From: Opitutia bacterium | GTDB lineage: Bacteria; Verrucomicrobiota; Verrucomicrobiia; Opitutales; Opitutaceae | Length of the DNA stretch: 64,000 bases | Assembly: GCA_016217545.1 (NCBI GenBank) | Contig: JACRHT010000017.1 | Coordinates: 806,001-870,000, forward strand | Reading direction: 5' to 3' | Shown here: in pieces, positions 1 through 64,000 of the stretch | Layout: each line of letters opens with the position of its first letter | Position numbering within the stretch: the stretch's first letter is position 1 | The notes under the pieces: generated by a model | Told to the model about the DNA's origin: nothing | What the model saw: only the letters and a program-made list of their open reading frames with translations | The model's database searches: none | Position numbers and translations under genes: made by a program

Positions 1-826
1 GCCACCACCAATCGCGCAAGCCGTCCGCCGCCTTCTCCCAACGGCGCCGCGCCCAGCCCAATTTCCATTTCTTCCGGAAATACGCACGGTTCTCCGCCTC
101 GTAGGGCCGCTGCTTCTTCGTGTCGCTCAGCGCGTCCTGCGTCACCGACCCGAAGTGATGAATGAAACACGCGCCGACCACGCCCGTGCGAAAGCCCGCC
201 AACCGCGCGCGCCGGAAGAAATCCGCATCCTCGAACTGCCCGATGCGAAACGCCTCGTCGAATCCGCCGATCTTTTCGAACACCGCGCGCCGCACCGCAA
301 AACAAACACCGTGCGCTCCGCCACGTCGCACCACGCCGCCGAGCTTCGTCGTGAACTCGCGCGCGTAGCTCTCGAAATCGTAATTCTGGTCGCGCTCGCG
401 CATCGCCGGGCAAACCACATCGAGCCCATGCCGCCCCGCCGCGCCCAGCAACGCCGCGAGCCACCCCGCCGGCAACAGCACATCATTATTCAGCACCACG
501 ACCCAGTCCGGCGCCGCCCCGGCAATGTTCCTATTAAGAACATTCGTCTCCCGGCCGCTCGCCTGCGCGTCTTCGCCAATGTTCTTAATAGGAACATTGG
601 CTGCGCGGACACCCTGGTTCCACGCGGGTGCGCAGCCGCGGTTCTGCTCGTTGCGGATGACCGTGAGCGCGGGCTGCGTCGCCAGCCACTCGCGCGTGCC
701 GTCGGTCGAGCCGTTGTCGACGACGATCACCTTCACGCCCGCCGCGAGGTCCGGTTGCAGGCACCGCACGCAGCCCTGCGTGTAGGCGAGCTGGTTGAGC
801 ACCGGGATGACGATCGCGACGGACAT
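1..826 (-). CDS. Glycosyltransferase family 2 (GT-A fold), C-terminus outside window
   Basis: At least 275 residues are readable and the frame stays open to base 1, so the C-terminus is missing. The start at 826 begins MSVAIVIPVLNQ, the usual first strand of GT2 enzymes. VDNGSTDGT follows, then VVVLNNDVLLP as the metal/nucleotide-binding region, and later a GGFDEAFRIGQFEDADF motif, typical of rhamnosyl- or other sugar transferases of cell-surface glycan synthesis. Two upstream in-frame ATGs (916, 931) would add a poorly conserved-looking leader, so 826 is preferred. Residues 77-101 are encoded exactly by a 75-bp inverted-repeat element (524-598) that sits between the NQG motif and the LNND motif. 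The gene is divergent from the glycosyltransferase at 964. The donor and acceptor sugars cannot be told from sequence. Confidence 0.88.
   Translation of the reverse strand, partial: MSVAIVIPVLNQLAYTQGCVRCLQPDLAAGVKVIVVDNGSTDGTREWLATQPALTVIRNEQNRGCAPAWNQGVRAANVPIKNIGEDAQASGRETNVLNRNIAGAAPDWVVVLNNDVLLPAGWLAALLGAAGRHGLDVVCPAMRERDQNYDFESYAREFTTKLGGVVRRGGAHGVCFAVRRAVFEKIGGFDEAFRIGQFEDADFFRRARLAGFRTGVVGACFIHHFGSVTQDALSDTKKQRPYEAENRAYFRKKWKLGWARRRWEKAADGLRDWWW
524..598. repeat. 75-bp element with perfect 21-bp terminal inverted repeats
   Basis: Bases 524-544 (starting AATGTTCCTATTAAG) and 578-598 are exact reverse complements over 21 bp and enclose a GC-rich 33-bp centre. Each arm is itself nearly palindromic. 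The arms are strikingly AT-rich for this genome. The element is 75 bp long, a multiple of three, and starts at a codon boundary of the glycosyltransferase, adding 25 residues without a stop. It resembles a miniature inverted-repeat or REP-type element; no transposase is nearby. Confidence 0.85.
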
Positions 827-963
827 CCGGCGCAGCTTCGCCGGAGGACGCTCCAAGTAAAACCTTTCTTCGCCGGGCAGCCCGCGACCTCCGGGCGGGG
901 GAACCAGCGTCGTCATCGTCCGCGTTGCCATGGCGCGGCGGATGTGTCCTCCTCGCGCCGAAC

Positions 964-1773
964 GTGTCCAAAGCGCTGCCCATCTCCGTCTCCATCATCG
1001 CCCGCAACGAGGCGCACTCGCTGCCGCGCTGCTTCGAAAGCGTGCGCGGATGGACCGCGGAAATTGTCGTCGTGCTCAACAACACCACCGACCCCAGCGC
1101 CGAAGTCGCGATGCGGCACGGCGCGCTGGTGTTCGAGACCGAGTGGCGCGGCTACCGCGACACGAAGAACTTCGCGCTCGACCGCTGCTCGCAACCGTGG
1201 GCGCTCTGCCTCGACGCCGACGAGGAAGTCTCGCCGGCGCTCCGCGCGGAGATCGAGGCGTTCTTCGCGCGCGGCGACGACCGGAAGTTCCACGCGGCGC
1301 GCTTCCCGCGCAAGGTCTGGTTCATCGACCGCTGGATCACGCACGGCGACTGGTATCCCGACCACAACACCCGCCTCGTGAACCGCGCGCACTGCCGGTG
1401 GGGCGGCGACCAATTCGTGCACGAGCACATGCACGTCGACGGTCCGGTCGCGACGCTCCGCGGCGACCTGCACCATTACTCCTTCCCGACGCTCAGCCAC
1501 CACGTGGCGAAGATCAACCCGTTTGCCGATCTGTTCCTCCAGCAACAGATGGCCAAGGGCGGCCGCTTTTCACTCGGCGCGGCGGTGTTCCGGCCGGCGT
1601 GGCGGTTCTTCCGCGCGTATGTGCTGCGGCTGGGTTTTCTCGACGGCTTTCCCGGTTTCTACATCGCATGGGCCACCGCCTTCGGCGCCTTCGTGCGCTA
1701 CAGCCGGCTCTACGAACACGAGCATCGCGCTAGCCCGAGCCCAAGCCAGGCAACCACGAATGAACACCAATAG
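964..1773 (+). CDS. Glycosyltransferase family 2, WaaE/KdtX-like
   Basis: This 269-residue protein begins with the GT2 strand ISVSIIARNEA, then has IVVVLNNTTD and the acidic LCLDADEEVS motif expected to bind metal and nucleotide sugar. The later region containing WITHGDWYPDHNTRL and HEHMHVDG is typical of the lipopolysaccharide-core WaaE/KdtX branch (beta-glucosyl or heptosyl-modifying transferases acting at the inner membrane). The GTG at 964 is chosen because it lies just before the first beta strand; the longer frame only reaches a TTG at 925. The stop lies inside an inverted repeat that separates this gene from the DciA-like gene. The acceptor is unknown. Confidence 0.85.
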   Translation: MSKALPISVSIIARNEAHSLPRCFESVRGWTAEIVVVLNNTTDPSAEVAMRHGALVFETEWRGYRDTKNFALDRCSQPWALCLDADEEVSPALRAEIEAFFARGDDRKFHAARFPRKVWFIDRWITHGDWYPDHNTRLVNRAHCRWGGDQFVHEHMHVDGPVATLRGDLHHYSFPTLSHHVAKINPFADLFLQQQMAKGGRFSLGAAVFRPAWRFFRAYVLRLGFLDGFPGFYIAWATAFGAFVRYSRLYEHEHRASPSPSQATTNEHQ

Positions 1774-1820
1774 ACACGAATTCCGGACCATTCGTGTTCA
1801 TTCGTGTCCATTCGTGGTTC
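1752..1820. repeat. Inverted repeat built of degenerate CACGAATGRA units
   Basis: The left arm (1752-1781) is made of about three copies of a roughly 10-nt unit (CACGAATGAA, CACCAATAGA, CACGAAT). The right arm (1791-1820) is its reverse complement with the units TTCGTGTTCA and TTCGTGTCCA. The left arm contains the stop codon of the glycosyltransferase, and the right arm ends 11 bp before the next start codon. A sister repeat with CACTAAT units lies at 36066-36150. Confidence 0.8.
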
Positions 1821-1830
1821 ACCTCCGGTA

Positions 1831-2211
1831 ATGCCCGAAGCGCCCAAAGAGTTCAGTCACGAGGTCGAGAACCTCATCGCGTCCTTCCGCGGCCTGCCGG
1901 AGGAGGATAGCCGGTCGCGTCACCGCAAGACGCAGGACCTCGGCAAGCTGATCGACGAGCTGCTGGTCAAATACCGCATCAGCCACGACTCGCTGGAGCA
2001 CTCGATCCGGGAAAAGTGGGCCGAACTCGTCGGCGTGGCCAACGCCACCTACTCGCACCCGGTCGTCGTCGAACGCGGCCAATTGCTGGTGCTGTGCTCG
2101 CACGCCGTGGTGCGCAACGAACTCTTCCACCACCGCCTCCAAATCCTCGAAAAGCTCCGGAAGCTGCCCGGGTGCGAAGGCATCAGGGGGCTGACGCTGC
2201 GGGCGGGGTAA
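1831..2211 (+). CDS. DciA-like protein (DUF721)
   Basis: This 126-residue protein matches the DUF721/DciA type. It has a short helical N-terminus, then LLVKYRISHDSLEHSIREKWAELVG, a beta-rich stretch (THSPVV-like YSHPVVVERGQLLVLCSH) and a C-terminal alpha-helical part ending in LRKLPGCEGIRGLTLRAG. DciA proteins load the replicative helicase DnaB in bacteria that lack DnaC. The ATG at 1831 is used because the longer frame back to 1804 is made only of repeat DNA. No Shine-Dalgarno sequence is visible. A small membrane protein gene follows after 9 bp. The family assignment is by motif reading, and the loader role is family knowledge. Confidence 0.75.
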   Translation: MPEAPKEFSHEVENLIASFRGLPEEDSRSRHRKTQDLGKLIDELLVKYRISHDSLEHSIREKWAELVGVANATYSHPVVVERGQLLVLCSHAVVRNELFHHRLQILEKLRKLPGCEGIRGLTLRAG

Positions 2212-2220
2212 TTCGATTCC

Positions 2221-2547
2221 ATGATCAATCCGAAGCTCGCGGAAGAAGTAGAGCTTGGCCGCCCGGCACGCTCGATAGGCGAACGCCTTTTCCGCGGCTC
2301 CCTTTTCTATTTCGTTTTCGTCGCGACGTTGAGCTGGGTTCTCCGGCTTTTCGGATCCGAGGAATACTGGGAGCGCAAGTTGGGAATCGTTGGGCACGTG
2401 TTGGGTGTGACGCTGGGGCTCAGCTTTTTCTACATGATCAACTACATGGCACTCCGCTTCACGCGAAACCGTTGGGTAAAGGCGGCTTGGTTCTCATTGC
2501 TGGGGTTCATCGCACTCCTGATCGCAACGCATATCCTGTGGCGATAG
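2221..2547 (+). CDS. Small membrane protein, unknown
   Basis: This 108-residue protein is not recognised. A charged N-terminus is followed by three hydrophobic stretches at roughly residues 28-45, 58-76 and 87-106 that look like membrane helices. The charged linker with EEYWERK lies between the first two, and a TRNRW turn lies between the last two. It is 9 bp downstream of the DciA-like gene and 197 bp before rpsO, so it may be the last gene of the short upstream operon. Its codon use resembles that of its neighbours but is less extreme in GC. Confidence 0.6.
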   Translation: MINPKLAEEVELGRPARSIGERLFRGSLFYFVFVATLSWVLRLFGSEEYWERKLGIVGHVLGVTLGLSFFYMINYMALRFTRNRWVKAAWFSLLGFIALLIATHILWR

Positions 2548-2640
2548 TCTCGCAAATTAGCGCTTGCCCGCCGCCCGGCCGGTTTGGTTAATGGCGGCTT
2601 GCGTTAGTGAGAGTCCGCTGGTCGCGGGCTCCCACCACGG

Positions 2641-2712
2641 TCAGTCCGGGCAACCGGACGGATAACGGTGCCGCCGGCCCTCCAAAAGCGGGCGGCACGA
2701 GGCGAAAGCCTC
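2641..2712 (+). promoter_or_regulatory. Structured leader of rpsO with three consecutive hairpins
   Basis: Just upstream of rpsO are three strong stems in a row. The first is 2644-2649 paired with 2654-2659, closing a GCAA tetraloop. The second is 2668-2675 paired with 2691-2698, with a larger loop. The third is 2699-2703 paired with 2708-2712, closing a GAAA tetraloop. The last stem ends 32 bases before the ATG. S15 represses its own synthesis in several bacterial phyla through unrelated leader structures, so this is a plausible S15-binding regulator. That role is inferred only; the pairing is seen directly. Confidence 0.55.
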
Positions 2713-2744
2713 CAAAATGACCGCGCCATCAACAACATAAACCA

Positions 2745-3008
2745 ATGTCACAACCCGTTAAGTCAGAAGTTATCGCCCAGTTCAAAACCCACGAGAAGGA
2801 CACCGGCTCCAGCGACGTCCAGATCGCGCTGCTCACTGCTCGCATCAATCACTTGACCGAGCACCTGCGCACGCATCGCAAGGACTTCCACAGCCGCCGC
2901 GGCCTCCTCCAGATGGCGAGCCGCCGTCGTAAGCTGCTTGATTACCTCAAGCGCGAAGACCTCGCCAAATACAACGAGCTTCTCCAGAAGCTCAACCTGC
3001 GTAAGTAA
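2745..3008 (+). CDS. rpsO: 30S ribosomal protein S15
   Basis: At 87 residues it matches the usual S15 length. The diagnostic segments [36 protein letters not shown] and [13 protein letters not shown] are all present. S15 binds the central domain of 16S rRNA early in small-subunit assembly and forms a bridge to the large subunit. It is followed by a terminator and, 292 bp downstream, by pnp. This rpsO-pnp order is widely conserved, although here a terminator and a repeat separate the genes. No good Shine-Dalgarno lies before the ATG, but the leader is highly structured. Confidence 0.97.
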
Positions 3009-3020
3009 CCCGCTTTCACG

Positions 3021-3050
3021 AAAGGCGGCCCACCGTCGGGCCGCCTTTTG
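3021..3050 (+). terminator. Rho-independent terminator after rpsO
   Basis: An 8-bp GC stem (3024-3031 with 3038-3045) is extended by AAA/TTT pairs and followed by TTTTG, 13 bp after the rpsO stop. It would end or attenuate the rpsO transcript before pnp. Confidence 0.85.
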
Positions 3051-3096
3051 TTCACCTCGCGACCAGTTCACCGGGACATTTCCGCTTACTCCTTCC

Positions 3097-3170
3097 AAGG
3101 TGGAACGCGTTGACCCCAACGCGTTCAGGCAACCGAAGCCCCGCGCGTTGAGGTCAACGCGCTCCACCCA
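3097..3170. repeat. Inverted repeat of the GGTGGAACGCGTTGACC family
   Basis: The left arm (about 3097-3126) and right arm (about 3143-3170) are near-perfect reverse complements carrying AACGCGTTGACCYCAACGCG. Each arm also contains an internal partial palindrome. A second copy of the left arm, with a decayed right arm, lies at 34854-34920 after the batD/E gene. Confidence 0.8.
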
Positions 3171-3300
3171 AGGGAGCAGTAATCCGAAATATCTCGGCAA
3201 CTGATTCAGAGGGGAACGGAAACGGCCAATCGTTCGAACCCCGCTCCGCCTGCCGCCCTTTGCGGCCGAGGCGGCGCACCTACATCCGAAGTTAGATCAA

Positions 3301-5508
3301 ATGAATCAGAAACACGTTATCGAAGTGCCCGGCTTGGGCATCAAGTTCTCCACCGGCACCTACGGCAATCTCGCCGGCGGCGCCGTCATCGTCACGGTCG
3401 GTGAGACCAACGTCATGGTCACCGCCTGCGCCGCGCAAACCATGCGCCCCGGCCAGGACTTCTTCCCCCTGACGGTCGACTACCGCGAAAAATACGCCGC
3501 GGCCGGCCGCTTCCCCGGCGGCTACTTCAAGCGCGAAGGCCGTCCGTCCGAGAAGGAAATCCTCACCTCGCGCCTCTGCGACCGTCCCTGCCGCCCCCTC
3601 TTCCCGGAAGGCTTCCTCAATGAAGTCCAGATCATCGGCCAGCTCCTGTCGGCCGACCAAGTCAACGACTCCGACATCTCGATGGTCAACGGCGCCAGCG
3701 CCGCCCTCGCCATCTCCGACATTCCGTGGGCCGGCCCGATCGGCTGCGTCCGCGTCGCGTTGATCGACGGCGCGTTCGTCGCCAACCCGACGATCGAGCA
3801 GATGTTCTCCTCCACGCTCGACCTCATCTACGTCGGCACGAAGAAGGACATGCTGATGATCGAAGGCTCGGCCGACCAGCTGCCCGAAGAGGAGTTCATC
3901 AAGGCCCTCGAATTCGGTCACCAAGCCATCCAGCCGATCATCGCCGCCATCGAGGAGCTCGTCGCCAAGTGCGGCAAGCCGAAGGCGCAGTTCGCCCTCG
4001 TCGGCGCCACGCCCGAGGCCCGCGCCATCATCGAGCGCGTCGTCCCGGCCGACCGCCTCGCCACCGCCATCTTCGGCAAGGAAAAGGCTGCCCGCAGCGC
4101 CGCCGTGAAGGTTCTCAAGGAGGAGGCCAAGGCCGCCCTCACCGCCGAGCTCGGCGCCGACAAGTTCACCGACGTCGACCTGAACGTCGTGTTCGAAGAC
4201 CTGCAATACAAGGCCTACCGCCAGACCGTCCTCACCAAGGGCGTCCGCGCCGACGGCCGCGGCCAGAAGGACATCCGTCCGCTCCACGCCGAAGTCGGCG
4301 TTCTCCCCCGCGTGCACGGCTCCGCGACCTTCCAGCGTGGCGACACGCAGAACATCGCCATCACCACCCTCGGGCCCACCAAGGTAGCCCAGGAAATGGA
4401 CGGCCTCACCGTCGGCGCGACCTCCAAGTCGTTCTTCCTTCACTACTACTTCCCGCCGTTCTCCGTCGGCGAAACCGGCCGCTTCACCGGCCCCGGCCGC
4501 CGCGAAATCGGCCACGGCGCCCTCGCCGAGCGCTCGCTCGTCCCGGTGCTCCCGCCCGAGGACGTGTTCCCCTACTCCATCCGCGTCGTCTCCGAGATCA
4601 TGGCCTCCAACGGCTCGACCTCGATGGCTTCGATCTGCGGCGGCTGTCTCTCCCTCATGGACGCGGGCGTGCCGATCATCGCCCCGGTCGCCGGCATCTC
4701 CTGCGGTCTCATGACCCAGAACAACGCCGAAGGCGGCATCGAGAAGTGGGTCACGATCACCGACATTCTCGGTGAGGAAGACCACTTCGGCGACATGGAC
4801 TTCAAGCTCGCCGGCACCACCAAGGGCATCACCGGCTTCCAGCTCGACCTCAAGATCAACGGCCTGCCCTTCGAGATCGCCAAGACCGCGATCTTCCAAG
4901 CCCGCGACGCGCGCATCGAGATCCTGAAGACCATGCTCGCCGCCCTCCCGGCGCCGCGCAAGGACCTCAGCACCTACGCCCCCCGCATCCAGACGATCCA
5001 GATCGATCCCGAAAAGATCGGCCTGCTCATCGGACCCGGTGGCAAGACGATCCGCCGCATCACCGAGACGACCGGCGCGCAGATCGACATCGCCGAGGAC
5101 GACTCCGGCAAGGTGTTCATCTACTCGAACAATGCCGACGCGATGAACCGCGCCGTGCAGGAGATCGACGCCCTCTGCGGCGGCGGCGCCCAGATCGAGA
5201 TGAACAAGATCTACACCGGCCGCGTCACCGGCACGAAGGAGTTCGGCGCGTTCGTCGAGTGTCTCCCGGGCAAGGAAGGCCTCGTGCACATCTCCGAGCT
5301 CGCGGACTTCCGCGTCCGCCGCACTGAAGACGTCGTCAAGGTCGGCGACTCCATCACCGTCAAGTGCATCGGCATCGACGAGCGCTCCGGCAAGGTCCGC
5401 CTCAGCCGCCGCGCCGCGATGAAGGACCTCGAGCAGCAGAAGCAGCCCGCGGCCGACGCCGCCCCGGCTCCCGCCGCTCCGGCCGCCGACGCCCCCGCGC
5501 AATCCTAA
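3301..5508 (+). CDS. pnp: Polyribonucleotide nucleotidyltransferase (PNPase)
   Basis: This 735-residue protein has the full PNPase order: a first RNase PH domain with [16 protein letters not shown], the helical linker, a second RNase PH domain with FQRGDTQ and SDGSTS-like [13 protein letters not shown], a KH domain with IGPGGKTIR (around residues 575-585) and an S1 domain with GFGAFVE-like [22 protein letters not shown]. It degrades RNA 3' to 5' by phosphorolysis and is part of the RNA-decay machinery. The C-terminus ends in an Ala/Pro-rich tail. It sits downstream of rpsO as in many bacteria. The second domain carries the usual Asp-rich phosphate/metal site ([15 protein letters not shown]). 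Confidence 0.98.
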
Positions 5509-5520
5509 CGCAACCGGTAG

Positions 5521-5541
5521 GGGCGGTTGCCCCAACCGCCC
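5521..5541. repeat. Perfect 9-bp stem of a GGGCGGTTGCCCCAACCGCCC hairpin
   Basis: Bases 5521-5529 pair perfectly with 5533-5541 around a 3-base loop. It lies 13 bp past the pnp stop and just before the terminator. It is GC-rich, lacks its own T-run and looks like a REP-type intergenic palindrome rather than a second terminator. Confidence 0.6.
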
Positions 5542-5555
5542 TCTTCCGCATCGAA

Positions 5556-5585
5556 GCCGCGACTCACGTCGCGGCTTTTTCTTTG
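5556..5585 (+). terminator. Rho-independent terminator after pnp
   Basis: An 8-bp stem (5556-5563 with 5568-5575) has a TCAC loop and is followed by TTTTTCTTT. Confidence 0.88.
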
Positions 5586-5638
5586 CCCCCACGGGGACGC
5601 CCACCTGCCCCGCGCCACCGCGACGCCCGCGGCCCAGC

Positions 5639-5675
5639 CCCGATGAATTTGCCGTAATACGGCAAATTCATCGGG
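5639..5675. repeat. Perfect 37-bp palindrome
   Basis: Two 18-bp arms (5639-5656 and 5658-5675) are exact reverse complements around one central A. The inner part is AT-rich (GATGAATTTGCCGTA). It lies 72 bp upstream of the ATG of the nucleotidyltransferase-kinase fusion. It could be a mobile palindrome or an operator for a dimeric regulator; its perfection and length favour a repeat element. Confidence 0.85.
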
Positions 5676-5747
5676 ACGCGCGCTCGCGTGCTTCGACGCA
5701 ATTCCGCGCGTGCAACCCGGCGCGCTCTTTCGCTAAACCTCTCCCGA

Positions 5748-6860
5748 ATGACCCGTGTTTTCGTCTCCGGCTGCTACGACATTCTGCACGCCGGTCACGT
5801 CCAGTTCTTCCGCGAAGCCAAAGCCCTCGGCACGCACCTCACCGTGACCTTCGCCGGCGCCGACGTGCTCTGGCAGCACAAGCAGCGCCGCAGCTCGCTG
5901 CCCGACGACCATAAGCGCGCCCTCATCGCCGCGCTCGACATGGTCGACGAAGTCATCGTCACCCACGGCACCGAGCACGGCCTCGACTTCAAGGACGACT
6001 TTCTGCGCCTCCGGCCCGACATCCTCGCCGTCACGGAGGACGACAAATACGCCGACCTGAAACGCGCCCTCTGCGCCCAAGTCGGCGCGCGCTACGTCGT
6101 CCTCCCGAAAACCCCGCCGCAATTCACGCCGGTCTCCACTTCCGAGATCGTCCGTTGGATCAAAGCGCCGAGCGAGGCGCCGTTGCGCATCGATTTCGCC
6201 GGCGGCTGGCTCGACGTCCCGCGCCACGCCCGCGCCGGCGGCTATATCGTCAACTGCGCGATTTCGCCGACCGTCTCCCTCCGCGACTGGCCCTACGAAC
6301 ACAAGGCCGGCCTCGGCGGCAGCGGCGCGTGGGCCTTGCTCAACGGCAAGGACGGCGTGGCCGCCGAACTCGACCTCGGCGTCGGTTGGCAAGACCCCGC
6401 CATCATTCGCGAAGGCGGCCTCTGCGCCTGGCGCAGCGGACCGAAGCCTGTCCTCGAAATCAAAACCGACGGCGCGCTTCTCGCCGGCAAACTCGCGCTC
6501 TATTGGACGGGCAAAGGCCACTGCACTCCTGCCATCGCCGACAGCGCGCGCGACTACGATGCGATTTACCGCGCCGGCCGGACGGCGCGTGATGCGGTGT
6601 GGAAAAGCGACTTCGCGCTCCTCGCCGACGCCGTGCGCCAGTCCTACGCCGCGCAACGCGCCGAAGGCATGGATCCCTTGCCCGGCGACGCCGCTGCGCC
6701 TGCCGCATCAGCGCTCGCCGCGTGCCGCCCGCTCGCATGGAAATACTGCGGCGGCGGCTTCGGCGGATATGCCGCCTATCTCTTCGCCACGCCCGCCGAG
6801 CGCGATGCCGCCTGCCGAACGCCGGGTTTCCGCCCGGTAGAGCCGTTCGGGCACGAGTAA
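5748..6860 (+). CDS. Fusion: HIGH-motif nucleotidyltransferase plus GHMP-type sugar kinase domain
   Basis: This is a 370-residue protein. Residues 1-140 form a cytidylyl/adenylyltransferase of the RfaE-C/TagD type: FVSGCYDILHAGHVQFF carries the HxGH site (H14, H17) and STSEIV (130-135) the C-terminal nucleotide loop. Residues about 143-370 resemble a shortened GHMP kinase: RIDFAGGW (147-154), GLGGSGAW (188-195) as the phosphate loop, a WQDP...GGL segment, and CGGGFGGYAAYLF near the end. GHMP kinases of this look act on heptose-7-phosphate or fucose. A combined sugar kinase/nucleotidylyltransferase for a surface sugar, such as activated heptose, is inferred. The kinase half is roughly 100 residues shorter than typical. 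The ATG at 5748 matches the start of the Rossmann fold. Confidence 0.75.
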   Translation: MTRVFVSGCYDILHAGHVQFFREAKALGTHLTVTFAGADVLWQHKQRRSSLPDDHKRALIAALDMVDEVIVTHGTEHGLDFKDDFLRLRPDILAVTEDDKYADLKRALCAQVGARYVVLPKTPPQFTPVSTSEIVRWIKAPSEAPLRIDFAGGWLDVPRHARAGGYIVNCAISPTVSLRDWPYEHKAGLGGSGAWALLNGKDGVAAELDLGVGWQDPAIIREGGLCAWRSGPKPVLEIKTDGALLAGKLALYWTGKGHCTPAIADSARDYDAIYRAGRTARDAVWKSDFALLADAVRQSYAAQRAEGMDPLPGDAAAPAASALAACRPLAWKYCGGGFGGYAAYLFATPAERDAACRTPGFRPVEPFGHE

Positions 6861-6903
6861 GCCTTTGCCTCGCGACGTGGCCGCGGTAAGTTCCGAAATT
6901 CGC

Positions 6904-7407
6904 GTGTCCGTCCCGTCCCACAAGAAAGGCCTTCGCATCGTCGCCGCGCTCGAGGCGCTGAAGGGTGCGATCGTGCTCATCGTCGGCTTCGGGCTCCTCT
7001 CGTTGCTCGGCCGCGACCAAGCCGCTTTCGCGGAGCACCTCGTCGCGCGACTGCACCTGAACCCCGCGCACCACTACCCGCACATTTTCATCGAGGCGAT
7101 GAGCAACGTGAACAACACGCACCTCGTGCTGCTCGCGTGCCTCGCCGCGCTGTATTCGGCTCTCCGCTTTGCCGAAGCCTACGGCCTGTGGCTGCAACGC
7201 CGCTGGGCCGAGTGGCTCGCGGCGCTCAGTGGCGCGATCTACGTGCCGGTCGAGATCTACGAGATTTTCCACCGCGTCTCCTGGTTCAAGATCACCGCAC
7301 TCGTCGTGAACCTCGCCATCGTCGGCTACATGGTGTGGCTGCTCACTGAATCGCGCCGCCTCGGGCACATCGAAGCGAAAGAACTCCCCGACAAATCGTC
7401 GGCCTGA
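6904..7407 (+). CDS. DUF2127-like membrane protein
   Basis: About 167 residues with four hydrophobic segments, beginning VSVPSHKKGLRIVAALEALKGAIVL. The ALEALKG motif after a short basic leader, the LRFAEAYGLW motif in the middle and the EIYEIFHR stretch near the third helix are characteristic of DUF2127 integral membrane proteins, whose function is unknown. In-frame alternatives are GTG 6877 and TTG 6865; GTG 6904 is chosen for the position of the first helix. It follows the fusion gene by about 40 bp on the same strand. Confidence 0.65.
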   Translation: MSVPSHKKGLRIVAALEALKGAIVLIVGFGLLSLLGRDQAAFAEHLVARLHLNPAHHYPHIFIEAMSNVNNTHLVLLACLAALYSALRFAEAYGLWLQRRWAEWLAALSGAIYVPVEIYEIFHRVSWFKITALVVNLAIVGYMVWLLTESRRLGHIEAKELPDKSSA

Positions 7408-7419
7408 CCGCGCCGCGCC

Positions 7420-7698
7420 TCAGGAGCGGAAGAAGGCGACCACGATCACCGCTAGGCCGAGCGCCACGCCCGCAGCGGCATAGCGGCCGACGTTTCGCTC
7501 GAAGTGAGTCGTTTTCACCGGCTCCTCCGCCGCCGCACCTCGGTCGACTCCGTGCACGTGCAACTCGTGCTGTCGACGCAGCGCGAGCGACCGCCGCGTC
7601 GAGCGCGCGAAGCCGCGCAGGAACACGCCCGCGATCAGCAACGTGAAACCGACCGCGAGCAACACGTCGCGCGAAAAGACCGTGCCCTCCCCGCTCAT
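7420..7698 (-). CDS. Small two-helix membrane protein, unknown
   Basis: The 92-residue product MSGEGTVFSRDVLL... has a hydrophobic helix at about residues 12-28 (LLAVGFTLLIAGVFL), a basic stretch, a central polar part and a second helix at about residues 73-88 (AAAGVALGLAVIVVAFF). It is not recognised. Its ATG overlaps the TGA of the MOSC gene (ATGA), so the two are translationally coupled, which supports both calls. Confidence 0.6.
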   Translation of the reverse strand: MSGEGTVFSRDVLLAVGFTLLIAGVFLRGFARSTRRSLALRRQHELHVHGVDRGAAAEEPVKTTHFERNVGRYAAAGVALGLAVIVVAFFRS

Positions 7699-8528
7699 AC
7701 TGCACCTCCGCCAACGACGACCTCCGCGCCGACGCGCAACACGCCGCACTTCGTCTCGTTGATGAAATTCGTGCCAAAACACACTCCTGTCGGATCCGTC
7801 GCGTCGCGCCGGTAGGTCGCCAGCGTCCGCAGCGGCTCCTTGCCGCGCTCGCCGGTGAGTTGGTCCGTGGTGGTGACGATGCAGCGGATGCTCTTGCCGG
7901 CGTTGCGCAGCACGACGTCGCCGATCCGCGCCGTGGGCCAGTCATCCTCCGCGAACGGCGCGCCGCCGCTCACGACGATGTTCGGGCGAAAACGATCCAT
8001 CGGCACCGGCTCGCCGCCGTTTTCCTGGATGCAATCGTTCAGGTCCGCGAGCGAGGCCTCGCCCGCGATCAAGACCGGCACCGCATCGGCGAAGTTGAAC
8101 ACATCCCCCGGCCGGCCGGCTTTCTTCAGGACGTTCCGCTCGAACGCCGGACCGATCCGCACGAGCGACAGCCGGGCGCCGAGAAAACCGCTCAACCACT
8201 GCGCCGCTTCCGGACCGCAGTCCTCCGCCTGCAGATCGTTATGCTTCCAAACCGTCACACCGCGCAGCGGCGCGCCCGGGTCCGGCGCGCGCGCGATGGA
8301 GACCGAACCGGCGCCTTGCGCCGAGAGAGTCAGCCGCTCGGCGTCGAGCGCGGTCGCGATCTGCGCCATGCGCGCGTGAGTGCGCTGGGTGAGAAATTTG
8401 CCCGTCTCATCGACCACGAGAAACCGGCGATCGCCGACGAGCCCGAGCTCATCCACGTTCGCGACGTCGAGCGACAGACCGCGGCAGGACTTCACGGGAT
8501 AGATGAACAGGCCGGAGACGCGGAGCAT
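7695..8528 (-). CDS. MOSC domain-containing protein (YcbX/mARC-like)
   Basis: 277 residues. The N-terminal MOSC beta-barrel domain is shown by VSGLFIYPVKSCRGLSLDVANVDE-type residues and LVGDRRFLVVDETGKFLTQR. The C-terminal MOSC domain contains FNFADAVPVLIAG, MDRFRPNIVVSG, FAEDDW and SIRCIVTTTD with the conserved Cys. Such proteins bind the molybdenum cofactor and in the mARC/YcbX branch reduce N-hydroxylated compounds such as modified bases. The ATG at 8528 starts MLRVSGLFIYP. The small membrane protein downstream overlaps it by 4 bp. No partner electron-transfer domain is fused. Confidence 0.88.
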   Translation of the reverse strand: MLRVSGLFIYPVKSCRGLSLDVANVDELGLVGDRRFLVVDETGKFLTQRTHARMAQIATALDAERLTLSAQGAGSVSIARAPDPGAPLRGVTVWKHNDLQAEDCGPEAAQWLSGFLGARLSLVRIGPAFERNVLKKAGRPGDVFNFADAVPVLIAGEASLADLNDCIQENGGEPVPMDRFRPNIVVSGGAPFAEDDWPTARIGDVVLRNAGKSIRCIVTTTDQLTGERGKEPLRTLATYRRDATDPTGVCFGTNFINETKCGVLRVGAEVVVGGGAV

Positions 8529-8643
8529 GGCGGTAGAGATAGCCGCAGATTGCCGTTCTGCTCGCAAAAGCAAAATCCCGCGTCGGTGCACTGCGCAAAG
8601 ATTGTCGTGGGTGTGACGGTGCGCGGAGGCGTAGAATGCCGCC

Positions 8644-9171
8644 ATGACAACGCGCGAAAAGTGGGGCCAAGCTTTGGCGATCCTCGGCGGATTGGCGGTG
8701 CTGGTAGGCGGCATCGATCCGCTCGACGGCGGGGTCGTCCTGTTCGCGGGCACGGCGCTGCTGGCCGCCGCGGCGTTCGTCTCCCCGGCGGACCGCACGG
8801 TGCAGCGCGCCCGGGCGACGAACTTCGCGCTGGCCGCGTTCGGCTTCGGCGCGATCGGCGTCCTGTCGAGTGGCGGCGGCGTCGGCGGAGCGACCGGGCG
8901 GCCCCTTTTCTGGGCGTTGCTGGGCCTGCCGCTCGTTGCGGGCTGGTCGCTGAGTTTCTGGGGCCGTGGTTCGCTGCGCTGGATGAACTGGCTGGGGTTG
9001 CTCGCAGGCGGCTGGTATCTGGCGCTGCCGTTGCTCGTGCTCCGCAAGAGCCGGACGAATCCGCACATCCTGTGGCCGGTCCTGATCGCCCTCGCAGTGT
9101 TCGGGCTCTTGACCGTGGTCGGTTGCGTCTGGCGCGTGCGCCAACGCCGGCCTATCGCCGGGAATACGTGA
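8644..9171 (+). CDS. Integral membrane protein, unknown
   Basis: A 175-residue protein with about five hydrophobic segments separated by short polar loops and a basic C-terminus (VWRVRQRRP). No family is recognised. It is divergent from the MOSC gene (115 bp between starts), and its 3' end overlaps the convergent TIGR03067-like gene by 20 bp. The ATG follows a stretch without an obvious Shine-Dalgarno. Confidence 0.6.
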   Translation: MTTREKWGQALAILGGLAVLVGGIDPLDGGVVLFAGTALLAAAAFVSPADRTVQRARATNFALAAFGFGAIGVLSSGGGVGGATGRPLFWALLGLPLVAGWSLSFWGRGSLRWMNWLGLLAGGWYLALPLLVLRKSRTNPHILWPVLIALAVFGLLTVVGCVWRVRQRRPIAGNT

Positions 9172-9508
9172 CGAGGTAGAGCTGCGCGCCGGGCGCGGTG
9201 CGGAAATTCTTTGGGCGCGTGCCGCCGAGGCCGAAGCAGATCATCAACGTGTCGTCGATGAACTTGAAAAGGCACGGAATGGTGCGCCCGGCGTTGGGGC
9301 CGACGGCGCCGTGCAGCGTGAGATGGTGCGCCGTGTCTGCGTCGACGGTGAACGAACCGGTGTCCGCCGCGACGCCGCCGAAGCGCACGGTGTAGATACC
9401 GGCGTCGAGTTCGAACTCGGTTTGCTGGAGCACTTCCTGGGGCGCCTGCTCGCCGTCGAGTTCGGCGTAGAGCGGCTGCCAGCGGCCTTCGAGTGACGGA
9501 GAGTTCAT
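9152..9508 (-). CDS. TIGR03067-like small protein
   Basis: 118 residues starting MNSPSLEGRWQPLYAELDGEQAP. The pattern of a W...AELDG opening, FELDAGIYTV in the middle, then HHLTLHGAVGPNAGRTIPCLFKFIDDTLMICFGLGG and RPKNFRTAPG is that of the TIGR03067 domain, common in Planctomycetes and Verrucomicrobia and probably a lipocalin-like beta barrel. The function is unknown. It overlaps the rmuC stop by ATGA, so it is co-translated with rmuC. There is no signal peptide. Confidence 0.7.
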   Translation of the reverse strand: MNSPSLEGRWQPLYAELDGEQAPQEVLQQTEFELDAGIYTVRFGGVAADTGSFTVDADTAHHLTLHGAVGPNAGRTIPCLFKFIDDTLMICFGLGGTRPKNFRTAPGAQLYLVTYSRR

Positions 9509-10773
9509 CGTTTCAGCTCCGGAGCAGTGAGGCCCTTGGGCGTCTCTTCGATGAGACGCGGCTCGACGATCTTCTTGTCCGAGCCGGAGCCGAGCTTCTC
9601 GAGCTTGCGGCCGGTGACGAGGACGCGACCTTCGACGGACGTGACGGTGCTGTTGTAGGCGGTGACGGCCTGCGTGAGGCGCTGGCCGAGCGCGTCGAGG
9701 TTGTCGGCCACGGTGGCGATGCGCTCGTGCAGTTCGACGCCGAGGCGGCGGATCTCGTCGGCGTTTTTCGAGAGCGCCTCCTGTTTCCAACCGTAGGCGG
9801 CGGCCTTGAGGAGGGCGATGAGGGTGGCGGGCGAAGCGAGAATGACGCCGACGCTGGTGCCGCGCTCGAAGAGGTCGGGTTCGTAGCGGAGCGCGGCGGA
9901 GTAGAAGGCTTCGCCGGGGATGAAGAGAACGACGAACTCGGGGGCGGGCTGGATGGCTTTCCAGTAGGCCTTGTTGCCGAGCGCGTCGATGTGCGTGCGG
10001 ACCGCGCGGGCGTGCTCGGCGAACTTGGCCTTCCGCACGGACTCGTCGGCGGCTTCGAGGGCCTCGAGGTAGGCCTGCATGGGTGCCTTGGCGTCGACGG
10101 CGATGGATTTGCCGCCCGGCAAGCGGACGATCATGTCCGGGCGGAACTCGCCGACGGCGGTCTGCTGGATGAAGTCGACGTTCTCGACCATGCCGGCGAG
10201 CTCGACGACGCGCTGGAGCTGGAGCTCGCCCCAGCGGCCGGCGGTGGAGGTGGAGCGAAGCGAGCGCGAGAGCTTGGTGGTCTCGGATTGGAGCGAGGCG
10301 CTGGTGGAGGCGAGGCCCTTGAGCTGTTCCGAGAGGGAGCCGTAGGCCTCAGTGCGGGCCTTCTCGAGAGCGACGATTTTCGTGTCAACCTTGTCGAGGG
10401 ATTCGCGGATCGGCTTCACGAGGGACTCGCCAGCGCGCTTGAGGAATTCGTCGTTGTTGCGGCTGAGCGCGTCGGCGGCGAGGGCCTTGAAGGTGTCGGT
10501 CAACTGCGTCTGCGCGCGCGCGAGGGCGTCGCGTTCGGCGGTGAGCAGCGTGTCGAGGCGGGACTTGTCGGAGGCAAGGGCGGCGATCTGGGTGCGGAGG
10601 TTGGACAGCTCGACCTGGGCGGCGGCCAGTTGCTCGACGGCGAGGCGTGCGCGCTCGGCGACGGCGGCGGAGCGCGAATGCGCATAGAACCAGCCGAGTC
10701 CGCCCGCGAGCGCGGCTGAGATGAGCGCGATGACGATTTCGATCACGCGCGGAGTGAAGCCCTGATGCGACAC
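9505..10773 (-). CDS. rmuC: DNA recombination protein RmuC
   Basis: 422 residues with a GTG start. One N-terminal membrane helix (about 10-30) is followed by a long coiled coil (about 40-165) and then the nuclease-like RmuC core. The core has the diagnostic segments STSTAGRWGELQLQRVVELAGM, FRPDMIVRLPGGKSIAVDAKAP and PEFVVLFIPGEAF. RmuC proteins limit inversions and DNA rearrangements at short inverted repeats, which is of interest here because the window is full of them. This link is speculative. It heads a two-gene operon with the TIGR03067-like gene. Confidence 0.93.
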   Translation of the reverse strand: MSHQGFTPRVIEIVIALISAALAGGLGWFYAHSRSAAVAERARLAVEQLAAAQVELSNLRTQIAALASDKSRLDTLLTAERDALARAQTQLTDTFKALAADALSRNNDEFLKRAGESLVKPIRESLDKVDTKIVALEKARTEAYGSLSEQLKGLASTSASLQSETTKLSRSLRSTSTAGRWGELQLQRVVELAGMVENVDFIQQTAVGEFRPDMIVRLPGGKSIAVDAKAPMQAYLEALEAADESVRKAKFAEHARAVRTHIDALGNKAYWKAIQPAPEFVVLFIPGEAFYSAALRYEPDLFERGTSVGVILASPATLIALLKAAAYGWKQEALSKNADEIRRLGVELHERIATVADNLDALGQRLTQAVTAYNSTVTSVEGRVLVTGRKLEKLGSGSDKKIVEPRLIEETPKGLTAPELKR

Positions 10774-10847
10774 GCGGGCAAGCGCGCAGCCGAGCGGCGG
10801 AGTCGCGACCGCAGATCGGCCCGTCCGCAGCGGACACGAGGGAACGA

Positions 10848-10864
10848 GTAACCTATTAGGTGAC
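10848..10864. repeat. AT-rich palindrome GTAACCTATTAGGTGAC
   Basis: A 17-bp imperfect palindrome (one mismatch) lies between rmuC and the receiver-kinase gene. It shares CGAGTAACCTATTAGGT with the perfect copy at 22926-22942 and the CCTATTA core with the element in the first glycosyltransferase gene. Confidence 0.7.
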
Positions 10865-10953
10865 CGGTATCGGCGGCCGCATCCTCGCTTGTGGCGCTGG
10901 CGGGCCGGATGAGACGCGGGCGAGCGGGCCGGACCCGCTGCGGCCCGGGCGAA

Positions 10954-12246
10954 TCACTTCCCGAACGGGTTGCCGGAGTTGCTCGGATCCTTGGCGGGGA
11001 GGTAGATCGTGAAGCGCGTGCCTTCGCCGAGCTTGGTCTTCACTTGGATGAGGCCGCAGTGATGCTTCACGAGGCGGACGACGATCGCGAGGCCGAGGCC
11101 GGTGCCGGACTGAGCCTTCGTGGTGAAATACGGCTCGAAGATGCGCGAGAGCACGTCCTGCGGAATGCCGGGGCCCTGATCGATGACGGAGAGAGCGACC
11201 AACGGCGCGTGGTTGGCGAAGGACTCGAGGTTGATGAAGCGCTCCTCGGGCGTGTCGCGGAAGGTCTCGATCTTCAGCGGGTCGTCGTAGCGCTCGGCGG
11301 CGATCCACACGGTCTGCGGGCGCTCGGCGCTCTGGAATGCGTTCACCGTGAGGTTGAGGAGAATCTGAATCAGCTCGGTGCCGCCGATTTGCGCGGAGGC
11401 GTCGCGTTCGAGGTATTTGGCGGAGAGCTTGCCGCCGCGCAGGCTCGGGTGGCCGCGCATCAGCGTGTGCACGTCGTCGATGACTTGGTTGACGGAAACC
11501 TCGGGGGCTTGCGCGCTGCGCTTGTTCACGAAGCGCAGGTAGCGGCGCGTGATGGCGGCGCAGGTGTTGACCTGCTTGGCGAGGAGATTGACGTCCTCGC
11601 GCACGGCCTGAAGGTCGGCGCCGTAGAGCGAGCCGACGCTGTCGAGCTTGTGGCGGAGGAGTTCGACGTAGCCGGTGATGACGGTGAGCGGGTTGTTGAT
11701 GTCGTGCAGCGCGCCGGCGTAGATCTCGGTCGTGGTGCGCGCCATCTCCTCCTTCACGGAGGCGTCGTTGAGTTGCTCGCTGAGGGCCTTCAGGCGCTCG
11801 GAGGTGGAGGAAACGGTTTCCGAAATCCGGCGCAGGTGCAGCGCGCGCGTCACGGCTTCGCGAATCGTCGAAAGATCGAACGGCTTGCTCAGGTAATCGC
11901 ACGCGCCGAGCCGCAGCGCCTGGCGCGCGGTCTCGATCGTTTCGTAGGCGGTGAGCATGATAACCTCGATGTGCGGATCGATGGCCTTGAGGCCGCGGAG
12001 CACGTCGATGCCGGACTTGCCGGCCATGCGGATATCGAGGATCGCCAGCTGCACCGGGTGCGCCTTGGCGTAATCGAGCGCCTTGTCGCCGTTCTCGACC
12101 GCGTGGACGTTGAAATCCTGCCGGAACACCATCCGCAACGAGTGCCGCGGGCCCTCCTCGTCGTCGACGATCAGGAGCGTCGGGAGCGTGGAAGGTGCGG
12201 TGACGTTGGCGGGGACGGTGGACACGGACGCGGGGGCGGCGAGCAT
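10954..12246 (-). CDS. Receiver-histidine kinase hybrid
   Basis: 430 residues. Residues about 22-140 are a complete receiver domain with an acidic pocket (DDEE, 28-31), phosphoacceptor D71 in LAILDIRM, T99 and K121 in SKPF. A short linker leads to a phosphoacceptor-helix region with H180 in GALHDINNPL, followed by the ATPase domain with N in LLNLTVNAF, DQGPGIP and GTGLGLAIV. Receiver-first kinases relay a phosphoryl signal from an upstream kinase to a new output. It is the last gene of the operon kinase (15514) - FadL - hybrid, 17 bp after the FadL stop. No DNA-binding domain is present, so the final output is elsewhere. Confidence 0.92.
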   Translation of the reverse strand: MLAAPASVSTVPANVTAPSTLPTLLIVDDEEGPRHSLRMVFRQDFNVHAVENGDKALDYAKAHPVQLAILDIRMAGKSGIDVLRGLKAIDPHIEVIMLTAYETIETARQALRLGACDYLSKPFDLSTIREAVTRALHLRRISETVSSTSERLKALSEQLNDASVKEEMARTTTEIYAGALHDINNPLTVITGYVELLRHKLDSVGSLYGADLQAVREDVNLLAKQVNTCAAITRRYLRFVNKRSAQAPEVSVNQVIDDVHTLMRGHPSLRGGKLSAKYLERDASAQIGGTELIQILLNLTVNAFQSAERPQTVWIAAERYDDPLKIETFRDTPEERFINLESFANHAPLVALSVIDQGPGIPQDVLSRIFEPYFTTKAQSGTGLGLAIVVRLVKHHCGLIQVKTKLGEGTRFTIYLPAKDPSNSGNPFGK

Positions 12247-12263
12247 GAGTGCGCGAGGGCGGA

Positions 12264-13487
12264 TTAGAACTTGTAGCCGAGGGAAAGCGAGAAGGCGTTG
12301 ATCGAGTTCTTGTAGGAACCATCGGCCGTGCCGCCGAGGAGGTTGGCCGGGCTGCCCGTGACGCGGCGCGAGTCGCCGGTCGCGTATTGCCAGGCGAAGT
12401 CCGCCGAGAAGGCCGGGCCGCGGTAGCCGACGCCGAGCGAGTAGAAGGTCTTGTCGCTGTCGGGCACGGCGGGCGTGTAGGTGGCGTCGGGCGTGTTGTT
12501 CTCCGTGTAGCAAATGCCGCCCGAGACGTTCCAGCCGCCGCTCAGGTAGCGCGTCGCGCCGAGTTCGTAGAAGGTGCCGGACTCCCAGTTGAACGGGAGC
12601 GGCTGGTTGCCCGAGGCCTTGTTGACGGTGACGACGTTGAAGCGATCCCAGTTTGTCCAATCGATGTTCGCCTCGATGTTCCACTGTGGCGTGGGGCGGA
12701 ACGACCAGCCGACGATCACAACTTCCGGGAAATCGAAGGTGGCGTTTGCCGGCTCGCTGGCGACGAGCGGGATCGTGGACGAGGTGCCTTCGAGCTTCAC
12801 GCGCGTGCGGCTCTGGTAGCTGAGGCCGAACTGGTGGCGCTCGTTGATTTTCCAGAGGAGGCCGGCGTTGAAACCGAACGCGTGGCCGTCGCCCTCGAAG
12901 CGAAACAGGTCGTTCGGTGCGAAGACGCCGAGGGCGCGGTTGAGGTTCGTCGAGACGCGATTGTAGGTCGCGCTGAGGCCGAGCGAGACTTCCGGCGAGA
13001 CCTGCCACGCACCGGTGAAATTGAAGGTGCGGAACGTCTGCTCGTTCTTCAGCGCGAAGGTGCGCAGCGGGGACGAGTTGGGCCAATCGCTCTTCAAGCC
13101 GAAGGGCGCGTAGACGCCGATGCCGTAGGCCCACGGGGCGCCGGCGGGCTTCCACGTGACGTAGACGGCGGGCACGGTGACGTAGTCATCGTTCATCGAC
13201 GCCGAACCGGCGGCACCCGAATAGTCGGACGAGAGCGCGACTTCGTAGATGTTGCCGGCGAACTGCGTGCCTTCGAGCTGGGCGATGCCGGCCGGGTTAT
13301 AGTAGAGCGCGCTGGGATTGTCGGCGGTGGCGACGAAGGCGTTGCCGCGCGCGGTGGCGAAGGCGTCCTTGAAACCGACGCGCGTGCCGGAGGCCAGCGC
13401 GGCGGGCGCGGCGGCCAGGAGAACGAGGGCTCCGCCCAGCGACGCAACGAGTGCGCGGGCGGTGCGAGGTGATGTGACCGGAATCAT
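12264..13487 (-). CDS. FadL/OMPP1/TodX-type outer-membrane transport protein
   Basis: 407 residues with a clear signal peptide ending in AALASG. The mature N-terminus GTRVGFKDAFATARGNAFVATADNPS followed by ALYYNPAGIAQL carries the NPAG motif of FadL family plug/barrel proteins. The rest alternates polar and aromatic strands and ends in a C-terminal Phe (SLSLGYKF), the outer-membrane insertion signal. FadL proteins let long-chain fatty acids and other hydrophobic compounds cross the outer membrane. It lies 2 bp after one kinase gene and 17 bp before another, an unusual setting that suggests uptake or sensing of a hydrophobic ligand. Confidence 0.92.
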   Translation of the reverse strand: MIPVTSPRTARALVASLGGALVLLAAAPAALASGTRVGFKDAFATARGNAFVATADNPSALYYNPAGIAQLEGTQFAGNIYEVALSSDYSGAAGSASMNDDYVTVPAVYVTWKPAGAPWAYGIGVYAPFGLKSDWPNSSPLRTFALKNEQTFRTFNFTGAWQVSPEVSLGLSATYNRVSTNLNRALGVFAPNDLFRFEGDGHAFGFNAGLLWKINERHQFGLSYQSRTRVKLEGTSSTIPLVASEPANATFDFPEVVIVGWSFRPTPQWNIEANIDWTNWDRFNVVTVNKASGNQPLPFNWESGTFYELGATRYLSGGWNVSGGICYTENNTPDATYTPAVPDSDKTFYSLGVGYRGPAFSADFAWQYATGDSRRVTGSPANLLGGTADGSYKNSINAFSLSLGYKF

Positions 13488-13489
13488 GC

Positions 13490-15514
13490 TTAGCGTGGGA
13501 GAGGTAACCGAATCGTGAGATCCGCATCGCCCGGCGTGAGCCGCGGCTGAATGTCGAGGTGTCCCTGATGAGCCTCGATCACTCGGCGGGCGATGGTCAG
13601 GCCCAGACCAACGCCGGTGTTGCGAGTAGTGAAAAACGGTTCGGTGGCACGCGGCGCCGCGTCGGCGGCGAAACCGCTGCCGCTGTCGCGGAAGCGCATG
13701 ATCAGCTCGGCGCGGCCGTCGGCGGTGGGCGCGGCGTTCAATCCCACGCTCACGCGGCGCGCGCCGTCGGCGCTCGATTGCAGGCCGTTGAGAAAGATCT
13801 CTTGGAACGCATGCGCGAGGCTGGCGCGGTTGCAGCGCAGCATCACGGGCGGGATGTCGCTCTGGATGTCGAGCACCGCCTCGCCGCCGGCGTAGGCGCG
13901 GGATTTTTCGAAGGCCGCGCGCAGGATGTCGTCGAGCGGGACGAGTTCCGCAGGCGCCTGCTCGGAACGCGCGAGGAGCAGCATCTGGTCGGTGAACCGC
14001 TGGATGCGCTGCGTCTCGCGCGCGAGCGCGGTTTTCAGCGACTCCCGGAAATCCGCGTGCTCGATCTCGGCGTCGAAGAGCTGCGCGTGGGTCGTGAGCG
14101 GCACGAGCGAGTTGCGGATCTCGTGCGCGAAGCGGCGCGCGATGAGCGAAATCAGCTTCAGGTTCGACGACTCGATCTCAGCGCGCTGCGCGGCGCGGAT
14201 CTTCGTGAAATCCTCGAGGAGCAGAAGCGCGGTCTGCGGGAGCTTGCTGCCGCTCTGGCGCAGCGGGATGACCGTGGCGCGGAACACGCGGGCAGCCGCG
14301 CCCTCGCCCATCTCGTGGAAGAACGGCTCCACCTCGACGCCGCGCTCGCTGGCTTCGTGGAGTTTCGCGGCGATCGCGGCGGGCAGGTCGTGGACGTCGA
14401 GCTGGGTGGCGGCGTCGCCGCGGAGGAAGGTGATGATCGCGCGATTCGCGTAGACGAGCTGCTGCGCGGGACCGAGCACGAGCGCGCCAACGGTGAGGCC
14501 GTTCAGCACGCTGGCGAAGAGCCGGTGGCTGCCGACGAGTTGATGGTGCAGCCAGCTGTTCTTCACCGCGAGGCCGAGCTCCTCGAGCAGATGGTAAACG
14601 AGCAGCAGCTCCTCGTCGCTGAACTCGCCGCCGGTGATCCGGCCGCCGAGGACCGCGACGCCGAGCGTGCGCTCGCGGTCGTTGACCGGGATGGCGACCT
14701 GGCCGCCGAGCACCTCGAACTCGCGCGCGAGCTTCGGGTCGACGAACGGCGCGGACGAGCCGGCGGGCGAGCGGAGGATCTGCGGGTTTTGCGAGAGCTG
14801 GCGCCCGAGCCCGCTGCGGCGGGTCAGCGCGAAACACTCGACGAGATCCGCGGACAGGCCGATCGCCGCGGCGCAGGGCAGCGCGGAGTTTTCCCCGCGC
14901 GCAGTGCCCGGCAGGGCGTCGGCCGCAGGCGCTTCGAGGAAGATGGCGATGCGCGAGACGCCGACGACTTCGCGGAGTTTCAGGATGAAGTGGTGCGTCA
15001 ACTGCCGGTAATCGAGCGAGTAGCCCAGCACCTGCGAAAAATCCCGCAGCACTTCGAGCGCAGAGGACAGCGCGGCAGCCTTGGCATTGAGCCGGTTCGG
15101 CGCGAACACGGGCGCCGAATCGCCGCCGCCCGAGCCCGCGGTCACGGCCGCGCGAGCGGTCAGGCGCGTGAGATTGGCGGCCAACGCGGCCACATCCAGC
15201 GGTTGAAAGAGCACGCTGTCCGCGCCGGCGGCGAGCAGCCGCGCCTGCGCCTCGACCGTCGTGCCGGCCGGAGCCACGACCACGACCGCCAACTGGGGGG
15301 CTACGGCCCGTGCGGCGGCGAGCGACTGGGCGAATTCCGCGTCCACACGCGCCGGCACGAACAGGCCGGCTTCAAAAGCCCCGGCGGTGAGTGGTCCACG
15401 AGCGTCCCCGACGGAGGACCGCTGATGGATTTGGAAGTCGGCGGACGAAGCCAGCGCCGTTTGGAGAAGCAGCGCCGAAGGGGAATCGTCGGTAATGAGG
15501 AGAAGCCGGGTCAC
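13490..15514 (-). CDS. Sensor histidine kinase with receiver-like, GAF and PAS domains
   Basis: About 674 residues from GTG 15514; an upstream TTG at 15580 would add 22 residues, so the start is uncertain. Residues 1-115 look like a receiver (LLLITDDSPSALLL) but lack the acceptor Asp and have Gln for the conserved Lys (FQPLD), so this is a pseudoreceiver. A GAF-like domain (about 140-310) and a PAS-like domain (about 320-430, NGLTVGALVLGPAQQLVYANRA) follow. Next come H464 in FAHEIRNSL and an ATPase domain with DSGSGFA and GVGLGLTIARRV. There are no membrane segments. It is the first gene of the operon with FadL and the receiver-kinase, and is divergent from the acyltransferase-methyltransferase gene. 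Confidence 0.88.
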   Translation of the reverse strand: MTRLLLITDDSPSALLLQTALASSADFQIHQRSSVGDARGPLTAGAFEAGLFVPARVDAEFAQSLAAARAVAPQLAVVVVAPAGTTVEAQARLLAAGADSVLFQPLDVAALAANLTRLTARAAVTAGSGGGDSAPVFAPNRLNAKAAALSSALEVLRDFSQVLGYSLDYRQLTHHFILKLREVVGVSRIAIFLEAPAADALPGTARGENSALPCAAAIGLSADLVECFALTRRSGLGRQLSQNPQILRSPAGSSAPFVDPKLAREFEVLGGQVAIPVNDRERTLGVAVLGGRITGGEFSDEELLLVYHLLEELGLAVKNSWLHHQLVGSHRLFASVLNGLTVGALVLGPAQQLVYANRAIITFLRGDAATQLDVHDLPAAIAAKLHEASERGVEVEPFFHEMGEGAAARVFRATVIPLRQSGSKLPQTALLLLEDFTKIRAAQRAEIESSNLKLISLIARRFAHEIRNSLVPLTTHAQLFDAEIEHADFRESLKTALARETQRIQRFTDQMLLLARSEQAPAELVPLDDILRAAFEKSRAYAGGEAVLDIQSDIPPVMLRCNRASLAHAFQEIFLNGLQSSADGARRVSVGLNAAPTADGRAELIMRFRDSGSGFAADAAPRATEPFFTTRNTGVGLGLTIARRVIEAHQGHLDIQPRLTPGDADLTIRLPLPR

Positions 15515-15664
15515 TTCCTGTGAGTGCGTCGAGGAGACGGACGCTCGCCAATCGAAGCAAGCGTGAACTCCTGTGAACAAACCCGGAAATCTCCCTAGCA
15601 GCGTGACTTGCTCGTTGCATCAGCTTGGGAAATTCTCTCTTTTTCGGGGCGCGGGCCGATTCAG

Positions 15665-17365
15665 ATGATTGCGGATTCTTCGAGTGTCCACACCGGACAA
15701 ATTCGGACGGACTACGTCTATTTTCCCAGCCGGACGGGGCTGAAGGTCGCGGCGTGCCTCGACCACACCGGCCAGCTCGCCAGCCGCCCGTGGGTGGTGA
15801 TCGCCCCGAAATACGGCGAGACCAAGAAAAACAACCTCCAGCTGGCCTATTATCTCGCGGCGAACGGCCTCAACGTCCTCCGCTTCGACCAGACCAACCA
15901 CGTCGGCGAGAGCGAGGGTCGCATGCAGGATTTCAGCCTGCCGGGCGCGGTCGACGACATCATCGCCTGCTACGACTTCCTCGCGGAAAAGGGCTATGCG
16001 CGCGAAGCGGTGCTCGTCTCGAACAGCCTCTCCGCCCGCTGCGCCTTCCGCGCCGCAGTCACGGAAACCCGGATCACCCGCCTCATCAGCGTCGTGGGCG
16101 TGGTGAACATGCAGCACACGCTGCGCGAGGTTTACCGCGAGGACATCTTCGGGACCTTCCTGCAAGGCCGCCACTGGGGCCTGACCGACATTCTCGGTTT
16201 CGACATCAACGGCGAAATCTTCCTCGGCACCGCGGTCGATACCCGCATGCACGATTTGGAGGGCACGGTCGCCGACATCGCGAAGCTCAAGGTGCCGCTG
16301 ATCTATTTCTTCGCAATGAACGACGCTTGGGTCGCCCACGGCGATGTCGTTCGCGCCACCGAAAATCAGCCGCTCGCCAAGCTCGTCGCCGTCGAAGGCG
16401 CGATGCACGAGGTCCGTGAGAATCCCCGCGCCGCCGAGCAGGTTTTCCGCCGTGTCGTCTGGGCCTGCCTCAGCGAGCGCGACTATCCCGGCGACGATCA
16501 AGCCAAGCTCCAGGTGCCCGACAAGAAGCTCGTCATCGCGCAGAACAAGGACGAGCGCGAGCGCCTCCGCCGCTCCGAGGCGCCCGCCGAGACCGAGACG
16601 AATTTCTGGTCCGGCTACCTTGAGAAATACTCCGTCCTCGAGAAATCGCAGGACTACCGCGACTACATGGAGCTGCTCGGCCGCCTCTGCGCGTTCCGCC
16701 CCGGCGCCGCCGTGCTCGATGCCGGCTGCGGCAACGGCATGTTCGGCCGCTGGGTGCTGCACGAGACCATCCGCCAGCGTCGCGTGAAGGCCGCTGCACC
16801 GGAAGCGCCGTCACTCTACGTCGGCCTCGAGCTGACCGAACGCGGCCTGAACGACGCCCTCGGCAACCACCTCACCACGCTCGATCGCGATCGCGCCGAA
16901 GTCGCGCGCGGCGGCCCGCCGGGCATGGGTTATCTGCGTTTCGACTTCAACGACCTCGGCGATGCCAGCGGCGCCCCTCGCCTGCCCTTCGCCGACGGCA
17001 CGTTCGACGTCGTGTGCTGCAGCCTCGTGCTCTCCTACCTGAAACGCCCGCAGCTGCTCCTGCGCGAACTGCACCGCGTCGCCAAACCCGGCGCTGTGCT
17101 CGTGGCGTCGAGCATGAAGCCGCACTGCGACATGTCGGCGATCTACCGCGATTTCATGGACCAGCAGGCCTCACCCGAGGAGCTGGAGCGCGCCCGCAAC
17201 CTCCTGCGCGCCGCCGGCAAGATCCGCCTGAAGGAGGAAGTCGGCCACTACGCGTTCTTCAGCGACACGGAGCTCGCCGGCCTCGTGCTCGAAACCGGTT
17301 TCAGCGTGCGCGAGAGCTTTCACTCGCTCGGCAACCAGGCGGTGGTTATCAAGGCCCAGAAGTGA
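15665..17365 (+). CDS. Fusion: LuxD-like acyltransferase/hydrolase plus SAM methyltransferase
   Basis: 566 residues. Residues about 15-270 are an alpha/beta hydrolase closest in look to LuxD, the bioluminescence acyl-ACP thioesterase/acyltransferase. The nucleophile elbow is SLSAR with S123, the acid is D220 in AMNDAWV and the histidine is H248 in GAMHEVREN. The Ser-Asp spacing of 97 equals that of the LuxD triad (114/211/241). After a charged linker (about 290-320), residues about 335-566 form a class I methyltransferase with DAGCGNG (352-358) and FDVVCCSLVLSYL. It could release and methylate an acyl chain. Its TGA overlaps the GTG of the membrane kinase gene, so they are co-translated. The product is unknown. 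Confidence 0.8.
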   Translation: MIADSSSVHTGQIRTDYVYFPSRTGLKVAACLDHTGQLASRPWVVIAPKYGETKKNNLQLAYYLAANGLNVLRFDQTNHVGESEGRMQDFSLPGAVDDIIACYDFLAEKGYAREAVLVSNSLSARCAFRAAVTETRITRLISVVGVVNMQHTLREVYREDIFGTFLQGRHWGLTDILGFDINGEIFLGTAVDTRMHDLEGTVADIAKLKVPLIYFFAMNDAWVAHGDVVRATENQPLAKLVAVEGAMHEVRENPRAAEQVFRRVVWACLSERDYPGDDQAKLQVPDKKLVIAQNKDERERLRRSEAPAETETNFWSGYLEKYSVLEKSQDYRDYMELLGRLCAFRPGAAVLDAGCGNGMFGRWVLHETIRQRRVKAAAPEAPSLYVGLELTERGLNDALGNHLTTLDRDRAEVARGGPPGMGYLRFDFNDLGDASGAPRLPFADGTFDVVCCSLVLSYLKRPQLLLRELHRVAKPGAVLVASSMKPHCDMSAIYRDFMDQQASPEELERARNLLRAAGKIRLKEEVGHYAFFSDTELAGLVLETGFSVRESFHSLGNQAVVIKAQK

Positions 17366-19461
17366 GCGGCTATCTCGCCATCTCCTCGTTCCTGAATTTC
17401 CTGGGAGCTGGCATTCTCGCGTTCGCCGTCGTCGCCCGCGGACGGCAGGATAGCATCAACATCCGGTTCGGCGTCTTCGCGTTCTTCACCGGCTGCTGGT
17501 CCGCGGCCTACTTCCTCTGGCAAATCGCCGACGACGCCACGCACGCGCTGTTCTTCACGCGCCTGCTGATGCTGTTCGCGTATTTCGTGCCGGTCGCGTT
17601 CTTCCATTTCATCTCGGAACTCTGCGGCGAGGACCACCGCTGGTGGGTCCGCGGCGGCTACGTGACCGCCATCGTGCTGGCGTTGGTGAATTTCACCCCG
17701 CACATGGTGGCGGGCGTCGGCCCCATGATGTCGATGCCTTACTGGCCGCGGGCCGGTTCGCTCTACTGGGTTTATCTGACGCTCTTCGGCGCGTTCACCC
17801 TCCAAGCCGGCTACCTGCTGATCAAGCACCTCCGCGCGGCCACCGGCGGGCGCGCCACGCAGCTCCGCAACATCCTGCTCGCCTCGATCGTCGGCTTCAG
17901 CGGCGGCGCAACAAACTTCCCTCTCTGGTATGGCGTGAAGCTCGCCCCGTTCGGCAACCTGCTCATCTTCCTCTACCTCGTGATCATGGCGCACGCGGTG
18001 TCGCGCTACCAGCTGCCGCTCGTCACCTACGACTTCGTCCACGCCACCGTCCAGCTCGGCATCGCGGTCACGCTGGGCGTCTTCTACCTGCTGCTCATCG
18101 CGACCATCGGGCCGCCGCTCGGCTACGAATTCGGGTCGGTCGAACTGCTCACCCACTTCCTCGTCTGCATCGTCATCTGCCTGTTCTTCCTCTGGGCCGC
18201 GCCTCGATTGCAACGCGCCACCGATCGCATCCTCGCGCAAACTTACCTCCGCCGCCGCCAGGGCCAGCAACAGGCGCTCAAGGAATTCGGCGTCCGCCTC
18301 GTCTCGCTCGGCAGTGAACAGGAAATCTTCGAAAACACCGCGCGCGAGATCGCCAAGGCCTTCAACCTCGAAGCCGCCGTCGCCTACGCGCGCACCGAAT
18401 TCGACCGCGACTACCAGCTGCGCGCCGTGCACGGCTGGCCGCGCGCGCCGCAGATTCTCCCCATCGATTTCGCCCTCACACGCGTGTTCCAGGAACGCCC
18501 GGGCCCGCTGTTCTTCGATGGCTCGGAAGTCGAATTCGCCCCCGACGTCGTGCAGGCCCTGGCCACTTGGCGCGAAAAACTCCCCGTCGAGGCCGCCTTC
18601 CCCATCGCCAGCGACGACTTCATCTCCGGCATCCTCCTCCTCGGACCGCGCGAACGCGGCGAACGCTACACCGAAGCCGAGATCACGCTCCTCGAGTCAC
18701 TGTGCCTCCAGGTCGCCGTCACGCTCCGCGCCCGCCAACTGGAGCGCCGCGCCAGCCAGACCGAGAAACTGATCGCGCTTGGCACGCTCGCCGCCGGCCT
18801 CGCCCACGAACTGCGCAACCCGCTCACCTCGATCCAGACCTTTTCCGCGCTGCTGAAGGAGAGCCGGCCGGATCCAGACTCGCTCCATGAATTCAGCGGC
18901 GTCGTGCAACGCGACGTGAACCGCATCGCCAGCATCGTCGAAAACGTCGCCGCCTTCGCCGAGAGCAACAAGGTCGAGATGACCGCCGTCAGCCTCGCCG
19001 AAGTCGTCCGCACCGTCGCCGAGATCATCCGCCCCGAGGCCGACCGCGTGCACGTCGTGCTCTCGCTCGAAGCCGTCTCGCAGCTGCCGCCGGTGCGCGG
19101 CAACCACAGCCAGCTGCTCCAGGTCTTCCTCAATCTCTCGCAAAACGCGCTCCAAGCCATGGAGCCGAAGGGCGGCGGCCAGCTGAAATTCTCGCTCGAG
19201 CTTCGCACCGCCGACGTGCCGACACCACAGCTCTGCGCCAGCGTCAGCGACAACGGCCCGGGCATCGACCCGAAAGTCCAGCCGCGCATCTTCGAGCCGT
19301 TCACGACCACGAAGGCCACCGGCGAACGCCGCGGCAAACACGGCATGGGCCTCGGTCTCGCGATCGTGAAGCGCATCGTGCAGCACCACCACGGCGAAAT
19401 CCAAGTCGCCAGCACGCCCGGTCAGGGCACCACTTTCCGCGTCTACTTGCCGCCCGCGTAA
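17362..19461 (+). CDS. Membrane sensor histidine kinase, multi-TM N-terminus with GAF domain
   Basis: 699 residues from a GTG overlapping the previous stop. Residues 1 to about 285 contain about eight hydrophobic helices like the seven-helix sensor input found in PrsK-type kinases. A GAF domain spans about 310-465. H482 in GLAHELRNPLTSIQ is the phosphoacceptor. The ATPase domain has N in NLSQNALQAM, DNGPGIDP, FEPFTTTK and GMGLGLAIVKRIV. Translational coupling to an acyltransferase-methyltransferase fusion suggests it senses that enzyme's product or substrate in the membrane. The cognate regulator is probably the next gene, 3 bp downstream. A PrsK-like role with PEP-CTERM proteins is another option. 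Confidence 0.9.
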   Translation: MSGYLAISSFLNFLGAGILAFAVVARGRQDSINIRFGVFAFFTGCWSAAYFLWQIADDATHALFFTRLLMLFAYFVPVAFFHFISELCGEDHRWWVRGGYVTAIVLALVNFTPHMVAGVGPMMSMPYWPRAGSLYWVYLTLFGAFTLQAGYLLIKHLRAATGGRATQLRNILLASIVGFSGGATNFPLWYGVKLAPFGNLLIFLYLVIMAHAVSRYQLPLVTYDFVHATVQLGIAVTLGVFYLLLIATIGPPLGYEFGSVELLTHFLVCIVICLFFLWAAPRLQRATDRILAQTYLRRRQGQQQALKEFGVRLVSLGSEQEIFENTAREIAKAFNLEAAVAYARTEFDRDYQLRAVHGWPRAPQILPIDFALTRVFQERPGPLFFDGSEVEFAPDVVQALATWREKLPVEAAFPIASDDFISGILLLGPRERGERYTEAEITLLESLCLQVAVTLRARQLERRASQTEKLIALGTLAAGLAHELRNPLTSIQTFSALLKESRPDPDSLHEFSGVVQRDVNRIASIVENVAAFAESNKVEMTAVSLAEVVRTVAEIIRPEADRVHVVLSLEAVSQLPPVRGNHSQLLQVFLNLSQNALQAMEPKGGGQLKFSLELRTADVPTPQLCASVSDNGPGIDPKVQPRIFEPFTTTKATGERRGKHGMGLGLAIVKRIVQHHHGEIQVASTPGQGTTFRVYLPPA

Positions 19462-19464
19462 CCG

Positions 19465-20805
19465 ATGTCCGCCGCCGCCACCATTCCCGTCAACGGCCCC
19501 GCCGCGCTCCGCGCCCTCGCGCGCGCGTTCGGGCAATTCGACAACTTCGACCGCTTCGTCGCCGGTCTGCAGGCCGCGCTCGACCGCTCGCCGACCTTCG
19601 AGCATTCGCTCATCGCGCTCGACCGCGGCATCGCGGAAGGCGTCTCGCGCTTCCCGCCCGCCACGCTCTCGCTCCCGATCATGAGCGACGCCGGCAACCT
19701 CGGTGCGTTGCAGGTCGGCGTGGACCAGCGCCGGCCGTTCGCCGCGGAAGACCTTCACCTGCTCGCGGGCCTCGCCGACTTCCTCGGCGCCGCACTGTCG
19801 CAGGCGCAGCGCGCGCAGGACGCCGCGCGCGGCCGCGAACTGCTGCGCCTGTTGCTGAATCAAGCGCCCGTCGGCATCGCCGCCTACGGCCTGGATCGCC
19901 GTCCGATCGTCGCCAACGAATCCGCCGTCCGCTGGCTCGGATCCGCGACGCTGCCGTTCGCGGACTTCGAGACCGGCACGGAGAACTTCCACCTGCGTGC
20001 CGACGGCAAACTCGTCTATGGCGAAGTCCGCCGCGCCCCCGACGCGGGCGGCGTGTGGATTCTCGTGCTGCAGGACCTCACGCCGGACCAGAGTCGGCTG
20101 ATGGACGGCTTCCAGCGCGAGGTGTTCCGCGCGCTGGCGGGCAACCAACGTTGCGGCATCGCGCTCGTCGAAAGCGCCGATCCGCAGAACGGCGTCCTCC
20201 GCCGCCTGCCGGCCGTGCGCGCCGCGCTCCAGAATTCCGAAATCGCCGGACCCTACGACGCCCACCGCATCGGCCTCGTGCTCGCCGGCGGCGGCCTCGC
20301 GCTCCGCGCCCGCCTGAGACAGGTGCGCGGCGCTTTCGCCGGAGTGCCCGGCTTGCGCCTGAGTTACTCCGAACTCGGTCGCGACGGCCGCACGCCGGAC
20401 GCGCTCCTTGCCTCCGCCCTGCAACGCTCCGGTCTCTACGACGAGTTGCTGCGCCCCGCCGTGCTCGTGCAGGATGACAATCCCGCCGTCGCCGACACGC
20501 TCGCCATGGTGCTCGGCCGCGACTTCCACGTCGTGAAGAGCCCGAACGCCGACCGCACGCGCGCGCTGCTCGTCGACGAGACGTTCGAAGGCCTCGTCAT
20601 CGAACTCGATCCTCGCGCCGGCCCGTCCGGCGCCGAGCTCGCGCGAGAGGCCCGCCTGCTGCAACCCGGCATTCAGTCTTTCCTCACGACGATCGGCGAA
20701 GCCGCCATTCCGCCCGCGACGACCGACGCGACCGTGGTCGAAAAACCGTTCAACGTCGCCGCGCTGACCGCGCTCGTGCGCGAAAAGCTCGCGCCCCAGT
20801 CCTAG
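19465..20805 (+). CDS. GAF-PAS-receiver signalling protein without DNA-binding domain
   Basis: 446 residues. A GAF-like domain spans about 20-125, a PAS-like domain about 125-225 (LNQAPVGIAAYGLDRRPIVANESAVRWLG), an unassigned stretch about 225-325, and a receiver domain about 332-446. The receiver has DD (337-338), a candidate acceptor D382 in IELDP and K427 in VEKPF, so it can probably be phosphorylated. No kinase or DNA-binding region is present. As the third gene of the operon it is the likely phosphorylation partner of the membrane kinase just upstream and may act by protein contact. It converges with the ABC ATPase gene, with 13 bp between stops. Confidence 0.78.
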   Translation: MSAAATIPVNGPAALRALARAFGQFDNFDRFVAGLQAALDRSPTFEHSLIALDRGIAEGVSRFPPATLSLPIMSDAGNLGALQVGVDQRRPFAAEDLHLLAGLADFLGAALSQAQRAQDAARGRELLRLLLNQAPVGIAAYGLDRRPIVANESAVRWLGSATLPFADFETGTENFHLRADGKLVYGEVRRAPDAGGVWILVLQDLTPDQSRLMDGFQREVFRALAGNQRCGIALVESADPQNGVLRRLPAVRAALQNSEIAGPYDAHRIGLVLAGGGLALRARLRQVRGAFAGVPGLRLSYSELGRDGRTPDALLASALQRSGLYDELLRPAVLVQDDNPAVADTLAMVLGRDFHVVKSPNADRTRALLVDETFEGLVIELDPRAGPSGAELAREARLLQPGIQSFLTTIGEAAIPPATTDATVVEKPFNVAALTALVREKLAPQS

Positions 20806-20818
20806 TCGCTCCGCGCGT

Positions 20819-21802
20819 TCAACGCGCCGCGGCGCCGCGCGAGAAAATCTCGCTGATGATGTCCTCGAGCGGGACATCCTGGATTGTGATATCGTCCACC
20901 GCGCCCTGCTGGAGGATTTGCTGGCACACCGCCGTCACCTGCTCGCTCGGCACGTGGAGGAGAATCTCGCCGTCTTCGCACGTCTTCGCCTCGCCGGAGC
21001 TTGGTTTCCAATCCGCCGGGAACGCGCCGTCGCGCGGCTTGAACTTGATGATGCGCTGCCGCGCGCCCGCGCCCGCGATGCGGTCGAGGTTGCCGTCGTA
21101 GATCTTCTTGCCGTGGTCGATCACGATCACGCGTTCGCAGAGCTGCGAAATATCGGCCATGTAGTGGCTCGTGAGCAGGATCGTCGTCTTGTTCTTCCGG
21201 TTATAGGAGCGGAGGAAGTCGCGGACGTTCTTCTGCGACACGACGTCGAGGCCGATCGTCGGCTCGTCGAGGAACAGCACGCGCGGGCGATGCAGGAGCG
21301 CCGCGATCAGCTCCATCTTCATGCGCTCACCGAGCGAGAGCTCGCGCACCTGCACGTTCAGCTTGTGACCGACGCCGAGCAGTGCGACCAACTCGTCGAG
21401 CGTCTGCTGATACTCTTTCGGCTCGAGCCCGTAGATCGCGCGCAGCAGGAAAAACGACTCGAGCGCCGGCAGGTCCCACCACAGCTGGTTCTTCTGGCCG
21501 AGCACGAGCGCGAAGAGCCGGCGGTAGGCGTTCTCGCGCTTCGACGGATCGAAGCCCGCCACGCGCGCCTGGCCGCTCGTGGGATAAATGAGACCCGACA
21601 GCATCTTCAACGTCGTGGTCTTGCCCGCGCCGTTCGGTCCGAGGAAGCCGACGAATTCGCCCTCCTTGATCGAGAAACTGATGTTGTCCGCCGCGCGCGT
21701 CTCCTCGAAATCGCGTTTGAACAAGCCCGTCACGCCGCCCCAAAAACCGGGCTTTTTCTTGTAGGTGCGGAAGACGCGCGTGAGATTTTCGACTTCGATC
21801 AT
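20819..21802 (-). CDS. ABC transporter ATP-binding protein (ABC-2 drug/polysaccharide type), orphan
   Basis: 327 residues. Walker A is GPNGAGKTT, the Q-loop is in VLGQKNQLWWDLPA, the signature is ELSLGERMK, Walker B is VLFLDEPTIGLD and the H-loop is LLTSHYM. The long N-terminal leader with TYKKKPGFWGGVTGLFKR and the VLGQKNQLWWDLP motif are typical of the ABC-2 exporters annotated as Gll/ DUF4162-type ATPases. These normally stand next to two permease genes. Here the downstream neighbour is the convergent receiver gene and the upstream one is divergent add, so its permeases must be encoded elsewhere. Confidence 0.9.
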   Translation of the reverse strand: MIEVENLTRVFRTYKKKPGFWGGVTGLFKRDFEETRAADNISFSIKEGEFVGFLGPNGAGKTTTLKMLSGLIYPTSGQARVAGFDPSKRENAYRRLFALVLGQKNQLWWDLPALESFFLLRAIYGLEPKEYQQTLDELVALLGVGHKLNVQVRELSLGERMKMELIAALLHRPRVLFLDEPTIGLDVVSQKNVRDFLRSYNRKNKTTILLTSHYMADISQLCERVIVIDHGKKIYDGNLDRIAGAGARQRIIKFKPRDGAFPADWKPSSGEAKTCEDGEILLHVPSEQVTAVCQQILQQGAVDDITIQDVPLEDIISEIFSRGAAAR

Positions 21803-21883
21803 CGGGCCGGGCAGTGAAGACGGATTGCCGCCAAACGCAACCGCAGCGTTGTGCCCGGCGCGACGTATCTTCAGACTGCGCGA

Positions 21884-22867
21884 ATGTCAGATTCTTTGCC
21901 GCTTCTCGACCTCCACCGCCACCTCGACGGCAGCGTCCGTCTCGCGACGATCCTAGAACTCGGCCAAAAATTCGGCGTGCGGCTCCCGGGCGACACCATC
22001 GAGACGCTCCGTCCGCACGTGCAGATTCACGGCGCCGTGCAGGACCTCATCGCGTTTCTGCAGCGGCTTGACTGGATGGTCGGCGTGCTCGGCGACACCG
22101 ACGCCTGCCGCCGCGTCGCGCGGGAAAACGTCGAGGACGCCCACCGCGAGGGCATCGCGTATCTCGAGCTGCGCTTCAGCCCGTATTTCATGGCGCAGGC
22201 CCACAACCTCGACCAGCGCGACGTTATCACCGCCATCGCGGAAGGCGTGCGCGAAGGCAGCCGCGCCACGGGAGTAAAGGTGAAGCTCATCGGCATCCTC
22301 AGCCGCACCTTCGGCCCGGAGAGTTGCACACGCGAGCTGGAGGCGCTCCTCGCGCACCGCGACTTGATCACCGCGCTGGACCTCGCCGGCGACGAGAAGA
22401 ACTGGCCCGCCGAACTCTTCCGCGAGCACTTCAAGCGCGGCCGCGACGCCGGCTGGCACATCACCGTCCACGCTGGCGAAGCCGGCGGCGCGCCGAGCGT
22501 CTGGGCCGCCCTGCGCGAACTCGGCGCCACCCGCATCGGCCATTGCGTCCGAGCCGTCGACGATCCCGTGCTCATGGACTACCTGCGCGACCACCGCATC
22601 GGCATCGAGGCGAACCTCACGAGCAACATCCAGACGAACACCGTGCGCTCGCTCACCGAGCATCCGTTGAAGCAATTCCTCGCCCACGACCTACTCGCCA
22701 CCATCAACACCGACGACCCCGGCGTGAGCGACATCGACCTGCGCCACGAACTCGAAGTTGCCGCGCCCGCCGCCGGCCTCACGCCGGCCGAGATTCTCCA
22801 AGCCCGCCGCAACGCCCTCGAAATCGCCTACCTCACGCCGGCGGAAAAAGCCGCGCTGCTGAAGTAG
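21884..22867 (+). CDS. add: Adenosine deaminase
   Basis: 327 residues, the normal length. The metal and catalytic residues are in place: [12 protein letters not shown] (two zinc His), TVHAGEAGG (His and the catalytic Glu), RIGHCV (His) and INTDDPGVS (two Asp). It converts adenosine or deoxyadenosine to inosine in purine salvage. The ATG at 21884 opens [16 protein letters not shown] and fits the family; a GTG at 21851 would add an unneeded leader. It stands alone between the divergent ABC ATPase gene and a convergent aldo/keto reductase gene. Confidence 0.93.
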
Positions 22868-22925
22868 CAACCCCTGCAACCCTTCCCCGCCAACCCCGTC
22901 GCGCGCCAAGTAGCCCGGACGCCGA

Positions 22926-22942
22926 GTAACCTATTAGGTTAC
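22926..22942. repeat. Perfect AT-rich palindrome GTAACCTATTAGGTTAC
   Basis: Two 8-bp arms are exact reverse complements around one T. It lies between the convergent add and aldo/keto reductase genes. It is the perfect version of the copy at 10848-10864, and both are preceded by CGA. Flanking DNA is GC-rich. Confidence 0.75.
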
Positions 22943-23023
22943 CGCGCGACGCCGCGCCGGTCGACGACACCGACGTCGTCCCGCGGAAACCGCCCGGACT
23001 CCGCGAATGAACGGACGACGGTG

Positions 23024-24007
23024 CTACTCGAGCCCCGAATTCGACGCCGCTTCCAGCGCTCGTAGTTCTTCCGCGCTCAGACGAAAGCCCGCCGCCGCGA
23101 AATTGTCGTCGAGTTGCGCCGGGCGGCTGGCGCCGATGATCGGCACGACCGGAAACGGCCGCGTCCACAGATACGCCAGCACGACCGCATTCGCGGTCAC
23201 GCCGCGCGCCCGCGCCATCTCGCCCACCGCGCGCGCGAGCGCCTGATTCGCCGGCGTGTTGAATTCGTGCGCGGCGAAATCGCGCGGCTGCTTCTCGGGC
23301 GACAGCTGCGCCTTGGTGAAGAATCCCTTCGCCTGCGCCGTGTAGGGAATGACCGCCACGCCGCTCTCGACGTGAAAGGCGTGCACCGCCGCGTCCATTT
23401 TCACCCAGCCCGTGAAGCCCGGTTCCTTCGCCTGACGGCAACCGAGACACCAGAAGGGCTGGCTCGCCGTGAGCGTCTGCTGTCCGCTTCGCCGCGCGTA
23501 ATCGTGCGCCGCCCGCAGTCGCTCCGCCGTCCAGTTCGAAAACCCGAACGCCCGCACCTTGCCCTCGCGCGCGAAGGCATTGAGCACGTCCACGAAATGC
23601 TCGACCGGCCGCGCCGGGTCGTCGCGATGCAGCCAATAGAGGTCGATCGTCTCGAGGCGCAGCGTCCGCAGACTCGCTTCGAGGTCGGAGCGGATCTCCG
23701 CGGCCGAACTGCGCGGCACGTGGACCGTCGCGAGGTCGGGATGCATGCCCTTGGTCGCGACGACGAGCCGTTCGCGAATGCCTCGTGCGCGCAACCAGTC
23801 GCCGAGCACGCGTTCGCTGCGGCCCTTTTCGCCCGGCAGCCAATCGGAATACATCCGCGCCGTGTCGATGAAATTGCCGCCGAGCGCCACGAACCGATCG
23901 AGCAACGCAAACGTCGCCGCGTCGTCAAGCGGCGCTCCGAATGGCACGCCGCCGAGGCACAGCGGCGAAACTTCGAGCGGAATCCCGGCGAGGCGAACGC
24001 GCGTCAT
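23024..24007 (-). CDS. Aldo/keto reductase
   Basis: 327 residues. The AKR catalytic tetrad is readable as D in FIDTARMYSDW, Y in the same motif, K in VVATKG and H in YWLHRDDP. The NADPH-binding end contains VVPIIGASRPAQLDDN. AKRs reduce aldehydes and ketones with NADPH; the substrate here is unknown. The ATG at 24007 (MTRVRLAGIPLEVSPLCLGG) is the family-typical start. Upstream in-frame ATGs at 24058 and 24103 are possible but add a low-complexity leader. It lies 76 bp downstream of the methyltransferase gene on the same strand. Confidence 0.9.
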   Translation of the reverse strand: MTRVRLAGIPLEVSPLCLGGVPFGAPLDDAATFALLDRFVALGGNFIDTARMYSDWLPGEKGRSERVLGDWLRARGIRERLVVATKGMHPDLATVHVPRSSAAEIRSDLEASLRTLRLETIDLYWLHRDDPARPVEHFVDVLNAFAREGKVRAFGFSNWTAERLRAAHDYARRSGQQTLTASQPFWCLGCRQAKEPGFTGWVKMDAAVHAFHVESGVAVIPYTAQAKGFFTKAQLSPEKQPRDFAAHEFNTPANQALARAVGEMARARGVTANAVVLAYLWTRPFPVVPIIGASRPAQLDDNFAAAGFRLSAEELRALEAASNSGLE

Positions 24008-24083
24008 CTCACCGAGCGAATCCGCGCGGGCTGCAGGGGTCAACGTTCCCGCCGACATGCGACCCGCGCCGAACGCCACCCAT

Positions 24084-24845
24084 TCACTTCCAGAGGACGA
24101 CAAACTGTTCGTCCGCCGACGTGAACAGACGGCGAATCACGCGCAGTTTGCTGAGCAACAGGCGCACGCGCAGGTCGAACTGGCCCGTGGCTTTCGCGTA
24201 GCTCGGACGATAGAGGCTGCGCATCGTCTCATGCGCGCGCGGCAGGATGAGATGCCGACTGAACCCGGAGCGGCGGCCGAGTTCAGCGATTTTGGCGCAC
24301 GACATGTCCTTCTCGTGCACCCCGAACTCAGCAACCGCGCGCCTCGAAATCTCCGTTTCGCTGTGTCCCTCCCGCGTCTCGAACGCGATCATTGCGCCGC
24401 CCGGCCGCAGCGCGTCGTAGGCGCGTTGCACGGCGAGCTGTTCGTCCTCGGCGTGGTGCAGCGCGTCGAAAAACAACGCGTAGTCGAAGCCCGTTCCGGC
24501 CACGGGGTGTTCGTAGTCGCCGACCAGGAATTCCGCACCGGCGATCCCACGAAGTTCCTGCTGCCGCTTCGCGGCGGCGACGGCTTCCGGCGCAATGTCG
24601 ACCGCGGTGACGGCGTAGCCACGGGTGGCGAGAAAGAGCGAGAGCCACCCCGTGCCGCAACCGAACTCCACGATCCGCGCCGGCGGTGGCGTGAGAAAAT
24701 GAAACAGGGCATCCAGATGCGCGAGATTCGCCGCACAATTGTCCTCGGAAAACGGTTTAAGCGTCGCATGCCGGATGCCTTTCGGGCCGATGCGCGCGAA
24801 GTATTCACGCTCACCTTTTTTCGGATCGGGCTGACTCGACTGCAT
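24084..24845 (-). CDS. Class I SAM-dependent methyltransferase
   Basis: 253 residues. Motif I is IVEFGCGTGWLSLFLA, motif II ends in VDIAPEA, an acidic GDYEHP follows, and FDYALFFDALHHAED is the post-I motif. The C-terminal part after residue 190 (SLYRPSYAKATGQFDLRVRLLLSKL) is not a standard methyltransferase extension and may bind the substrate. The substrate is unknown. The surE stop is 6 bp upstream, so the two form an operon. Confidence 0.82.
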   Translation of the reverse strand: MQSSQPDPKKGEREYFARIGPKGIRHATLKPFSEDNCAANLAHLDALFHFLTPPPARIVEFGCGTGWLSLFLATRGYAVTAVDIAPEAVAAAKRQQELRGIAGAEFLVGDYEHPVAGTGFDYALFFDALHHAEDEQLAVQRAYDALRPGGAMIAFETREGHSETEISRRAVAEFGVHEKDMSCAKIAELGRRSGFSRHLILPRAHETMRSLYRPSYAKATGQFDLRVRLLLSKLRVIRRLFTSADEQFVVLWK

Positions 24846-24851
24846 CCGCTC

Positions 24852-25631
24852 TTAACTATGCCCGAGACGACGGTAGTCGAGAACCGTGTGACTGATGCAG
24901 CCCTGCTCGAGACAGCGCACATCCGAGAGCGGCTCGGGCGGCGATACGTCGACGATGTTGCCCCACACGAGCCGGTGCGAACCGTCGTCCGCCGCCGGCG
25001 AGAACAGCCCCGGCACGTGCACCTGCGCGGGCACCGTGCGTTTCACCGGCGTGTCGGCGCGGCACGGGATCGGGAAATTGATGTTCTGCACCGTGAAACT
25101 GTTGCGCGGCATGCCGGGCGCGAGTTCGCCGACGAGGCGCGCGGCGTGCGCGGCGGAGGTCTTGAGTGTCGCGAGCAACTCGCCCTCGGGCTCGCCGCCG
25201 CGCTCCTTGAGATGCGCGTAGACTTCCTCCGAGACGTCCTGCGAAAACGAGAACGCCGGCAACCCGTGCAGTGCCCCTTCCCACGCGCCGGCGACCGTGC
25301 CGCTGGCGAGGATGAAGCCGAGCGAGCAGTTGAAGCCGACGTTGATGCCGCTCACCACCGCGTCGATCTTCACGTCGCCGAGCAGGTGCGCGATGGCGAT
25401 GTTCACGCAGTCGGACGGCGTGCCGTCGAGCATCCACGTCGGACAACCGAAGCCGCGGTCGACCTTGGCGCACTTCACCGGGCGCGAGCGGGTCTTCGAA
25501 GCGCCGGTCCAGCTCTGTTCCGAGGCGGGAACGGCGAGATAAAGTTGGTGGCCGGCGGCGCGGAGCGCGTGGACCAGTTCATGGAAGAAAGGCGAGCCGA
25601 TGCCGTCGTCGTTCGTGACGAGGAGATTCAT
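24852..25631 (-). CDS. surE: 5'/3'-nucleotidase SurE
   Basis: 259 residues starting MNLLVTNDDGIGSPF. The metal-binding NDD, the SWTGAS loop (Ser ligand), the GTPSDCVNIA segment and SGINVGFNCSLGFILASGTVAGAWEG (the metal-binding Asn) are all present. SurE removes the phosphate from nucleoside 5'- and 3'-monophosphates in a metal-dependent way. It is the first gene of the pair with the methyltransferase 6 bp downstream. An upstream frame extension to 25718 lacks an ATG and is not needed. Confidence 0.93.
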   Translation of the reverse strand: MNLLVTNDDGIGSPFFHELVHALRAAGHQLYLAVPASEQSWTGASKTRSRPVKCAKVDRGFGCPTWMLDGTPSDCVNIAIAHLLGDVKIDAVVSGINVGFNCSLGFILASGTVAGAWEGALHGLPAFSFSQDVSEEVYAHLKERGGEPEGELLATLKTSAAHAARLVGELAPGMPRNSFTVQNINFPIPCRADTPVKRTVPAQVHVPGLFSPAADDGSHRLVWGNIVDVSPPEPLSDVRCLEQGCISHTVLDYRRLGHS

Positions 25632-25739
25632 GTGTGTCCCGCAACCCAACACCCCCGCCGAAATGAAGGAAAGCGCGAATCCACGGGCCAGTCGGCTAGC
25701 CGCGAGCGCGCAGGTCAATGCGGCTCGCCGCTCCCGCCG

Positions 25740-26150
25740 TCACCACCCGTCCGCACCGCCGCGGCGCGCGCCCCGGATGCTCGCCCGGTGCTTCTTACCC
25801 GCGATCATCCGCGCCTTCTGGCCGCGCGATTTCTGGCGCGACTGCCGGCGCACCAGCTCGCGCGCCGCCTGCGCGGCGTGGGCGGCGGAAGCGCGCGACT
25901 GTTCCAGTTTCGCCGTGATCTCCTCCCAAGCGAGACGACGATTCCGCACCTGCGAACGCTCGCGCTGGCAGCGAACCTCCATCCCGCTCGGGCGGTGCCT
26001 CACGCAAACCGTGGAGGAGGTCTTGTTGATCTTCTGGCCGCCCGCTCCCGCTCCCCGCACGTAACGTTCCTCGAAATCGTCGGCGCGCAGCCCGATCCGC
26101 TCCAGTCGCGCCGCCAGGTCCCCCACCACGAAATCAGGCCATCCGGTCAT
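25740..26150 (-). CDS. Class I release-factor-domain protein (GGQ, peptidyl-tRNA hydrolase type)
   Basis: 136 residues. The GGQ catalytic motif is in YVRGAGAGGQKINKTSSTV and is followed by VRHRPSGMEVRCQRERSQVRNRRLA, as in release-factor domain 3. The C-terminus is a very basic tail (RQKSRGQKARMIAGKKHR). It lacks the codon-recognition domain, as in ArfB/ICT1-type ribosome rescue factors or the PrfH-like group. A role in releasing peptides from stalled ribosomes is inferred from the domain. The gene is isolated on the minus strand, 108 bp upstream of surE. Confidence 0.85.
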   Translation of the reverse strand: MTGWPDFVVGDLAARLERIGLRADDFEERYVRGAGAGGQKINKTSSTVCVRHRPSGMEVRCQRERSQVRNRRLAWEEITAKLEQSRASAAHAAQAARELVRRQSRQKSRGQKARMIAGKKHRASIRGARRGGADGW

Positions 26151-26193
26151 GCCTACAGCGTGGGCCGGCCGAACCGGCGGCGCACGAAGATTC

Positions 26194-26886
26194 TCAGGCC
26201 CGCCGCCACCGGCGGACAGCCACGATACCCAAGCCGCACAGCCCGGCGGCGAACGCCACGGGCGCCGGCTCCGGCACGGCCGTCACCGAAATCGAGTCCA
26301 GATAACTGGTCGCTCCCGCACCGGCGCTATTGGCGATCGTCACGTAGTCGCCGTAACTGACACTGCTCGTCGCCGTGAGTTGGGTGACGCCGTTGATCGC
26401 AAAACTCAGTTGGTTGCCCTGCGCCGTGACGGTGAATGCGTAGGACGCTCCCGTCGTCAGGGCGTAGCTCTTTTGCGCGAGCGCGTAGAAGCCGCCCGAC
26501 TGATCCATGTAGAAAATCCCGAGCGTATCGCTGCCCCATCGCGAAACCTCGAACACGATGCCGGCGTGGTCGCCCCAATGATTGGTGCCCGCCGTCCCGG
26601 CCGTCCGGATGCCCACCATCAACTCGTCGCCCCCGGTCCCGATGCGCATGGTCCCGGTCACCACGATGTCTTGAGCCAGAGCCTGGGCCGAGCACAGCAC
26701 GCCATGCTGGAAAAACACCGCGCTCCCGCCCGCTTGTGTGACCGACGAGCCATCGATCGACGGCCCCGCGACCCAGCGACTCGGATCCAGCGCGCCATTG
26801 GACCCGAAATCGTCGCTCAACAGCACCTGCGCCCTCAGCGTTACCGCCGAGGCCAGAAGGAGAAAAAGTTCTGCCCGGTTGCCCAT
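26194..26886 (-). CDS. PEP-CTERM sorting-domain exported protein
   Basis: 230 residues. A signal peptide (MGNRAELFLLLASAVTLRAQ) is followed by a beta-rich region resembling LamG/concanavalin-like folds (DDFGSNGALDPSRWVAGP, GIVFEVSRWGSDTLGIFY). The C-terminus is the PEP-CTERM tripartite signal: VPEPAP, a hydrophobic helix (about 210-225) and RRWRRA. Such proteins are cleaved and exported by an exosortase, usually in bacteria making exopolysaccharide and biofilm. No exosortase gene lies in the window, so it must be elsewhere. An upstream start would extend to 26922, but the ATG at 26886 gives a proper signal peptide. Confidence 0.88.
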   Translation of the reverse strand: MGNRAELFLLLASAVTLRAQVLLSDDFGSNGALDPSRWVAGPSIDGSSVTQAGGSAVFFQHGVLCSAQALAQDIVVTGTMRIGTGGDELMVGIRTAGTAGTNHWGDHAGIVFEVSRWGSDTLGIFYMDQSGGFYALAQKSYALTTGASYAFTVTAQGNQLSFAINGVTQLTATSSVSYGDYVTIANSAGAGATSYLDSISVTAVPEPAPVAFAAGLCGLGIVAVRRWRRA

Positions 26887-27161
26887 ACGTGCCGGGATGC
26901 CGACGGCTTCCCTGCAAGCCATTCCATCGGCACTTTTCGCTCAACAAGTAGACAAATCGCGGTGCCGGCGCCGCGTAAACGGACCGATGTTGCCCTCAGC
27001 CGCCCGCCTCCTCGCACGTGCAATCGTGACCGCTTTTGCGAGTCGAAACACCGACGCCCCCCAACCGTCTGTCGCAGCCGCGCGCGTGTTCATCCGACGC
27101 CACGCGCCGCTCGCGGTTCGGCGCTTGTCACTCCCCAACCCCCTCCCTTCACTGCCCACTT
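26887..27161. other. Divergent intergenic region before the bat operon
   Basis: These 275 bp separate the PEP-CTERM gene (minus) from the bat operon (plus), so promoters for both should lie here. I see no strong palindrome and cannot assign -35/-10 boxes with confidence. Confidence 0.4.
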
Positions 27162-28133
27162 ATGAGTAACGGCCCCGCTTGGTCCCAAAAACTCCGCGCA
27201 GAAATCGGCAAAGCCGTCATCGGTCAGGACGCCGTCGTCGAACGTCTCCTCGTCGCCCTCCTCGCCAACGGCCACGTGCTCCTCGAGGGCATGCCCGGCT
27301 TGGCCAAAACGCTCCTGATCAAGTCGCTCGGCACCGCGCTGGGCGTCCAGTTCGAGCGCATCCAATTCACGCCCGACCTGCTGCCCTCCGACGTCGTGGG
27401 CACGATGATTTTTTCGCCCAAGGACGGCGCCTTCGCCACGCACAAAGGCCCGATCTTCGCCAACCTCGTCCTCGCCGACGAAATCAACCGCGCGCCCGCC
27501 AAAGTCCAATCCGCGCTGCTCGAAGCCATGCAGGAACGCCAGGTCACGATCGGTGGCCACTCTCACCAGCTGCCGAAGCCGTTTTTCGTCATGGCGACGC
27601 AAAACCCGGTCGAGCAGGAAGGCACCTACCCGTTGCCCGAGGCGCAGACCGACCGCTTCCTCTTCAAGCTGCTCGTCGACTATCCCACCGCCGCCGAGGA
27701 GGCGCGCATGATGGAAATGTGGGGCCAAGTAACGAAGGCGCCCGCACTCCAACCCGTTTCGAGCGGCGAGGAACTCATCGCGCTCCGCACCTACGTCGAC
27801 GCCGTGCACGTCTCGCCCGGCGTGCAGGCCTACATCCTCGCGCTCGTGCGCGGCACGCGCGACCTCGCGGCCGCCTCCGAAGGCGGCGCGTCCAAGCGCC
27901 TGCTGAATTTCGGCGCCTCCCCGCGCGCCTCGCTCGCACTCTTCCAAGCTGGCCGCGCGCTCGCTTGGCTGCGCGGCTCCGACTACCTGTCGCCCGTGCT
28001 GGTGCAGGAAATCTTCCACGACGCCCTGCGCCACCGCGTCGGTCTCACCTACGAAGCCGAGGCCGAGGAGCTGTCCTCCGACAAGATCCTCACGCAAGTC
28101 CTCGAGCGCACGCCGGTCCCGGCCAAGGCCTGA
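27162..28133 (+). CDS. MoxR-family AAA+ ATPase (bat operon)
   Basis: 323 residues. Walker A is LLEGMPGLAKT, Walker B is LADEINRAP, and the sensor and MoxR-specific segments FVMATQNPVEQEGTYPLPEAQTDRF are intact. MoxR ATPases act as chaperones that fit metal centres or complexes together with vWA proteins. It is the first gene of a five-gene bat operon. The spacer to the DUF58 gene is filled by an inverted repeat of GTTCTC units. The ATG at 27162 lies at the start of the homologous region, and GTG or ATG further upstream is not needed. Confidence 0.93.
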   Translation: MSNGPAWSQKLRAEIGKAVIGQDAVVERLLVALLANGHVLLEGMPGLAKTLLIKSLGTALGVQFERIQFTPDLLPSDVVGTMIFSPKDGAFATHKGPIFANLVLADEINRAPAKVQSALLEAMQERQVTIGGHSHQLPKPFFVMATQNPVEQEGTYPLPEAQTDRFLFKLLVDYPTAAEEARMMEMWGQVTKAPALQPVSSGEELIALRTYVDAVHVSPGVQAYILALVRGTRDLAAASEGGASKRLLNFGASPRASLALFQAGRALAWLRGSDYLSPVLVQEIFHDALRHRVGLTYEAEAEELSSDKILTQVLERTPVPAKA

Positions 28134-28141
28134 ACCAGATC

Positions 28142-28216
28142 TTTCTCGTTCTCGTAATCGTTCTCCCCGCGCACCACCCGAGAGAACGAGGAAAGAGAAC
28201 GAGAACGAAGAACGAG
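28142..28216. repeat. Inverted repeat of GTTCTC/GAGAAC units between bat genes
   Basis: The left arm (28142-28165) is made of TTCTCG/CGTTCTC units. The right arm (28180-28216) carries their reverse complement as several GAGAACGA units. It occupies almost the whole MoxR-DUF58 spacer and ends 3 bp before the DUF58 start codon. Confidence 0.8.
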
Positions 28217-28219
28217 TAA

Positions 28220-29161
28220 ATGCCCAACCCGATCACAGAGCACACGTCCGTCGTCACCTCCCAGCTCGCGCTGCTGCGCCAGCTGGAGTGGAAGGTGCGC
28301 CATGCGGTCGAGAACGTGCTCAGCGGCGAGTATCGCTCGGCCTTCCGCGGCCGCGGCATGGAGTTCGACCAGGTCGTCAAATACACCTTCGGCGACGACA
28401 TCCGCGACATCGACTGGAACGTCACCGCGCGCCTCGGCGAACCCTACCGCAAGAAATTCATCGAGGAACGCGAAGTCACGCTGCTGCTCGTGCTCGAGGA
28501 CAGCGTCAGCCTGCAATTCGGCTCCGGCGAAAAATCCAAACGCGAGGCGCTGCTCGAACTCGCCGGCCTCGTCATGCTGCTCGGCGCCGTCAACCGCGAC
28601 CGCGTCGGCTTCCTCCACGCCTCGCCCGAAGGCTACACGCTCAAGGAACCCGTCCGCGGCCGCGGCCAGATTCTCCATCTCGCCGCCCAGCTGCTCGGAC
28701 GCGATGCGCCGTCGCTCGAGAGCCCTCAACTCTCAGCCCTCAACTCTCAACCCTCCGCCGATTTCATCCCGTGGCGCCTGCTGGCCCACGCCGCTCCGCG
28801 CCACTCGATCCTGATCTGGCTCGGCGATTTCGCGCCGCGCGCCTATCCGGAAGGGTGGAGCGTGCTCTCGCGCCGCTATCAGACGATGGGCTTCCGCGTC
28901 GACGACCCGTGGGACCGCGAGCTGCCGCACGGCCGCGTGCTCACCGCCTACGACCCGACCACCGGCCGCCTCGTGAACCTCAACGGCGCCTCCTCCGCGC
29001 AACGCGCGGCGCACCAGCTCTGGGTCGACCAGCGCGAGCAAGCTTTCCGCGATCTCTTCCCGAATCCGCTCAGCCGCCTCGTCGTCGGCACGGGCGAGGA
29101 TCGCCTCGACGCACTCGTCCGCTTTTTCCACGCCCGCATGGCCGCGGGAAATCGCCGTTAG
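28220..29161 (+). CDS. DUF58 protein of bat operon
   Basis: 313 residues. The DUF58 hallmark is SGEYRSAFRGRGMEFDQVVKYTFGDDIRDIDWNVTARLG, followed by a degenerate vWA fold (LLLVLEDSVSLQFGSG) without the full MIDAS motif. It is predicted to be cytosolic and to work with the MoxR ATPase just upstream. Residues about 168-180 (SPQLSALNSQPSA) are encoded by a tandem repeat of CTCAACTCTCA units at 28721-28755 that interrupts the ordinary family sequence in frame. The ATG at 28220 follows the inverted repeat directly. Confidence 0.9.
   Translation: MPNPITEHTSVVTSQLALLRQLEWKVRHAVENVLSGEYRSAFRGRGMEFDQVVKYTFGDDIRDIDWNVTARLGEPYRKKFIEEREVTLLLVLEDSVSLQFGSGEKSKREALLELAGLVMLLGAVNRDRVGFLHASPEGYTLKEPVRGRGQILHLAAQLLGRDAPSLESPQLSALNSQPSADFIPWRLLAHAAPRHSILIWLGDFAPRAYPEGWSVLSRRYQTMGFRVDDPWDRELPHGRVLTAYDPTTGRLVNLNGASSAQRAAHQLWVDQREQAFRDLFPNPLSRLVVGTGEDRLDALVRFFHARMAAGNRR
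28721..28755. repeat. Tandem CCTCAACTCTCAG-type repeat inside DUF58 gene
   Basis: About five degenerate copies of a 6- to 7-nt unit (CCTCAA, CTCTCAG) lie in frame in the DUF58 gene. The same unit recurs in the BatB/C gene at 31465-31498. Confidence 0.75.
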
Positions 29162-29179
29162 CGCGGCGAAAAGCAGCCC

Positions 29180-29266
29180 GTGACAAGGACCAAGTAACAA
29201 GAACCCGCTCACCGATGCACCGCATGCTTCGCAGCTCCTGGCCCTTGTCACCTGGCCCTTCGCACT
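29180..29266. repeat. Inverted repeat of GTGACAAGGRCCA units between bat genes
   Basis: The left arm (29180-29202) has GTGACAAGGACCA and AGTAACAAG. The right arm (29238-29266) has the reverse complement in two tandem copies (CTGGCCCTTGTCA, CCTGGCCCTTCG). It fills the 112-bp gap between the DUF58 and BatA genes. Confidence 0.75.
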
Positions 29267-29273
29267 TCGTCGA

Positions 29274-30365
29274 ATGACGATCACGAACTACACCTTCGCC
29301 GATCCTTGGTGGCTCGCCGCGCTGCTTATGCTGCCGCTGCTGATCTGGGTCCGCGGCCGTCGCGGCGCGCCGGTGCTCGTCGTGCCGTTCGCGGGCGCGT
29401 GGCATCGACCGACGTTCATCCCGACCTCGCGCTGGCCTGCGGCTCTCGCGCTGACGGGGCTCGTGTTGCTCATCGTCGCCCTCGCCCGTCCGCAAATCGT
29501 CGAGGACAAGCGCGAGGTGAAGCAGCAAGGCTACGACCTCATGCTCGCGATCGACCTCTCCGGCTCGATGCTCGCGGAGGATTACGAGCGCGGCGGCGAC
29601 CGCATCAACCGCCTGCAGGCGATCAAGCCCGTCATCCAAGCCTTCATCACCCAGCGCACCAGCGACCGCATCGGGCTCGTCGTGTTCTCCGGCCGCGCCT
29701 ACACGCTCGCGCCACTCACCTTCGACCACGACTGGCTCGCGCGCCAAATCGAGCGCCTGAAGATCGGCCTGATCGAGGACGGCACCGCCATCGGCGACGG
29801 CCTCGGCGTCGCGCTGACGCGACTCGAACAAGCCGGACGCGAAGAGGGCAACAAACGCAAAGGAGCGTTCGTCGTCCTCCTCACCGACGGCGCCAACAAC
29901 CGCGGCCTGCTCACGCCCGAGCAGGCGACCGAGATCGCGAAGTCCCGCAACGTTCCCCTCTATACCGTCGGCGCCGGCCGCGACGGCCTCGTGCCGATGC
30001 CGGTCTTCGACGACAACGGCAACAAGATCGGCTACCGCCGCGCCATCTCTGACCTCGACGAAGGCCAGCTCCGCGCCATGGCCGACGCCACCGGCGGCAA
30101 GTTCTTCCGCGCCGCCGATTCCGACACGATCGAGAAAGCCTTCGCCGCGATCGACGCCGCCCAGAAGATCGAATTTCAGGCCAAGTCCTACCTGATCACG
30201 ACCGAGCTGTTCGCGTGGTTCGCCAGTCCCGGCGCCGTGCTCCTCTTCCTCGGCGCCCTAGTCGCCCTCCCACCGCAACTGCCGAGAGGTAGGGCGCGAC
30301 CGCTGGGCGCGCCGCGGGATATCGGCCGGCCCAGCGGTCCGGCCCTACCTCGAAAGAGCGCATGA
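29274..30365 (+). CDS. BatA-type vWA membrane protein
   Basis: 363 residues. An N-terminal Bat membrane region (helices at about 14-26 and 55-70) is followed by a vWA domain with the complete MIDAS motif DLSGSMLAEDY (acidic Asp, Ser, Ser), T in the GDGTAIGD-like EDGTAIGDGLG, and D in LLTDGANN. A C-terminal helix lies at about 315-335 with a short cytoplasmic tail. The last about 25 residues (GRARPLGAPRDIG...) are encoded by a palindromic repeat, so the native end was probably replaced. The stop overlaps the BatB start (ATGA). BatA proteins are known from Bacteroides aerotolerance; their biochemical role is unclear. Confidence 0.92.
   Translation: MTITNYTFADPWWLAALLMLPLLIWVRGRRGAPVLVVPFAGAWHRPTFIPTSRWPAALALTGLVLLIVALARPQIVEDKREVKQQGYDLMLAIDLSGSMLAEDYERGGDRINRLQAIKPVIQAFITQRTSDRIGLVVFSGRAYTLAPLTFDHDWLARQIERLKIGLIEDGTAIGDGLGVALTRLEQAGREEGNKRKGAFVVLLTDGANNRGLLTPEQATEIAKSRNVPLYTVGAGRDGLVPMPVFDDNGNKIGYRRAISDLDEGQLRAMADATGGKFFRAADSDTIEKAFAAIDAAQKIEFQAKSYLITTELFAWFASPGAVLLFLGALVALPPQLPRGRARPLGAPRDIGRPSGPALPRKSA
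30287..30350. repeat. 64-bp palindromic repeat (AGGTAGGGCGCGACCGCTGGGC family) in batA
   Basis: The left arm (30287-30308) and right arm (30329-30350) match as reverse complements at 20 of 22 positions. The element encodes the C-terminal tail of the BatA protein. A related copy lies inside the glycosylase gene (61495-61560) and a shorter cousin at 43804-43866. Confidence 0.85.
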
Positions 30366-32212
30366 TTCCCGATTTCCACTCACCGCACCTTCTTTGGCTG
30401 CTGCTTCCGCTGCTGTTGCTCTTCTCATGGGAGCTCGCGCGTCGCGCCACCACCGCCGCCGCCGATCTGCCGAAGGTCGCACGCGCTTGGGCCGGCTCGT
30501 TCGATGTCTCGCTCGGCACGCGCCACACCACCGCCGAGACGCGCCCGCGCCTCTGGCTGTGGTTCGGCCTCGCGCTGTGCATCATCGCGCTCGCCCGCCC
30601 GCAGTGGGGCGTGATCGAGGAAAAAGTCTTCGACCAGTCGCGCGAAGTGCTCATCGCCGTCGACCTCTCGCGCTCGATGCTGGCGCAGGACGTGAAGCCC
30701 TCGCGCCTCGACCGCTCGAAGCTCCTCATCACTTCGCTCCTCGACGGCCTGAAGGGCGAGCGCGTCGGCCTCGTGCTGTTCGCCGGCACCGCGTTTCTCC
30801 AGAGCCCGTTGAGCGCCGACTACGAGATCTTGCGGGAGTTTCTGCCGGCGCTGAAACCCGATTTCCTCCCCGAGGGCGGCTCGAACTACAAAGCCATGCT
30901 CGAAACCTCGATGCAGGCCTTCGGCACGTCGACCGCCGACCGCTACCTCATCATCCTCTCCGACGGTGAAAGCACCGAGGACGGCTGGAAGGAACTCGGC
31001 GAACAGCTCAAGACGAAGGGCATCCGCGTGATCGGTCTCGGCGTCGGCACCACGCAAGGCTCCTTCATCCCCGACGGCAGCGGCGGTTTCGTAAAGGACG
31101 ACCGCGGCGCCGTCGTGCTTTCGCGTCTCAACAGCTCCACGCTGCAAGACCTCGCGCAATCCACCGGCGGCGCTTACGCCGACGCCAGCGCGTGGATCGA
31201 CATGCCGTCGCTGCTCAAGAAAACCGTCGAAGCCGGCAGGAAGGGCGAGTTCTCCGAGAAAAACACCGCGCGCAAGATCGAGCGCTTCCAGTGGTTCCTC
31301 GCGCCCGGCCTGCTGCTGCTCTTCATCAGCTTCTGGGCCGAGTTCCCCGTGCGCCCCCGCGAGCGCGCGCTGCCGCTGGGCGGAAAAGCGCGAAATGCCG
31401 ATCGCGGAACGCGGAGCGCCCAAGGCACCGCTGCCCGCGTCGCGACCTTGGCTGCCATCTTCTGGCTCTCAGCTCTCAGCTCTCAACCCTCAGCTCTCGC
31501 CGCCGAAGGCGGCGAGTCCGACACCCTCTCCAAGCCGCTCACCACCACCGTCGCTCGCCTCGCCGACAAGAGCGCGCTCGCCGCGAAGGATTGCGCTGAC
31601 CTCGCGCAAACGACCCTCACCTACGGCGAACGCATGAAGTCCGGCCAGCAACGTCCGCCCGAAGGCGTCGTCAAGGACGCGCTCGCCGCCGTCGACCTCG
31701 GCGAGAAAGCCGACGCCAAGGCCGCCGACTGGCCACGCCTGCGCAAGGAACTCGAACAACTGTTGGAGAAACCGCCGGAAGACAAAAAGCAGGACCAGAA
31801 ACAAGACCAGCAGCAGAAGCAGGATCAAAAAAACCAACAGCAGAATCAGCAGAACCAAGATCAACAGAAACAGGACCAGCAGCAGCAACAGCAGCAGGAC
31901 CAACAGAATTCCGACCAGCAAAAGCAACAGGAGCAGCAGAAGCAGCAACAGGACGCCTTCGGCGACATGAAGGACCAGAAAGAGCCGCCGAAAACCGACG
32001 ACGAAAAACAACCTCCACAACAGCCCCCGCAGCCGCAGACCCAGAAAGTCGGCGGCCAGAAGGAAAAGAAAATGGAAGTCCCGCTCGATCCCGACCTCGC
32101 CATGCCGCTCCAGAAGCTCGAACAGGTCCGCAATCAGGATTCGCCCGCCAAGCTCCAACAGCTCATGCAAGGTCAGCCGCAAAAAGCGCCGAAGAAAGGC
32201 AAGGACTGGTAA
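30362..32212 (+). CDS. BatB vWA protein fused to a BatC-like Gln/Asp/Lys-rich region
   Basis: 616 residues. Helices at about 10-25 and 60-75 are followed by a vWA domain with the MIDAS VDLSRSMLAQD and D in LSDGEST, then a helix at about 318-335. Residues about 370-455 are a BatC-like soluble part with KSGQQRPPEGVVKDALAAVDLG. Residues about 460-555 are an extreme low-complexity segment of Q, D, K and N, probably extended or disordered. A final stretch has VPLDPDLAMPLQKLEQVRNQDSPAKLQQLMQ. A tandem repeat at 31465-31498 encodes LSALSSQPSALA within the linker. The gene overlaps both neighbours. The fusion of BatB and BatC is inferred from position and sequence. Confidence 0.85.
   Translation: MIPDFHSPHLLWLLLPLLLLFSWELARRATTAAADLPKVARAWAGSFDVSLGTRHTTAETRPRLWLWFGLALCIIALARPQWGVIEEKVFDQSREVLIAVDLSRSMLAQDVKPSRLDRSKLLITSLLDGLKGERVGLVLFAGTAFLQSPLSADYEILREFLPALKPDFLPEGGSNYKAMLETSMQAFGTSTADRYLIILSDGESTEDGWKELGEQLKTKGIRVIGLGVGTTQGSFIPDGSGGFVKDDRGAVVLSRLNSSTLQDLAQSTGGAYADASAWIDMPSLLKKTVEAGRKGEFSEKNTARKIERFQWFLAPGLLLLFISFWAEFPVRPRERALPLGGKARNADRGTRSAQGTAARVATLAAIFWLSALSSQPSALAAEGGESDTLSKPLTTTVARLADKSALAAKDCADLAQTTLTYGERMKSGQQRPPEGVVKDALAAVDLGEKADAKAADWPRLRKELEQLLEKPPEDKKQDQKQDQQQKQDQKNQQQNQQNQDQQKQDQQQQQQQDQQNSDQQKQQEQQKQQQDAFGDMKDQKEPPKTDDEKQPPQQPPQPQTQKVGGQKEKKMEVPLDPDLAMPLQKLEQVRNQDSPAKLQQLMQGQPQKAPKKGKDW
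31465..31498. repeat. Tandem CTCTCAG repeat inside batB/C gene
   Basis: About five copies of CTCTCAG/CTCTCAA read in frame and give LSALSSQPSAL. It is the same unit as the repeat inside the DUF58 gene. Confidence 0.75.
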
Positions 32213-34854
32213 TGCGCCCGCTTTCCATACTCGCCGCCTCTCGCCATGTAGGAGCCTGCTTGCAGGCGACCCGACCCACCATCGCCCGCCCTCCCGCTCC
32301 CACCCCCGTGGCCTCGCGCTTCACTTTCCTGCTTTTCTTCGCCTCGCTCGTCGTCGCGCTCATCGCCGGCACGACCCTTCGCGCCCAGACCGTGCGCTGG
32401 GAACCCGGCGCCGGCCAGCTCGGCTACAACCAGGTCAGCGAACTCTCCCTCGTGTTCGAGGAATGCGAACCCGACGGCGCGCCGCCGGTGCCGCAAGTCG
32501 ACGGCCTGACCTTCGGCCGTCCCTCGCAAAGCAGCGAGACGCAGATGATCAACTTCAAGGTCTCGCGCCGCTTCACGCTCACCTACCCCGTTCGCCCCTC
32601 GAAGCGCTCCACGATCACGATCCCCGCGTTCACCATCCAGACCGACAAGGGCGCGCTCCGCGTCGCCCCCGCCACCTACTCCGTCGGCGACGCCACCGTC
32701 GGCAGCAGCGGCTTGTCCGTCACCGACATCTCCTCCGCCAAACTCAACATCCCGAAAAACACCTTCTGGGCCGGCGAGGTCTTTCCGATCGCCTACGAAC
32801 TCAGCGTCATCAAACGCTACTTCCACTCGCCCGCCTCCAACATCGACTGGCAACCCACGCCGCTCGTCGTCGAGGACTGGTCCAAGCCCGAGCCGAGCGA
32901 GACGATGCTCCGTGGCGAACGCCGCTTCCTCGTCACGCAGACCACGCGCGGCTACGCGAAACAGCCCGGCACCTTCACGATCAAGCCCGCGCAACAGCTC
33001 GTCAACCTCAACGTCGGCACCGTCGGCTTCGGGCTCTTCGCCCAGCAATCCGTCGAGCAACGCGTCCTCGCCACCGACCCGCTCGAGCTGACCATCAAGC
33101 CGCTCCCCGCCGGCCCGGGCGATTTCTCCGGCGCCGTCGGCACCTTTGCCCTCGTCTCCAAAGTCGTGCCCACCGCGCCCGCCGTCGGCGAGCCCGTCAC
33201 CTGGACGCTCGAACTCACCGGGCTCGGCAACTGGCCCGACATCGCCGGCCTGCCGCAACGCGAAGTCTCCAGCGACTTCTCCGTCGTGCAGCCCAAGTCC
33301 AAGCGCACGATGAAGGACAACGCGCTCTTCGAAGGTTCACTCAGCGAAGACGTCGTCCTCGTCCCCAACAAGCCCGGCACCTACAAGCTCGGCTCCGTCA
33401 AATTCACCTACTTCGACACCGCGACGAGTTCCTACAAGACGATCACCACCGAACCGGTCACGATCACCGTCGGCCCCGCCGCCGCCACGCCCGTCGCACC
33501 GCAAGCGAACGGCCCCGTGCAATTCTCGCTCAACCCGCCCGCCAACAACGCCGCCCCGACGCTGAAGCTCCCCGATCCCGTCGCGCCGACGCCGCCCGAG
33601 AACCTCCCGCGCGATCCGCTGCTCGAATCGCGTCACGGCGTCGCCCCGATGCCGACCGATCGCCTCGTCATCCTCGGTCTTCTGTCCTCCGTCCTCTGTC
33701 CTCTGTTGCTCTGGCTCACGCTCGCCGCGCAGCGTTCGCGCGCGCTCGACCCGCAGCGCCGCCGCCGCGACTCCCTCGCCGCCCTCGCCGGCGTGCTCGA
33801 CCGCATGCGCACCGTCGGACCCGACAGCAACGCGCGCAACACCCAGCTCCGCCTCTGGCAGCTCCACACCGCCGCCCTCTGGGAAATCCCGCACGCCGCA
33901 CCCGGTGCCCCGCTCGTCCAGGAAACCATCGCCGCCCGCGCCAAGGATGCCGCCGGCGCCTGGAGCGCACTCTGGAACGAAGCCGACCGCGCCCAACACA
34001 GCCGCGACGGAGCGCTGCCGCAGGACTGGCCGCTCCGCGCCGAAGGCGCCCTCCAAGCCGTGCGCATCCCCGGCTGGCCCGTGCTCTCACTGTTCGCCCC
34101 GCGGCACCTGTTGCCGTTCCTCTTCGCGCTCGTGGTCGTCTTCGCTCCGAACGTCGCCCGCGCCGATGCGCCGGCCGACTACAAGGCCGGTCGCTTCACC
34201 GCCGCCGAAAGCGCGTGGCGCAAATCAGTCTCCGCCGATCCGCGCGACTGGACGCTCCGCCACAACCTCGGCCTCGCCCTCGCGCAACAAGACCGCTGGG
34301 CCGAAGCCACCGCGCACTGGACCGCCGCATTCCTCCTCGCTCCCTCGGACGAGAACACACGCGCCGATCTCGCGCTCGGCCTGCAACGTTCCGGCATGGC
34401 GCCGCCCGAGCTCGTGGAGTTCTCCCGCGGCGAAGGCCGCCACGCCCTCGCCCGCGCCGCGTCGCCCGGCACATGGCAACTCGCCGTCCTCGCCGCCGCG
34501 CTGCTCATCGCCGCCGCGCTCTGCCTGCTCCTCTTGAACGGCTACCACCGCGTCGGCTACTGGGCGCGCCCGACCGCGCTCACCGTCGTGCTGCTCGCCA
34601 TCCTGCTCGCCGCCGCCGCCACGTTCAGCCTGCGCACCTACGGCCAGCTCGCGCAACGCGACGCCGTCCTCGTCTGGCGCGCCTCCACGCTTCGCTCGCT
34701 GCCCACCGAGGCCGACACGCAGAAAACCACCGCGCTCTCCGCCGGTTCGATCGCCATCGTCGACAAGACCTTCCTCGGCTGGAGCCGCCTGAACTTCGCC
34801 GGCGGCCAAACCGGCTGGGCGCGCACGGAAGATCTCGTCACGCTCTACCGTTAA
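32212..34854 (+). CDS. BatD fused to BatE (TPR and SH3-like C-terminus)
   Basis: 880 residues. A delayed signal peptide lies at about 38-60. The large BatD beta-rich periplasmic part (about 60-435) contains VRWEPGAGQLGYNQVSELSLVFEECEP. A membrane helix at about 485-500 leads to a cytosolic helical part. BatE-like features follow: a second signal/helix (about 630-650), one or two TPR units (GRFTAAESAWRKSVSADPRDW..., NLGLALAQQDRWAEATAHWTAAF), two helices (about 760-810) and an SH3-like end (GWSRLNFAGGQTGWARTEDL). The start overlaps the BatB stop (TAATG). Two repeats are coded in frame: the CCTGCTTGCAGG type at residues 12-20 and the GTCCTCTG type around residues 488-500. Confidence 0.85.
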   Translation: MRPLSILAASRHVGACLQATRPTIARPPAPTPVASRFTFLLFFASLVVALIAGTTLRAQTVRWEPGAGQLGYNQVSELSLVFEECEPDGAPPVPQVDGLTFGRPSQSSETQMINFKVSRRFTLTYPVRPSKRSTITIPAFTIQTDKGALRVAPATYSVGDATVGSSGLSVTDISSAKLNIPKNTFWAGEVFPIAYELSVIKRYFHSPASNIDWQPTPLVVEDWSKPEPSETMLRGERRFLVTQTTRGYAKQPGTFTIKPAQQLVNLNVGTVGFGLFAQQSVEQRVLATDPLELTIKPLPAGPGDFSGAVGTFALVSKVVPTAPAVGEPVTWTLELTGLGNWPDIAGLPQREVSSDFSVVQPKSKRTMKDNALFEGSLSEDVVLVPNKPGTYKLGSVKFTYFDTATSSYKTITTEPVTITVGPAAATPVAPQANGPVQFSLNPPANNAAPTLKLPDPVAPTPPENLPRDPLLESRHGVAPMPTDRLVILGLLSSVLCPLLLWLTLAAQRSRALDPQRRRRDSLAALAGVLDRMRTVGPDSNARNTQLRLWQLHTAALWEIPHAAPGAPLVQETIAARAKDAAGAWSALWNEADRAQHSRDGALPQDWPLRAEGALQAVRIPGWPVLSLFAPRHLLPFLFALVVVFAPNVARADAPADYKAGRFTAAESAWRKSVSADPRDWTLRHNLGLALAQQDRWAEATAHWTAAFLLAPSDENTRADLALGLQRSGMAPPELVEFSRGEGRHALARAASPGTWQLAVLAAALLIAAALCLLLLNGYHRVGYWARPTALTVVLLAILLAAAATFSLRTYGQLAQRDAVLVWRASTLRSLPTEADTQKTTALSAGSIAIVDKTFLGWSRLNFAGGQTGWARTEDLVTLYR
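32247..32270. repeat. TGTAGGAGCCTGCTTGCAGG-type repeat in the batD/E gene
   Basis: A 24-bp unit with an internal hairpin (CCTGCTTGCAGG) lies ahead of the signal peptide coding region. The right arm of the repeat at 62043-62066 is its reverse complement at 23 of 24 positions. Confidence 0.8.
33675..33710. repeat. Tandem GTCCTCTG repeat inside batD/E gene
   Basis: About four degenerate copies of GTCYTCYG/GTCCTCTG encode LGLLSSVLCPLLLW, which serves as part of a membrane helix. The same unit on the other strand lies in the vWA gene at 44251-44291. Confidence 0.75.
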
Positions 34855-34920
34855 GGTGGAACGCGTTGACCTCAACGCGTTCGAGGAGGCACGTCGTCGG
34901 CAACACTTTCGAGCGTCTTG
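34854..34920. repeat. Second copy of the GGTGGAACGCGTTGACCTC repeat
   Basis: The left arm (about 34854-34884) is almost identical to that at 3097-3126. The right arm (about 34906-34935) is diverged but still carries CTTGAGGTCAAG. It sits at the bat operon end and runs into the 3' end of the Nudix gene. Confidence 0.7.
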
Positions 34921-34923
34921 AGG

Positions 34924-35472
34924 TCAAGCCGCCCCACGCGTCTTCCGCACCATCCGCGCGATCGACTCCTCGGGATTGAGCCGCGTCGCCTCGGCCAGCG
35001 ACACCCAGGCCACATCGTGCGACTCGTCGCTGACGACCACAGGCTCGCTGCCGTCCGCCTCGATCAGGAAACGCACATCGAAATGCCAGTGCTCCGGCTC
35101 GGTCTTGCGTGCGGGGATGCGATGGCGGTCCACGTCGAAAATCTCCGCCGACACTGCGCGCACCCGCGTCAGGCCGGATTCCTCCTGCACCTCGCGCAAC
35201 GCCGCCGTAAGCAAGTCCGCCTCGCCGTCCGCGTGCCCGCCGAGCTGCACCCACAGATTGAGTTTCCGATGATGCGTCAGCAGCACGCGCGAGCGCGCCA
35301 CATCCACGACCCAAGCGGACGCCGTGAGATGCCCGTCGCGGCACGTCCGCAGCAAACAATCCGGATGCGCCGCGATGAACGGGAAATATTCCGCCAGCAT
35401 CGTCGCCTCATGTCCGGCCTCCACCCGCGCCTCGTGCCGGCGCAGCAGCGCCACCGTATCCTCGAGCGTCAT
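34924..35472 (-). CDS. Nudix hydrolase
   Basis: 182 residues. The Nudix box reads GGHADGEADLLTAALREVQEESGL and has the expected Gly, Glu and REvxEExGl residues at normal spacing, so the enzyme should be active. It hydrolyses a nucleoside-diphosphate-linked compound with Mg2+; the substrate is not predictable. About 45 residues (HEARVEAGHEATMLAEYF) precede the Nudix fold. The ATG at 35472 lies 4 bp after the LOG-family stop, so both genes form one operon. Confidence 0.88.
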   Translation of the reverse strand: MTLEDTVALLRRHEARVEAGHEATMLAEYFPFIAAHPDCLLRTCRDGHLTASAWVVDVARSRVLLTHHRKLNLWVQLGGHADGEADLLTAALREVQEESGLTRVRAVSAEIFDVDRHRIPARKTEPEHWHFDVRFLIEADGSEPVVVSDESHDVAWVSLAEATRLNPEESIARMVRKTRGAA

Positions 35473-35476
35473 GGCG

Positions 35477-36055
35477 TCAGCGCGTTTGATACCACTTCGC
35501 GTCACCCGGCTGGTGTTTCCAACCGTCGATTAGCGGGAAAACCTCCTCGATCGATTTCGCGACCGCAAATTTCCCGCGAATCGTCTCGCGCATGAAATTC
35601 TCGCTCACGATCCGGTCGAACATCCGCAGCAAGTCGTCGTAGTAGCCGTCCTGGTTGAAGATCACGATGGGCTTTTGCAGCACCTCGAGGTGCGCAAGCG
35701 TCAGGATTTCCAGCAACTCCTCCAGCGTGCCCCAGCCGCCCGGCAGCGCCAGGAAGGCATCGGCCCGCGTCTCCATGAGCATCTTCCGCTCGCGCATCGT
35801 GATCACCGAAATCAGCTCGTCCGCCTCGGTGAATTCGAGTTCGCGCGCTTTCATGAACTCCGGGATGACGCCGATCACGCGACCGCCCGCGCCCTTCGTG
35901 CCGCGCGCCACGGCGCCCATCAGGCCGGTCTTGCCGCCACCGTAGACGAGCGCCCAGCCGCGGCGGGCGATCTCGACTCCGACCTGCTCGGCCATCGACA
36001 CATACTTCGCCTCCAGCCGATCGCTCGAGGAACAGTAGACGCACAGGGACTTCAT
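35477..36055 (-). CDS. LOG-family protein (cytokinin riboside 5'-phosphate phosphoribohydrolase-like)
   Basis: 192 residues. The Rossmann-like start KSLCVYCSSSDRLEAKY, the YGGGKTGLMGAVA loop and the signature ALPGGWGTLEELLEILTLAHL are diagnostic of the LOG family (TIGR00730), once called lysine decarboxylases. LOG enzymes remove ribose 5-phosphate from nucleotides, making free bases. The pairing with a Nudix gene 4 bp downstream hints at nucleotide clean-up; this is inference. ATG 36055 is used rather than the upstream GTG/ATG that lies in a repeat. Confidence 0.9.
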   Translation of the reverse strand: MKSLCVYCSSSDRLEAKYVSMAEQVGVEIARRGWALVYGGGKTGLMGAVARGTKGAGGRVIGVIPEFMKARELEFTEADELISVITMRERKMLMETRADAFLALPGGWGTLEELLEILTLAHLEVLQKPIVIFNQDGYYDDLLRMFDRIVSENFMRETIRGKFAVAKSIEEVFPLIDGWKHQPGDAKWYQTR

Positions 36056-36065
36056 CCGCTCCTTT

Positions 36066-36150
36066 GAAACCACTAATCCTCACTAATCAGCACTAATTTT
36101 CCGGCTCGGCGCAGCTTCATCAGTGTTCATTAGTGTCCATCAGTGGTTCC
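36066..36150. repeat. Inverted repeat of CACTAATNNA units between LOG and gluQ
   Basis: The left arm (36066-36097) has three CACTAAT copies. The right arm (36119-36150) has their reverse complements (CATTAGTGTCCATCAGTGG). It matches the layout of the repeat at 1752-1820 and includes the GTG start of gluQ. Confidence 0.8.
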
Positions 36151-36979
36151 TCTTTCGTCCACCTACCGCGGCCGCCTCGCCCCTTCGCCCACGGGCTTCC
36201 TTCACCTCGGGCACGCGCGCACCTTCTGGATCGCCCACCAACGCGCGCACGCCGCCGGCGGCGAGTTGCTTCTGCGCAACGACGACCTCGACACCGCGCG
36301 CTGCCGCCCGGAATTCGTCACCGCCATGCGCGAAGACCTCACCTGGTTTGGCCTCACGTGGCGCGAGCCGATGATCTCCCAGAGCGCGCGCCTCCCGATC
36401 TACCGCGCCGCGCTCGCCCGGCTGCACGCCGGCGGCTTCATCTATCCGTGCCACCGCTCGCGCAAGGACGTGCTCGCCGCCGCCACCGCCCCGCACGAGG
36501 GCGACGAATCCGACGAGCCGCTCTACCCACCCGAGTTCCGCCCGCCCGCCGACGCGCCGCTGCCGCCGCTCACCGACCCGGTGACGGTGAACTGGCGCTT
36601 CCGCGTGCCCGACGGCGAGACGATCGCGTTCGTCGACGGCCATTTCGGTCCGCAACAGGCGGTCGCCGGCCGCGATTTCGGCGATTTCCTGGTTTGGCGA
36701 AAGGACGACGCGCCGAGCTACCAACTCGCCTGCGCCGTCGACGACGCCGACCTCGGCATCACGGAAGTCGTGCGCGGCGCCGACTTGATCAAGTCGACGT
36801 TCCGCCAGCTCCTGCTTTTCCGCGCCCTCGGCCACGCCGCGCCCGCGTTCCACCATTGCCCGCTCGTCACCGACGAAGCCGGCGTGCGCCTCGCCAAACG
36901 CCACGACGCGCTCTCGCTCCGCGCCCTGCGCGCCGCCGGCCGCACGCCGGAGGAACTCCGCGCCGGCTGGCCCGCCTAG
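36143..36979 (+). CDS. gluQ: Glutamyl-Q tRNA(Asp) synthetase
   Basis: 278 residues, with the class I synthetase fold but no anticodon-binding domain. RLAPSPTGFLHLGHART carries the HIGH-type site, LLRNDDLDTARCRPEF replaces the glutamate-binding region, and RLAKRHDA stands for KMSKS. GluQ-RS attaches glutamate to queuosine in tRNA(Asp). The zinc site of the E. coli enzyme is largely missing, since only one Cys remains (YPCHRSRKD). The start is a GTG inside an inverted repeat; the next in-frame alternative would cut the first strand. It is the last plus-strand gene before the low-GC defence pair. Confidence 0.88.
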   Translation: MVPLSSTYRGRLAPSPTGFLHLGHARTFWIAHQRAHAAGGELLLRNDDLDTARCRPEFVTAMREDLTWFGLTWREPMISQSARLPIYRAALARLHAGGFIYPCHRSRKDVLAAATAPHEGDESDEPLYPPEFRPPADAPLPPLTDPVTVNWRFRVPDGETIAFVDGHFGPQQAVAGRDFGDFLVWRKDDAPSYQLACAVDDADLGITEVVRGADLIKSTFRQLLLFRALGHAAPAFHHCPLVTDEAGVRLAKRHDALSLRALRAAGRTPEELRAGWPA

Positions 36980-37053
36980 TGCAAAGTTCCGCGACCGTAA
37001 GTGAAACGATATCTCGGCTTCCACCGATTTGGAAATCTGCCACGCTACCGCGC

Positions 37054-38307
37054 ATGTTCACCACGCTCTCGCTGACGAATTTTAAGAGCTTTCCGAAAGC
37101 GGAGCTGCAGTTCGGTCCGATCACCACGATCATTGGCGCCAACGCGACAGGGAAAAGCAACCTGCGCGACGCGCTCAAGTTCCTTCATGCCGTTGGCCGC
37201 GGTCTTACGCTGCCTGAGATTTTTGGCGGCAAGAGTGGTGTCGGCTGGCCAGGCATACGAGGCGGCGCGCCCGGAACCGTTCGCTTCGATCAGCACAGCC
37301 TAACCCTGCGAACGGTAGTCGATCAGTTCGACTATTCGGTGGAAGTATCGGTTGACAACAAGGGGCCCCTGATCGCTTCCGAAAAACTGATCGAAAACGG
37401 AAGCCTTCGTTTTGAAACATACTCGGCAGACCGAGGAATGAAGGTCCTCGATGTTCGCCTGCCCGCCGGCGGTGACTTCAGGAAAGGGCAACGAGCTACG
37501 TTTCCCTCGCATCAGCCGATGCTCTCGCAAGTGGCGGAAGCCACTTCGATCCGCGACGACTGGGCCGCAAACCGAGTCGCTAGATCAATCACGCGGCTTC
37601 GCAGTCAGCTATCCAGCATCCGCTTCATCGATTTCAACCCTGCCGCAATGCGGCAACCCTCGGTTCCAGGGGAGAAAACGATCAATGAATCCGGCGACAA
37701 TCTCAGCTCCGTCCTCCGCTACTTGGTCGAAGATCAGAACAAGGAGATTGTTTTGGCAGGATGGATCAAAGCTCTGACGCCAATGGACGTGGTCCGATTC
37801 ACCTTTGAGGAATATCCGGACGGCAAGATTCTCGCCGTTCTCGAAGAGGCTAGTGGACGGAAGGTGCCACTTTCGAGTGCTTCCGACGGAACAGTGCGTT
37901 TTCTAGGCATTCTTGCGTCCGTCATTTCACCCGAAGCTCCATCTCTGCTCTGTTTCGAAGAAATCGAAAGCGGACTGCACCCGACGCGCGTGCAATTGGT
38001 GAGCGAGTTGTTACAAAAACAGGTTTCAGACGGCAAGCCACAGGTGTTATTGACTACCCATTCACCGGCGCTGCTGGGATGGCTGGGACGAAATCACCGC
38101 GAACATGCCTATTTGGCCTATCGCCTGCCCTCCTCAGCGGACACACGCCTAAAGCCATTTCGAGAAATCCCTCACCTCGAAGACACGCTCCAAAAGTCGG
38201 AGGCCTCGCGATTGTTCGAAAGCGGATGGTTCGAAGACGCCGTATATTTTGCCGAGGGCCAGCCTTCCGAGATTTCGTTCGTGAACGAAGAGCCTCCGCA
38301 ATCGTGA
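37054..38307 (+). CDS. AAA ATPase of OLD/SMC-like type, probable defence system subunit
   Basis: 417 residues. The N-terminus LSLTNFKSFPKAELQFGPITTIIGANATGKSN holds Walker A (28-35) in the AAA_15/21 layout. The middle is a variable helical/beta insertion. Next come the signature-like PLSSASDGTVRFLGIL, Walker B LLCFEEIESGLHP (E302, E303) and the D/H-loop VLLTTHSPALLG. ATPases of this class pair with TOPRIM-like nucleases in antiphage systems. It overlaps the DUF4276-like gene by GTGA. The coding style is unlike the neighbours: AT-ending codons are common, and 38221-38280 has 33 GC of 60 against 39 of 60 in 36301-36360. This suggests horizontal transfer. Confidence 0.85.
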   Translation: MFTTLSLTNFKSFPKAELQFGPITTIIGANATGKSNLRDALKFLHAVGRGLTLPEIFGGKSGVGWPGIRGGAPGTVRFDQHSLTLRTVVDQFDYSVEVSVDNKGPLIASEKLIENGSLRFETYSADRGMKVLDVRLPAGGDFRKGQRATFPSHQPMLSQVAEATSIRDDWAANRVARSITRLRSQLSSIRFIDFNPAAMRQPSVPGEKTINESGDNLSSVLRYLVEDQNKEIVLAGWIKALTPMDVVRFTFEEYPDGKILAVLEEASGRKVPLSSASDGTVRFLGILASVISPEAPSLLCFEEIESGLHPTRVQLVSELLQKQVSDGKPQVLLTTHSPALLGWLGRNHREHAYLAYRLPSSADTRLKPFREIPHLEDTLQKSEASRLFESGWFEDAVYFAEGQPSEISFVNEEPPQS

Positions 38308-38906
38308 ATGTCTCGATCGTGTTGGAAGATTACCCGCGAGATCGCTTCATCGCGGAACTGACGCTTCAAGCCCTGTTCCAATACCTCGGCACGCGAGCGC
38401 GAGTAGCTGCGGTTCCAGAACGAATGGGGAGCGTCGAGCAAGCGATGGATACGAAGCTGTTGCTGCCGGTAATCGCCACCCGCTCTGGAATGGCTGACTT
38501 GATCTTGCTTTTGGTCGATCGCGATTGCTGCGCTCCCGACCGCCCTCGCGGTGGTGATCGCGAGCACGCACTACGCGAGTTGGAGCGCAGGGTGGAAGCA
38601 TCGGGAACACTAGGCCCAAGGTGCCACTTCATCGCCTTTCAAGCTATTGAGGAACTTGAAATCTGGCTGCTGGCCGGGTTCAACCGCCCAAACTGGAATG
38701 CCATTCGCACCGAATGCGACCCGAAGGAGACCTATTTCGAGCCGTTCGCCAAAGAGCGCCGCGTTTACGATCTGCCGGCGGAAGGACGCCACGAACTCAT
38801 GCGCGAGGCAGTCCGTCGTTACAGACGCATTCGAGTGCTTTGTCCGGAACTTCAACAGCTCGAAGAGCGAATTTCGCAGCTCCGCCTGCCCGAATTTCTT
38901 CAGTAA
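38304..38906 (+). CDS. DUF4276/TOPRIM-like effector partner of the AAA ATPase
   Basis: 200 residues from a GTG overlapping the ATPase stop. The N-terminus VSIVLEDYPRDRFIAELTLQALFQYLG fits the first strand and acidic residue of DUF4276 (TOPRIM-like) proteins. LILLLVDRDCC is the second acidic cluster (D-x-D) and FIAFQAIEELEIWLLAGF the third helix with Glu residues. Such proteins accompany AAA_21 ATPases in Abi-, PARIS- or OLD-like antiphage pairs and may be nucleases. The metal-binding pattern E...DxD is visible, so activity is plausible. The 3' end overlaps the convergent membrane-protein gene by 7 bp. Confidence 0.75.
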   Translation: MNVSIVLEDYPRDRFIAELTLQALFQYLGTRARVAAVPERMGSVEQAMDTKLLLPVIATRSGMADLILLLVDRDCCAPDRPRGGDREHALRELERRVEASGTLGPRCHFIAFQAIEELEIWLLAGFNRPNWNAIRTECDPKETYFEPFAKERRVYDLPAEGRHELMREAVRRYRRIRVLCPELQQLEERISQLRLPEFLQ

Positions 38907-39349
38907 TTCCGCCACGCCGCCGGCAGGATGGCCTCCGTGCCGATGAGGTAGTTGCGGTAATAGAGCCAGAAAATCGCCGCCCCGAGCACGGCCAGGAACG
39001 CCAGCTCGCCCACGCCGCCGCCCGCCGAGCGGCTGGTGCGCCGCAGCGATTGCACGCACCACACGACCGCCGGCGCGATCGCGAATGCCACGACCGACGC
39101 CCCGAACAGCACCGTGCCCATGATGAACAGCGTGCGCAGCAGCCCGTCCTCGATGAGCTTCGCCTTGTAGGCGATGATCTCGTTCGCGAGGTTCAGCAGC
39201 AGCAGGCAGCACGGCAGCACGTAGTATTTTTCGAGGGCGGCGGAGGCCTTCATCGGCCAAAACCACTGCCCCGCGCCCCGGGCCGCGTCGAGACCGAAGC
39301 CGCGCGCTTGCATCGCGGGCGTTTCGGATTTCAACCAAAGGCGTCCCAT
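38900..39349 (-). CDS. Membrane protein, unknown
   Basis: 149 residues from ATG 39349, but in-frame ATGs at 39313 and 39253 are also possible. Four hydrophobic helices are seen, starting at KASAALEKYYVLPCCLLLLNL and ending with AFLAVLGAAIFWLYYRNYLIG. No family is recognised. The longest start overlaps the start of the opposite FmdB-like gene by two bases, which leaves no room for either promoter; the start at 39253 (MKASAAL) is therefore attractive. Confidence 0.6.
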   Translation of the reverse strand: MGRLWLKSETPAMQARGFGLDAARGAGQWFWPMKASAALEKYYVLPCCLLLLNLANEIIAYKAKLIEDGLLRTLFIMGTVLFGASVVAFAIAPAVVWCVQSLRRTSRSAGGGVGELAFLAVLGAAIFWLYYRNYLIGTEAILPAAWRNY

Positions 39350-39599
39350 GGCCACCTACGTCTACGAAACGATCCCCGAGCAGCCCGGCGATACGCCGCG
39401 TCGTTTTGAAGTCGTCCAAAGCATGAAGGACGCTCCGCTCACGCGCGACCCGGCATCCGGCCAGCGCGTGCGCCGCGTAATCTCCGGTGGCTACGGCCTC
39501 ATGGGCGTCAGCGAGAAGTCGACGCCCGCGGCGTCCGCCACGCCCTGCGCTCCCGGCTGCGCTTGCCACGCCGGCCCGCGCATCCCGCCTGTTTCCTGA
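39348..39599 (+). CDS. FmdB-like protein lacking the zinc-ribbon cysteines
   Basis: 83 residues beginning MATYVYETI. The framework of FmdB/CxxC_CxxC_SSSS proteins is clear: xTYxYE, then RRFEVVQSMKDAPLT, and VRRVISGGYGL. The four Cys that form the zinc ribbon are replaced (IPEQPGD and DPASGQ), while a different Cys cluster lies near the end (CAPGCACHAG). The function is unknown, even for typical members. It is 2 bp upstream of the DUF5069 gene. The ATG is shared as a CATG with the opposite-strand gene. Confidence 0.7.
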   Translation: MATYVYETIPEQPGDTPRRFEVVQSMKDAPLTRDPASGQRVRRVISGGYGLMGVSEKSTPAASATPCAPGCACHAGPRIPPVS

Positions 39600-39601
39600 C
39601 C

Positions 39602-40099
39602 ATGTCCAACATCCACAACGCCTACACCGCGCCCGCCGGCGCCGCCGCCAACGCCATCTCCTTCGCCGCGCCCGATCTCACGCGCCATCCGCCCCGCAGC
39701 CCGCGCACGCGCCTCGGCGGCTACGTGCACTTGCCGCGCCTGATCGACAAGGCCCGCGCGCAGATCGCCGGCACGAACGGCGACTACCATTTCGATTGCC
39801 CGATGGACAAACGCTTCTGGGCCTTCACCGGCATCGCGCCCGAGGCGATGTTCGCCGAGGTCAAGACCGGCAAGAGCGACAGCGAACTGCTCGCCTTCGT
39901 GCAGGCCGCGGCGAAAAAGCACCCGAGCGAAGTCGCCGAGTGGTCGCGCTGGTTCGAGCAACTCACGCCGACGAACCCGGACGGCCGCGAATTCTTCAAC
40001 GATATCCACCGCAAGAACGCGCCGCAGCGCGAAGACGTCGCCACGTGGTTCGACTGGCTGGAACTTGACGACTACGTGACTTTCGGCGGCCGGCCCTGA
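39602..40099 (+). CDS. DUF5069 domain protein
   Basis: 165 residues. APDLTRHPPRSPRTRLGGYVHLPRLIDKARAQIAGTNGDYHFDCPMDKRFWAFTGI is the classic DUF5069 opening, found mostly in Verrucomicrobia and Planctomycetes. It is predicted to be soluble and mostly helical. Function is unknown. It follows the FmdB-like gene by 2 bp, so both are probably co-transcribed. The ATG at 39602 is preferred to an upstream in-frame codon at 39563, which falls in the previous gene. Confidence 0.85.
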   Translation: MSNIHNAYTAPAGAAANAISFAAPDLTRHPPRSPRTRLGGYVHLPRLIDKARAQIAGTNGDYHFDCPMDKRFWAFTGIAPEAMFAEVKTGKSDSELLAFVQAAAKKHPSEVAEWSRWFEQLTPTNPDGREFFNDIHRKNAPQREDVATWFDWLELDDYVTFGGRP

Positions 40100-40100
40100 C

Positions 40101-40259
40101 GCGATACCGGATCGGGGAAACCGGAGAGCGCATAGGGCCTCGAGCGCCATTCCCCATCGTCACGGCGCACATGGCGCAAATGGCGCACGTTACCCCGTTG
40201 CCGCGATCACGCGCGGTTCCGGACTCTTTCCGGTTTCCGCTCTCCCAAATCCGGTTTCG
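40101..40259. repeat. Inverted repeat of CCGGAAACC units after the DUF5069 gene
   Basis: The left arm (about 40101-40130, ATACCGGATCGGGGAAACCGG) and right arm (about 40213-40259, with tandem TTCCGG/TTTCCGG/ATCCGGTTTCG) are degenerate reverse complements. Between them a short tandem ATGGCGCA repeat (about 40170-40188) is seen. The right arm abuts the stop of the MazG-like gene. Confidence 0.65.
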
Positions 40260-40637
40260 TCAGAGTTCCGTATACTTGTCCGCGCGTCCGCGCGCCTTCT
40301 CGACCGGATATTTCGCGGCGTTCTGCGCGAGTTTCGCCTCGATCGAGGCAGCCACGTCGAGCCCGCTGATGTTGGCGAATTCCAGCGCGTAGATCACCAC
40401 GTCCGCGACTTCGTCGGCGATCTTCTGGCGCTTCTTCGGATCCTGCACGACGCCCTGCGACGCCGCGGATTCCGCCCAGAGAAAATGCTCCATCAACTCG
40501 CCCGCCTCGGCGGCGAGCGCCATGCTCAGGTTTTTCGGCGAGTGGAACTGCACCCAATCCCGCTCGCGCGCGAACGCCATCACGCGCTCCCGCAGCTCCG
40601 CCACCGTGGTTTGGTCGTCGCGCATCGGTTTGCTCAT
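40260..40637 (-). CDS. MazG-like nucleotide pyrophosphohydrolase
   Basis: 125 residues. The metal-binding helices are readable as LAAEAGELMEHFLWAE (ExxE) and KIADEVADVVIYALEFAN (ExxD), as in the all-alpha NTP-PPase superfamily (dCTPase/RS21-C6 type). These enzymes clean up non-canonical or surplus (d)NTPs. The ATG at 40637 (MSKPMRDDQT) is chosen; upstream start 40673 adds a basic leader. It stands alone between two repeat-rich gaps. Confidence 0.85.
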   Translation of the reverse strand: MSKPMRDDQTTVAELRERVMAFARERDWVQFHSPKNLSMALAAEAGELMEHFLWAESAASQGVVQDPKKRQKIADEVADVVIYALEFANISGLDVAASIEAKLAQNAAKYPVEKARGRADKYTEL

Positions 40638-41022
40638 GCTCTGCACCCTGCCGGGCCGTTTTCGCCGGGGCAAGAGAGCTGTGCCTTTGAGTCATAGTGG
40701 TGGCTGGCACGGTTCCGGCTTAAGAAACCACTTGTTTATCCGATGCGTCTGAGCATCGTTCAAACCACTTACCTAATGGCTCACGCCGCTCCAGTCCATC
40801 GTCACGTCCGCCATGCTGCGCTTTCGCAGATGGTCGCGTGCCGTGGCATGCAGCAACAGCTGCAGCAGCGCCAATGCGTCGCCATTTGGTCGAAACTTAC
40901 CGACGCGGGCTGCCTGGCCTGACGTAGACCGAGACCAAGGTCATCGTCCTCAACCCAGGAGACCCGCCGGTGAAAACCGACGAGCCCCGCTCTTCATTCC
41001 CTTTTCCCAATTTTTCCAGTCA
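40638..41022. other. 385-bp gap upstream of hsp20-like gene
   Basis: No convincing gene is seen. It contains a sigma-54-like box at 40705-40720 and a weak ATG-less frame that runs into the Hsp20 gene. The middle part (about 40820-40980) has codon-like composition without a start and may be a gene remnant; I cannot identify it. Confidence 0.4.
40705..40720 (+). promoter_or_regulatory. Possible sigma-54 promoter (TGGCACG-N4-CGGCT)
   Basis: The -24 element TGGCACG is perfect and a GC doublet sits at the correct -12 spacing, but the two bases before it are CG rather than TT. It points to the Hsp20 gene 300 bp downstream or to an unseen transcript. One match in a 64-kb window could be chance. Confidence 0.3.
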
Positions 41023-41412
41023 ATGCATACGATCATCCCAGCCCTCAGCCACTCCGAGACCGACGAAAACGTCGCCGTCGCGGAGTTCCGTCAGCCTCGT
41101 TACGAGATCACGGACCTCGCGCAGGCGCTGAAACTCGCCGTCTTCATCCCCGGCGTGGACCCCAGCCACGTGGACATCACCACGCGCGGACCGGACCTCG
41201 TGATCGTCGCCCGCAAGAGCCACCCGGTGCGCGTGAATTTCTCCGCGCTCCACCTCGAAGCCGCCCAGCGCGACTACGAGCTGAAGCTCCGCCTCGGCCT
41301 GGGTTTCGACTTCGCCTCGCTCCGCGCCGAGATGCGCGCCGGTGTCCTAATGATCGTCGTGCCGAAACGTAATGTTTCTGTGACACGCAGCTTGGCACGC
41401 CGCGTGGCATGA
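41023..41412 (+). CDS. Hsp20/alpha-crystallin-like small heat shock protein
   Basis: 129 residues. The alpha-crystallin core is shown by YEITDLAQALKLAVFIPGVDPSHVDITTRGPDLVIVARK, the strand YELKLRLGLGFDFASLRAEMRAGVLMIVVPK and the A-x-GVL-type MRAGVLMIVVPK. The N-terminal arm is short (about 25 residues), and the IXI tail motif is not evident (VTRSLARRVA). Small Hsps hold unfolded proteins. Strong hairpins follow the gene. Confidence 0.85.
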   Translation: MHTIIPALSHSETDENVAVAEFRQPRYEITDLAQALKLAVFIPGVDPSHVDITTRGPDLVIVARKSHPVRVNFSALHLEAAQRDYELKLRLGLGFDFASLRAEMRAGVLMIVVPKRNVSVTRSLARRVA

Positions 41413-41441
41413 AACCGGCTATATCCCTTCTCGCATAGCTT

Positions 41442-41460
41442 CCCCCGCCTAGCGGGGGTT
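41442..41460 (+). terminator. Hairpin after hsp20-like gene
   Basis: A 7-bp all-GC stem (41442-41448 with 41452-41458) closes a 3-base loop and is followed only by TTT. It may be a weak terminator. Confidence 0.55.
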
Positions 41461-41480
41461 TGGGGTAGATAACAGCAATG

Positions 41481-41510
41481 GCGGGCCGCCCAGGGGTGGG
41501 CGGCCCGCTT
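41481..41510. terminator. Strong 12-bp GC hairpin
   Basis: The stem 41481-41492 pairs perfectly with 41497-41508 around a GGGG loop and is followed by TTCCC. It is strong but has no real T-run, so it may end transcription or only stall it. Confidence 0.5.
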
Positions 41511-41748
41511 CCCATTTAGGGGTCAGAGATTCGGCCGCGGCCGGGTTATTCACAAAACCGCGCGCCACTTCACCGCTGTCAGCGAATTTCTCTCCTTACT
41601 GCCCCGATCTCCGAACAAAACGCGCGCGTCACCGCGCCGCCTCGCCGCTTCGAGTCGTCAGCGAGCCGAGGTCCGGCCGAGAAATTTCTCCGCCCCGGCA
41701 TTTTTCGAGAAACAAAGTGTCCTCTCCGCGTTTCACAGGAGGACCACC

Positions 41749-41979
41749 ATGACGCACTTCACCCAACGCCTCAGCCGCGCCGTTTCGGCCGGTTTCGCCC
41801 CTCGATCGACGGCGAAGCGCGATGTGCTGTGGGGGCGTCCGGTTTTCCGCGCACCGCAACTCAACCCGCGCGTGATCTTCGAGCCGCTGCCCTTCACGGC
41901 GAATCGCATCACTCGCCGCGTCGGCGCCGCTGCCGATTCCGCCGCTTCGCTGCTCAACGCTCCGGCACCGGCCAGCTGA
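41749..41979 (+). CDS. Small basic protein, unknown
   Basis: 76 residues with an excellent Shine-Dalgarno (AGGAGG, 5 bp before ATG), one of the best in the window, which is why the gene is called. The sequence is Arg/Ala-rich (MTHFTQRLSRAVSAGFAPRST...) without signal peptide or membrane helix, and contains a Pro-rich middle (NPRVIFEPLPF). No family is recognised. Its 3' end overlaps the convergent rlmJ gene by 26 bp. Confidence 0.55.
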   Translation: MTHFTQRLSRAVSAGFAPRSTAKRDVLWGRPVFRAPQLNPRVIFEPLPFTANRITRRVGAAADSAASLLNAPAPAS

Positions 41980-42832
41980 CGCGCGCCTCGCCGCCCGCAT
42001 CCTGCCGCAACCGCTCCGCGAGCGTCGGCAACACCCGGCGAAATTCCGCGTCGATCTGCCACGGCGGATTCAACACGAGCAGACCGCAGCCTTTCATGCG
42101 CACCTGCGACGCATCCGCTGCGATCTGCAACTCCGCGCACAACGCCGGCGGCGCAAACGGCGAGTCCGCCACCTCCCGCAGGAACCGATCGCTCTTCGCG
42201 CGCTCCGTGATCGGATACCAGATCGCATAGGTTCCGCTCGGAAATCGCGCCAGCGCCTCGCGCAGCGCCAAGCGGATGTCAGCGAACTCGCTCGCGTTCT
42301 CGAATGGCGGATCAATCAGCACGAGCGCGCGTTTCTCCGGCGGCGGCAGCATCGCCTTCAACGCCGTGTAACCATCCATGCGCTGCACCGACACGCGCCG
42401 ATGCGCGCGAAAATCCTGCGCCAGCGCCTCTGCGTCGTCTTCACGCAATTCGCACAGCGCCGCGCGATCCTGCGCCCGTAAAAGCGCCGCCACGATCCAC
42501 GGCGACCCGGGATAAAGCTGCGGCTCGCCCACCTCACTGCCACCGGCGCGCATCTGAAACTCCCGCACCGCCGCCACGTAGTGATTCACGTCTTCCGGCA
42601 AACCGGGCGCACTCCACACACGGCCAATGCCCGCCGGCCACTCCGGCGCGCGCTCGCGCCCGTCGGGCAGCACGTTGGTCGTGCTCAGGTCGTAGCCGCC
42701 GCGCCCCGCGTGCGTGTCGAGGTAGAGAAATCCCTTCTCCTTCCGCTGCATCGCGCGCACGAGTTGCTGCAGCAACACGTGCTTGAACACGTCGGCATAA
42801 TTCCCGGCGTGATAATGGTGACGGTAATTCAC
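41954..42832 (-). CDS. rlmJ: 23S rRNA (adenine2030-N6)-methyltransferase RlmJ
   Basis: 292 residues, close to the 280 typical. The start MNYRHHYHAGNYADVFKHV is a hallmark of RlmJ. YLDTHAGRGGYDL is a part of the SAM site, LVLIDPPFE is the catalytic DPPF motif for N6-adenine methylation, and YAIWYPI follows. It methylates A2030 in 23S rRNA. A YhcH-like gene lies 4 bp upstream, so they form an operon. Confidence 0.95.
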   Translation of the reverse strand: MNYRHHYHAGNYADVFKHVLLQQLVRAMQRKEKGFLYLDTHAGRGGYDLSTTNVLPDGRERAPEWPAGIGRVWSAPGLPEDVNHYVAAVREFQMRAGGSEVGEPQLYPGSPWIVAALLRAQDRAALCELREDDAEALAQDFRAHRRVSVQRMDGYTALKAMLPPPEKRALVLIDPPFENASEFADIRLALREALARFPSGTYAIWYPITERAKSDRFLREVADSPFAPPALCAELQIAADASQVRMKGCGLLVLNPPWQIDAEFRRVLPTLAERLRQDAGGEARVSWPVPER

Positions 42833-42836
42833 GCGC

Positions 42837-43331
42837 TCAAAAAACCGGCACCTTCACGACCGTCTTTTGCACCACTTGCGCATCGTCCCGTTCGTGGAGC
42901 GAAGGCATGTGTCCGTCAGCGGGGAAAAACAGCGCAATGTCGCCCGCACGCACGATCAGTCGAGATGCCGGCTGGCTATTGGCGAATTTCTCGAAATCGC
43001 GCTCCGCATCGTAGGGCACCGTCACCGTCAGCCGCGCGACGTCATCCACCTCCATCGCCTCCGCGCCCGCCACGATCACTTGCACATCGATATAGCGGCG
43101 GTGCGCCTCGAAGAATCCCTCCGGCCGCGCCTTCGTCCGGTAAGCCTGCTCCATCGCGAAGACGCCGCCACCTAGTTCGACGCGGTGGCTCGTTCCCGCC
43201 GGCACGGCGAGAATCCGCCGGTTTATCTCAGAACCGGCGCGCAACGCCTCCTCCACGTAAGCGAACGTCACCGCGAATTGCGGCGCCAGTTGCTGCGCTC
43301 GAACGACGGCGAAAGGTCCAAATTGTGCCAT
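42837..43331 (-). CDS. YhcH/YjgK/YiaL family protein (DUF386)
   Basis: 164 residues. The cupin-like family pattern is seen in EGFFEAHRRYIDVQVIVAGAEAMEV, AMEQAYRTK, DIALFFPADGHMPSLHERDDAQVVQKTVVKVPV, with the metal-binding H and D/E residues. Family members are thought to be sugar anomerases or lyases that help in sialic acid or uronate use. ATG 43331 (MAQFGPFAVV) is preferred to an upstream codon. It is 4 bp upstream of rlmJ. Confidence 0.88.
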   Translation of the reverse strand: MAQFGPFAVVRAQQLAPQFAVTFAYVEEALRAGSEINRRILAVPAGTSHRVELGGGVFAMEQAYRTKARPEGFFEAHRRYIDVQVIVAGAEAMEVDDVARLTVTVPYDAERDFEKFANSQPASRLIVRAGDIALFFPADGHMPSLHERDDAQVVQKTVVKVPVF

Positions 43332-43514
43332 CTTGCGAGGATTTGGTCGCCCCGGACGCCCGGCAAGAGCGTTCCGTGGCACATATCAATCCCTGGGAGC
43401 ATCCCTGAGCATCGTCAAAAAAAGTTCGAGGGGGCCGGTCAAATCTGTCGTATTACGCCCTCGACGCCGACTCGTTCCGAGCGGCGCATCTTCCAACCCA
43501 AATCCCCAGACTAC

Positions 43515-43709
43515 ATGAAAAACCTCACTCGTCTCGTCGTCACCCTCTTCGCCCTCACCCTCGGCTCGCTCGCCTTCGCCGGCGGCGATGCCAAGAAGGA
43601 AGCCTGCAAGGATTGCAAAGACTGCAAGGAGTGCTGCAAAGACGGCCCCTGCGGCTGCAAGGCGGAGAAGGACGGCAAGAAGGAAGAGAAGAAGCCCGAG
43701 CACAAGTAA
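43515..43709 (+). CDS. Small secreted Cys/Lys-rich protein
   Basis: 64 residues. A clear signal peptide (MKNLTRLVVTLFALTLGSLAFA) is followed by a mature peptide of about 42 residues with seven Cys in CKDCKDCKECCKDGPCGC and a Lys/Glu-rich tail. The Cys pattern could bind metal or form disulfides. No family is recognised with certainty. It has its own terminator and stands alone; the upstream 183 bp should hold the promoter, but I cannot assign boxes. Confidence 0.75.
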   Translation: MKNLTRLVVTLFALTLGSLAFAGGDAKKEACKDCKDCKECCKDGPCGCKAEKDGKKEEKKPEHK

Positions 43710-43740
43710 CTCGGCCGCGACCCAAGTCGCCCCTTTCCGA

Positions 43741-43767
43741 GCCCGCTCACCCGAGCGGGCTTTTTTC
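43741..43767 (+). terminator. Rho-independent terminator after small Cys-rich gene
   Basis: An 8-bp stem (43741-43748 with 43753-43760) with loop ACCC is followed directly by TTTTTTC. Confidence 0.9.
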
Positions 43768-43803
43768 GTGCCGGTATTTCGCGGCCTGCGGGCGCAGCAG
43801 AAA

Positions 43804-43866
43804 AGGTAGGGCGCGAACTCCGCTCCACGCCGCATCGCGGCGGCGAAGGCGCTCGCCGCCCTACCT
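43804..43866. repeat. GGTAGGGCGCG-type palindromic repeat
   Basis: The outer arms AGGTAGGGCGCG (43804-43815) and CGCCGCCCTACCT (43854-43866) are reverse complements, with a further internal GC-rich hairpin. It is related by its ends to the repeats at 30287 and 61495. Confidence 0.7.
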
Positions 43867-43917
43867 CCGCGCGAACGAACGATCTCCGTGGATCGTTCGT
43901 CGCGCCGCCTCAGCGCC

Positions 43918-46242
43918 TCAATTCTCCGCCAGCGAGGCCGCATCGCCCACGAGTCCGACGAACTCCGCGCGGTAGCCGCCGGCATCGTCGCCGGTGCCCT
44001 CGCGCGCCCAGTCGGAGATGGCCGCGAAACTGGCTTCGCCGTGATGCGGCGAATCCTTCAAGCGCATGCCGAACGCCGCGACCGCCGCCGCGAACTTGAA
44101 ATCCACGCTCGCATCCGCAAACGCCTGGCCGCTGTCGCGCAGCGGGAACTCGAGCTTCGTGCTCACGTCGCCCGCCGGCTCCTTGTAACGAATCTTCAGC
44201 GTCAACAGCTCGCCGTTCGCACCAGCCAGACCCCGCGCGTTTGTCATCCGCCCACCGTCATCGGTCTTCCGTCCTCCGACGTCCGTCTTCTGATACTTCA
44301 GCGCGTCGACCGAGCCGACATCGGGCATCGCCACGCCGACCGGGATCACCTCGTAGAGCGCCGTGACCGTGTGGCCCGCGCCGATTTCGCCGGCGTCGAC
44401 CTTGTCGTTGTTGAAATCTTCCTTCCGGAGCATGCGGTTCTCGTAACCGATGAGGCGATACGCCTGCGCCACCGCCGGATTGAACTCCACCTGGAGCTTC
44501 ACGTCTTTCGCGATCGTGACGAGCGTGCCGCCAGCCTGCTCGACCAGCGTCTTTTTCGCCTCAGCCAGCGAGTCGATGTAGGCGTAATTGCCGTTACCCT
44601 TGTCGGCCAGCTGCTCGAGCGTGCTGTCCTTGTAGTTGCCCATGCCGAAACCGAGCACACTCAGGAACACACCGCTCTTCGCCTTCTCCTGGATCAAGCC
44701 CGTCAGCTCGCTCTCGCTCGACACGCCGACGTTGAAGTCGCCGTCCGTCGCCAGCACCACGCGGTTGACGCCGCCACTGACGAAGTTCGCCTTCGCGATG
44801 TCGTAAGCGAGCTGGATGCCAGCCGCGCCGTTCGTCGAACCCTCGGCCTGCAGCTGATCGATGGCGGAAATGATCTTCGCCTTCTCGCGCACCGGCGTCG
44901 ATGGCAACGCCATGCCCGACGCGCCCGCGTAGACCACGATGGCCACACGGTCATCCGCGCGGAGCTTTTCCAACATCATCCGCATCGACTGCTTCACGAG
45001 CGGGAGCTTGTTCGCCGCATTCATCGAGCCGGACACGTCCAACAGGAACACGAGATTCGCCTTCGGCCGCGCCGCGTCGCTGACCTCGCGGCCCTTCAAA
45101 CCGATGCGCACGAGCCGGTGCTCCGGCGCCCACGGCGCGCTCGCCACCTCCATATGTGCGGCAAACGGCGCGCGATCCGTGGGCGGCGCGTAGCGATACG
45201 GGAAATAGTTCACGAGTTCCTCGATGCGCACCGCCCCCTTCGGCGGGAGAATCTTTTGCTGAAGGAAGCGCCGCACGTTCGCGTAGGACGCCGTGTCGAC
45301 GTCGACCGAGAACGTCGACAGCGGGTTCTGCGCGACAGTGAGAAACGGATTCTCCTCGGTATGCGCGTAGCTTTCGGTGTTCGACGGCTCCGTCTGCGAA
45401 AGCACCGGCCCGCCGGAGACGCTCAACGGTTTGCGCTTCGCGTCCAGAGTTGAAACCATCCGCGCGGCCGCCGGGCGAGAACCGGCCGCCCACCCGTAGC
45501 CGAACGTCACCTGCTCCTGCGTGGAGCCTGCGCTGGCCGGCGCCGCACCGGTCACGGCGAATTGCTGGAGCTTGATCGCGTCATTGCCCTGATTCGCCCG
45601 CAACTCGAGGGGTGCTGAGATCGGCGCGTCACCACTCGCAACCTGATCGGTGGCGCTCACACCCGCCAGCGCGACCTGCGCGGCCTCAATCGGTGGCGGC
45701 GGCGGTGGGGTCGACGGCAAAGCAAACGTCACAGCCGGACGCTGCGCCTGCACTTCCGCCGCGCGCGACTCCAATTCGCTGCGACGCGCGACCTCGGCGC
45801 CCGCCGCCTTCGCACGCATCGCGTCCGCCATCGCCTCGTTCATCTCGATGTAGCGCTTCTGCTCCTTCGATTGGTATTCGGCGGACGTGAAGAACATCAC
45901 CGTGAAACACGCCGCCGCGAGGCTGGCGGTCATGTAATAGAGCGCGGGAAATTGCAGGAGCTTGCTGCGTTTCCGACGATACTCGTCGACCGGCTCCGCT
46001 TTCGGCTGCGCGGCCAGCACTGCGCTCGCATCGATGACGGGCGCATTCGCCATCGTCGCCGGCTCTGCCGCCAGCGCGTCGCCCAGCATCGCCGCTGCGG
46101 CGCGAATCTCGTCCACCGCTTTCTGCGCCTCGGGCTGCTGCAGCAGCCACTGCTCAAACTCGGCGCGTTCCGCCGGCTCCATCTCGCCGAGCGCATAAGC
46201 GGTCAGGCGGGGATCGTCTTGGTTGTATTCCGAAATTTTCAT
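43918..46242 (-). CDS. Anti-sigma-like domain + TM + YfbK-type vWA-DUF3520 protein
   Basis: 774 residues. Residues 8-50 (DPRLTAYALGEMEPAERAEFE) look like the N-terminus of anti-sigma/zinc-finger proteins but without Cys. A membrane helix lies at about 99-119. A polar, Pro-rich stretch (about 120-290) follows, then the YfbK von Willebrand N-region (FSVDVDTASYANVRRFLQ), the vWA domain with a full MIDAS motif (D402 in LLDVSGSMNAANKLPL, LATDGDFNVG), and the C-terminal DUF3520 part ending GGYRAEFVGLV. It lies 26 bp after the ECF sigma gene with a good AAGGAAA Shine-Dalgarno, so it is the likely sigma partner. A repeat at 44251-44291 codes in frame for KTDVGGRKTDDGGR. Confidence 0.88.
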   Translation of the reverse strand: MKISEYNQDDPRLTAYALGEMEPAERAEFEQWLLQQPEAQKAVDEIRAAAAMLGDALAAEPATMANAPVIDASAVLAAQPKAEPVDEYRRKRSKLLQFPALYYMTASLAAACFTVMFFTSAEYQSKEQKRYIEMNEAMADAMRAKAAGAEVARRSELESRAAEVQAQRPAVTFALPSTPPPPPPIEAAQVALAGVSATDQVASGDAPISAPLELRANQGNDAIKLQQFAVTGAAPASAGSTQEQVTFGYGWAAGSRPAAARMVSTLDAKRKPLSVSGGPVLSQTEPSNTESYAHTEENPFLTVAQNPLSTFSVDVDTASYANVRRFLQQKILPPKGAVRIEELVNYFPYRYAPPTDRAPFAAHMEVASAPWAPEHRLVRIGLKGREVSDAARPKANLVFLLDVSGSMNAANKLPLVKQSMRMMLEKLRADDRVAIVVYAGASGMALPSTPVREKAKIISAIDQLQAEGSTNGAAGIQLAYDIAKANFVSGGVNRVVLATDGDFNVGVSSESELTGLIQEKAKSGVFLSVLGFGMGNYKDSTLEQLADKGNGNYAYIDSLAEAKKTLVEQAGGTLVTIAKDVKLQVEFNPAVAQAYRLIGYENRMLRKEDFNNDKVDAGEIGAGHTVTALYEVIPVGVAMPDVGSVDALKYQKTDVGGRKTDDGGRMTNARGLAGANGELLTLKIRYKEPAGDVSTKLEFPLRDSGQAFADASVDFKFAAAVAAFGMRLKDSPHHGEASFAAISDWAREGTGDDAGGYRAEFVGLVGDAASLAEN
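44251..44291. repeat. Tandem GTCNTCYG repeat inside the vWA gene
   Basis: About five degenerate copies of GTCNTC(C)GTCCTCYG are translated on the minus strand as KTDVGGRKTDDGGR. It is the same unit family as at 33675-33710. Confidence 0.75.
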
Positions 46243-46268
46243 GGTCGTTTCCTTTTCTGGGGCGCGCC

Positions 46269-46808
46269 TTAGTCGGCCTGCGCCGCCATCTCCTTCCGCA
46301 GCCGCGCAACCGCGGTGTGCAGGATGAAGCCGACATTCGTCACCGACAGCGACGTGATGCGGCTGATTTCCTTGTAGCTAAAACCGTTTTGAAACTTGAG
46401 GCGCACGACCTCCTGCTGGTTGCGCGGCAGGCGCTCGATGAGCTTCAACACCGCGGCCTGCGCCTCGGCCCGCTCCGCGCCCGCGCCCGGCAGCGGCTCG
46501 GCGGTCGTCAGGCGCTCGGCCTGGCCTTCTTCGAAGAACTTCATGCGCCCCTCCTTCCGCAAGACGTCGAGCGCGCGGTTGCGGCACACCGTGAACAGCC
46601 ACTCCGCGAGGTGCCCCTCGACGTCGGCCGGCTTCTGCGCGAGCAATTTGACGAACGTGTCCTGCACGACGTCGCGCGCGCGGTCGGCGTCTCCGTGCAG
46701 GAGTCGAGTGGCATAGCGCAGCAACGGCGCTTGATGGCGGGCGACCGCCGTCTCCACGAAGGCATGGCTTTCATTGATTGTTCCTGGGGTGTTCACGTCA
46801 CCTGCCAT
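46269..46808 (-). CDS. ECF RNA polymerase sigma factor
   Basis: 179 residues. Region 2 is seen in RYATRLLHGDADRARDVVQDTFVKLLAQ with WLFTVCRNRALDVLRKE, and region 4 in LPRNQQEVVRLKFQNGFSYKEISRITSLSVTNVGFILHTAVARLRK. It directs RNA polymerase to alternative promoters. The next gene, 26 bp downstream, carries an anti-sigma-like N-terminus, a membrane helix and a vWA domain, so activity is probably controlled at the membrane. It starts 60 bp after the RDD gene of the membrane cluster and may be in the same transcript. Confidence 0.93.
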   Translation of the reverse strand: MAGDVNTPGTINESHAFVETAVARHQAPLLRYATRLLHGDADRARDVVQDTFVKLLAQKPADVEGHLAEWLFTVCRNRALDVLRKEGRMKFFEEGQAERLTTAEPLPGAGAERAEAQAAVLKLIERLPRNQQEVVRLKFQNGFSYKEISRITSLSVTNVGFILHTAVARLRKEMAAQAD

Positions 46809-46868
46809 GCTCGACGGGCGAGCCTGCGTCTTCTTAGGCCCAAAACCAGAAAAATAGCGCCGCGCGCC

Positions 46869-47681
46869 TCAACGCGCCACCGCAGCAGCCGGCGCGCCGC
46901 CCACCGCCGCCGACTCAGGCCGCGCTCCGAACACCACCTCCACCACGTTGCGCACGAACTGCTCGTCCGAAATCCCCTCGTCCACTTCGGCCGGCAACGT
47001 CGTCAGCGACCGGAAATGCCGCGCCAGCTCCGCAAACAGCGTCACCCGCGCCGCGTCGTCCAACTCCTCGCGCCGCCACAACGCCTGCAACGCCGCATAC
47101 GCCAGCGCCGGGCTGATCTGCGCCCGCAACCGCGCCGCCACGTGCTGCTGCCCGCGCAGCGAGTTGTATTTCGCCAGCACAATGCCGCCAAGATCCACCC
47201 GCACCGGCGGCGCCTCGTGCACCACGATGGTCGCCGCCGCAAAATCCCCCAGCCGCTGGCTCTTCCGCCCCATCAGCGCCGCCACGCCACCGACGAGATA
47301 CGCGACCGGCAACACGTCGATCGCGCGCAGCAGATTGCGAATCACGATCTGCGAAAACCGCAGCGGCAACCCGCGCTCGTCCATCACGCGCAGCCGCAAC
47401 ATCCGTTTCCCGAGCGTCTGCCCGTTCCACAGCCACTCCAACACGATGCCGTAGCCGGTCACCCAGACGAAAAACCCGATCCGCACCGCGCCGCGCGCAA
47501 CGTCCGCACTCAGCAATCCCAGCAACAAAATCGCCGCCGAGATCGCCGTCCACGCCGCCATGATCGTCAGCGCGTCGACAAACCACGCCGCCAGCCGCGT
47601 CACCGGGCTCGCCAGATGAAACGTGAAACTCACGCCCTCGGGCGTGCGCACGCGCAACCGATCGACGCGCTCGTCGCTCAC
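46869..47681 (-). CDS. RDD family membrane protein
   Basis: 270 residues from a GTG overlapping the SpoIIM stop. The RDD core is readable in PVTRLAAWFVDALTI and GQTLGKRMLRLRVMDERGLPLRFSQIVIRNLLRAIDVLP, with three membrane helices at about 35-60, 68-85 and 125-140. The C-terminal 100 residues are soluble and helical. RDD proteins are often exporters or ion transporters of unclear function. It is the last gene of the MoxR-DUF58-SpoIIM module, a set that is also known in Actinobacteria. Confidence 0.88.
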   Translation of the reverse strand: MSDERVDRLRVRTPEGVSFTFHLASPVTRLAAWFVDALTIMAAWTAISAAILLLGLLSADVARGAVRIGFFVWVTGYGIVLEWLWNGQTLGKRMLRLRVMDERGLPLRFSQIVIRNLLRAIDVLPVAYLVGGVAALMGRKSQRLGDFAAATIVVHEAPPVRVDLGGIVLAKYNSLRGQQHVAARLRAQISPALAYAALQALWRREELDDAARVTLFAELARHFRSLTTLPAEVDEGISDEQFVRNVVEVVFGARPESAAVGGAPAAAVAR

Positions 47682-48688
47682 GACGCCGCCTCCTTCGCCT
47701 TGCCGCGCCCGACCCAGCCGAAATACGCGACCAGCAACCCCAGCTCCACCACGCCGAAAGCGATCTTCAACGCATACGGGATCGCCGGCTCGTGATACTG
47801 CGACAAATACGACTCCACCACGCCCGCCCACACCAGCATCAGCGCCGTGCCCGCAGCGAGCGTCGCCACGTCATCCGCCACCGCGCGCAACCGCACCGCC
47901 AGCGGACGCCCGTCGTCGCGTCCGATCACCGCGCGCGCCAGCACGAAACCACCAGTCGCGCCAACGAGGATCGCCGGAATCTCGATCACGCCGTGCGGCA
48001 GCAGCCAGCCCGCGAGAAACACGCCCTGCCCCGCCAACAAATAATCCGCAATCACCGCGCCGAGAATCACGCCGTTGTAGAACAGCAGCACGATCGTGCC
48101 CGCGCCCCACGCGAAACCGAGCGCCAGCGCGAAGAGCGACACGCGCGTGTTGTGCGTCATCAGCTCGCCCGCAAACGTCGCCTTGTGACCCGCCAGCCGG
48201 TCCTTCATCGCCGCTTCCTCCTCGGCGACGCGATCCGCCGGGTCGCCGCGCAGATGCGAAAACGGCATCAACGCCTCCTTCGCCTCCGGGTCCACCGCCA
48301 CCGCCACGCCGCCGAAGATCGCACCGACCAACGTGATCACGACCGTGAGCAACAGCGCCCGCGCGTGCCGCCGCAGCGTCTGCGGAAACGTCGCGCTCAA
48401 CCACTGCCACGGCCGCAACCGCGCCGACCCGACCCGCCGCGTGCCGTGGATCTCCGCGTAAGCCCGCGCCACCAGCAGCTCCAGCCGCCGGCGCATTTCC
48501 GGCTCCGCCGAAAACGACGCCACGCGCGCCAAATCCGCGCCCGCTCGCCGGTAGAGATAGTCCAGTTCCTTCGCCTCCGCGAGCGACAGCGGCGCCCACG
48601 CGTCGCGCTGGCGACGGTCGAGCATCTTCTCCAGCCGCAGCCAATACGGCTCCTCCGCGGCCACGAATCTCGCGAGATCGACGATCAC
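47678..48688 (-). CDS. SpoIIM-family (stage II sporulation protein M) membrane protein
   Basis: 336 residues from a GTG overlapping the DUF58 stop. A soluble N-terminus (IVDLARFVAAEEPYWLRLEKMLDRR) contains LSLAEAKELDYLYRRAGADLARV, typical of the DUF95/SpoIIM group in non-sporulating bacteria. Four or more helices follow, with TFAGELMTHNTRVSLFALALGFAWGAGTIVLLFYNGVILGA and a GLLLPHGVIEIPAI-like WLLPHGVIEIPAILVGATGG as hallmarks. Function outside sporulation is unknown; it goes with RDD, DUF58 and MoxR. Confidence 0.9.
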   Translation of the reverse strand: MIVDLARFVAAEEPYWLRLEKMLDRRQRDAWAPLSLAEAKELDYLYRRAGADLARVASFSAEPEMRRRLELLVARAYAEIHGTRRVGSARLRPWQWLSATFPQTLRRHARALLLTVVITLVGAIFGGVAVAVDPEAKEALMPFSHLRGDPADRVAEEEAAMKDRLAGHKATFAGELMTHNTRVSLFALALGFAWGAGTIVLLFYNGVILGAVIADYLLAGQGVFLAGWLLPHGVIEIPAILVGATGGFVLARAVIGRDDGRPLAVRLRAVADDVATLAAGTALMLVWAGVVESYLSQYHEPAIPYALKIAFGVVELGLLVAYFGWVGRGKAKEAAS

Positions 48689-50016
48689 AGCAAACCGCCT
48701 CCCTTCACGCGCAGGTATTGCCCGACCATTTCCGCCGCCAGCCGCTCGTGTTCGAGCAACGCGCACGTCACGCCATGCGGGCGCAGCAACCGCGCGATCT
48801 CGTGCGCCTCGCGCCACTGGTAGTGTCCGGCCAGCCGCGCCACCATCTCCGCCTCGTTCGCCACCGGCCGGGTGAACAACGCCTCCGCTCCGGGCGCGCG
48901 CACCTGGTTCACGAGCACGAGATGCTGCCGCGAGAGCACGGGAATGTGTTTCACGAACTCCTCCGCCAGCACCGGATCACTCAAATCCGTGAGAAAAACC
49001 AGCAGCGAGCGCCGCTGCAGCCGCGTGCGCAGCAGCGCGAACAACTCCGCAAAATCCGGCGTCGTCTCGCTCGGCTCCAGCGCATGCACGGCCTCGCGAC
49101 AGGCCCCGTAGTGCGTCGCGCCGCTCCCGGCGCGCACGAACGTCCGCACGCGCGCATCGTGCGCCACCAACCCGAATCGGTCGCCCTGCCGCCCCGCCGC
49201 GAGCAACAGCACGAGCGTCGCCGTGATCTGCCGCTCGAGCGTCGTCACGCTGCGCCCCTCGATCGTCACCGGTCGCGCCGACAGCCGCGACGCGTCGATC
49301 ACGACATATATCTCCTGCGTGCGCTCGACCTGGAAAATCTTCGTCACCGGCCGGCCGCGCTTCGCCGTGCCTTTCCAATGCACCTCGTCGAAGCTGTCGC
49401 CCGGCTGATACTCGCGCAGCCGCTCGAACTCGCGCCCGCGCCCCACGGTCCGCCGCAGTTGCACCCCGGCCAGCCCCCGATTCAGGAACAGCGCCGCCAG
49501 CTGCCGCCGCTCGGAAAACAAGTTCGGATAGACGCGCAACTCGCCCGCGAGCGGCTGCTGTGCGCGCAATTGCCAGAAGCCGAGCCGCGAATCCGCCTCG
49601 AGGCACACAGGGCCGGGCGTGTAGCGGCCGCGGCGCTCGCCCGTGCATTCCCAGTGCACGAGCACGCGCTTGCCACCCGCGGGCAACGCCACGCGGAGGA
49701 CGCGCTCCTTGCTGGCGAACACGCCCGGCAGCGCGAGACCCAGCCGCACTTCGGCCGGCGCGCCTGCGTCGTAGCTGAGCACGAGCGGCAACTTCGCCCC
49801 GCGATCCTTCGTCAGCCGGCTCACCGCCTCACCCGTCACGACCGGCAGGTGTCCCGCGCGCAACGTCAGCAACAGATCCACGCCCGCCACGAGCGCCAAC
49901 GCCGCCAGAGCGATCACGCACAGCGGCCAAAGTTCCGCCAACGGCCCCGCGAGCGCAGCCGCCGGCACGAGCGCCGCGACGCACCACAAAAGACGACGGG
50001 AGGGAACGGGGATCAT
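48685..50016 (-). CDS. DUF58 membrane protein of second MoxR module
   Basis: 443 residues. Two helices near the start (about 10-25, 30-50) are followed by a beta-sandwich part and the DUF58 signature VGRGREFERLREYQPGDSFDEVHWKGTAKRGRPVTKIFQVERTQEIYVVIDASRLS, with a vWA-like C-terminal fold (LLVFLTDLSD). It differs from the bat DUF58 by its membrane anchor and length. It follows the MoxR gene by 8 bp. Confidence 0.92.
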   Translation of the reverse strand: MIPVPSRRLLWCVAALVPAAALAGPLAELWPLCVIALAALALVAGVDLLLTLRAGHLPVVTGEAVSRLTKDRGAKLPLVLSYDAGAPAEVRLGLALPGVFASKERVLRVALPAGGKRVLVHWECTGERRGRYTPGPVCLEADSRLGFWQLRAQQPLAGELRVYPNLFSERRQLAALFLNRGLAGVQLRRTVGRGREFERLREYQPGDSFDEVHWKGTAKRGRPVTKIFQVERTQEIYVVIDASRLSARPVTIEGRSVTTLERQITATLVLLLAAGRQGDRFGLVAHDARVRTFVRAGSGATHYGACREAVHALEPSETTPDFAELFALLRTRLQRRSLLVFLTDLSDPVLAEEFVKHIPVLSRQHLVLVNQVRAPGAEALFTRPVANEAEMVARLAGHYQWREAHEIARLLRPHGVTCALLEHERLAAEMVGQYLRVKGGGLL

Positions 50017-50024
50017 GAAACGTC

Positions 50025-50990
50025 TCAGCGCGGCACCGCGACCTGCTCCAGCAACCGGTTCAGCACCTCGTTGACCGACAGCCCTTCGATCTCGAACTCC
50101 GGCCGCAGCACGATGCGGTGCGCGAGCACCGCCGGCGCGAGCTGCCGGATGTCGTCCGGCGTCACGTAGTCGCGTCCCTCGATCGCCGCCTTCGCCCGGC
50201 CGCCGAGCAACAGCGACTGCGTCGCGCGCGGGCCGGCGCCCACGAGCACGCTCTCGTCCGTGCGCGTCGCGCGCACGAGATCCACGATGTAAGCCATCAA
50301 CTCGTCGCGCACCGCGATCGCATCGAGGCTGGCGCGGAGCGTCGCCAGCTGGCCGCGTTCGAGCACCGCCTGCACGTCACCGCGCGCCAGCGCCGCCTCG
50401 GGCGCGTCGGCCGTGAGCATCCGACGCGCAAGCGAGATTTCGTCGTCGCGCGCGGGACACGCCATCTGGATCCGGAACATGAAACGATCCTTCTGGGCCT
50501 CGGGCAGCGGATAAGTGCCCTCGGACTCCGCCGGGTTCTGCGTCGCGAACACGGTGAAGTCCGGATCGAGCGCGTGCGTCTCGCGATCGATCGTCACACA
50601 GCGCTCCTGCATCGCCTGCAGCAGCGCGGCCTGCGTCTTCGCCGGCGCGCGGTTGATCTCGTCCGCCAGCATGAACGTCGTGAACACCGGCCCGCGCACC
50701 AGCGTGAACTGATTCGTCTGCAGGTTGAAGATGTTCGTGCCGGTGATGTCGGCTGGCATGAGGTCGGGCGTGAACTGCACGCGGCCGCTCTCCGCTCCGA
50801 GCACGTGGGCGAGCGTGCGCACCAGCAGCGTCTTCGCCACGCCAGGCACGCCTTCGAGCAGCGCGTGCTGGCGCGTGAGGATCGTGATGAGCGCCAGCTC
50901 GACCGCCGCCGACTGGCCGATGATGACCTTGGCGACTTCGCGGCGGGCCGCCGCGAGCGCGGCGAGGGTGGGTTCGAGTTTCTCGTTCAT
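50025..50990 (-). CDS. MoxR-family AAA+ ATPase, second module
   Basis: 321 residues. Walker A is [11 protein letters not shown], Walker B is [13 protein letters not shown], followed by [26 protein letters not shown] (as [10 protein letters not shown]) and the lid GADPRATQ-like [16 protein letters not shown]. It is the chaperone-like ATPase of the minus-strand membrane cluster. It lies 4 bp after the DUF4350-like gene and 8 bp before DUF58. It resembles the bat MoxR (27162) in layout but is a separate paralogue. Confidence 0.93.
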   Translation of the reverse strand: [321 protein letters not shown]

Positions 50991-50994
50991 AAAT

Positions 50995-52236
50995 TCAGCG
51001 CGGTTTCAGCTCCCGCACGAGCGTGTTGTAGGTTTCGGTCGGCGCCACCTTCGGGTCGCGCGCTTCCCACGCCGCGTTGAAACGCGCCGTCGCTGCCGCA
51101 TTGCCGCCCGCCCGCCGGGCCGCGCGCCACTCCTCGACGCACGCCGGCAACACCGCGCCCGCGCCGAGCGCCCGCCGCAGCAGCGCCGTGAGCCCCGCCG
51201 CCGGCTCGTAACCGAGTGCAATCTCGCCGCCGGCTTCGAGCGGATCGCGCACCGGATAAAACGCCACCGCGCGCCGCCACAGATACAGCGCCGCGAGCAA
51301 AGCGAGCAGCGCCAGCGCGCCACCCAAGCCATAGCGTCGCGCGAGAAATCCGACGCCGTTCTCCTCGCCGAGTCCGAGCGCGCTCTCGACGAACACCGCG
51401 CGCCGATGCCCGCCGACGAGCCACGCCACCAATCCGGTCGCGCGATTCTTCTGCATCGCCTCGTTGCTGAGCGCGAACGCGTCGCCGAGCAGCACGATCT
51501 TGCCCGCGCCGAAGGATCGCACAACCGCCACCGTCGACGGCCCGCGCGCGTAAAGCGTCCGCCACGGCGAGCCATCGGTCGGCTTGAAACACAGTTCGCC
51601 GTGCCACTCGAGAGTGGCCGTGAGCTGCGCCGGCGCCGTCGCATCGCGCTGCGCCGTGGGCGGCGCCAACAACGTCCGCACGCCGAGTCCGACCTGCCAT
51701 GCGTCGGCGATTGTTTTTTCCTCCGGCTCGCGTTTGGCGCGCCCACCGGGTCCGCGCGCCGGCTTCTTCGCTTTTTTGTCCTTCTCGTCTTCGTCCTCGC
51801 CGGCTCGTTTCTTCGCCTCGGCCTCACGCTTCTCCCGCGCTTTCTCCGCGGCGACCCACTCCTCTTCCTCGGCTTTGCTCACGCTCTGGAACGCCAGCAC
51901 CACCGTGCTGCCGGCGTTCGCCGCCGCGTTCAGCGCCGCGAGTTCATCCTCGGGAATTTTCTCCCAGTCGTGCCAGAGCAATCCCGGCAACACCACGAGT
52001 CGCGGCTCCGCGCCGAGCCGCGCGAGCGGCTTCAACTGCCGCTCGACGCGGAAATCCGGCAGAGTCTCCAGCGCCTCGTAAAGCGCGCGCGTGCCGAGCG
52101 CGTCCGACCGGAACGACGAGTAAGGCGGATACGCGTCGCCGCCGCCGAGCCGGATCGAAAACACCCATCCGAGCGCGAGCGCCGCCAACACCAGCGCGGC
52201 CACGGGAAACAACCAACGGAGCGCGCGGCGGTTCAT
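50995..52236 (-). CDS. DUF4350-like membrane protein
   Basis: 413 residues. A helix at about 8-25 is followed by a GATase-like sugar-binding region (SSFRSDALGTRALYEALETLP), then a highly charged Lys/Glu stretch (about 135-165), the segment SFGAGKIVLLGDAFALSNEA typical of DUF4350, a second helix at about 310-325 and a cytosolic tail. Proteins like this sit beside MoxR and DUF58 genes in many phyla; the function is unknown. The ATG overlaps the upstream stop (ATGA). Confidence 0.82.
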   Translation of the reverse strand: MNRRALRWLFPVAALVLAALALGWVFSIRLGGGDAYPPYSSFRSDALGTRALYEALETLPDFRVERQLKPLARLGAEPRLVVLPGLLWHDWEKIPEDELAALNAAANAGSTVVLAFQSVSKAEEEEWVAAEKAREKREAEAKKRAGEDEDEKDKKAKKPARGPGGRAKREPEEKTIADAWQVGLGVRTLLAPPTAQRDATAPAQLTATLEWHGELCFKPTDGSPWRTLYARGPSTVAVVRSFGAGKIVLLGDAFALSNEAMQKNRATGLVAWLVGGHRRAVFVESALGLGEENGVGFLARRYGLGGALALLALLAALYLWRRAVAFYPVRDPLEAGGEIALGYEPAAGLTALLRRALGAGAVLPACVEEWRAARRAGGNAAATARFNAAWEARDPKVAPTETYNTLVRELKPR

Positions 52237-53912
52237 CGCGGAGCCTCCAGTTGCCGCAGCCAATCGCGCGCCGCCTCGGCATTCGCGGGCTCATGGCCAT
52301 ACCACACCGCCTCGAACGCCTCGCGGCGCGCCCGGAAATCCTCCGCCACGCCCGACCGACCGAGCGCGCGCCGCCGCAGTTCGCGCTCGTAGTCGAGGTT
52401 CGTCTTGAACTTCGCCAGCGACAACAGCCCGTCGTGCGCGTGCGTCGCGATGGTCGCCAGGAAGAGCGCGCGCCACGCCAGCCGCCACTCGCCTTCCGCC
52501 AGTTTCGCGCGGGCGAGCGCGAGCCATTCGTGTGCGGGCAGGCGCGACGCCTCGACGTTTTCGTCGCGCAAATCCGGCGCCGCCGTGGGCAACGCGCCGG
52601 CCGCGCCGCCCGCGAGCGGGCGCGTCCGGTTGTGCTCGAAAACCTTCCACACGACCCAGAGCAACAGTCCCGCCACGATCGCGAGCAGCGCGTAGGCGCC
52701 GAACTGCAGGACATCCATCCAGCGCAGCGACGCCGTGCCATCCCGCGAGCGCGCCGGCGTCTTGTCGTCCTTGCCGCCGGGCAACAGGTCGGCGAGCCAA
52801 CGCTTCGCACCATCCAGCCAGCGCGAGACCGAGCGAACGACTTCGCGCGCGGTCTCGAAGGTCGCGCGCAGGAAACCCATGACGATGCCTTCCTTTTTCC
52901 TCCGTGCCTCCGCTGCCTCCGGCGGCGGCCGCAGCCGCCAGCGGAAATCCGGGCGCGCGAGCACCTCATCGAGCGCGCGATCGAGTTGCCGCGGCTCCAG
53001 CGCGACGGTCGGCGTCGGCGACACGTCCGCCGCGCGCGCGGTCGGCACGCCGCCGAGCCACAGCGTCGCGAACACGAGCGCCGCAATCCCCGCCCGCGCG
53101 GCCGTGCGTCGGGCCTGCTCGCGTCGCAGCACGAGCAGCAAATCGGCGCCGCTGCGGCGCGCCTCGCCGCGAAACACGCGCACGACGTAGAACGCCTTGA
53201 TCAACGGCCCGACCGCGAGGTGCGTCAGCGCGGCGATCACGGCGAGGAACGTCGTGTTGAAATACGACCAACCCGACAGCGCGAAAACCGTGTGCAGCCC
53301 GAGCCAGCGCGTCGCCAGCATCGGCACCACCACGAACGCCACCGCCACATTCAGAAAGACCATCGACCAGAGAATCGACAGGATCGCCAGCGCCCAGTGA
53401 TTTTGCGCCGGCCACAACATCGCCTGCTCCCAGGCCGCGCGCCGCCGCTCCGCCGCGCTCGCTCCGTCGCCCGACGGCAGCACGGCCGCGCTCTGGAAAT
53501 ACGCGTAGGCCCAGCCGAACGGCACACCGAAGCCCGCCGCGAGCGGCAGCACCACCACGCCCGGCGCCTGGAGGCGAAATTGCGCCGCACATTCGCGCGT
53601 CCAGTCGCGCGTGCGCCAGCGCGGGAGCGCGTCGCCGGTCAGGTGCGCGCGCAGATTCTGGGCGTAGCGGTGCTGCGCCGTTCGCATCACGCCAAAGGCC
53701 AGCGCCAGTCCCAGCGCTCCGAGCGCGATCGCGCCGTCACTCGGCACGAACCAGCTCACGTAAGCCCAGAAAAACACCACTCCGCACGCGAACGGCGCCG
53801 CGCCCGCGTAGTAGAGCCCGAGCGCACCGGGATGCGCGCGCAGCAGATGCACGGCCTCCTCGATCAGGTCGACCGCACGCGGGATCGTCTTTGCCTCAGG
53901 GCGTTTCGCCAT
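52233..53912 (-). CDS. Multi-TM protein with DUF4129-like C-terminus
   Basis: 559 residues. Residues 1-280 hold about six hydrophobic helices (YYAGAAPFACGVVFFWAYVSWF, ALGALGLALAFGVM, VLPLAAGFGVPFGWAYAYF, AILSILWSMVFLNVAVAFVVV). A further helix lies at about 285-300, then a polar loop, then a helix at about 415-435 and the DUF4129-like tail LAEGEWRLAWRALFLATIATHAHDGLLSLAKFKTN. DUF4129 proteins accompany MoxR/DUF58 genes and transglutaminases. Its 5' end overlaps the zinc-ribbon gene by 17 bp. Confidence 0.75.
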   Translation of the reverse strand: MAKRPEAKTIPRAVDLIEEAVHLLRAHPGALGLYYAGAAPFACGVVFFWAYVSWFVPSDGAIALGALGLALAFGVMRTAQHRYAQNLRAHLTGDALPRWRTRDWTRECAAQFRLQAPGVVVLPLAAGFGVPFGWAYAYFQSAAVLPSGDGASAAERRRAAWEQAMLWPAQNHWALAILSILWSMVFLNVAVAFVVVPMLATRWLGLHTVFALSGWSYFNTTFLAVIAALTHLAVGPLIKAFYVVRVFRGEARRSGADLLLVLRREQARRTAARAGIAALVFATLWLGGVPTARAADVSPTPTVALEPRQLDRALDEVLARPDFRWRLRPPPEAAEARRKKEGIVMGFLRATFETAREVVRSVSRWLDGAKRWLADLLPGGKDDKTPARSRDGTASLRWMDVLQFGAYALLAIVAGLLLWVVWKVFEHNRTRPLAGGAAGALPTAAPDLRDENVEASRLPAHEWLALARAKLAEGEWRLAWRALFLATIATHAHDGLLSLAKFKTNLDYERELRRRALGRSGVAEDFRARREAFEAVWYGHEPANAEAARDWLRQLEAPR

Positions 53913-54246
53913 GACCCGGATTGTCCAACGCCTCGCGCCACACCGTGCCTTCGTGCAGCTGCGGCGGCAGCGCTTTCAGAAACTGCCCAAAACCGTAGAA
54001 CGCGACCCAGAGCAACAGCACGCACGCCGCCGTCACGGCGACGTCGCCGCTCCGCGGCAGCCACGCCGCCGATGGCTTCGCCGCGCCCGTCGTCGCCACC
54101 GTTTTCGCGAGGCAGGTCGCGCACAAGACACGTCCGTCATGCTCCACGATGCACTCGCGACAAAAATCTCCTCCGCACGACGGACACCGCGCCACCGCCT
54201 CGCGCTCGGTGTGCCGCACGCATTTTCGCGTCGCGAACGAACTCAT
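53896..54246 (-). CDS. Small membrane protein with B-box-like zinc finger
   Basis: 116 residues. The start contains a Cys/His cluster: CVRHTEREAVARCPSCGGDFCRECIVEHDGRVLCATC, a B-box/zinc-ribbon layout that binds two metal ions. One hydrophobic helix follows at about 73-90 and a short polar tail. This architecture is shared with the larger protein at 54820-55386. It overlaps the upstream gene (ATGA) and the downstream gene by 17 bp. Confidence 0.75.
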   Translation of the reverse strand: MSSFATRKCVRHTEREAVARCPSCGGDFCRECIVEHDGRVLCATCLAKTVATTGAAKPSAAWLPRSGDVAVTAACVLLLWVAFYGFGQFLKALPPQLHEGTVWREALDNPGHGETP

Positions 54247-54818
54247 GACGGCAACGCCGGCGGCAGCGGAGGTGGCAGCGGCGGCGGAATCGGCGCCGCG
54301 CTCGCGCCACCGGACTCCGCGGGCGGGGCGACATCCGCGGCGTTCGCCGCCGCGAGATCGGCCTGCGCGGCTTCGATCAGCGGCCGGAGCTCGGCCAACA
54401 CTTTCCGCGTGCGCGGCAGGCGGCAGAGCGCGTTCACGTTTTCCTGCTGCACGGCCGTGATGACCACCACCCGGCAGCCGGCGCCGCGCAGGTGATTCCA
54501 GACGAGCAAGGCCGCGACCACCGCGCCGACGATGCTCATGCCCCACGCACCGCCTCCCGCGCTGTGCACGATCATAAGCGCCAGCAGGCCCACCACCACG
54601 AACACGCTCGCGTAGATGACTCGCCGCGCCGTGTGCACGATCAGCATGGCCTGGATGTCGCGCAGGTAGAACCGGCGGTAGGTTTCGTTGTAGCCGGTGG
54701 ACGTGAGATGCAGCAGGTGGTCCGGCGCGAGGCAGAGCTGCGAAAGCACGCCGAACCCGCGCTTCAACGGCGTGAGCTTGCGGTAAACGGGAGTGGAGGG
54801 AGCGGTGGTTTCGGCCAT
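54243..54818 (-). CDS. Two-helix membrane protein, unknown
   Basis: 191 residues. A cytosolic N-terminus contains GFGVLSQLCLAPDHLLHLTSTGYNETYRRFYLRDIQAMLI, followed by two helices at about 75-92 and 98-115. A cytosolic helical part (TAVQQENVNALCRLPRTRKVLAELRPLI) leads to a Pro/Ala-rich end (PPPLPPPLPPALPS). No family is recognised, though the RFYLRDIQAM segment looks like a PH-like membrane-associated domain. The ATG at 54818 lies one base after the stop of the upstream gene. Confidence 0.65.
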   Translation of the reverse strand: MAETTAPSTPVYRKLTPLKRGFGVLSQLCLAPDHLLHLTSTGYNETYRRFYLRDIQAMLIVHTARRVIYASVFVVVGLLALMIVHSAGGGAWGMSIVGAVVAALLVWNHLRGAGCRVVVITAVQQENVNALCRLPRTRKVLAELRPLIEAAQADLAAANAADVAPPAESGGASAAPIPPPLPPPLPPALPS

Positions 54819-54819
54819 G

Positions 54820-55386
54820 TCAGCGGAACAGCATCGAACCAAAAACGAACAGCCAGACGCCCACCTGGATCAGCGCGACGAGACCCGCGATCACGAGGCG
54901 GGTGCGCCGCCATCCCGGCACGAGGCTGCCGGGCTTTTTCCACGCGTAGAAGCAAACCCCCAGCGCGACCGGCGCGCTGATCAGCGTCAGCGGCCACATG
55001 ATCAGCGGCAGGAACGCCAGCACGAGCGCGATGCGATCATACAGGACGCGGTGGTTCTCCGGCAGCTTGCGCCGGTCCGCGCGGGTCTCGAGGCAGGACG
55101 GGCAGTAGTTTTTTCCGCTCATCGGCACCCGGCACACCGCGCACACGTAGCGCCCGCAGCCGTCGCACGCCACCTCGGCCCGGTTCTCGGCGTGGAAATA
55201 GCAATTGGCCTCGCCCGCCGCGGTCGCGCCGGCCCGCTCCACGCGCCGCGCCGCCGCGAGCGCCGGGAAACGCAGTTGCTCGAACTCGCCCTCGCACGCC
55301 GGGCAGCGCACGATGTCGACGCCCTGCCAGAAAACCTCCGGCACGGTGCGCCGGCACTTGGGGCACGCGAGCTTGTGCGGGGTCAT
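54820..55386 (-). CDS. Membrane protein with zinc-ribbon and B-box-like domains
   Basis: 188 residues. Two metal sites are visible: a first ribbon CPKCRRTVPEVFWQG...CPACEGEF at 8-40, and a B-box part CYFHAENRAEVACDGCGRYVCAVCRVPMSGKNYCPSC at about 62-100. Three hydrophobic helices end the protein (IALVLAFLPLIMWPLTLISAPVALGVCFYAW, LVIAGLVALIQVGVWLFVFG). The start overlaps the RDD-GYF stop (ATGA). It goes with the B-box protein at 53896 as part of the same membrane set. Confidence 0.78.
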   Translation of the reverse strand: MTPHKLACPKCRRTVPEVFWQGVDIVRCPACEGEFEQLRFPALAAARRVERAGATAAGEANCYFHAENRAEVACDGCGRYVCAVCRVPMSGKNYCPSCLETRADRRKLPENHRVLYDRIALVLAFLPLIMWPLTLISAPVALGVCFYAWKKPGSLVPGWRRTRLVIAGLVALIQVGVWLFVFGSMLFR

Positions 55387-56120
55387 TTCGTGCGGATCAC
55401 ACGCGTGTCGCACATGCGGTCGTGCAGTGCGCGCTTCTCGTCATCGAACGCCGCGAGGATGTAGCCGATTAGCAGCGTGAGACTGCTCACGACTTCCGCC
55501 AAGGCGCGGCCGACCGCGCGACCGCCCGTGATCGGCGATCCGTCGCTGCGCACGACCTTCAGCCCGAGCGCCATCTTGCCCGGCGTCGCGCCGTGGCGGG
55601 TCAGGAAAAACCACTGGAAGGTCACATTCACGAGTGTCGAGCACAGCATCGCCGTGCCCTGATACGCGAGCCACTTGCCGAGATCGAATTGGTTGATCTG
55701 CGGCGAATACAAGAACTTGCCGAAAAACACCGCCGACAACCCGAAGCTGATCGCCGCGTTCGGAATCCACAGCAGCAACCCGTCGAGGAACTTCGCCAGG
55801 AACCGGACCCAGAATCCCGCGAAGTGCACCTCGCCCGGGTGCTGCACGCCCTCGCGCACGCGTTGGAAATACTCGTCCTTCTGCTCCGCGCTCACGAGCT
55901 TGCCGTCGTGCGACACGAGGTCGCGCGTGAAAAAACGCCCGCCCGACACCGTGCACACGCCCGTCGTCGGCTCGACTTCGCTCCAGCGCTGCCAATCCGC
56001 CATGCCCTTGGCCCACACGAGCGTGTCGGCCACCACGATGTTGTCGCGCACCAGACCCTCGAACGCCGTCGCATTCACCGGTCCCATGCGATTCCCTCCA
56101 TTCGCGTAAAACCACTCCAT
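55383..56120 (-). CDS. GYF_2-RDD membrane protein
   Basis: 245 residues. The N-terminal GYF_2-like domain (EWFYANGGNRMGPVNATAFEGLVRDNIVVADTLVWAKGMADWQRWSEV) usually binds peptides. A linker and the RDD membrane domain (AGFWVRFLAKFLDGLLLWIPNAAISF ... ATPGKMALGLKVVRSDGSPITGGRAVGRALAEVVS) with three or four helices follow. It is the first gene of the tightly packed operon running to 46869, 112 bp downstream of the sigma-vWA fusion gene. Confidence 0.88.
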   Translation of the reverse strand: MEWFYANGGNRMGPVNATAFEGLVRDNIVVADTLVWAKGMADWQRWSEVEPTTGVCTVSGGRFFTRDLVSHDGKLVSAEQKDEYFQRVREGVQHPGEVHFAGFWVRFLAKFLDGLLLWIPNAAISFGLSAVFFGKFLYSPQINQFDLGKWLAYQGTAMLCSTLVNVTFQWFFLTRHGATPGKMALGLKVVRSDGSPITGGRAVGRALAEVVSSLTLLIGYILAAFDDEKRALHDRMCDTRVIRTK

Positions 56121-56232
56121 ATTGGCGCGAGTAATTGCCCGCTCGCGCCCGACGCAGCAAACGAAATTGCTCCGCTGCCGCCGCGAAATTCAGGTCGATT
56201 GCGGCATTGACGCGACGCCGGAGGACAACTCC

Positions 56233-58860
56233 TCAGCGCTGCACCGCACGCTGCGCCGACTCCATCAAAGCGATCAGCTCCGCGCGATAGCCCCCCGCAT
56301 CCTCGCCGACCGCGCCACGCGCCCACCGCGCCACGTCGTCCAACCGCGCCGCCTCCGCCGGCCCGGCCCGCAACACCTCGCCAAACAACCCGGCTGCCAC
56401 CGCAAAACGGAAATCCACCGACGCCGACGCAAACTCCCCCGCGCCCACCGCGCCCGACGAAAGTCCGTAATACGGGCTTTGCCCGTCATCGCCCGGCAAC
56501 CGCGCCGCGACGCGCACGCGCCAAGCTTCGCCTTCCGCGCTCACGCTCGAGTCCGCCCCTGCTCCGGTCGCGGGTTCGACCTCGAACAGCGCCGACAGCG
56601 TTTCCCCGGGCAGCACACGCCTCCGCTGCGCGATCGGAATCTCCGCTCCGCGCACGACCGGCGTCATCTCCTCGTCACCGATCCGCCGCACCCGCGCCAC
56701 GCGCGCCGGGTCGAACTCCACCGTCGCACTCACCTGCTCCGCCACCGGCGCGAACAACCGGTCCAGTTGCGAAACCAACGCCTGCTCCGCCTCGGCCTGC
56801 GTGTTCACGTAGCCGCTGCCGCCGCGCGCACGGGCCGCCAGCGCTTCGAGTCGCGCATCGATCCGATCCGCGCGGCCGAAGCCGAAGATCGCCAGCCGCA
56901 CGCCGGCGTCGCGTTGTCCGTCGATCAACGCGCCGAGCTCCTCCTCGCTCGTCGCGCCCATGTTGAAATCGCCGTCGGTGCAGAGAATCACCACGTGTTC
57001 CCCGCCCGCGCCCGCATCCGCCGCCGCCATCGCGAACGCCTCGCGCAGGCCCGCGCCGCCATTCGTGCGCCCCTTCGCCTCGAGCGCATCGATCGCCCCG
57101 CGCACCTCGCGCTCGTTCGCCAATCGCGCCGGCGGCAACAGAATCGTCGGCTCGCCCGCATACGTCACGATGCCGACGCGATCCTCCGGCTGCAATCGGC
57201 GCAACAGGCCCGCCACCGCCGCCTGCACCAGCGGCAACCGATTCGGCGCATCCATCGAACCCGAAACATCCAGCAGGAGAATCACGGTCGCCGGCGCGCG
57301 TGTGGCCGGCGCATCGTCGCGCGCCCGCACCGCCACGCGCACAAGGCGACGCGCCGAATTCGACGGCGAAACGCTCGACTCCACGCGCGTTGAAAACACC
57401 GGTGCCTCGCTTCGCGGCGGCTCGGGCGACGGCGGCAACGCACCCAGCAGCGCGCCGACGCTCACTTCCGCGCGCGTCGGCCAGCGCGACGCCGTCAGCG
57501 CCTTGCGCAGCGCCGCGATCGGGGCCGTGTCCAATTTGTCCGACAACGGCCGCAAGGGCTTCTGCTCGACCGCGCGCAACTCCTCAATTTTCTCCGTCGG
57601 CGCGCGCGCGCCGGTCGGACCGGAATCGGGCGGCGCGCTAGTCCCGGAGGACGCGGCTCGGTCAGCGCCACGAGCCTCGGTAACGGCAACAGAGCGCGAG
57701 CCGCCCGGCGTTTCCGCAGAGACAGAAATCGCCGGCGCACCGCCGGAAATGCCACCCGCCTCCGCGACCGCGCTCTTCGTCGCGGCGGCTTCCGGCGGGA
57801 CGCTCCTTGCCGGATCGGCGGTGCCTCCGCCGCGCGCCGGTGGCGGGGTGCTTTGGACACTCAATGCCGTCGTCGCGCTCGGCCCGCCCGGCGCACGCTC
57901 GCTTGCGCCCGCATCGGTCGTCGCGGCGGCTGCCATAGTCGTGCGGTTCGGCGACCTCAGTCCGCTCGCGCTCGGGAAACCTCGATCTTCCGCTGCGGCT
58001 GCCTTCCGCTCGGGCGGCGCCGCATCGCCGGCTACGCGGCGAATCGCCACGCGCTGCTGCCCGCCCGCGTCAGACGTCGCAACGGCGCTCGCGCTCGGCG
58101 CCTCGCGACGCGCAAACCAGACCGCCGCTGCGATCGCGACCACACCCAAACCGACAGCGACCACCCAAAGCCACACCGCCCGCCGGCGTTTCGCGCTCGG
58201 ACGCGGCCGGAACGTTTCCGCGCCCCGCGCCAGCACCTGCCGGATCACCTCCAACGTCACGCGCAGCTCCGCCACGTGCGCGCGTCGCTCCGGGGTCTCG
58301 CTCGCGAGCGCATCGCCACTGGTTCCGGCGAGCGCCAGACGCACGGCGCGGGCATCGTCGAGCGCCGAGCCGTTCAGTTTGCCGATCGCGGTGTGCAACA
58401 CCTGCGCCGCGTTGGCCGGCGTCAGGTCGGCGATCTCCGCAATCTCATCCAGATCGAAGCGATGCTTCAGGTGGAGCCGCACCAGCTCCTGTTGCTTGGA
58501 GGTGAGTCGCCGAAAACGCCCCGCAAGGCGCGCGCTCGCGTCCTGGGATTCCCCGCCCGTGTCGTTTTCGAGTTCCGCTTCCGCCGGGCTCGCTCCGGCG
58601 CGGCGGAGGTCGGCCACGATTTGTCGGCGCGCGGCGGCGAACACGAATTCCCGCGGAATCTCGTCCGCCACACCCGGCGGCGGCACCCATTCGCGCCAAA
58701 ACACCTCGAGCGAGGCGGCGGCCTTGCCCTCGTCCCCGTCCCACAATTCCACGGCATAGCTCCGCACTTCGGTGGCATGCCGGCTTTGCAGTTCGGCGAC
58801 GACCGCGGAGGAGGAAGGAGATCGGGCGGAGGCGCTCAAAAGGGGGCTCCAATTCCTCAT
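56233..58860 (-). CDS. Sigma-factor-like domain fused to TM and vWA-DUF3520
   Basis: 875 residues. Residues 20-90 (VEVFWREWV-like LEVFWREWVPPPGVADEIPREFVFAAARRQIVADLRR) look like a degenerate sigma region 2. Residues 117-163 are a good region 4 helix-turn-helix (RRLTSKQQELVRLHLKHRFDLDEIAEIADLTPANAAQVLHTAIGKLN). A helix lies at 228-250 and an Ala/Ser/Pro-rich stretch at 250-445. The vWA domain has MIDAS D531 in LLDVSGSMDAPNRLPL, and CTDGDFNMG and the DUF3520 end GEDAGGYRAELIAL follow. The last half is clearly homologous to the protein at 43918. Sigma and sensor in one membrane chain is unusual. GTG 58866 and ATG 58860 are both possible starts. Confidence 0.85.
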   Translation of the reverse strand: MRNWSPLLSASARSPSSSAVVAELQSRHATEVRSYAVELWDGDEGKAAASLEVFWREWVPPPGVADEIPREFVFAAARRQIVADLRRAGASPAEAELENDTGGESQDASARLAGRFRRLTSKQQELVRLHLKHRFDLDEIAEIADLTPANAAQVLHTAIGKLNGSALDDARAVRLALAGTSGDALASETPERRAHVAELRVTLEVIRQVLARGAETFRPRPSAKRRRAVWLWVVAVGLGVVAIAAAVWFARREAPSASAVATSDAGGQQRVAIRRVAGDAAPPERKAAAAEDRGFPSASGLRSPNRTTMAAAATTDAGASERAPGGPSATTALSVQSTPPPARGGGTADPARSVPPEAAATKSAVAEAGGISGGAPAISVSAETPGGSRSVAVTEARGADRAASSGTSAPPDSGPTGARAPTEKIEELRAVEQKPLRPLSDKLDTAPIAALRKALTASRWPTRAEVSVGALLGALPPSPEPPRSEAPVFSTRVESSVSPSNSARRLVRVAVRARDDAPATRAPATVILLLDVSGSMDAPNRLPLVQAAVAGLLRRLQPEDRVGIVTYAGEPTILLPPARLANEREVRGAIDALEAKGRTNGGAGLREAFAMAAADAGAGGEHVVILCTDGDFNMGATSEEELGALIDGQRDAGVRLAIFGFGRADRIDARLEALAARARGGSGYVNTQAEAEQALVSQLDRLFAPVAEQVSATVEFDPARVARVRRIGDEEMTPVVRGAEIPIAQRRRVLPGETLSALFEVEPATGAGADSSVSAEGEAWRVRVAARLPGDDGQSPYYGLSSGAVGAGEFASASVDFRFAVAAGLFGEVLRAGPAEAARLDDVARWARGAVGEDAGGYRAELIALMESAQRAVQR

Positions 58861-58922
58861 CGGCACACCGCGCCGGGATTTCAGCGCCTTGCGCGCGGCC
58901 CACTCGCATGCATTTTGCCGCC

Positions 58923-60527
58923 ATGCGTCTCATCACGCTCCTCCTGACCGCCGCCGCCCTCGCGCTCGCCGGCTGCTCCAAGTCCGCGCCGAAGTCCGCC
59001 ACCGCACCCGGCGCGGTCCTGCGCATCGGCAACGGCGCCGAACCGCAGGATCTCGATCCGCAGGTGATGACCGCCTTCACCGACCAGAACATCGCGCTCG
59101 CGCTCTTCGAGGGACTCTGCGCGCTGGACGAGAAAACCTCCTCGCCCGTGCCCGCCGCCGCCGAACGGTGGGACGTTTCCGCCGACGGCCTCACGTGGAC
59201 CTTCCATCTCCGCGCCAATCTAAAATGGTCCGACGGCTCGCCGCTCACCGCGGGCGATTTCGTCGCCTCATGGCATCGCGCCCTCTCGCCGCAGCTCGCC
59301 GCCGAATACAGCTACCTGCTCTTCCCACTGAAAAACGCCGAGGCGATCGCCAACGCCAAGGCCGACCCCGCCACGCTCGGCGCCGAAGCCACCGACGACC
59401 ACACGCTCCGCCTCACGCTCACGCGCCCCACGCCGTATCTGCCCGCGCTGACGGCCAACCCCATCTGGTTTCCCTTGCCACCGCGCGTGCTGGAGAAATT
59501 CGGCGCGACGGCCGCGCGCGGCACCGCGTGGACGCGCCCCGGCAATCTCGTCGGCAACGGCCCGTTCACGCTCAAGACTTGGGAGTCCCACGCGCGCGTC
59601 GAAGTCGTGCGCAACGCCCACTACTGGGACGCCGCCACCGTGCGCCTCGAACGCATCGTGTTTTTCCCGACGGAGAATCTGGACGTCGACGAGCGCAACT
59701 TCCGCGCGGGCCAAGTCGACATCACCAACGAGCTGCCGCTCGCCAAGGTCGACACCTACCGCAAGACCGCGCCCCAGTCGCTGCGGCTCGACCCGTTCCT
59801 CGAGACGTTCTTCCTGCGCTTCAACACCACGCGTCCGCCGCTGCACGACGCCCGCGTCCGCCGCGCGCTCTCGCTCGCCATCGACCGCGAGCAGCTCTCG
59901 CGCACGCTGCTGCGCGGCACGCGCGCGCCCGCGCCGCACTACACGCCGCCCGATTGCGCCGGCTACACCGCCACCGCGCGCGTGGCGCACGACATCGCGC
60001 AGGCCAAGGCGCTGCTCGCCGCCGCCGGATTTTCCGAGGGGAAAAACTTCCCGACGCTCGACGTGCAGATCAAGAACGACGAACTCCACGCCAAGACGCT
60101 CGAAGCCATCCAGGCGATGTGGGCGCGCGACCTCGGCATCCATGTGACGCTCTCGCCGATGGAGCAGAAGACCTGGGTCTCGAACCAGCAGTCGCTGAAC
60201 TACGCGATCTCGAGCGCGCGTTGGGTCGGCGACTTCGTGGACCCGGTGACGTTCCTCGACATGTTTGTCGGCGGCGGCTCGAACAACTGGACCGGCTGGG
60301 CCGACCGCGACTACGACGCCGCGATCGCCGCCGCCGCCGTCGCGCCCGAACAGGCGAAGCGCTACGCGTCGTTCCAAGCGGCCGAAGCGCGCCTGCTCGA
60401 CGCCGCGCCGATCGCGCCGGTTTTCTTCGGCGCGCGCTCGTATCTCATCAGCCCGGCCGTGAAGGGCTGGGAGCCCGCGCTGCTCGGCTTCCACCAATAC
60501 AAAAAGGTTTACCTCGCCGCGCCCTGA
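58923..60527 (+). CDS. OppA-like peptide-binding lipoprotein (SBP family 5), orphan
   Basis: 534 residues. A lipoprotein signal with lipobox LALAGC lies at residues 1-20. The mature protein has the SBP_bac_5 pattern: RIGNGAEPQDLDPQVM, LFEGLCALDEKTSSPVPAAAERWDVSADGLTWTFHLR, W...GSPLTAGDFVASWHRA and HDARVRRALSLAIDREQLS. It binds peptides in the periplasm for an ABC importer, but no permease or ATPase gene follows. Such genes may feed a transporter elsewhere or have another role such as signalling. It is divergent from the sigma-vWA gene, with 62 bp between starts. Confidence 0.93.
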   Translation: MRLITLLLTAAALALAGCSKSAPKSATAPGAVLRIGNGAEPQDLDPQVMTAFTDQNIALALFEGLCALDEKTSSPVPAAAERWDVSADGLTWTFHLRANLKWSDGSPLTAGDFVASWHRALSPQLAAEYSYLLFPLKNAEAIANAKADPATLGAEATDDHTLRLTLTRPTPYLPALTANPIWFPLPPRVLEKFGATAARGTAWTRPGNLVGNGPFTLKTWESHARVEVVRNAHYWDAATVRLERIVFFPTENLDVDERNFRAGQVDITNELPLAKVDTYRKTAPQSLRLDPFLETFFLRFNTTRPPLHDARVRRALSLAIDREQLSRTLLRGTRAPAPHYTPPDCAGYTATARVAHDIAQAKALLAAAGFSEGKNFPTLDVQIKNDELHAKTLEAIQAMWARDLGIHVTLSPMEQKTWVSNQQSLNYAISSARWVGDFVDPVTFLDMFVGGGSNNWTGWADRDYDAAIAAAAVAPEQAKRYASFQAAEARLLDAAPIAPVFFGARSYLISPAVKGWEPALLGFHQYKKVYLAAP

Positions 60528-60543
60528 CGGCACCGTCCGCCCG

Positions 60544-61014
60544 ATGCGACACCTCGCGCTCCTCCTCGTCCTCGCCACCGCCGCGACCACGCTCTCCGCC
60601 GCCGAAGTGCGCGTCGTGCGCGTGTTCACCGGCTGGCGCGACGCCGCGTCGTTCAAGCGCATCTCGGAATACTTCACCGGCCGCGAAAACAGCGGCGGCG
60701 AAGTCGTCCTGCGCACGCAACCCGCCGCGCGCGGCGGCTACTACTTCCTCGTCCGCACCGACAACGACGGCCCGGCGCGCGACATCCGCTTCCGCCTCGA
60801 AGTGGTCACGCCCGGCGCGACGCAACCGCGCCATTTCGAGTTCTCCGCGGCGCTGCCCGCCGGCAACCAAGTCTATCAACTGGGCCTGACCGGCGCCGAC
60901 TGGGCCGCGAACACGATTTCGCCGATGGCGTGGAAGCTCGAGCTCGTCGACGCCGACGGCAAGGTCCTCGCGACCGAGAAGAGCTACCTCTGGGAAAAAC
61001 CCGCCCAGAAGTGA
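60544..61014 (+). CDS. Small secreted protein, unknown
   Basis: 156 residues. A signal peptide (MRHLALLLVLATAATTLSA) leads to a beta-rich mature part with RVFTGWRDAASFKRISEYFTGRENSGGEVVLRTQ and a fibronectin-like C-terminus (LTGADWAANTISPMAWKLELVDADGKVLATEKSYLW). No family is recognised. It lies 16 bp after the oppA-like gene and 3 bp before the glycosylase gene, so the three may share a transcript. Confidence 0.65.
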   Translation: MRHLALLLVLATAATTLSAAEVRVVRVFTGWRDAASFKRISEYFTGRENSGGEVVLRTQPAARGGYYFLVRTDNDGPARDIRFRLEVVTPGATQPRHFEFSAALPAGNQVYQLGLTGADWAANTISPMAWKLELVDADGKVLATEKSYLWEKPAQK

Positions 61015-61017
61015 GGC

Positions 61018-61974
61018 ATGGCTCCGCGCGGCTGGAGTGAGTGGCGGCGGATCGCCGGCTGGTCTCCCGCCGCCGCCGTGCTCGCCGAGACGCTCGATGG
61101 CGGCCAGGCGTTCCGCTGGCGCCAGGAAGCCGACGGCATTTGGACCGGCGCGTGGTCGGACTGCGTCGCGCAACTGCGCCTCGCAGACAACACGCTCGAG
61201 TGGCGCGCGCCGCTCGCGCTCGAAGCGCGTGTCGCGGCGGAGCTCCCGCGCTACCTCGGCCACGAACACGATTGGGCCGCGCTGGCCGACGCGTTGCCGT
61301 GGCGCAGCGACGCGCACCTCGCGCAATGCGTGAGCGTGTTCCGCGATCTGCGCCTGTTGCGTCAGCCGTTCGGCGAGACGCTGCTCGGCTTCCTCTGCAG
61401 CGCCACGAAACAGATCGTGCAGATCAAGCAAATGGTCGCGCTCCTCGCCGAACGCCACGGCGCGCCCCTCACGGGCGAAGTTGCCGCCGCCGACGGTCGG
61501 GCGGGACCGCTGGGCCCGCCGCGAACATCTTTGCAGTCGGCCCAGCGGTCCGACCCTACCCTTCACCGTCTGCCCACGTGGTCCGAACTCGCCGCGATCC
61601 CCGAAGCCGATCTCCGCGCGTGCCTGCTCGGTTTCCGCGCCCGCTACATCCGCGAGACGGCCCTGTTCATCGCCGCGCGCCCCGGCTGGCTTGAGGCGAC
61701 CGAAGCCGCGCCGTATCCCGAAGCGAAGGCGCGGCTGCTGGAATTGCCCGGCGTCGGCGAGAAGGTTGCGGACTGCGTGCTGCTCTTTGGCGCGGGCCAG
61801 CTCGAGGCGTTTCCCGTGGATACGTGGATCCTGAAATCGCTCGCGCGCCGCTACGGCCTCGAGGGATGGAAGCCCTCCCAAGTCGCGCACTTCGGGCGCA
61901 CGCACTTCGGTCCGCTCGCCGGGCTGGCGCAACAATACCTCTTCGCCTGGGAACGCCGCCACGGCGGACGCTGA
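61018..61974 (+). CDS. OGG1-like 8-oxoguanine/HhH-GPD DNA glycosylase
   Basis: 318 residues. An OGG_N-like domain (LAETLDGGQAFRWRQEADGIWTGAWSDCVAQLRL) precedes the HhH-GPD domain (ETLLGFLCSATKQIVQIKQMV). The hairpin-helix-hairpin and catalytic part reads ELPGVGEKVADCVLLFGAGQLEAFPVDTWI with K249 and D268, the same two residues as in human OGG1. It should remove 8-oxoguanine and cleave the strand. Residues about 159-184 are encoded by a palindromic repeat inserted in frame, where other family members have a short loop. It lies 3 bp after the small secreted-protein gene. Confidence 0.9.
   Translation: MAPRGWSEWRRIAGWSPAAAVLAETLDGGQAFRWRQEADGIWTGAWSDCVAQLRLADNTLEWRAPLALEARVAAELPRYLGHEHDWAALADALPWRSDAHLAQCVSVFRDLRLLRQPFGETLLGFLCSATKQIVQIKQMVALLAERHGAPLTGEVAAADGRAGPLGPPRTSLQSAQRSDPTLHRLPTWSELAAIPEADLRACLLGFRARYIRETALFIAARPGWLEATEAAPYPEAKARLLELPGVGEKVADCVLLFGAGQLEAFPVDTWILKSLARRYGLEGWKPSQVAHFGRTHFGPLAGLAQQYLFAWERRHGGR
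61495..61560. repeat. Palindromic repeat (GACCGCTGGGC family) inside the glycosylase gene
   Basis: Arms 61495-61515 and 61540-61560 match as reverse complements at 18 of 21 positions, enclosing a 24-bp centre. It is the same family as 30287-30350 and is read through as part of the glycosylase. Confidence 0.85.
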
Positions 61975-61993
61975 ACGCGCCTTCGCGCCAATT

Positions 61994-62066
61994 GCAGGAG
62001 CCTGCTTGCCGGCAATCTTGAGATTGCTCCGCGGGCGCATTGGTCGCCTGCAAGCAGGGTCCTACA
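61994..62066. repeat. Inverted repeat of the GGAGCCTGCTTGCAGGCGAC family
   Basis: The left arm (61994-62017) and right arm (62043-62066) are related reverse complements. The right arm is 23 of 24 identical to the reverse complement of 32247-32270. It lies between the glycosylase and Hsp15-like genes. Confidence 0.8.
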
Positions 62067-62139
62067 GCGGCATCCGCGCGCCGCGCGCTTGTTTTTGGGC
62101 GCGTTCGCGGCTCTCATGGCGGCGACCTTCGATCGCATC

Positions 62140-62517
62140 ATGGACGATACCCGCCTCGACAAATGGCTCTGGAGCGTGCGCGTGTTCAAAACCCGCGCCG
62201 AGGCCGCCGCCGTCTGCCGCAACGGCCGCGTGCAGGTCAACGGCCTCGACGCGAAACCCGGCCGCGACATCCACGTCGGCGAAGTCGTGGCCGCGCGCGT
62301 CGGCATGATCACGCGCACCCTCAAGGTCGTCGGCGTGCCGCGTTCGCGGGTGGCGGCGAAACAACTCCCGGACTTCATCGTCGATCTCACGCCCGCCGCC
62401 GAATACGAGCGCGCGAAGCAGGCCAATCTCGAGCACCTGCTCGCCCGCGAGCGCGGTCGCGGCCGGCCGACCAAGAAAGAGCGCCGGCAGATGGGCGAGC
62501 TGTTCGGCTTCGAGTGA
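62140..62517 (+). CDS. hslR: S4-domain RNA-binding protein (Hsp15/HslR-like)
   Basis: 125 residues from ATG 62140 (MDDTRLDKWLWSVRVFKTR); ATGs at 62116 and 62089 are alternatives. The S4 domain reads RLDKWLWSVRVFKTRAEAAAVCRNGRVQVNGLDAKPGRDIHVGEVV, and the C-terminus is basic with RGRGRPTKKERRQM, as in Hsp15. Hsp15 binds stalled 50S subunits carrying a nascent peptide after heat shock. The gene is preceded by a repeat. Confidence 0.88.
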   Translation: MDDTRLDKWLWSVRVFKTRAEAAAVCRNGRVQVNGLDAKPGRDIHVGEVVAARVGMITRTLKVVGVPRSRVAAKQLPDFIVDLTPAAEYERAKQANLEHLLARERGRGRPTKKERRQMGELFGFE

Positions 62518-62607
62518 CGATTCGGTCACGTCCGTTTTTTGAGTTTCCCCCTCCTCTCGGCGGCGCAGAATCCGTCCCGCACGGGCCGCTAACACGAGGA
62601 GATAGTC

Positions 62608-64000
62608 ATGCACACCGCTCTCTCGGCCGTCCACACGCGGGACGGCCTGACGGTCAAAGGTTATCGCGGGGACCGCTCCGCTTTGCTCGCGTTCGATCTC
62701 GCCGAGTCGCTCACCGCTGGCCTCGCCGGCTTCGCCATCCGAGTGAAACCGCCGAAGGGCGCCGCGTATTGGCTGCCGAACCGCCTGAGTTTCGCCACCG
62801 CCTACACGAGCAAGACCACCGCCAAGGACCGCGTGTGGACGGATTCCGTCGCCGCGCCGTTCCAGAAATTCCACTGGGTGCATTTCCCCGCGAGCGTGCC
62901 GCCTGGCGTCTTCACCTACGAGGTCACGGCGATGTATCACGGCGCGAGCGGCCTCAAGAAAGGTCCCACGGTCGCCACGCAACTGGACCTGCAGGCCGAC
63001 GGATTCGCGAACCTCGAATACGGATTCACGCGCGGCTACATGAGCTCGCAGGCCTACGCGACGCGGTTCAAGAACGCCGACGTTCGGCCTGGCAAGACGC
63101 TCGATTTCGACATCAAACCCTATGAGGAGCGCTGGGCCTGGCTCGGCGGCCACGGCCGCGAAATTATCAAGACGTTCGTCGCCGACTGCCTCGCCGCCGC
63201 GCAGTCGAGCGCCAACGTCAGCGTCGATGTGTTCGCCTACGACCTCGACGCACCCGATCTCCTCGCCGATCTGGCGAAGCTGAAGAACAAGCTCCGCGTC
63301 TTCATCGACGACTCCGACGGCCACACCAAAGCCGGCGCGCTCGAGCCTGTTGCCGGCCGCCGTCTGGCGGACGCCGGCGCCGCGGTGCGCTACGGACATT
63401 TCCGCCGCTACGCGCATCAGAAGGTGATGATCCTGCGCCGCAACGGCGTGCCCGTCGCCGCGATCAGCGGCTCGGCGAACTTCTCCGTCCGCGGCCTCTA
63501 CGTGCAGGCGAACAACGTGCTGCGCTGGAACGACGCCACCGTCGCCGGCTGGTTCGGCCAGGCCTTCGACCTCGCGTTCGCGAGCGGCGTCGAAAAGCCC
63601 GGCGATAAATTCAGCGGCACGGAACCGTTCAAGAAAAGCGCCCTCGCCAAGGCCTGGCTCGACGTGCCGCCGCTCGACCTGCCGACCGCGAAACTGAGTT
63701 TCGCCCCGCACACCGACGGCAAAATCTCGCTGGACCTCGTGAGCCAGGAACTCGCCGCCGCGGACAGCTCGGTCCTGTTCGCCGTGATGGAGCTCGGCGG
63801 CTCCGGCGCCACGCTCAAACGCCTCCGCGAAGTCGCGGCCGATCCGGGCATCTACAGCTACGGCATCACGCAGAAGACCAGCGGCGACATCAGCCTCTAC
63901 AAACCCGGCTCGAATCGCGGCGTGCTCGTGCCTTTCGCCGCGCTCTCCCAGCAGGTGCCGGCCAACTTCCGCAAGGAGACCGCGGGCGGCCAGGGGCAGG
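62608..64000 (+). CDS. Phospholipase D-like domain protein, C-terminus outside window
   Basis: 464 codons are open to the window end. ATG 62608 has a good Shine-Dalgarno (GAGGAGATAGTC). Residues 1-165 look like a beta-sandwich. From about residue 185 the PLD fold begins: VDVFAYDLDAPDLLADL, then FIDDSDGHT, and the HKD-type motif HQKVMIL followed by AISGSANFS (around residues 270-295). The first HKD motif has H and K but an unusual spacing to D. A second repeat (KISLDLVSQELAAADSSVLFAVMELGG) begins near residue 370. The substrate, lipid or nucleic acid, cannot be told. Confidence 0.8.
   Translation, partial: MHTALSAVHTRDGLTVKGYRGDRSALLAFDLAESLTAGLAGFAIRVKPPKGAAYWLPNRLSFATAYTSKTTAKDRVWTDSVAAPFQKFHWVHFPASVPPGVFTYEVTAMYHGASGLKKGPTVATQLDLQADGFANLEYGFTRGYMSSQAYATRFKNADVRPGKTLDFDIKPYEERWAWLGGHGREIIKTFVADCLAAAQSSANVSVDVFAYDLDAPDLLADLAKLKNKLRVFIDDSDGHTKAGALEPVAGRRLADAGAAVRYGHFRRYAHQKVMILRRNGVPVAAISGSANFSVRGLYVQANNVLRWNDATVAGWFGQAFDLAFASGVEKPGDKFSGTEPFKKSALAKAWLDVPPLDLPTAKLSFAPHTDGKISLDLVSQELAAADSSVLFAVMELGGSGATLKRLREVAADPGIYSYGITQKTSGDISLYKPGSNRGVLVPFAALSQQVPANFRKETAGGQGQ

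Follow-up and report, generated by a model that had tools for sequence, protein, structure and literature searches.

A LuxD-family acyltransferase fused to a methyltransferase and paired with a membrane sensor kinase in Verrucomicrobiota: a candidate synthase for a lipophilic signal

Introduction

What would a relative of the bioluminescence enzyme LuxD, fused to a methyltransferase, be doing directly upstream of a sensor kinase? The question is raised by gene E (Table 1), found in a 64,000-nucleotide stretch of the genome of an Opitutia bacterium (contig JACRHT010000017.1, hereafter the window). An earlier note, made from the sequence of the window, had described the product as a LuxD-like acyltransferase joined to a class I methyltransferase, lying outside any luciferase locus and possibly able both to release an acyl chain and to methylate it. 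Here we combine profile searches, structural modelling and a survey of related loci, and ask what this enzyme is, with which genes it travels and what it may produce.

Table 1. Features of the window discussed in the text, with the basis of each assignment and, for neighbouring genes, conservation among fusion loci.
Feature	Position	Strand	Basis and conservation
B: receiver + histidine kinase, without DNA-binding domain	10954..12264	-	Pfam; 23/25 loci, heuristic count
C: FadL/OmpP1/TodX outer-membrane channel (PF03349, 1.8e-59)	12264..13487	-	Pfam; 22/29 testable loci
D: divergent histidine kinase (HisKA, HATPase)	13490..15580	-	Pfam; 28/32 testable loci
E: LuxD-family acyltransferase/thioesterase fused to class I SAM methyltransferase, 566 aa, ATG to stop	15665..17365	+	ORF, Pfam, phmmer, alignment, model
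LuxD-family domain of E (PF02273), residues 44-263	15794..16453	+	Pfam
S121 codon of E, nucleophile, aligned with LuxD Ser114	16025..16027	+	Alignment
D220 codon of E, aligned with LuxD Asp211	16322..16324	+	Alignment
H248 codon of E, aligned with LuxD His241	16406..16408	+	Alignment
Class I methyltransferase domain of E (PF13489), residues 330-550; DAGCGNG motif at 352-358	16652..17314	+	Pfam, alignment, model
F: histidine kinase with N-terminal 7TM region (PF16927), GAF, HisKA, HATPase	17362..19461	+	Pfam; GTG start overlaps E stop by 4 bases
G: GAF/PAS protein with receiver-like C-terminal domain	19465..20805	+	Pfam; 28/28 testable loci

Results

An N-terminal domain of the LuxD family

The frame of gene E is already open from a TTG at position 15608, and the equivalent of the annotated ATG is the start in many homologues. 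Its N-terminal domain matched the LuxD profile strongly (PF02273, 2e-28; 99.9 bits against a cut-off of 20.3), whereas the Hydrolase_4/S33 profile (PF12146) scored 29.8 bits, barely above its cut-off of 27. The best sequence match in the PDB was LuxD of Vibrio harveyi (1tht, 8.6e-23 with phmmer), and this was also the solved fold nearest to an AlphaFold2 model of E built from 24 sequences (mean pLDDT 82.2), with Z 30.1 and an rmsd of 3.3 over 278 aligned residues (model residues 12-306); the runners-up were led by feruloyl esterases (Z 26.0). Both score and fold thus place the domain nearer LuxD than the serine aminopeptidases and other hydrolases, so that its LuxD kinship passes the refuting test set in the earlier note, and an ordinary S33 peptidase was rejected as its identity. 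Nor is E a LuxD proper, as it scored 102.8 bits against the NCBIfam LuxD equivalog NF052253, far under the cut-off of 420.

The computed alignment with 1tht pairs S121, D220 and H248 of E with Ser114, Asp211 and His241, which we take to be the catalytic triad of LuxD, and the triad of another LuxD, encoded in a set of lux genes on an Escherichia coli K-12 plasmid, falls in the same columns. All three residues are invariant in 24 of 24 aligned sequences, a set that leaves out locus L025, whose enzyme gene is split over two frames. The aspartate and histidine are those proposed earlier, but the serine is not: S123 had been named as nucleophile, and is rejected because Ser114 aligns with S121 and because S123 is replaced by alanine in three of the 24 sequences (L016, L017 and L022). 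With S121 as the nucleophile, the Ser-Asp spacing is 99 residues in E and 97 in LuxD, and so not the same, as had been claimed. The assignment to the family has firmer support than this spacing argument. The conserved neighbours of the triad that had been pointed out (AWV and HExxEN) do recur, since E and LuxD have in common the motifs N-D-x-W-V and H-[ED]-x-x-E-N, and both display an unusual nucleophile elbow, SLSAR in place of GxSxG.

E therefore resembles LuxD, the myristoyl-ACP thioesterase/acyltransferase of luxCDABE, in family profile, fold and aligned Ser-Asp-His residues, but differs from it in its methyltransferase fusion, its linkage to sensor kinases and the company it keeps. Neither LuxC nor LuxE occurs anywhere in the genome (99.88% complete), which carries to genome level this part of the statement that the locus is not a luciferase locus; a luciferase or aldehyde pathway was rejected on this ground.

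A class I methyltransferase at the C-terminus

The class I methyltransferase assigned to the C-terminal half was borne out by Pfam and by a structure match of the domain model. When the domain was modelled alone, many class I enzymes tied as its closest relatives (Z 17-19), including some that do not methylate carboxyl groups; the modelled fold thus does not reveal the substrate. The NCBIfam model of the fatty-acid O-methyltransferase Mtf2 gave only 13.6 bits against E.

Distribution of the fusion

The fusion recurs well beyond the window, a matter that the earlier note had left to a wider search: it is conserved in 33 loci, all from Verrucomicrobiota and mostly labelled Opitutae. A scan of genome contigs yielded 24 loci with 44-83% identity over most of the length of E (labelled Opitutae, Opitutia, Opitutaceae, Opitutus, Didemnitutus or Verrucomicrobia), and further homologues reach down to 37%. 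Since homologues remain nearly full-length overall at 37-83% identity, the architecture is not a chance arrangement. Many of these relatives are metagenome-assembled and several loci are cut at contig ends.

By profile, the fusion is encoded in 11 of 223 genomes of the order and 4 of 286 of the class. PF02273 was found in 4 of 194 genomes of the phylum (a sample that overlaps with that of the order), exactly the four that contain the fusion, and in none of 14 control genomes; in the genomes of Verrucomicrobiota that were searched, domains of the LuxD family are restricted to this fusion. Only one of 72,556 plasmid records matched, namely the lux plasmid, at 28% identity. No description of the fusion or of its locus was found in the open-access literature, a weak sign of novelty.

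A conserved neighbourhood of kinases, receivers and FadL

A 7TM-type kinase (F) is encoded directly downstream of E in all 33 loci, and its start overlaps the stop of E (GTGA or ATGA) in 31 of them. This count comprises the window, the 24 loci of the contig scan and eight further loci; L025 was kept, while L069 (matching L020), L072 (matching L022) and the shorter copies of counted loci (L001, L026 and L055-L063) were left out. The loci termed testable in Table 1 were set by flank-length thresholds of our own choosing. The start of kinase D is uncertain, homologues pointing to about position 15514, and these homologues additionally match receiver, GAF and PAS models. In L066, L067 and L071 the receiver-kinase B sits after G, on the same strand. 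No DNA-binding regulator was recognised in the Opitutales loci.

Strong matches to the sensor region of F (E-value below 1e-100) occurred in exactly the 11 enzyme-positive genomes of the 223 in the order sample, one of which has a second strong copy. Strong FadL matches (below 1e-120) were found in all 11, plus some enzyme-negative genomes.

Several other features of these genomes were recorded. The receiver-like domain of G (window positions 19465-20805) seemingly has glutamate at the phospho-acceptor aspartate, as do many homologues, and may be a pseudo-receiver. L097 and L098 contain close relatives of FadL that are not accompanied by the remainder of the locus, possibly through decay of the cassette; one lone FadL relative has an internal TGA (G367) and the other lies near a fragment of B (G172). 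The window also contains two MoxR/DUF58 gene sets (27036-34851 and 48688-50990), the first of which also includes vWA and BatD-like genes.

A ketoacyl synthase in the place of the enzyme

F-like kinases without the fusion were present in five genomes of the order sample. A FabF-like ketoacyl synthase lies immediately upstream of this kinase in G045, G211 and G268, while no synthase was seen upstream of it in G302 or G362 (L096 starting inside the kinase). A methyltransferase gene of ICMT/PEMT type precedes the ketoacyl synthase in L091, L094 and L101, and in L091 and L094 it was assigned to the ICMT family. The second F copy in G319 has no synthase upstream.

Matches to F were obtained in 24 of the 194 genomes sampled across the phylum; four of these have the fusion, one is G045 and the 19 others were all inspected. 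A beta-ketoacyl synthase is encoded immediately upstream in 16 of the 20 F-like, fusion-free genomes, G045 included (one synthase, in L145, being partial); in the remaining four the contig end cuts the locus (L123, L127 and L141) or there is no synthase (L122). Beyond the order the kinase matches have weak E-values (1e-40 to 1e-12), and are credible because the neighbourhood is conserved. FadL accompanies 11 of the 20 fusion-free loci, and a sigma-54 response regulator stands at the end of seven (two detected by Pfam, five by tblastn; one comparison, covering L124-L129, was run without sigma-54 regulator or FAD oxidase queries). Such a regulator, which was not found in the fusion loci, would provide a transcriptional output.

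A tree of 37 F kinases separates 27 associated with the fusion from 10 associated with a synthase by a single branch with 100/100 support; unrooted and with long branches, it is compatible with a single switch of enzyme but does not prove it. In G570, which belongs to the genus of the window but has no fusion, orthologues of B (84% identical) and of an ABC transporter (93%) flank a cassette with genes for an FAD-linked oxidase, a ketoacyl synthase and two kinases (L139, 7243-13767), where the window has the LuxD-methyltransferase, kinases and FadL; the first of these two kinases is of the multi-TM type, and its ATG overlaps the stop of the synthase. The synthase-type cassette of G045, from the same family, is also located between the ABC gene and B, so that different enzyme-kinase cassettes occupy one chromosomal site. 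That the fusion simply replaced the ketoacyl synthase would be too strong a statement: G224 and G289 encode fusion, F and G on one contig and a synthase with D, FadL and B on another (L132 and L134), and since they hold both enzymes, the two may cooperate rather than replace each other. As judged from gene order and domain content, unrelated enzymes with putative acyl-type chemistry, some accompanied by a methyltransferase, fill the same slot before related kinases.

The ketoacyl synthases of L124-L126 and L128-L131, compared with what we take to be the FabF triad, keep the active-site cysteine but lack the second histidine (GN or GC for GH); those of L124 and L129 lack the first histidine too, and that of L093 apparently lacks the cysteine, so that unusual chemistry is possible. 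L092 encodes a second F-like kinase (7920-10823), a protein of 967 aa that includes a receiver and additional sequence at its C-terminus and has no adjoining acyl enzyme, and L122 a 7TM-GAF-SpoIIE protein (7963-10242) whose N-terminus is like the sensor region of the kinase. A Methyltransf_2-type O-methyltransferase, the third kind of methyltransferase in these loci, is encoded near FadL in a locus of the ketoacyl-synthase type (L126, 3842-4873, minus strand).

Discussion

The conserved pairing of enzyme and receptor suggests a purpose for gene E. An acyl enzyme, a co-translated multi-TM kinase, a FadL channel and receiver proteins together form the arrangement that one would expect if a signal synthase were encoded with its receptor, from which we infer a signal. 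Our preferred reading, which we hold to be slightly more probable than not on this comparative evidence, is that the fusion acts as the synthase partner in a synthase-receptor cassette whose signal is lipophilic, acyl-derived and probably methylated. The LuxD domain would accept on S121 an acyl group donated by a thioester, either acyl-ACP or acyl-CoA, and then free it, and the fused methyltransferase would methylate the released product, a fatty-acid methyl ester being the simplest option; to judge from the domains, acyl release with methylation would be the most economical chemistry for E. The product would cross the outer membrane via the FadL channel and be sensed by F, which is co-translated with the synthase, and F would phosphorylate those proteins of the locus that bear receivers, B among them. 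Having no DNA-binding domain, these would need to act on a regulator elsewhere. Against this reading speak the loci in which FadL and kinase D are missing, and the F-like proteins without an adjacent acyl enzyme (L092 and L122).

The closest parallel in gene layout is with the methyl 3-hydroxy fatty-acid quorum-sensing locus phcBSRQ of Ralstonia, which comprises the methyltransferase PhcB, the sensor kinase PhcS, PhcR (a receiver and kinase without a DNA-binding domain) and the receiver PhcQ (PMC8578825). As there, a methyltransferase gene adjoins a membrane sensor kinase gene throughout the fusion loci, and both systems have a receiver-kinase protein without a DNA-binding domain (B) and a receiver protein; unlike what is described for phcBSRQ, the fusion locus has a synthase with an added LuxD domain, encodes FadL and one more kinase, and has no known output regulator. 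Compared by gene layout and domains, and given the different synthase, the fusion locus may be said to work like phcBSRQ, not to be one. A FadL channel is likewise tied to a lipophilic signal in Sinorhizobium, where it takes up long-chain AHLs (PMC9938287), although the signal there is an AHL and not the product of a LuxD-methyltransferase.

It is unlikely, in our estimation, that the locus instead handles exogenous hydrophobic compounds, imported by FadL, sensed by the kinases and hydrolysed and methylated by E for use or detoxification. FadL-family channels are reported to import hydrocarbons (PMC7728783), and esterases are among the alpha/beta hydrolases whose fold is akin to that of the N-terminal domain of E. 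However, we saw no genes for beta-oxidation or degradation in the conserved neighbourhood, the stop of E overlaps the start of the receptor kinase and not FadL, and the genes that occupy the same slot elsewhere encode ketoacyl synthases, which are biosynthetic.

We regard as slightly less likely still a role of E in modifying a membrane or envelope lipid, with kinases that monitor the envelope and no diffusible signal. F resembles PrsK of the XrtA/PEP-CTERM system, which is reported to belong to an exopolysaccharide-associated system (PMC1569441), and some relatives in the phylum end in a sigma-54 response regulator, a further likeness to PrsK-PrsR. Yet F reaches only 125.4 bits against the PrsK model (TIGR02916; cut-off 300), so that an XrtA/PrsK locus was rejected on this kinase score, and it is coupled to an acyl enzyme and to FadL, which, as an uptake channel for hydrophobic molecules, would better fit a diffusible molecule. 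That E is an ordinary hydrolase-methyltransferase fusion beside functionally unconnected kinases, as the large superfamilies behind both domains might allow, is very improbable and already disfavoured by the unbroken E-F adjacency at identities down to 37% and by the other acyl enzyme that fills the same place elsewhere.

Extended to the phylum, the signal reading becomes a more tentative proposal, which we consider possible but somewhat doubtful: Verrucomicrobiota-wide signalling in which a common receptor scaffold (multi-TM kinase, second kinase, receiver-kinase and FadL) is combined with an interchangeable acyl-signal synthase. Most of the phylum would use a ketoacyl synthase for this, some Opitutales would add ICMT to it, and other Opitutales would rely on the acyl-releasing, methylating fusion, whose product would be a new class of autoinducer. 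The presence of the locus in strain IMCC26134, whose genome is complete (L022), makes these ideas directly testable, and the different synthases placed before related receptors offer a natural experiment on how signal and receptor change together. If the proposal is true, LuxD, known from light-producing operons, would have been recruited into a signal synthase, and the Verrucomicrobiota, abundant in soil and water, would have a candidate cell-signalling system of their own.

Follow-up and report, generated by a model that had tools for sequence, protein, structure and literature searches.

By its sequence, the 875-residue protein encoded on the reverse strand of a 64,000-nucleotide stretch of Opitutaceae DNA (the window) is a diverged version, fused into one chain, of a two-gene unit made up of an ECF sigma factor and a membrane anti-sigma-vWA-YfbK protein, an intact example of which lies in the same window. 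Our preferred though tentative reading is that it acts as a membrane-anchored sigma mimic, which would regulate the ECF sigma/anti-sigma pair encoded in the same locus by putative competitive binding to the partners, and would thus be PhyR-like in logic, not in family. Since its sigma-like part no longer has the residues for binding RNA polymerase, it probably tunes the neighbouring true sigma factor instead of initiating transcription on its own.

The frame runs from an ATG at 58860 to a stop at 56233, and a GTG 6 bases upstream of this ATG would give 877 residues instead (Table 1). The original prediction had described a single polypeptide here, suggesting a search for the same architecture in other Verrucomicrobiota and voicing the concern that a sequencing frameshift might have made it unique to this genome. 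A whole-protein search of 13 congeneric genomes gave relatives in 12, and together with G156, G214, G152, G171, G200 and G220, which belong to four further genera of the family, a fused relative is present in 18 genomes of five Opitutaceae genera (counting G003, where the frame is divided between contigs L064 and L065). In samples from the order (373 genomes) and the phylum (388), no stop-free long frame with both a sigma part and a vWA domain was seen outside the Opitutaceae. That the frame stays open in all 18, in one of them across two contigs, rules out a frameshift or a chimeric ORF; in the G004 orthologue, Sigma70_r4_2, vWF_A, VWA and YfbK_C all lie above cut-off in one 898-residue frame.

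Table 1. Features of the fused gene, its partner pair and related loci. dN/dS values are for the window protein against G007; ASD, anti-sigma-like segment; TM, transmembrane helix.
Feature	Position	Strand	Length or residues	Evidence and remarks
Fused ORF	56233..58860	-	875 aa	sigma2-sigma4-ASD-TM-linker-vWA-YfbK_C
Sigma2-like domain	58591..58818	-	15-90	profile match, AlphaFold2 model, fold match; dN/dS 0.10 (17-90)
Degenerate region 2.2 helix	58690..58731	-	44-57	core-RNA polymerase motif [DE]xxQ[DE] lost
Sigma4-like domain with HTH	58366..58539	-	108-165	profiles, model; dN/dS 0.05; HTH net charge -4
Anti-sigma-like segment (ASD)	58198..58365	-	166-221	profile-profile match to partner anti-sigma domain; dN/dS 0.12
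Single transmembrane helix	58105..58194	-	223-252	KRRR at start, N-terminus inside (predicted); dN/dS 0.66
Variable Ala/Pro/Gly-rich linker	57610..58104	-	253-417	extracytoplasmic (predicted)
vWF_A-like region ahead of vWA	57316..57609	-	418-515	PF12450, E 0.009, under cut-off here
vWA domain	56806..57285	-	526-685	PF00092, E 4.7e-17, above Pfam cut-off; MIDAS DVSGS residues 531-535 (57256-57270); dN/dS 0.075
YfbK_C (DUF3520)	56251..56751	-	704-870	PF12034, E 7.7e-12, above Pfam cut-off
Co-directional gene block between fused gene and partner pair	46869..56120	-		same block in G006, G007, G214
Intact stand-alone ECF sigma, partner and paralogue of the fused domain	46269..46808	-	179 aa	Sigma70_r2 E 2e-10, r4_2 E 9e-12
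Partner membrane protein	43918..46242	-	774 aa	anti-sigma domain-TM-vWF_A-vWA-YfbK_C
vWA-less partner YfbK proteins	L063:8473-9765, L064:7204-8457, L066:10054-11364, L072:6434-7771, L073:8071-9351, L075:9701-10993			
vWA-less partner YfbK proteins, further loci	L028, L029, L031, L130, L141			

Though the resemblance to sigma factors is modest in the window protein alone (PRK09645/SigL type, E 4e-7 over residues 15-180; sigma70-ECF TIGR02937, E 1e-6; Pfam Sigma70_r4, only E 0.21), it is secure once related sequences are included. Sixteen of the 18 fused homologues match Sigma70_r4_2 in Pfam, 2 match Sigma70_r2 and 6 match PhyR_sigma-like, while a profile built from the fused sequences only finds SigL first (6e-11) and PhyR next (5e-9). 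The AlphaFold2 model of residues 1-258 is confident (mean pLDDT 86.4) and has helices at 15-87 (sigma2), 108-163 (sigma4), 170-211 (extra) and one long helix at 223-252. The structures it resembles most are compact forms, namely EcfG-NepR (Z 10.8), SigG1 (10.6), PhyR-NepR (10.2) and SigW-RsiW (9.9); RNA polymerase-bound sigma factors aligning over both domains give about 26 Å rmsd. Among 59 sigma domains placed in a tree, the fused sequences cluster together, nested inside the clade of YfbK-linked partner sigmas, and the closest stand-alone relatives are ECF sigmas directly preceding genes for membrane vWA-YfbK proteins. Because the group has a support of 74/98 and appears in 70% of the bootstrap trees, a single origin of the fusion is likely but unproven. 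Tree, profile and fold agree on the sigma ancestry that had been predicted, region 2 included, and rule out an unrelated HTH protein in its place.

In the fused family, the stretch between sigma4 and the transmembrane helix matches the anti-sigma domain of the partner membrane protein (hhalign probability 99.4, E 2.7e-21), and the protein is therefore a fusion of sigma, anti-sigma, transmembrane, vWA and YfbK_C parts. The original prediction had missed this segment, as well as the window's intact sigma/anti-sigma-vWA pair; the parts it did list are confirmed, and its interpretation was incomplete in that the protein has an anti-sigma-like domain of its own and descends from the neighbouring pair. 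A sigma-type and an anti-sigma domain are thus present in one chain across the family, the latter being degenerate in the window's own copy and likewise in the clade to which it belongs. The basic residues at the start of the single membrane helix predict that it holds a cytoplasmic N-terminus, as had been proposed, and the vWA domain would then lie outside. The C-terminal half is the expected YfbK-type vWA protein, with MIDAS residues (DxSxS...T...D) invariant in all of the 23 aligned relatives and a vWF_A match that reaches E 1.4e-17 in the G004 orthologue. The model of residues 418-875 (pLDDT 84) has a vWA fold; other vWA proteins come out on top when it is compared with known structures, ArnA/ArnB and inter-alpha-inhibitor heavy chain 1 among them. 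This half belongs to the YfbK family (vWF_A, VWA and YfbK_C), other members of which, for instance in L154 and L156, have no sigma part.

It had originally been supposed that the protein is a tethered sigma factor awaiting release. The sigma ancestry and the predicted membrane tether stand, but a ready sigma activity is not supported. Region 2.2, the part of a sigma factor that contacts the clamp helices of beta' (PMC7406223, PMC8103513), carries the motif [DE]xxQ[DE] in none of the 18 fused proteins, compared to all 41 of the stand-alone partner sigmas examined, that is 14 aligned partners, where it reads DxVQD, and 27 further ones that were checked and carry [DE]xxQ[DE]. The degeneracy of region 2, rightly noted at the outset, is in fact the key point. 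In HMMER alignments the motif is present in SigL and EcfG and missing from the PhyR sequences, as it is from the fused proteins. The net charge of the sigma4 HTH averages +3.5 in the partners (range +2 to +4) compared to -0.4 in the fused proteins. The homology and the fold are thus those of an ECF sigma, but because two defining features, the core motif and the positively charged HTH, were tested and are absent, we do not class the protein as a functional ECF sigma. Rescue of the kind known for EcfP-type sigmas, where STTA stands in place of DAED and phosphorylation by a kinase restores the core contact (PMC8103513), is unlikely because the positions that have lost their acidic residue show no conserved Ser/Thr in the fused set. 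These losses, and the far greater divergence of region 2 in the fused proteins (mean pairwise identity 0.32, compared to 0.80 for the partners), make it unlikely that we are dealing with a true sigma factor, released from its fused anti-sigma domain by regulated intramembrane proteolysis on a vWA signal in the manner of IutY or ECF52, even though the order of parts matches IutY and the ECF48/52/53 proteins (PMC5411451, PMC8999054), sigma4 and part of region 2.3-2.4 are kept (F74 and R78 being invariant across the fused set), and SigL is the best match of the fused-only profile.

Between near relatives, the substitution pattern indicates purifying selection on sigma2, sigma4 and the anti-sigma-like segment. 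It is strong in comparison with G007, where the vWA domain is similarly constrained and the transmembrane helix and the linker are much less so (Table 1; linker residues 253-425, 40% identity, dN/dS 0.56); with G006 as the reference the regions differ less (0.38-0.45 for the sigma parts and 0.77 for the linker). As this selection persists despite the lost core motif and HTH charge, the domain would be maintained for a role other than that of an ordinary sigma. It speaks, together with the conservation of the LTxKQQE/HTH pattern of sigma4 across genera and the synteny with the partner pair, against the sigma-like part being a mere cytoplasmic docking or stability module of a membrane vWA protein, unlinked to sigma regulation. 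We consider this rather unlikely, bearing in mind that the RNA polymerase and DNA functions look lost, that in the window clade the cis anti-sigma segment has degenerated as well and that two genomes, G200 and G220, have the fused protein and no intact partner sigma. A membrane-bound DNA-binding regulator following ToxR/CadC logic, with the sigma4 HTH at -35-like sites and not acting as a sigma factor, would agree with sigma4 being the best conserved cytoplasmic part and resembling many HTH regulators in fold, but it is improbable given the HTH charge, which is negative on average, and more so in the window protein, compared to clearly positive in the partners.

The two-gene unit in the window (43918-46808) is homologous to the fused protein in every domain and represents the ancestral type; unlike the fused protein, it has two genes, an intact sigma and a well conserved anti-sigma domain. 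Its membrane protein starts DDPRLTAYALGEME... and has weak matches to zf-HC2 and to DUF4880, a domain known from FecR-type anti-sigma factors. The gene order in the genus is a divergent OppA-like gene, the fused gene, the ECF sigma and the anti-sigma-vWA-YfbK gene, and the fused gene and the sigma are co-directional and about 50-155 bases apart in G001, G002, G003 (on the contig with the fused gene's C-terminal part), G004, G008, G009, G012 and G156. An RDD-to-SpoIIM block separates them in four genomes (the window's, G006, G007 and G214) and does not lie between them in others. It contains RDD/GYF, a zinc-ribbon protein, two small ORFs, DUF4129, DUF4350, MoxR, DUF58, SpoIIM and a second RDD-like protein, the ORF for which comes after the SpoIIM end of the block in the window. 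A second gene cluster, by appearance a MoxR/Bat-type operon, lies at 27036-34854 on the forward strand.

An intact partner sigma occurs in 15 of the 18 fused genomes, usually adjacent and co-directional, and was not found in G010 (86% complete), G200 or G220 (both at least 93% complete). In G200 a broken remnant of it (region 2 only, DVVPD; L109:5200-5400) lies directly upstream of the intact fused gene. Partner YfbK proteins with the anti-sigma domain, vWF_A and YfbK_C but lacking the vWA core are recurrent in several genera (Table 1), and are about 430 residues long in several congeners. The idea of a complementary loss, in which the partner drops its vWA as the fused protein supplies one, was not used because such partners also occur in G016, G028, G046, G116 and G159, for which the search gave no fused gene. 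A further kind of sigma and membrane vWA-YfbK pair, more distantly related, is seen in the same taxonomic order at L111-L119 (genomes G017, G015, G035, G046, G036, G077, G013, G081 and G022), with frames of up to about 1500 residues and a different N-terminal domain (LEARVVAWVLGEASAFEVAELE).

If the fused protein is a sigma mimic, its sigma-like domain would in the resting state be closed over its own anti-sigma segment, and would open either when the outward vWA domain enters a state set by metal or ligand or when the extracytoplasmic part is cleaved. Once exposed, it could capture the anti-sigma domain of the partner protein, by which the true sigma factor would be freed; alternatively, the true sigma could itself be captured by the released anti-sigma segment of the fused protein. 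In both cases a single sigma factor would receive the signals of two vWA sensors through partner competition, and the little-studied vWA-YfbK proteins of the Opitutaceae would gain a likely role as extracytoplasmic sensors of ECF sigma systems. Speaking for the mimic are the conserved fusion, the usual nearness of the intact partner pair, the loss of core motif and HTH charge in a domain still under purifying selection, the homology of the anti-sigma-like segment, and the compact fold matches and PhyR hits. Counting against it, the fused protein is kept in G200 and G220 without its presumed target. Additionally, the surfaces of sigma that bind anti-sigma domains overlap those that bind RNA polymerase and DNA (PMC7406223), so the divergence could have weakened anti-sigma binding too. 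The distance correlation of the fused sigma is 0.34 both with the partner anti-sigma domain and with its own (13 taxa), and thus does not discriminate.

Fusions of sigma, anti-sigma and transmembrane parts are already known. IutY of Pseudomonas putida (ECF243) shares with the fused protein a sigma-type N-terminus, a single transmembrane helix, an anti-sigma function and a large extracytoplasmic part in one chain, but in IutY an active sigma is freed by Prc and RseP and the anti-sigma domain is periplasmic (PMC5411451), whereas the fused protein has lost the core motif, has an anti-sigma-like domain predicted to be cytoplasmic, and has vWA-YfbK as its outer part. Of the fused sigma/anti-sigma proteins expected to need proteolysis, IutY is the sole one for which this step has been worked out by experiment (PMC8999054). 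The ECF48, ECF52 and ECF53 proteins of Actinobacteria, for instance SCO4117, have the same order of sigma, anti-sigma domain, transmembrane helix and extracytoplasmic domain, but with a zinc-type anti-sigma domain (ZAS) and carbohydrate-binding or other outer domains, vWA or YfbK_C not being described among them (PMC8999054). Known too is the sigma mimic described in reviews, PhyR, an anti-anti-sigma factor of Alphaproteobacteria, whose sigma-like domain shares the sigma2-sigma4 fold and the compact fold match, and is described as degenerate at both core and promoter contacts (PMC8103513). PhyR is, however, a soluble, phosphorylated response regulator with NepR as its partner (PMC8103513), whereas the fused protein is membrane-bound, with vWA-YfbK and an anti-sigma domain of its own; because there is no receiver domain among its Pfam matches, we do not class it as PhyR, and it is only possibly PhyR-like in its working.

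The original prediction knew of no vWA version of a sigma fusion, and we likewise found no literature linking ECF sigma/anti-sigma to vWA/YfbK, in a search of mostly open-access papers, so that this absence is no proof. Nor did the papers searched describe a vWA-YfbK version whose core motif is disabled and whose parental pair persists intact alongside. With some reserve we propose that it may be a one-component, membrane-spanning partner switch, in which a sigma mimic gated by an extracytoplasmic, metal-dependent vWA domain competes for the anti-sigma of the neighbouring ECF sigma. In that case, a fused sigma/anti-sigma pair may have given rise in the Opitutaceae to an independent mimicry of the PhyR kind that works without phosphorylation. 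As the intact ancestral pair is adjacent to the conserved fused family, the change from a sigma to a possible sigma regulator can be traced residue by residue. The ideas of the fused sigma and of the sigma mimic appear here combined in one conserved family.
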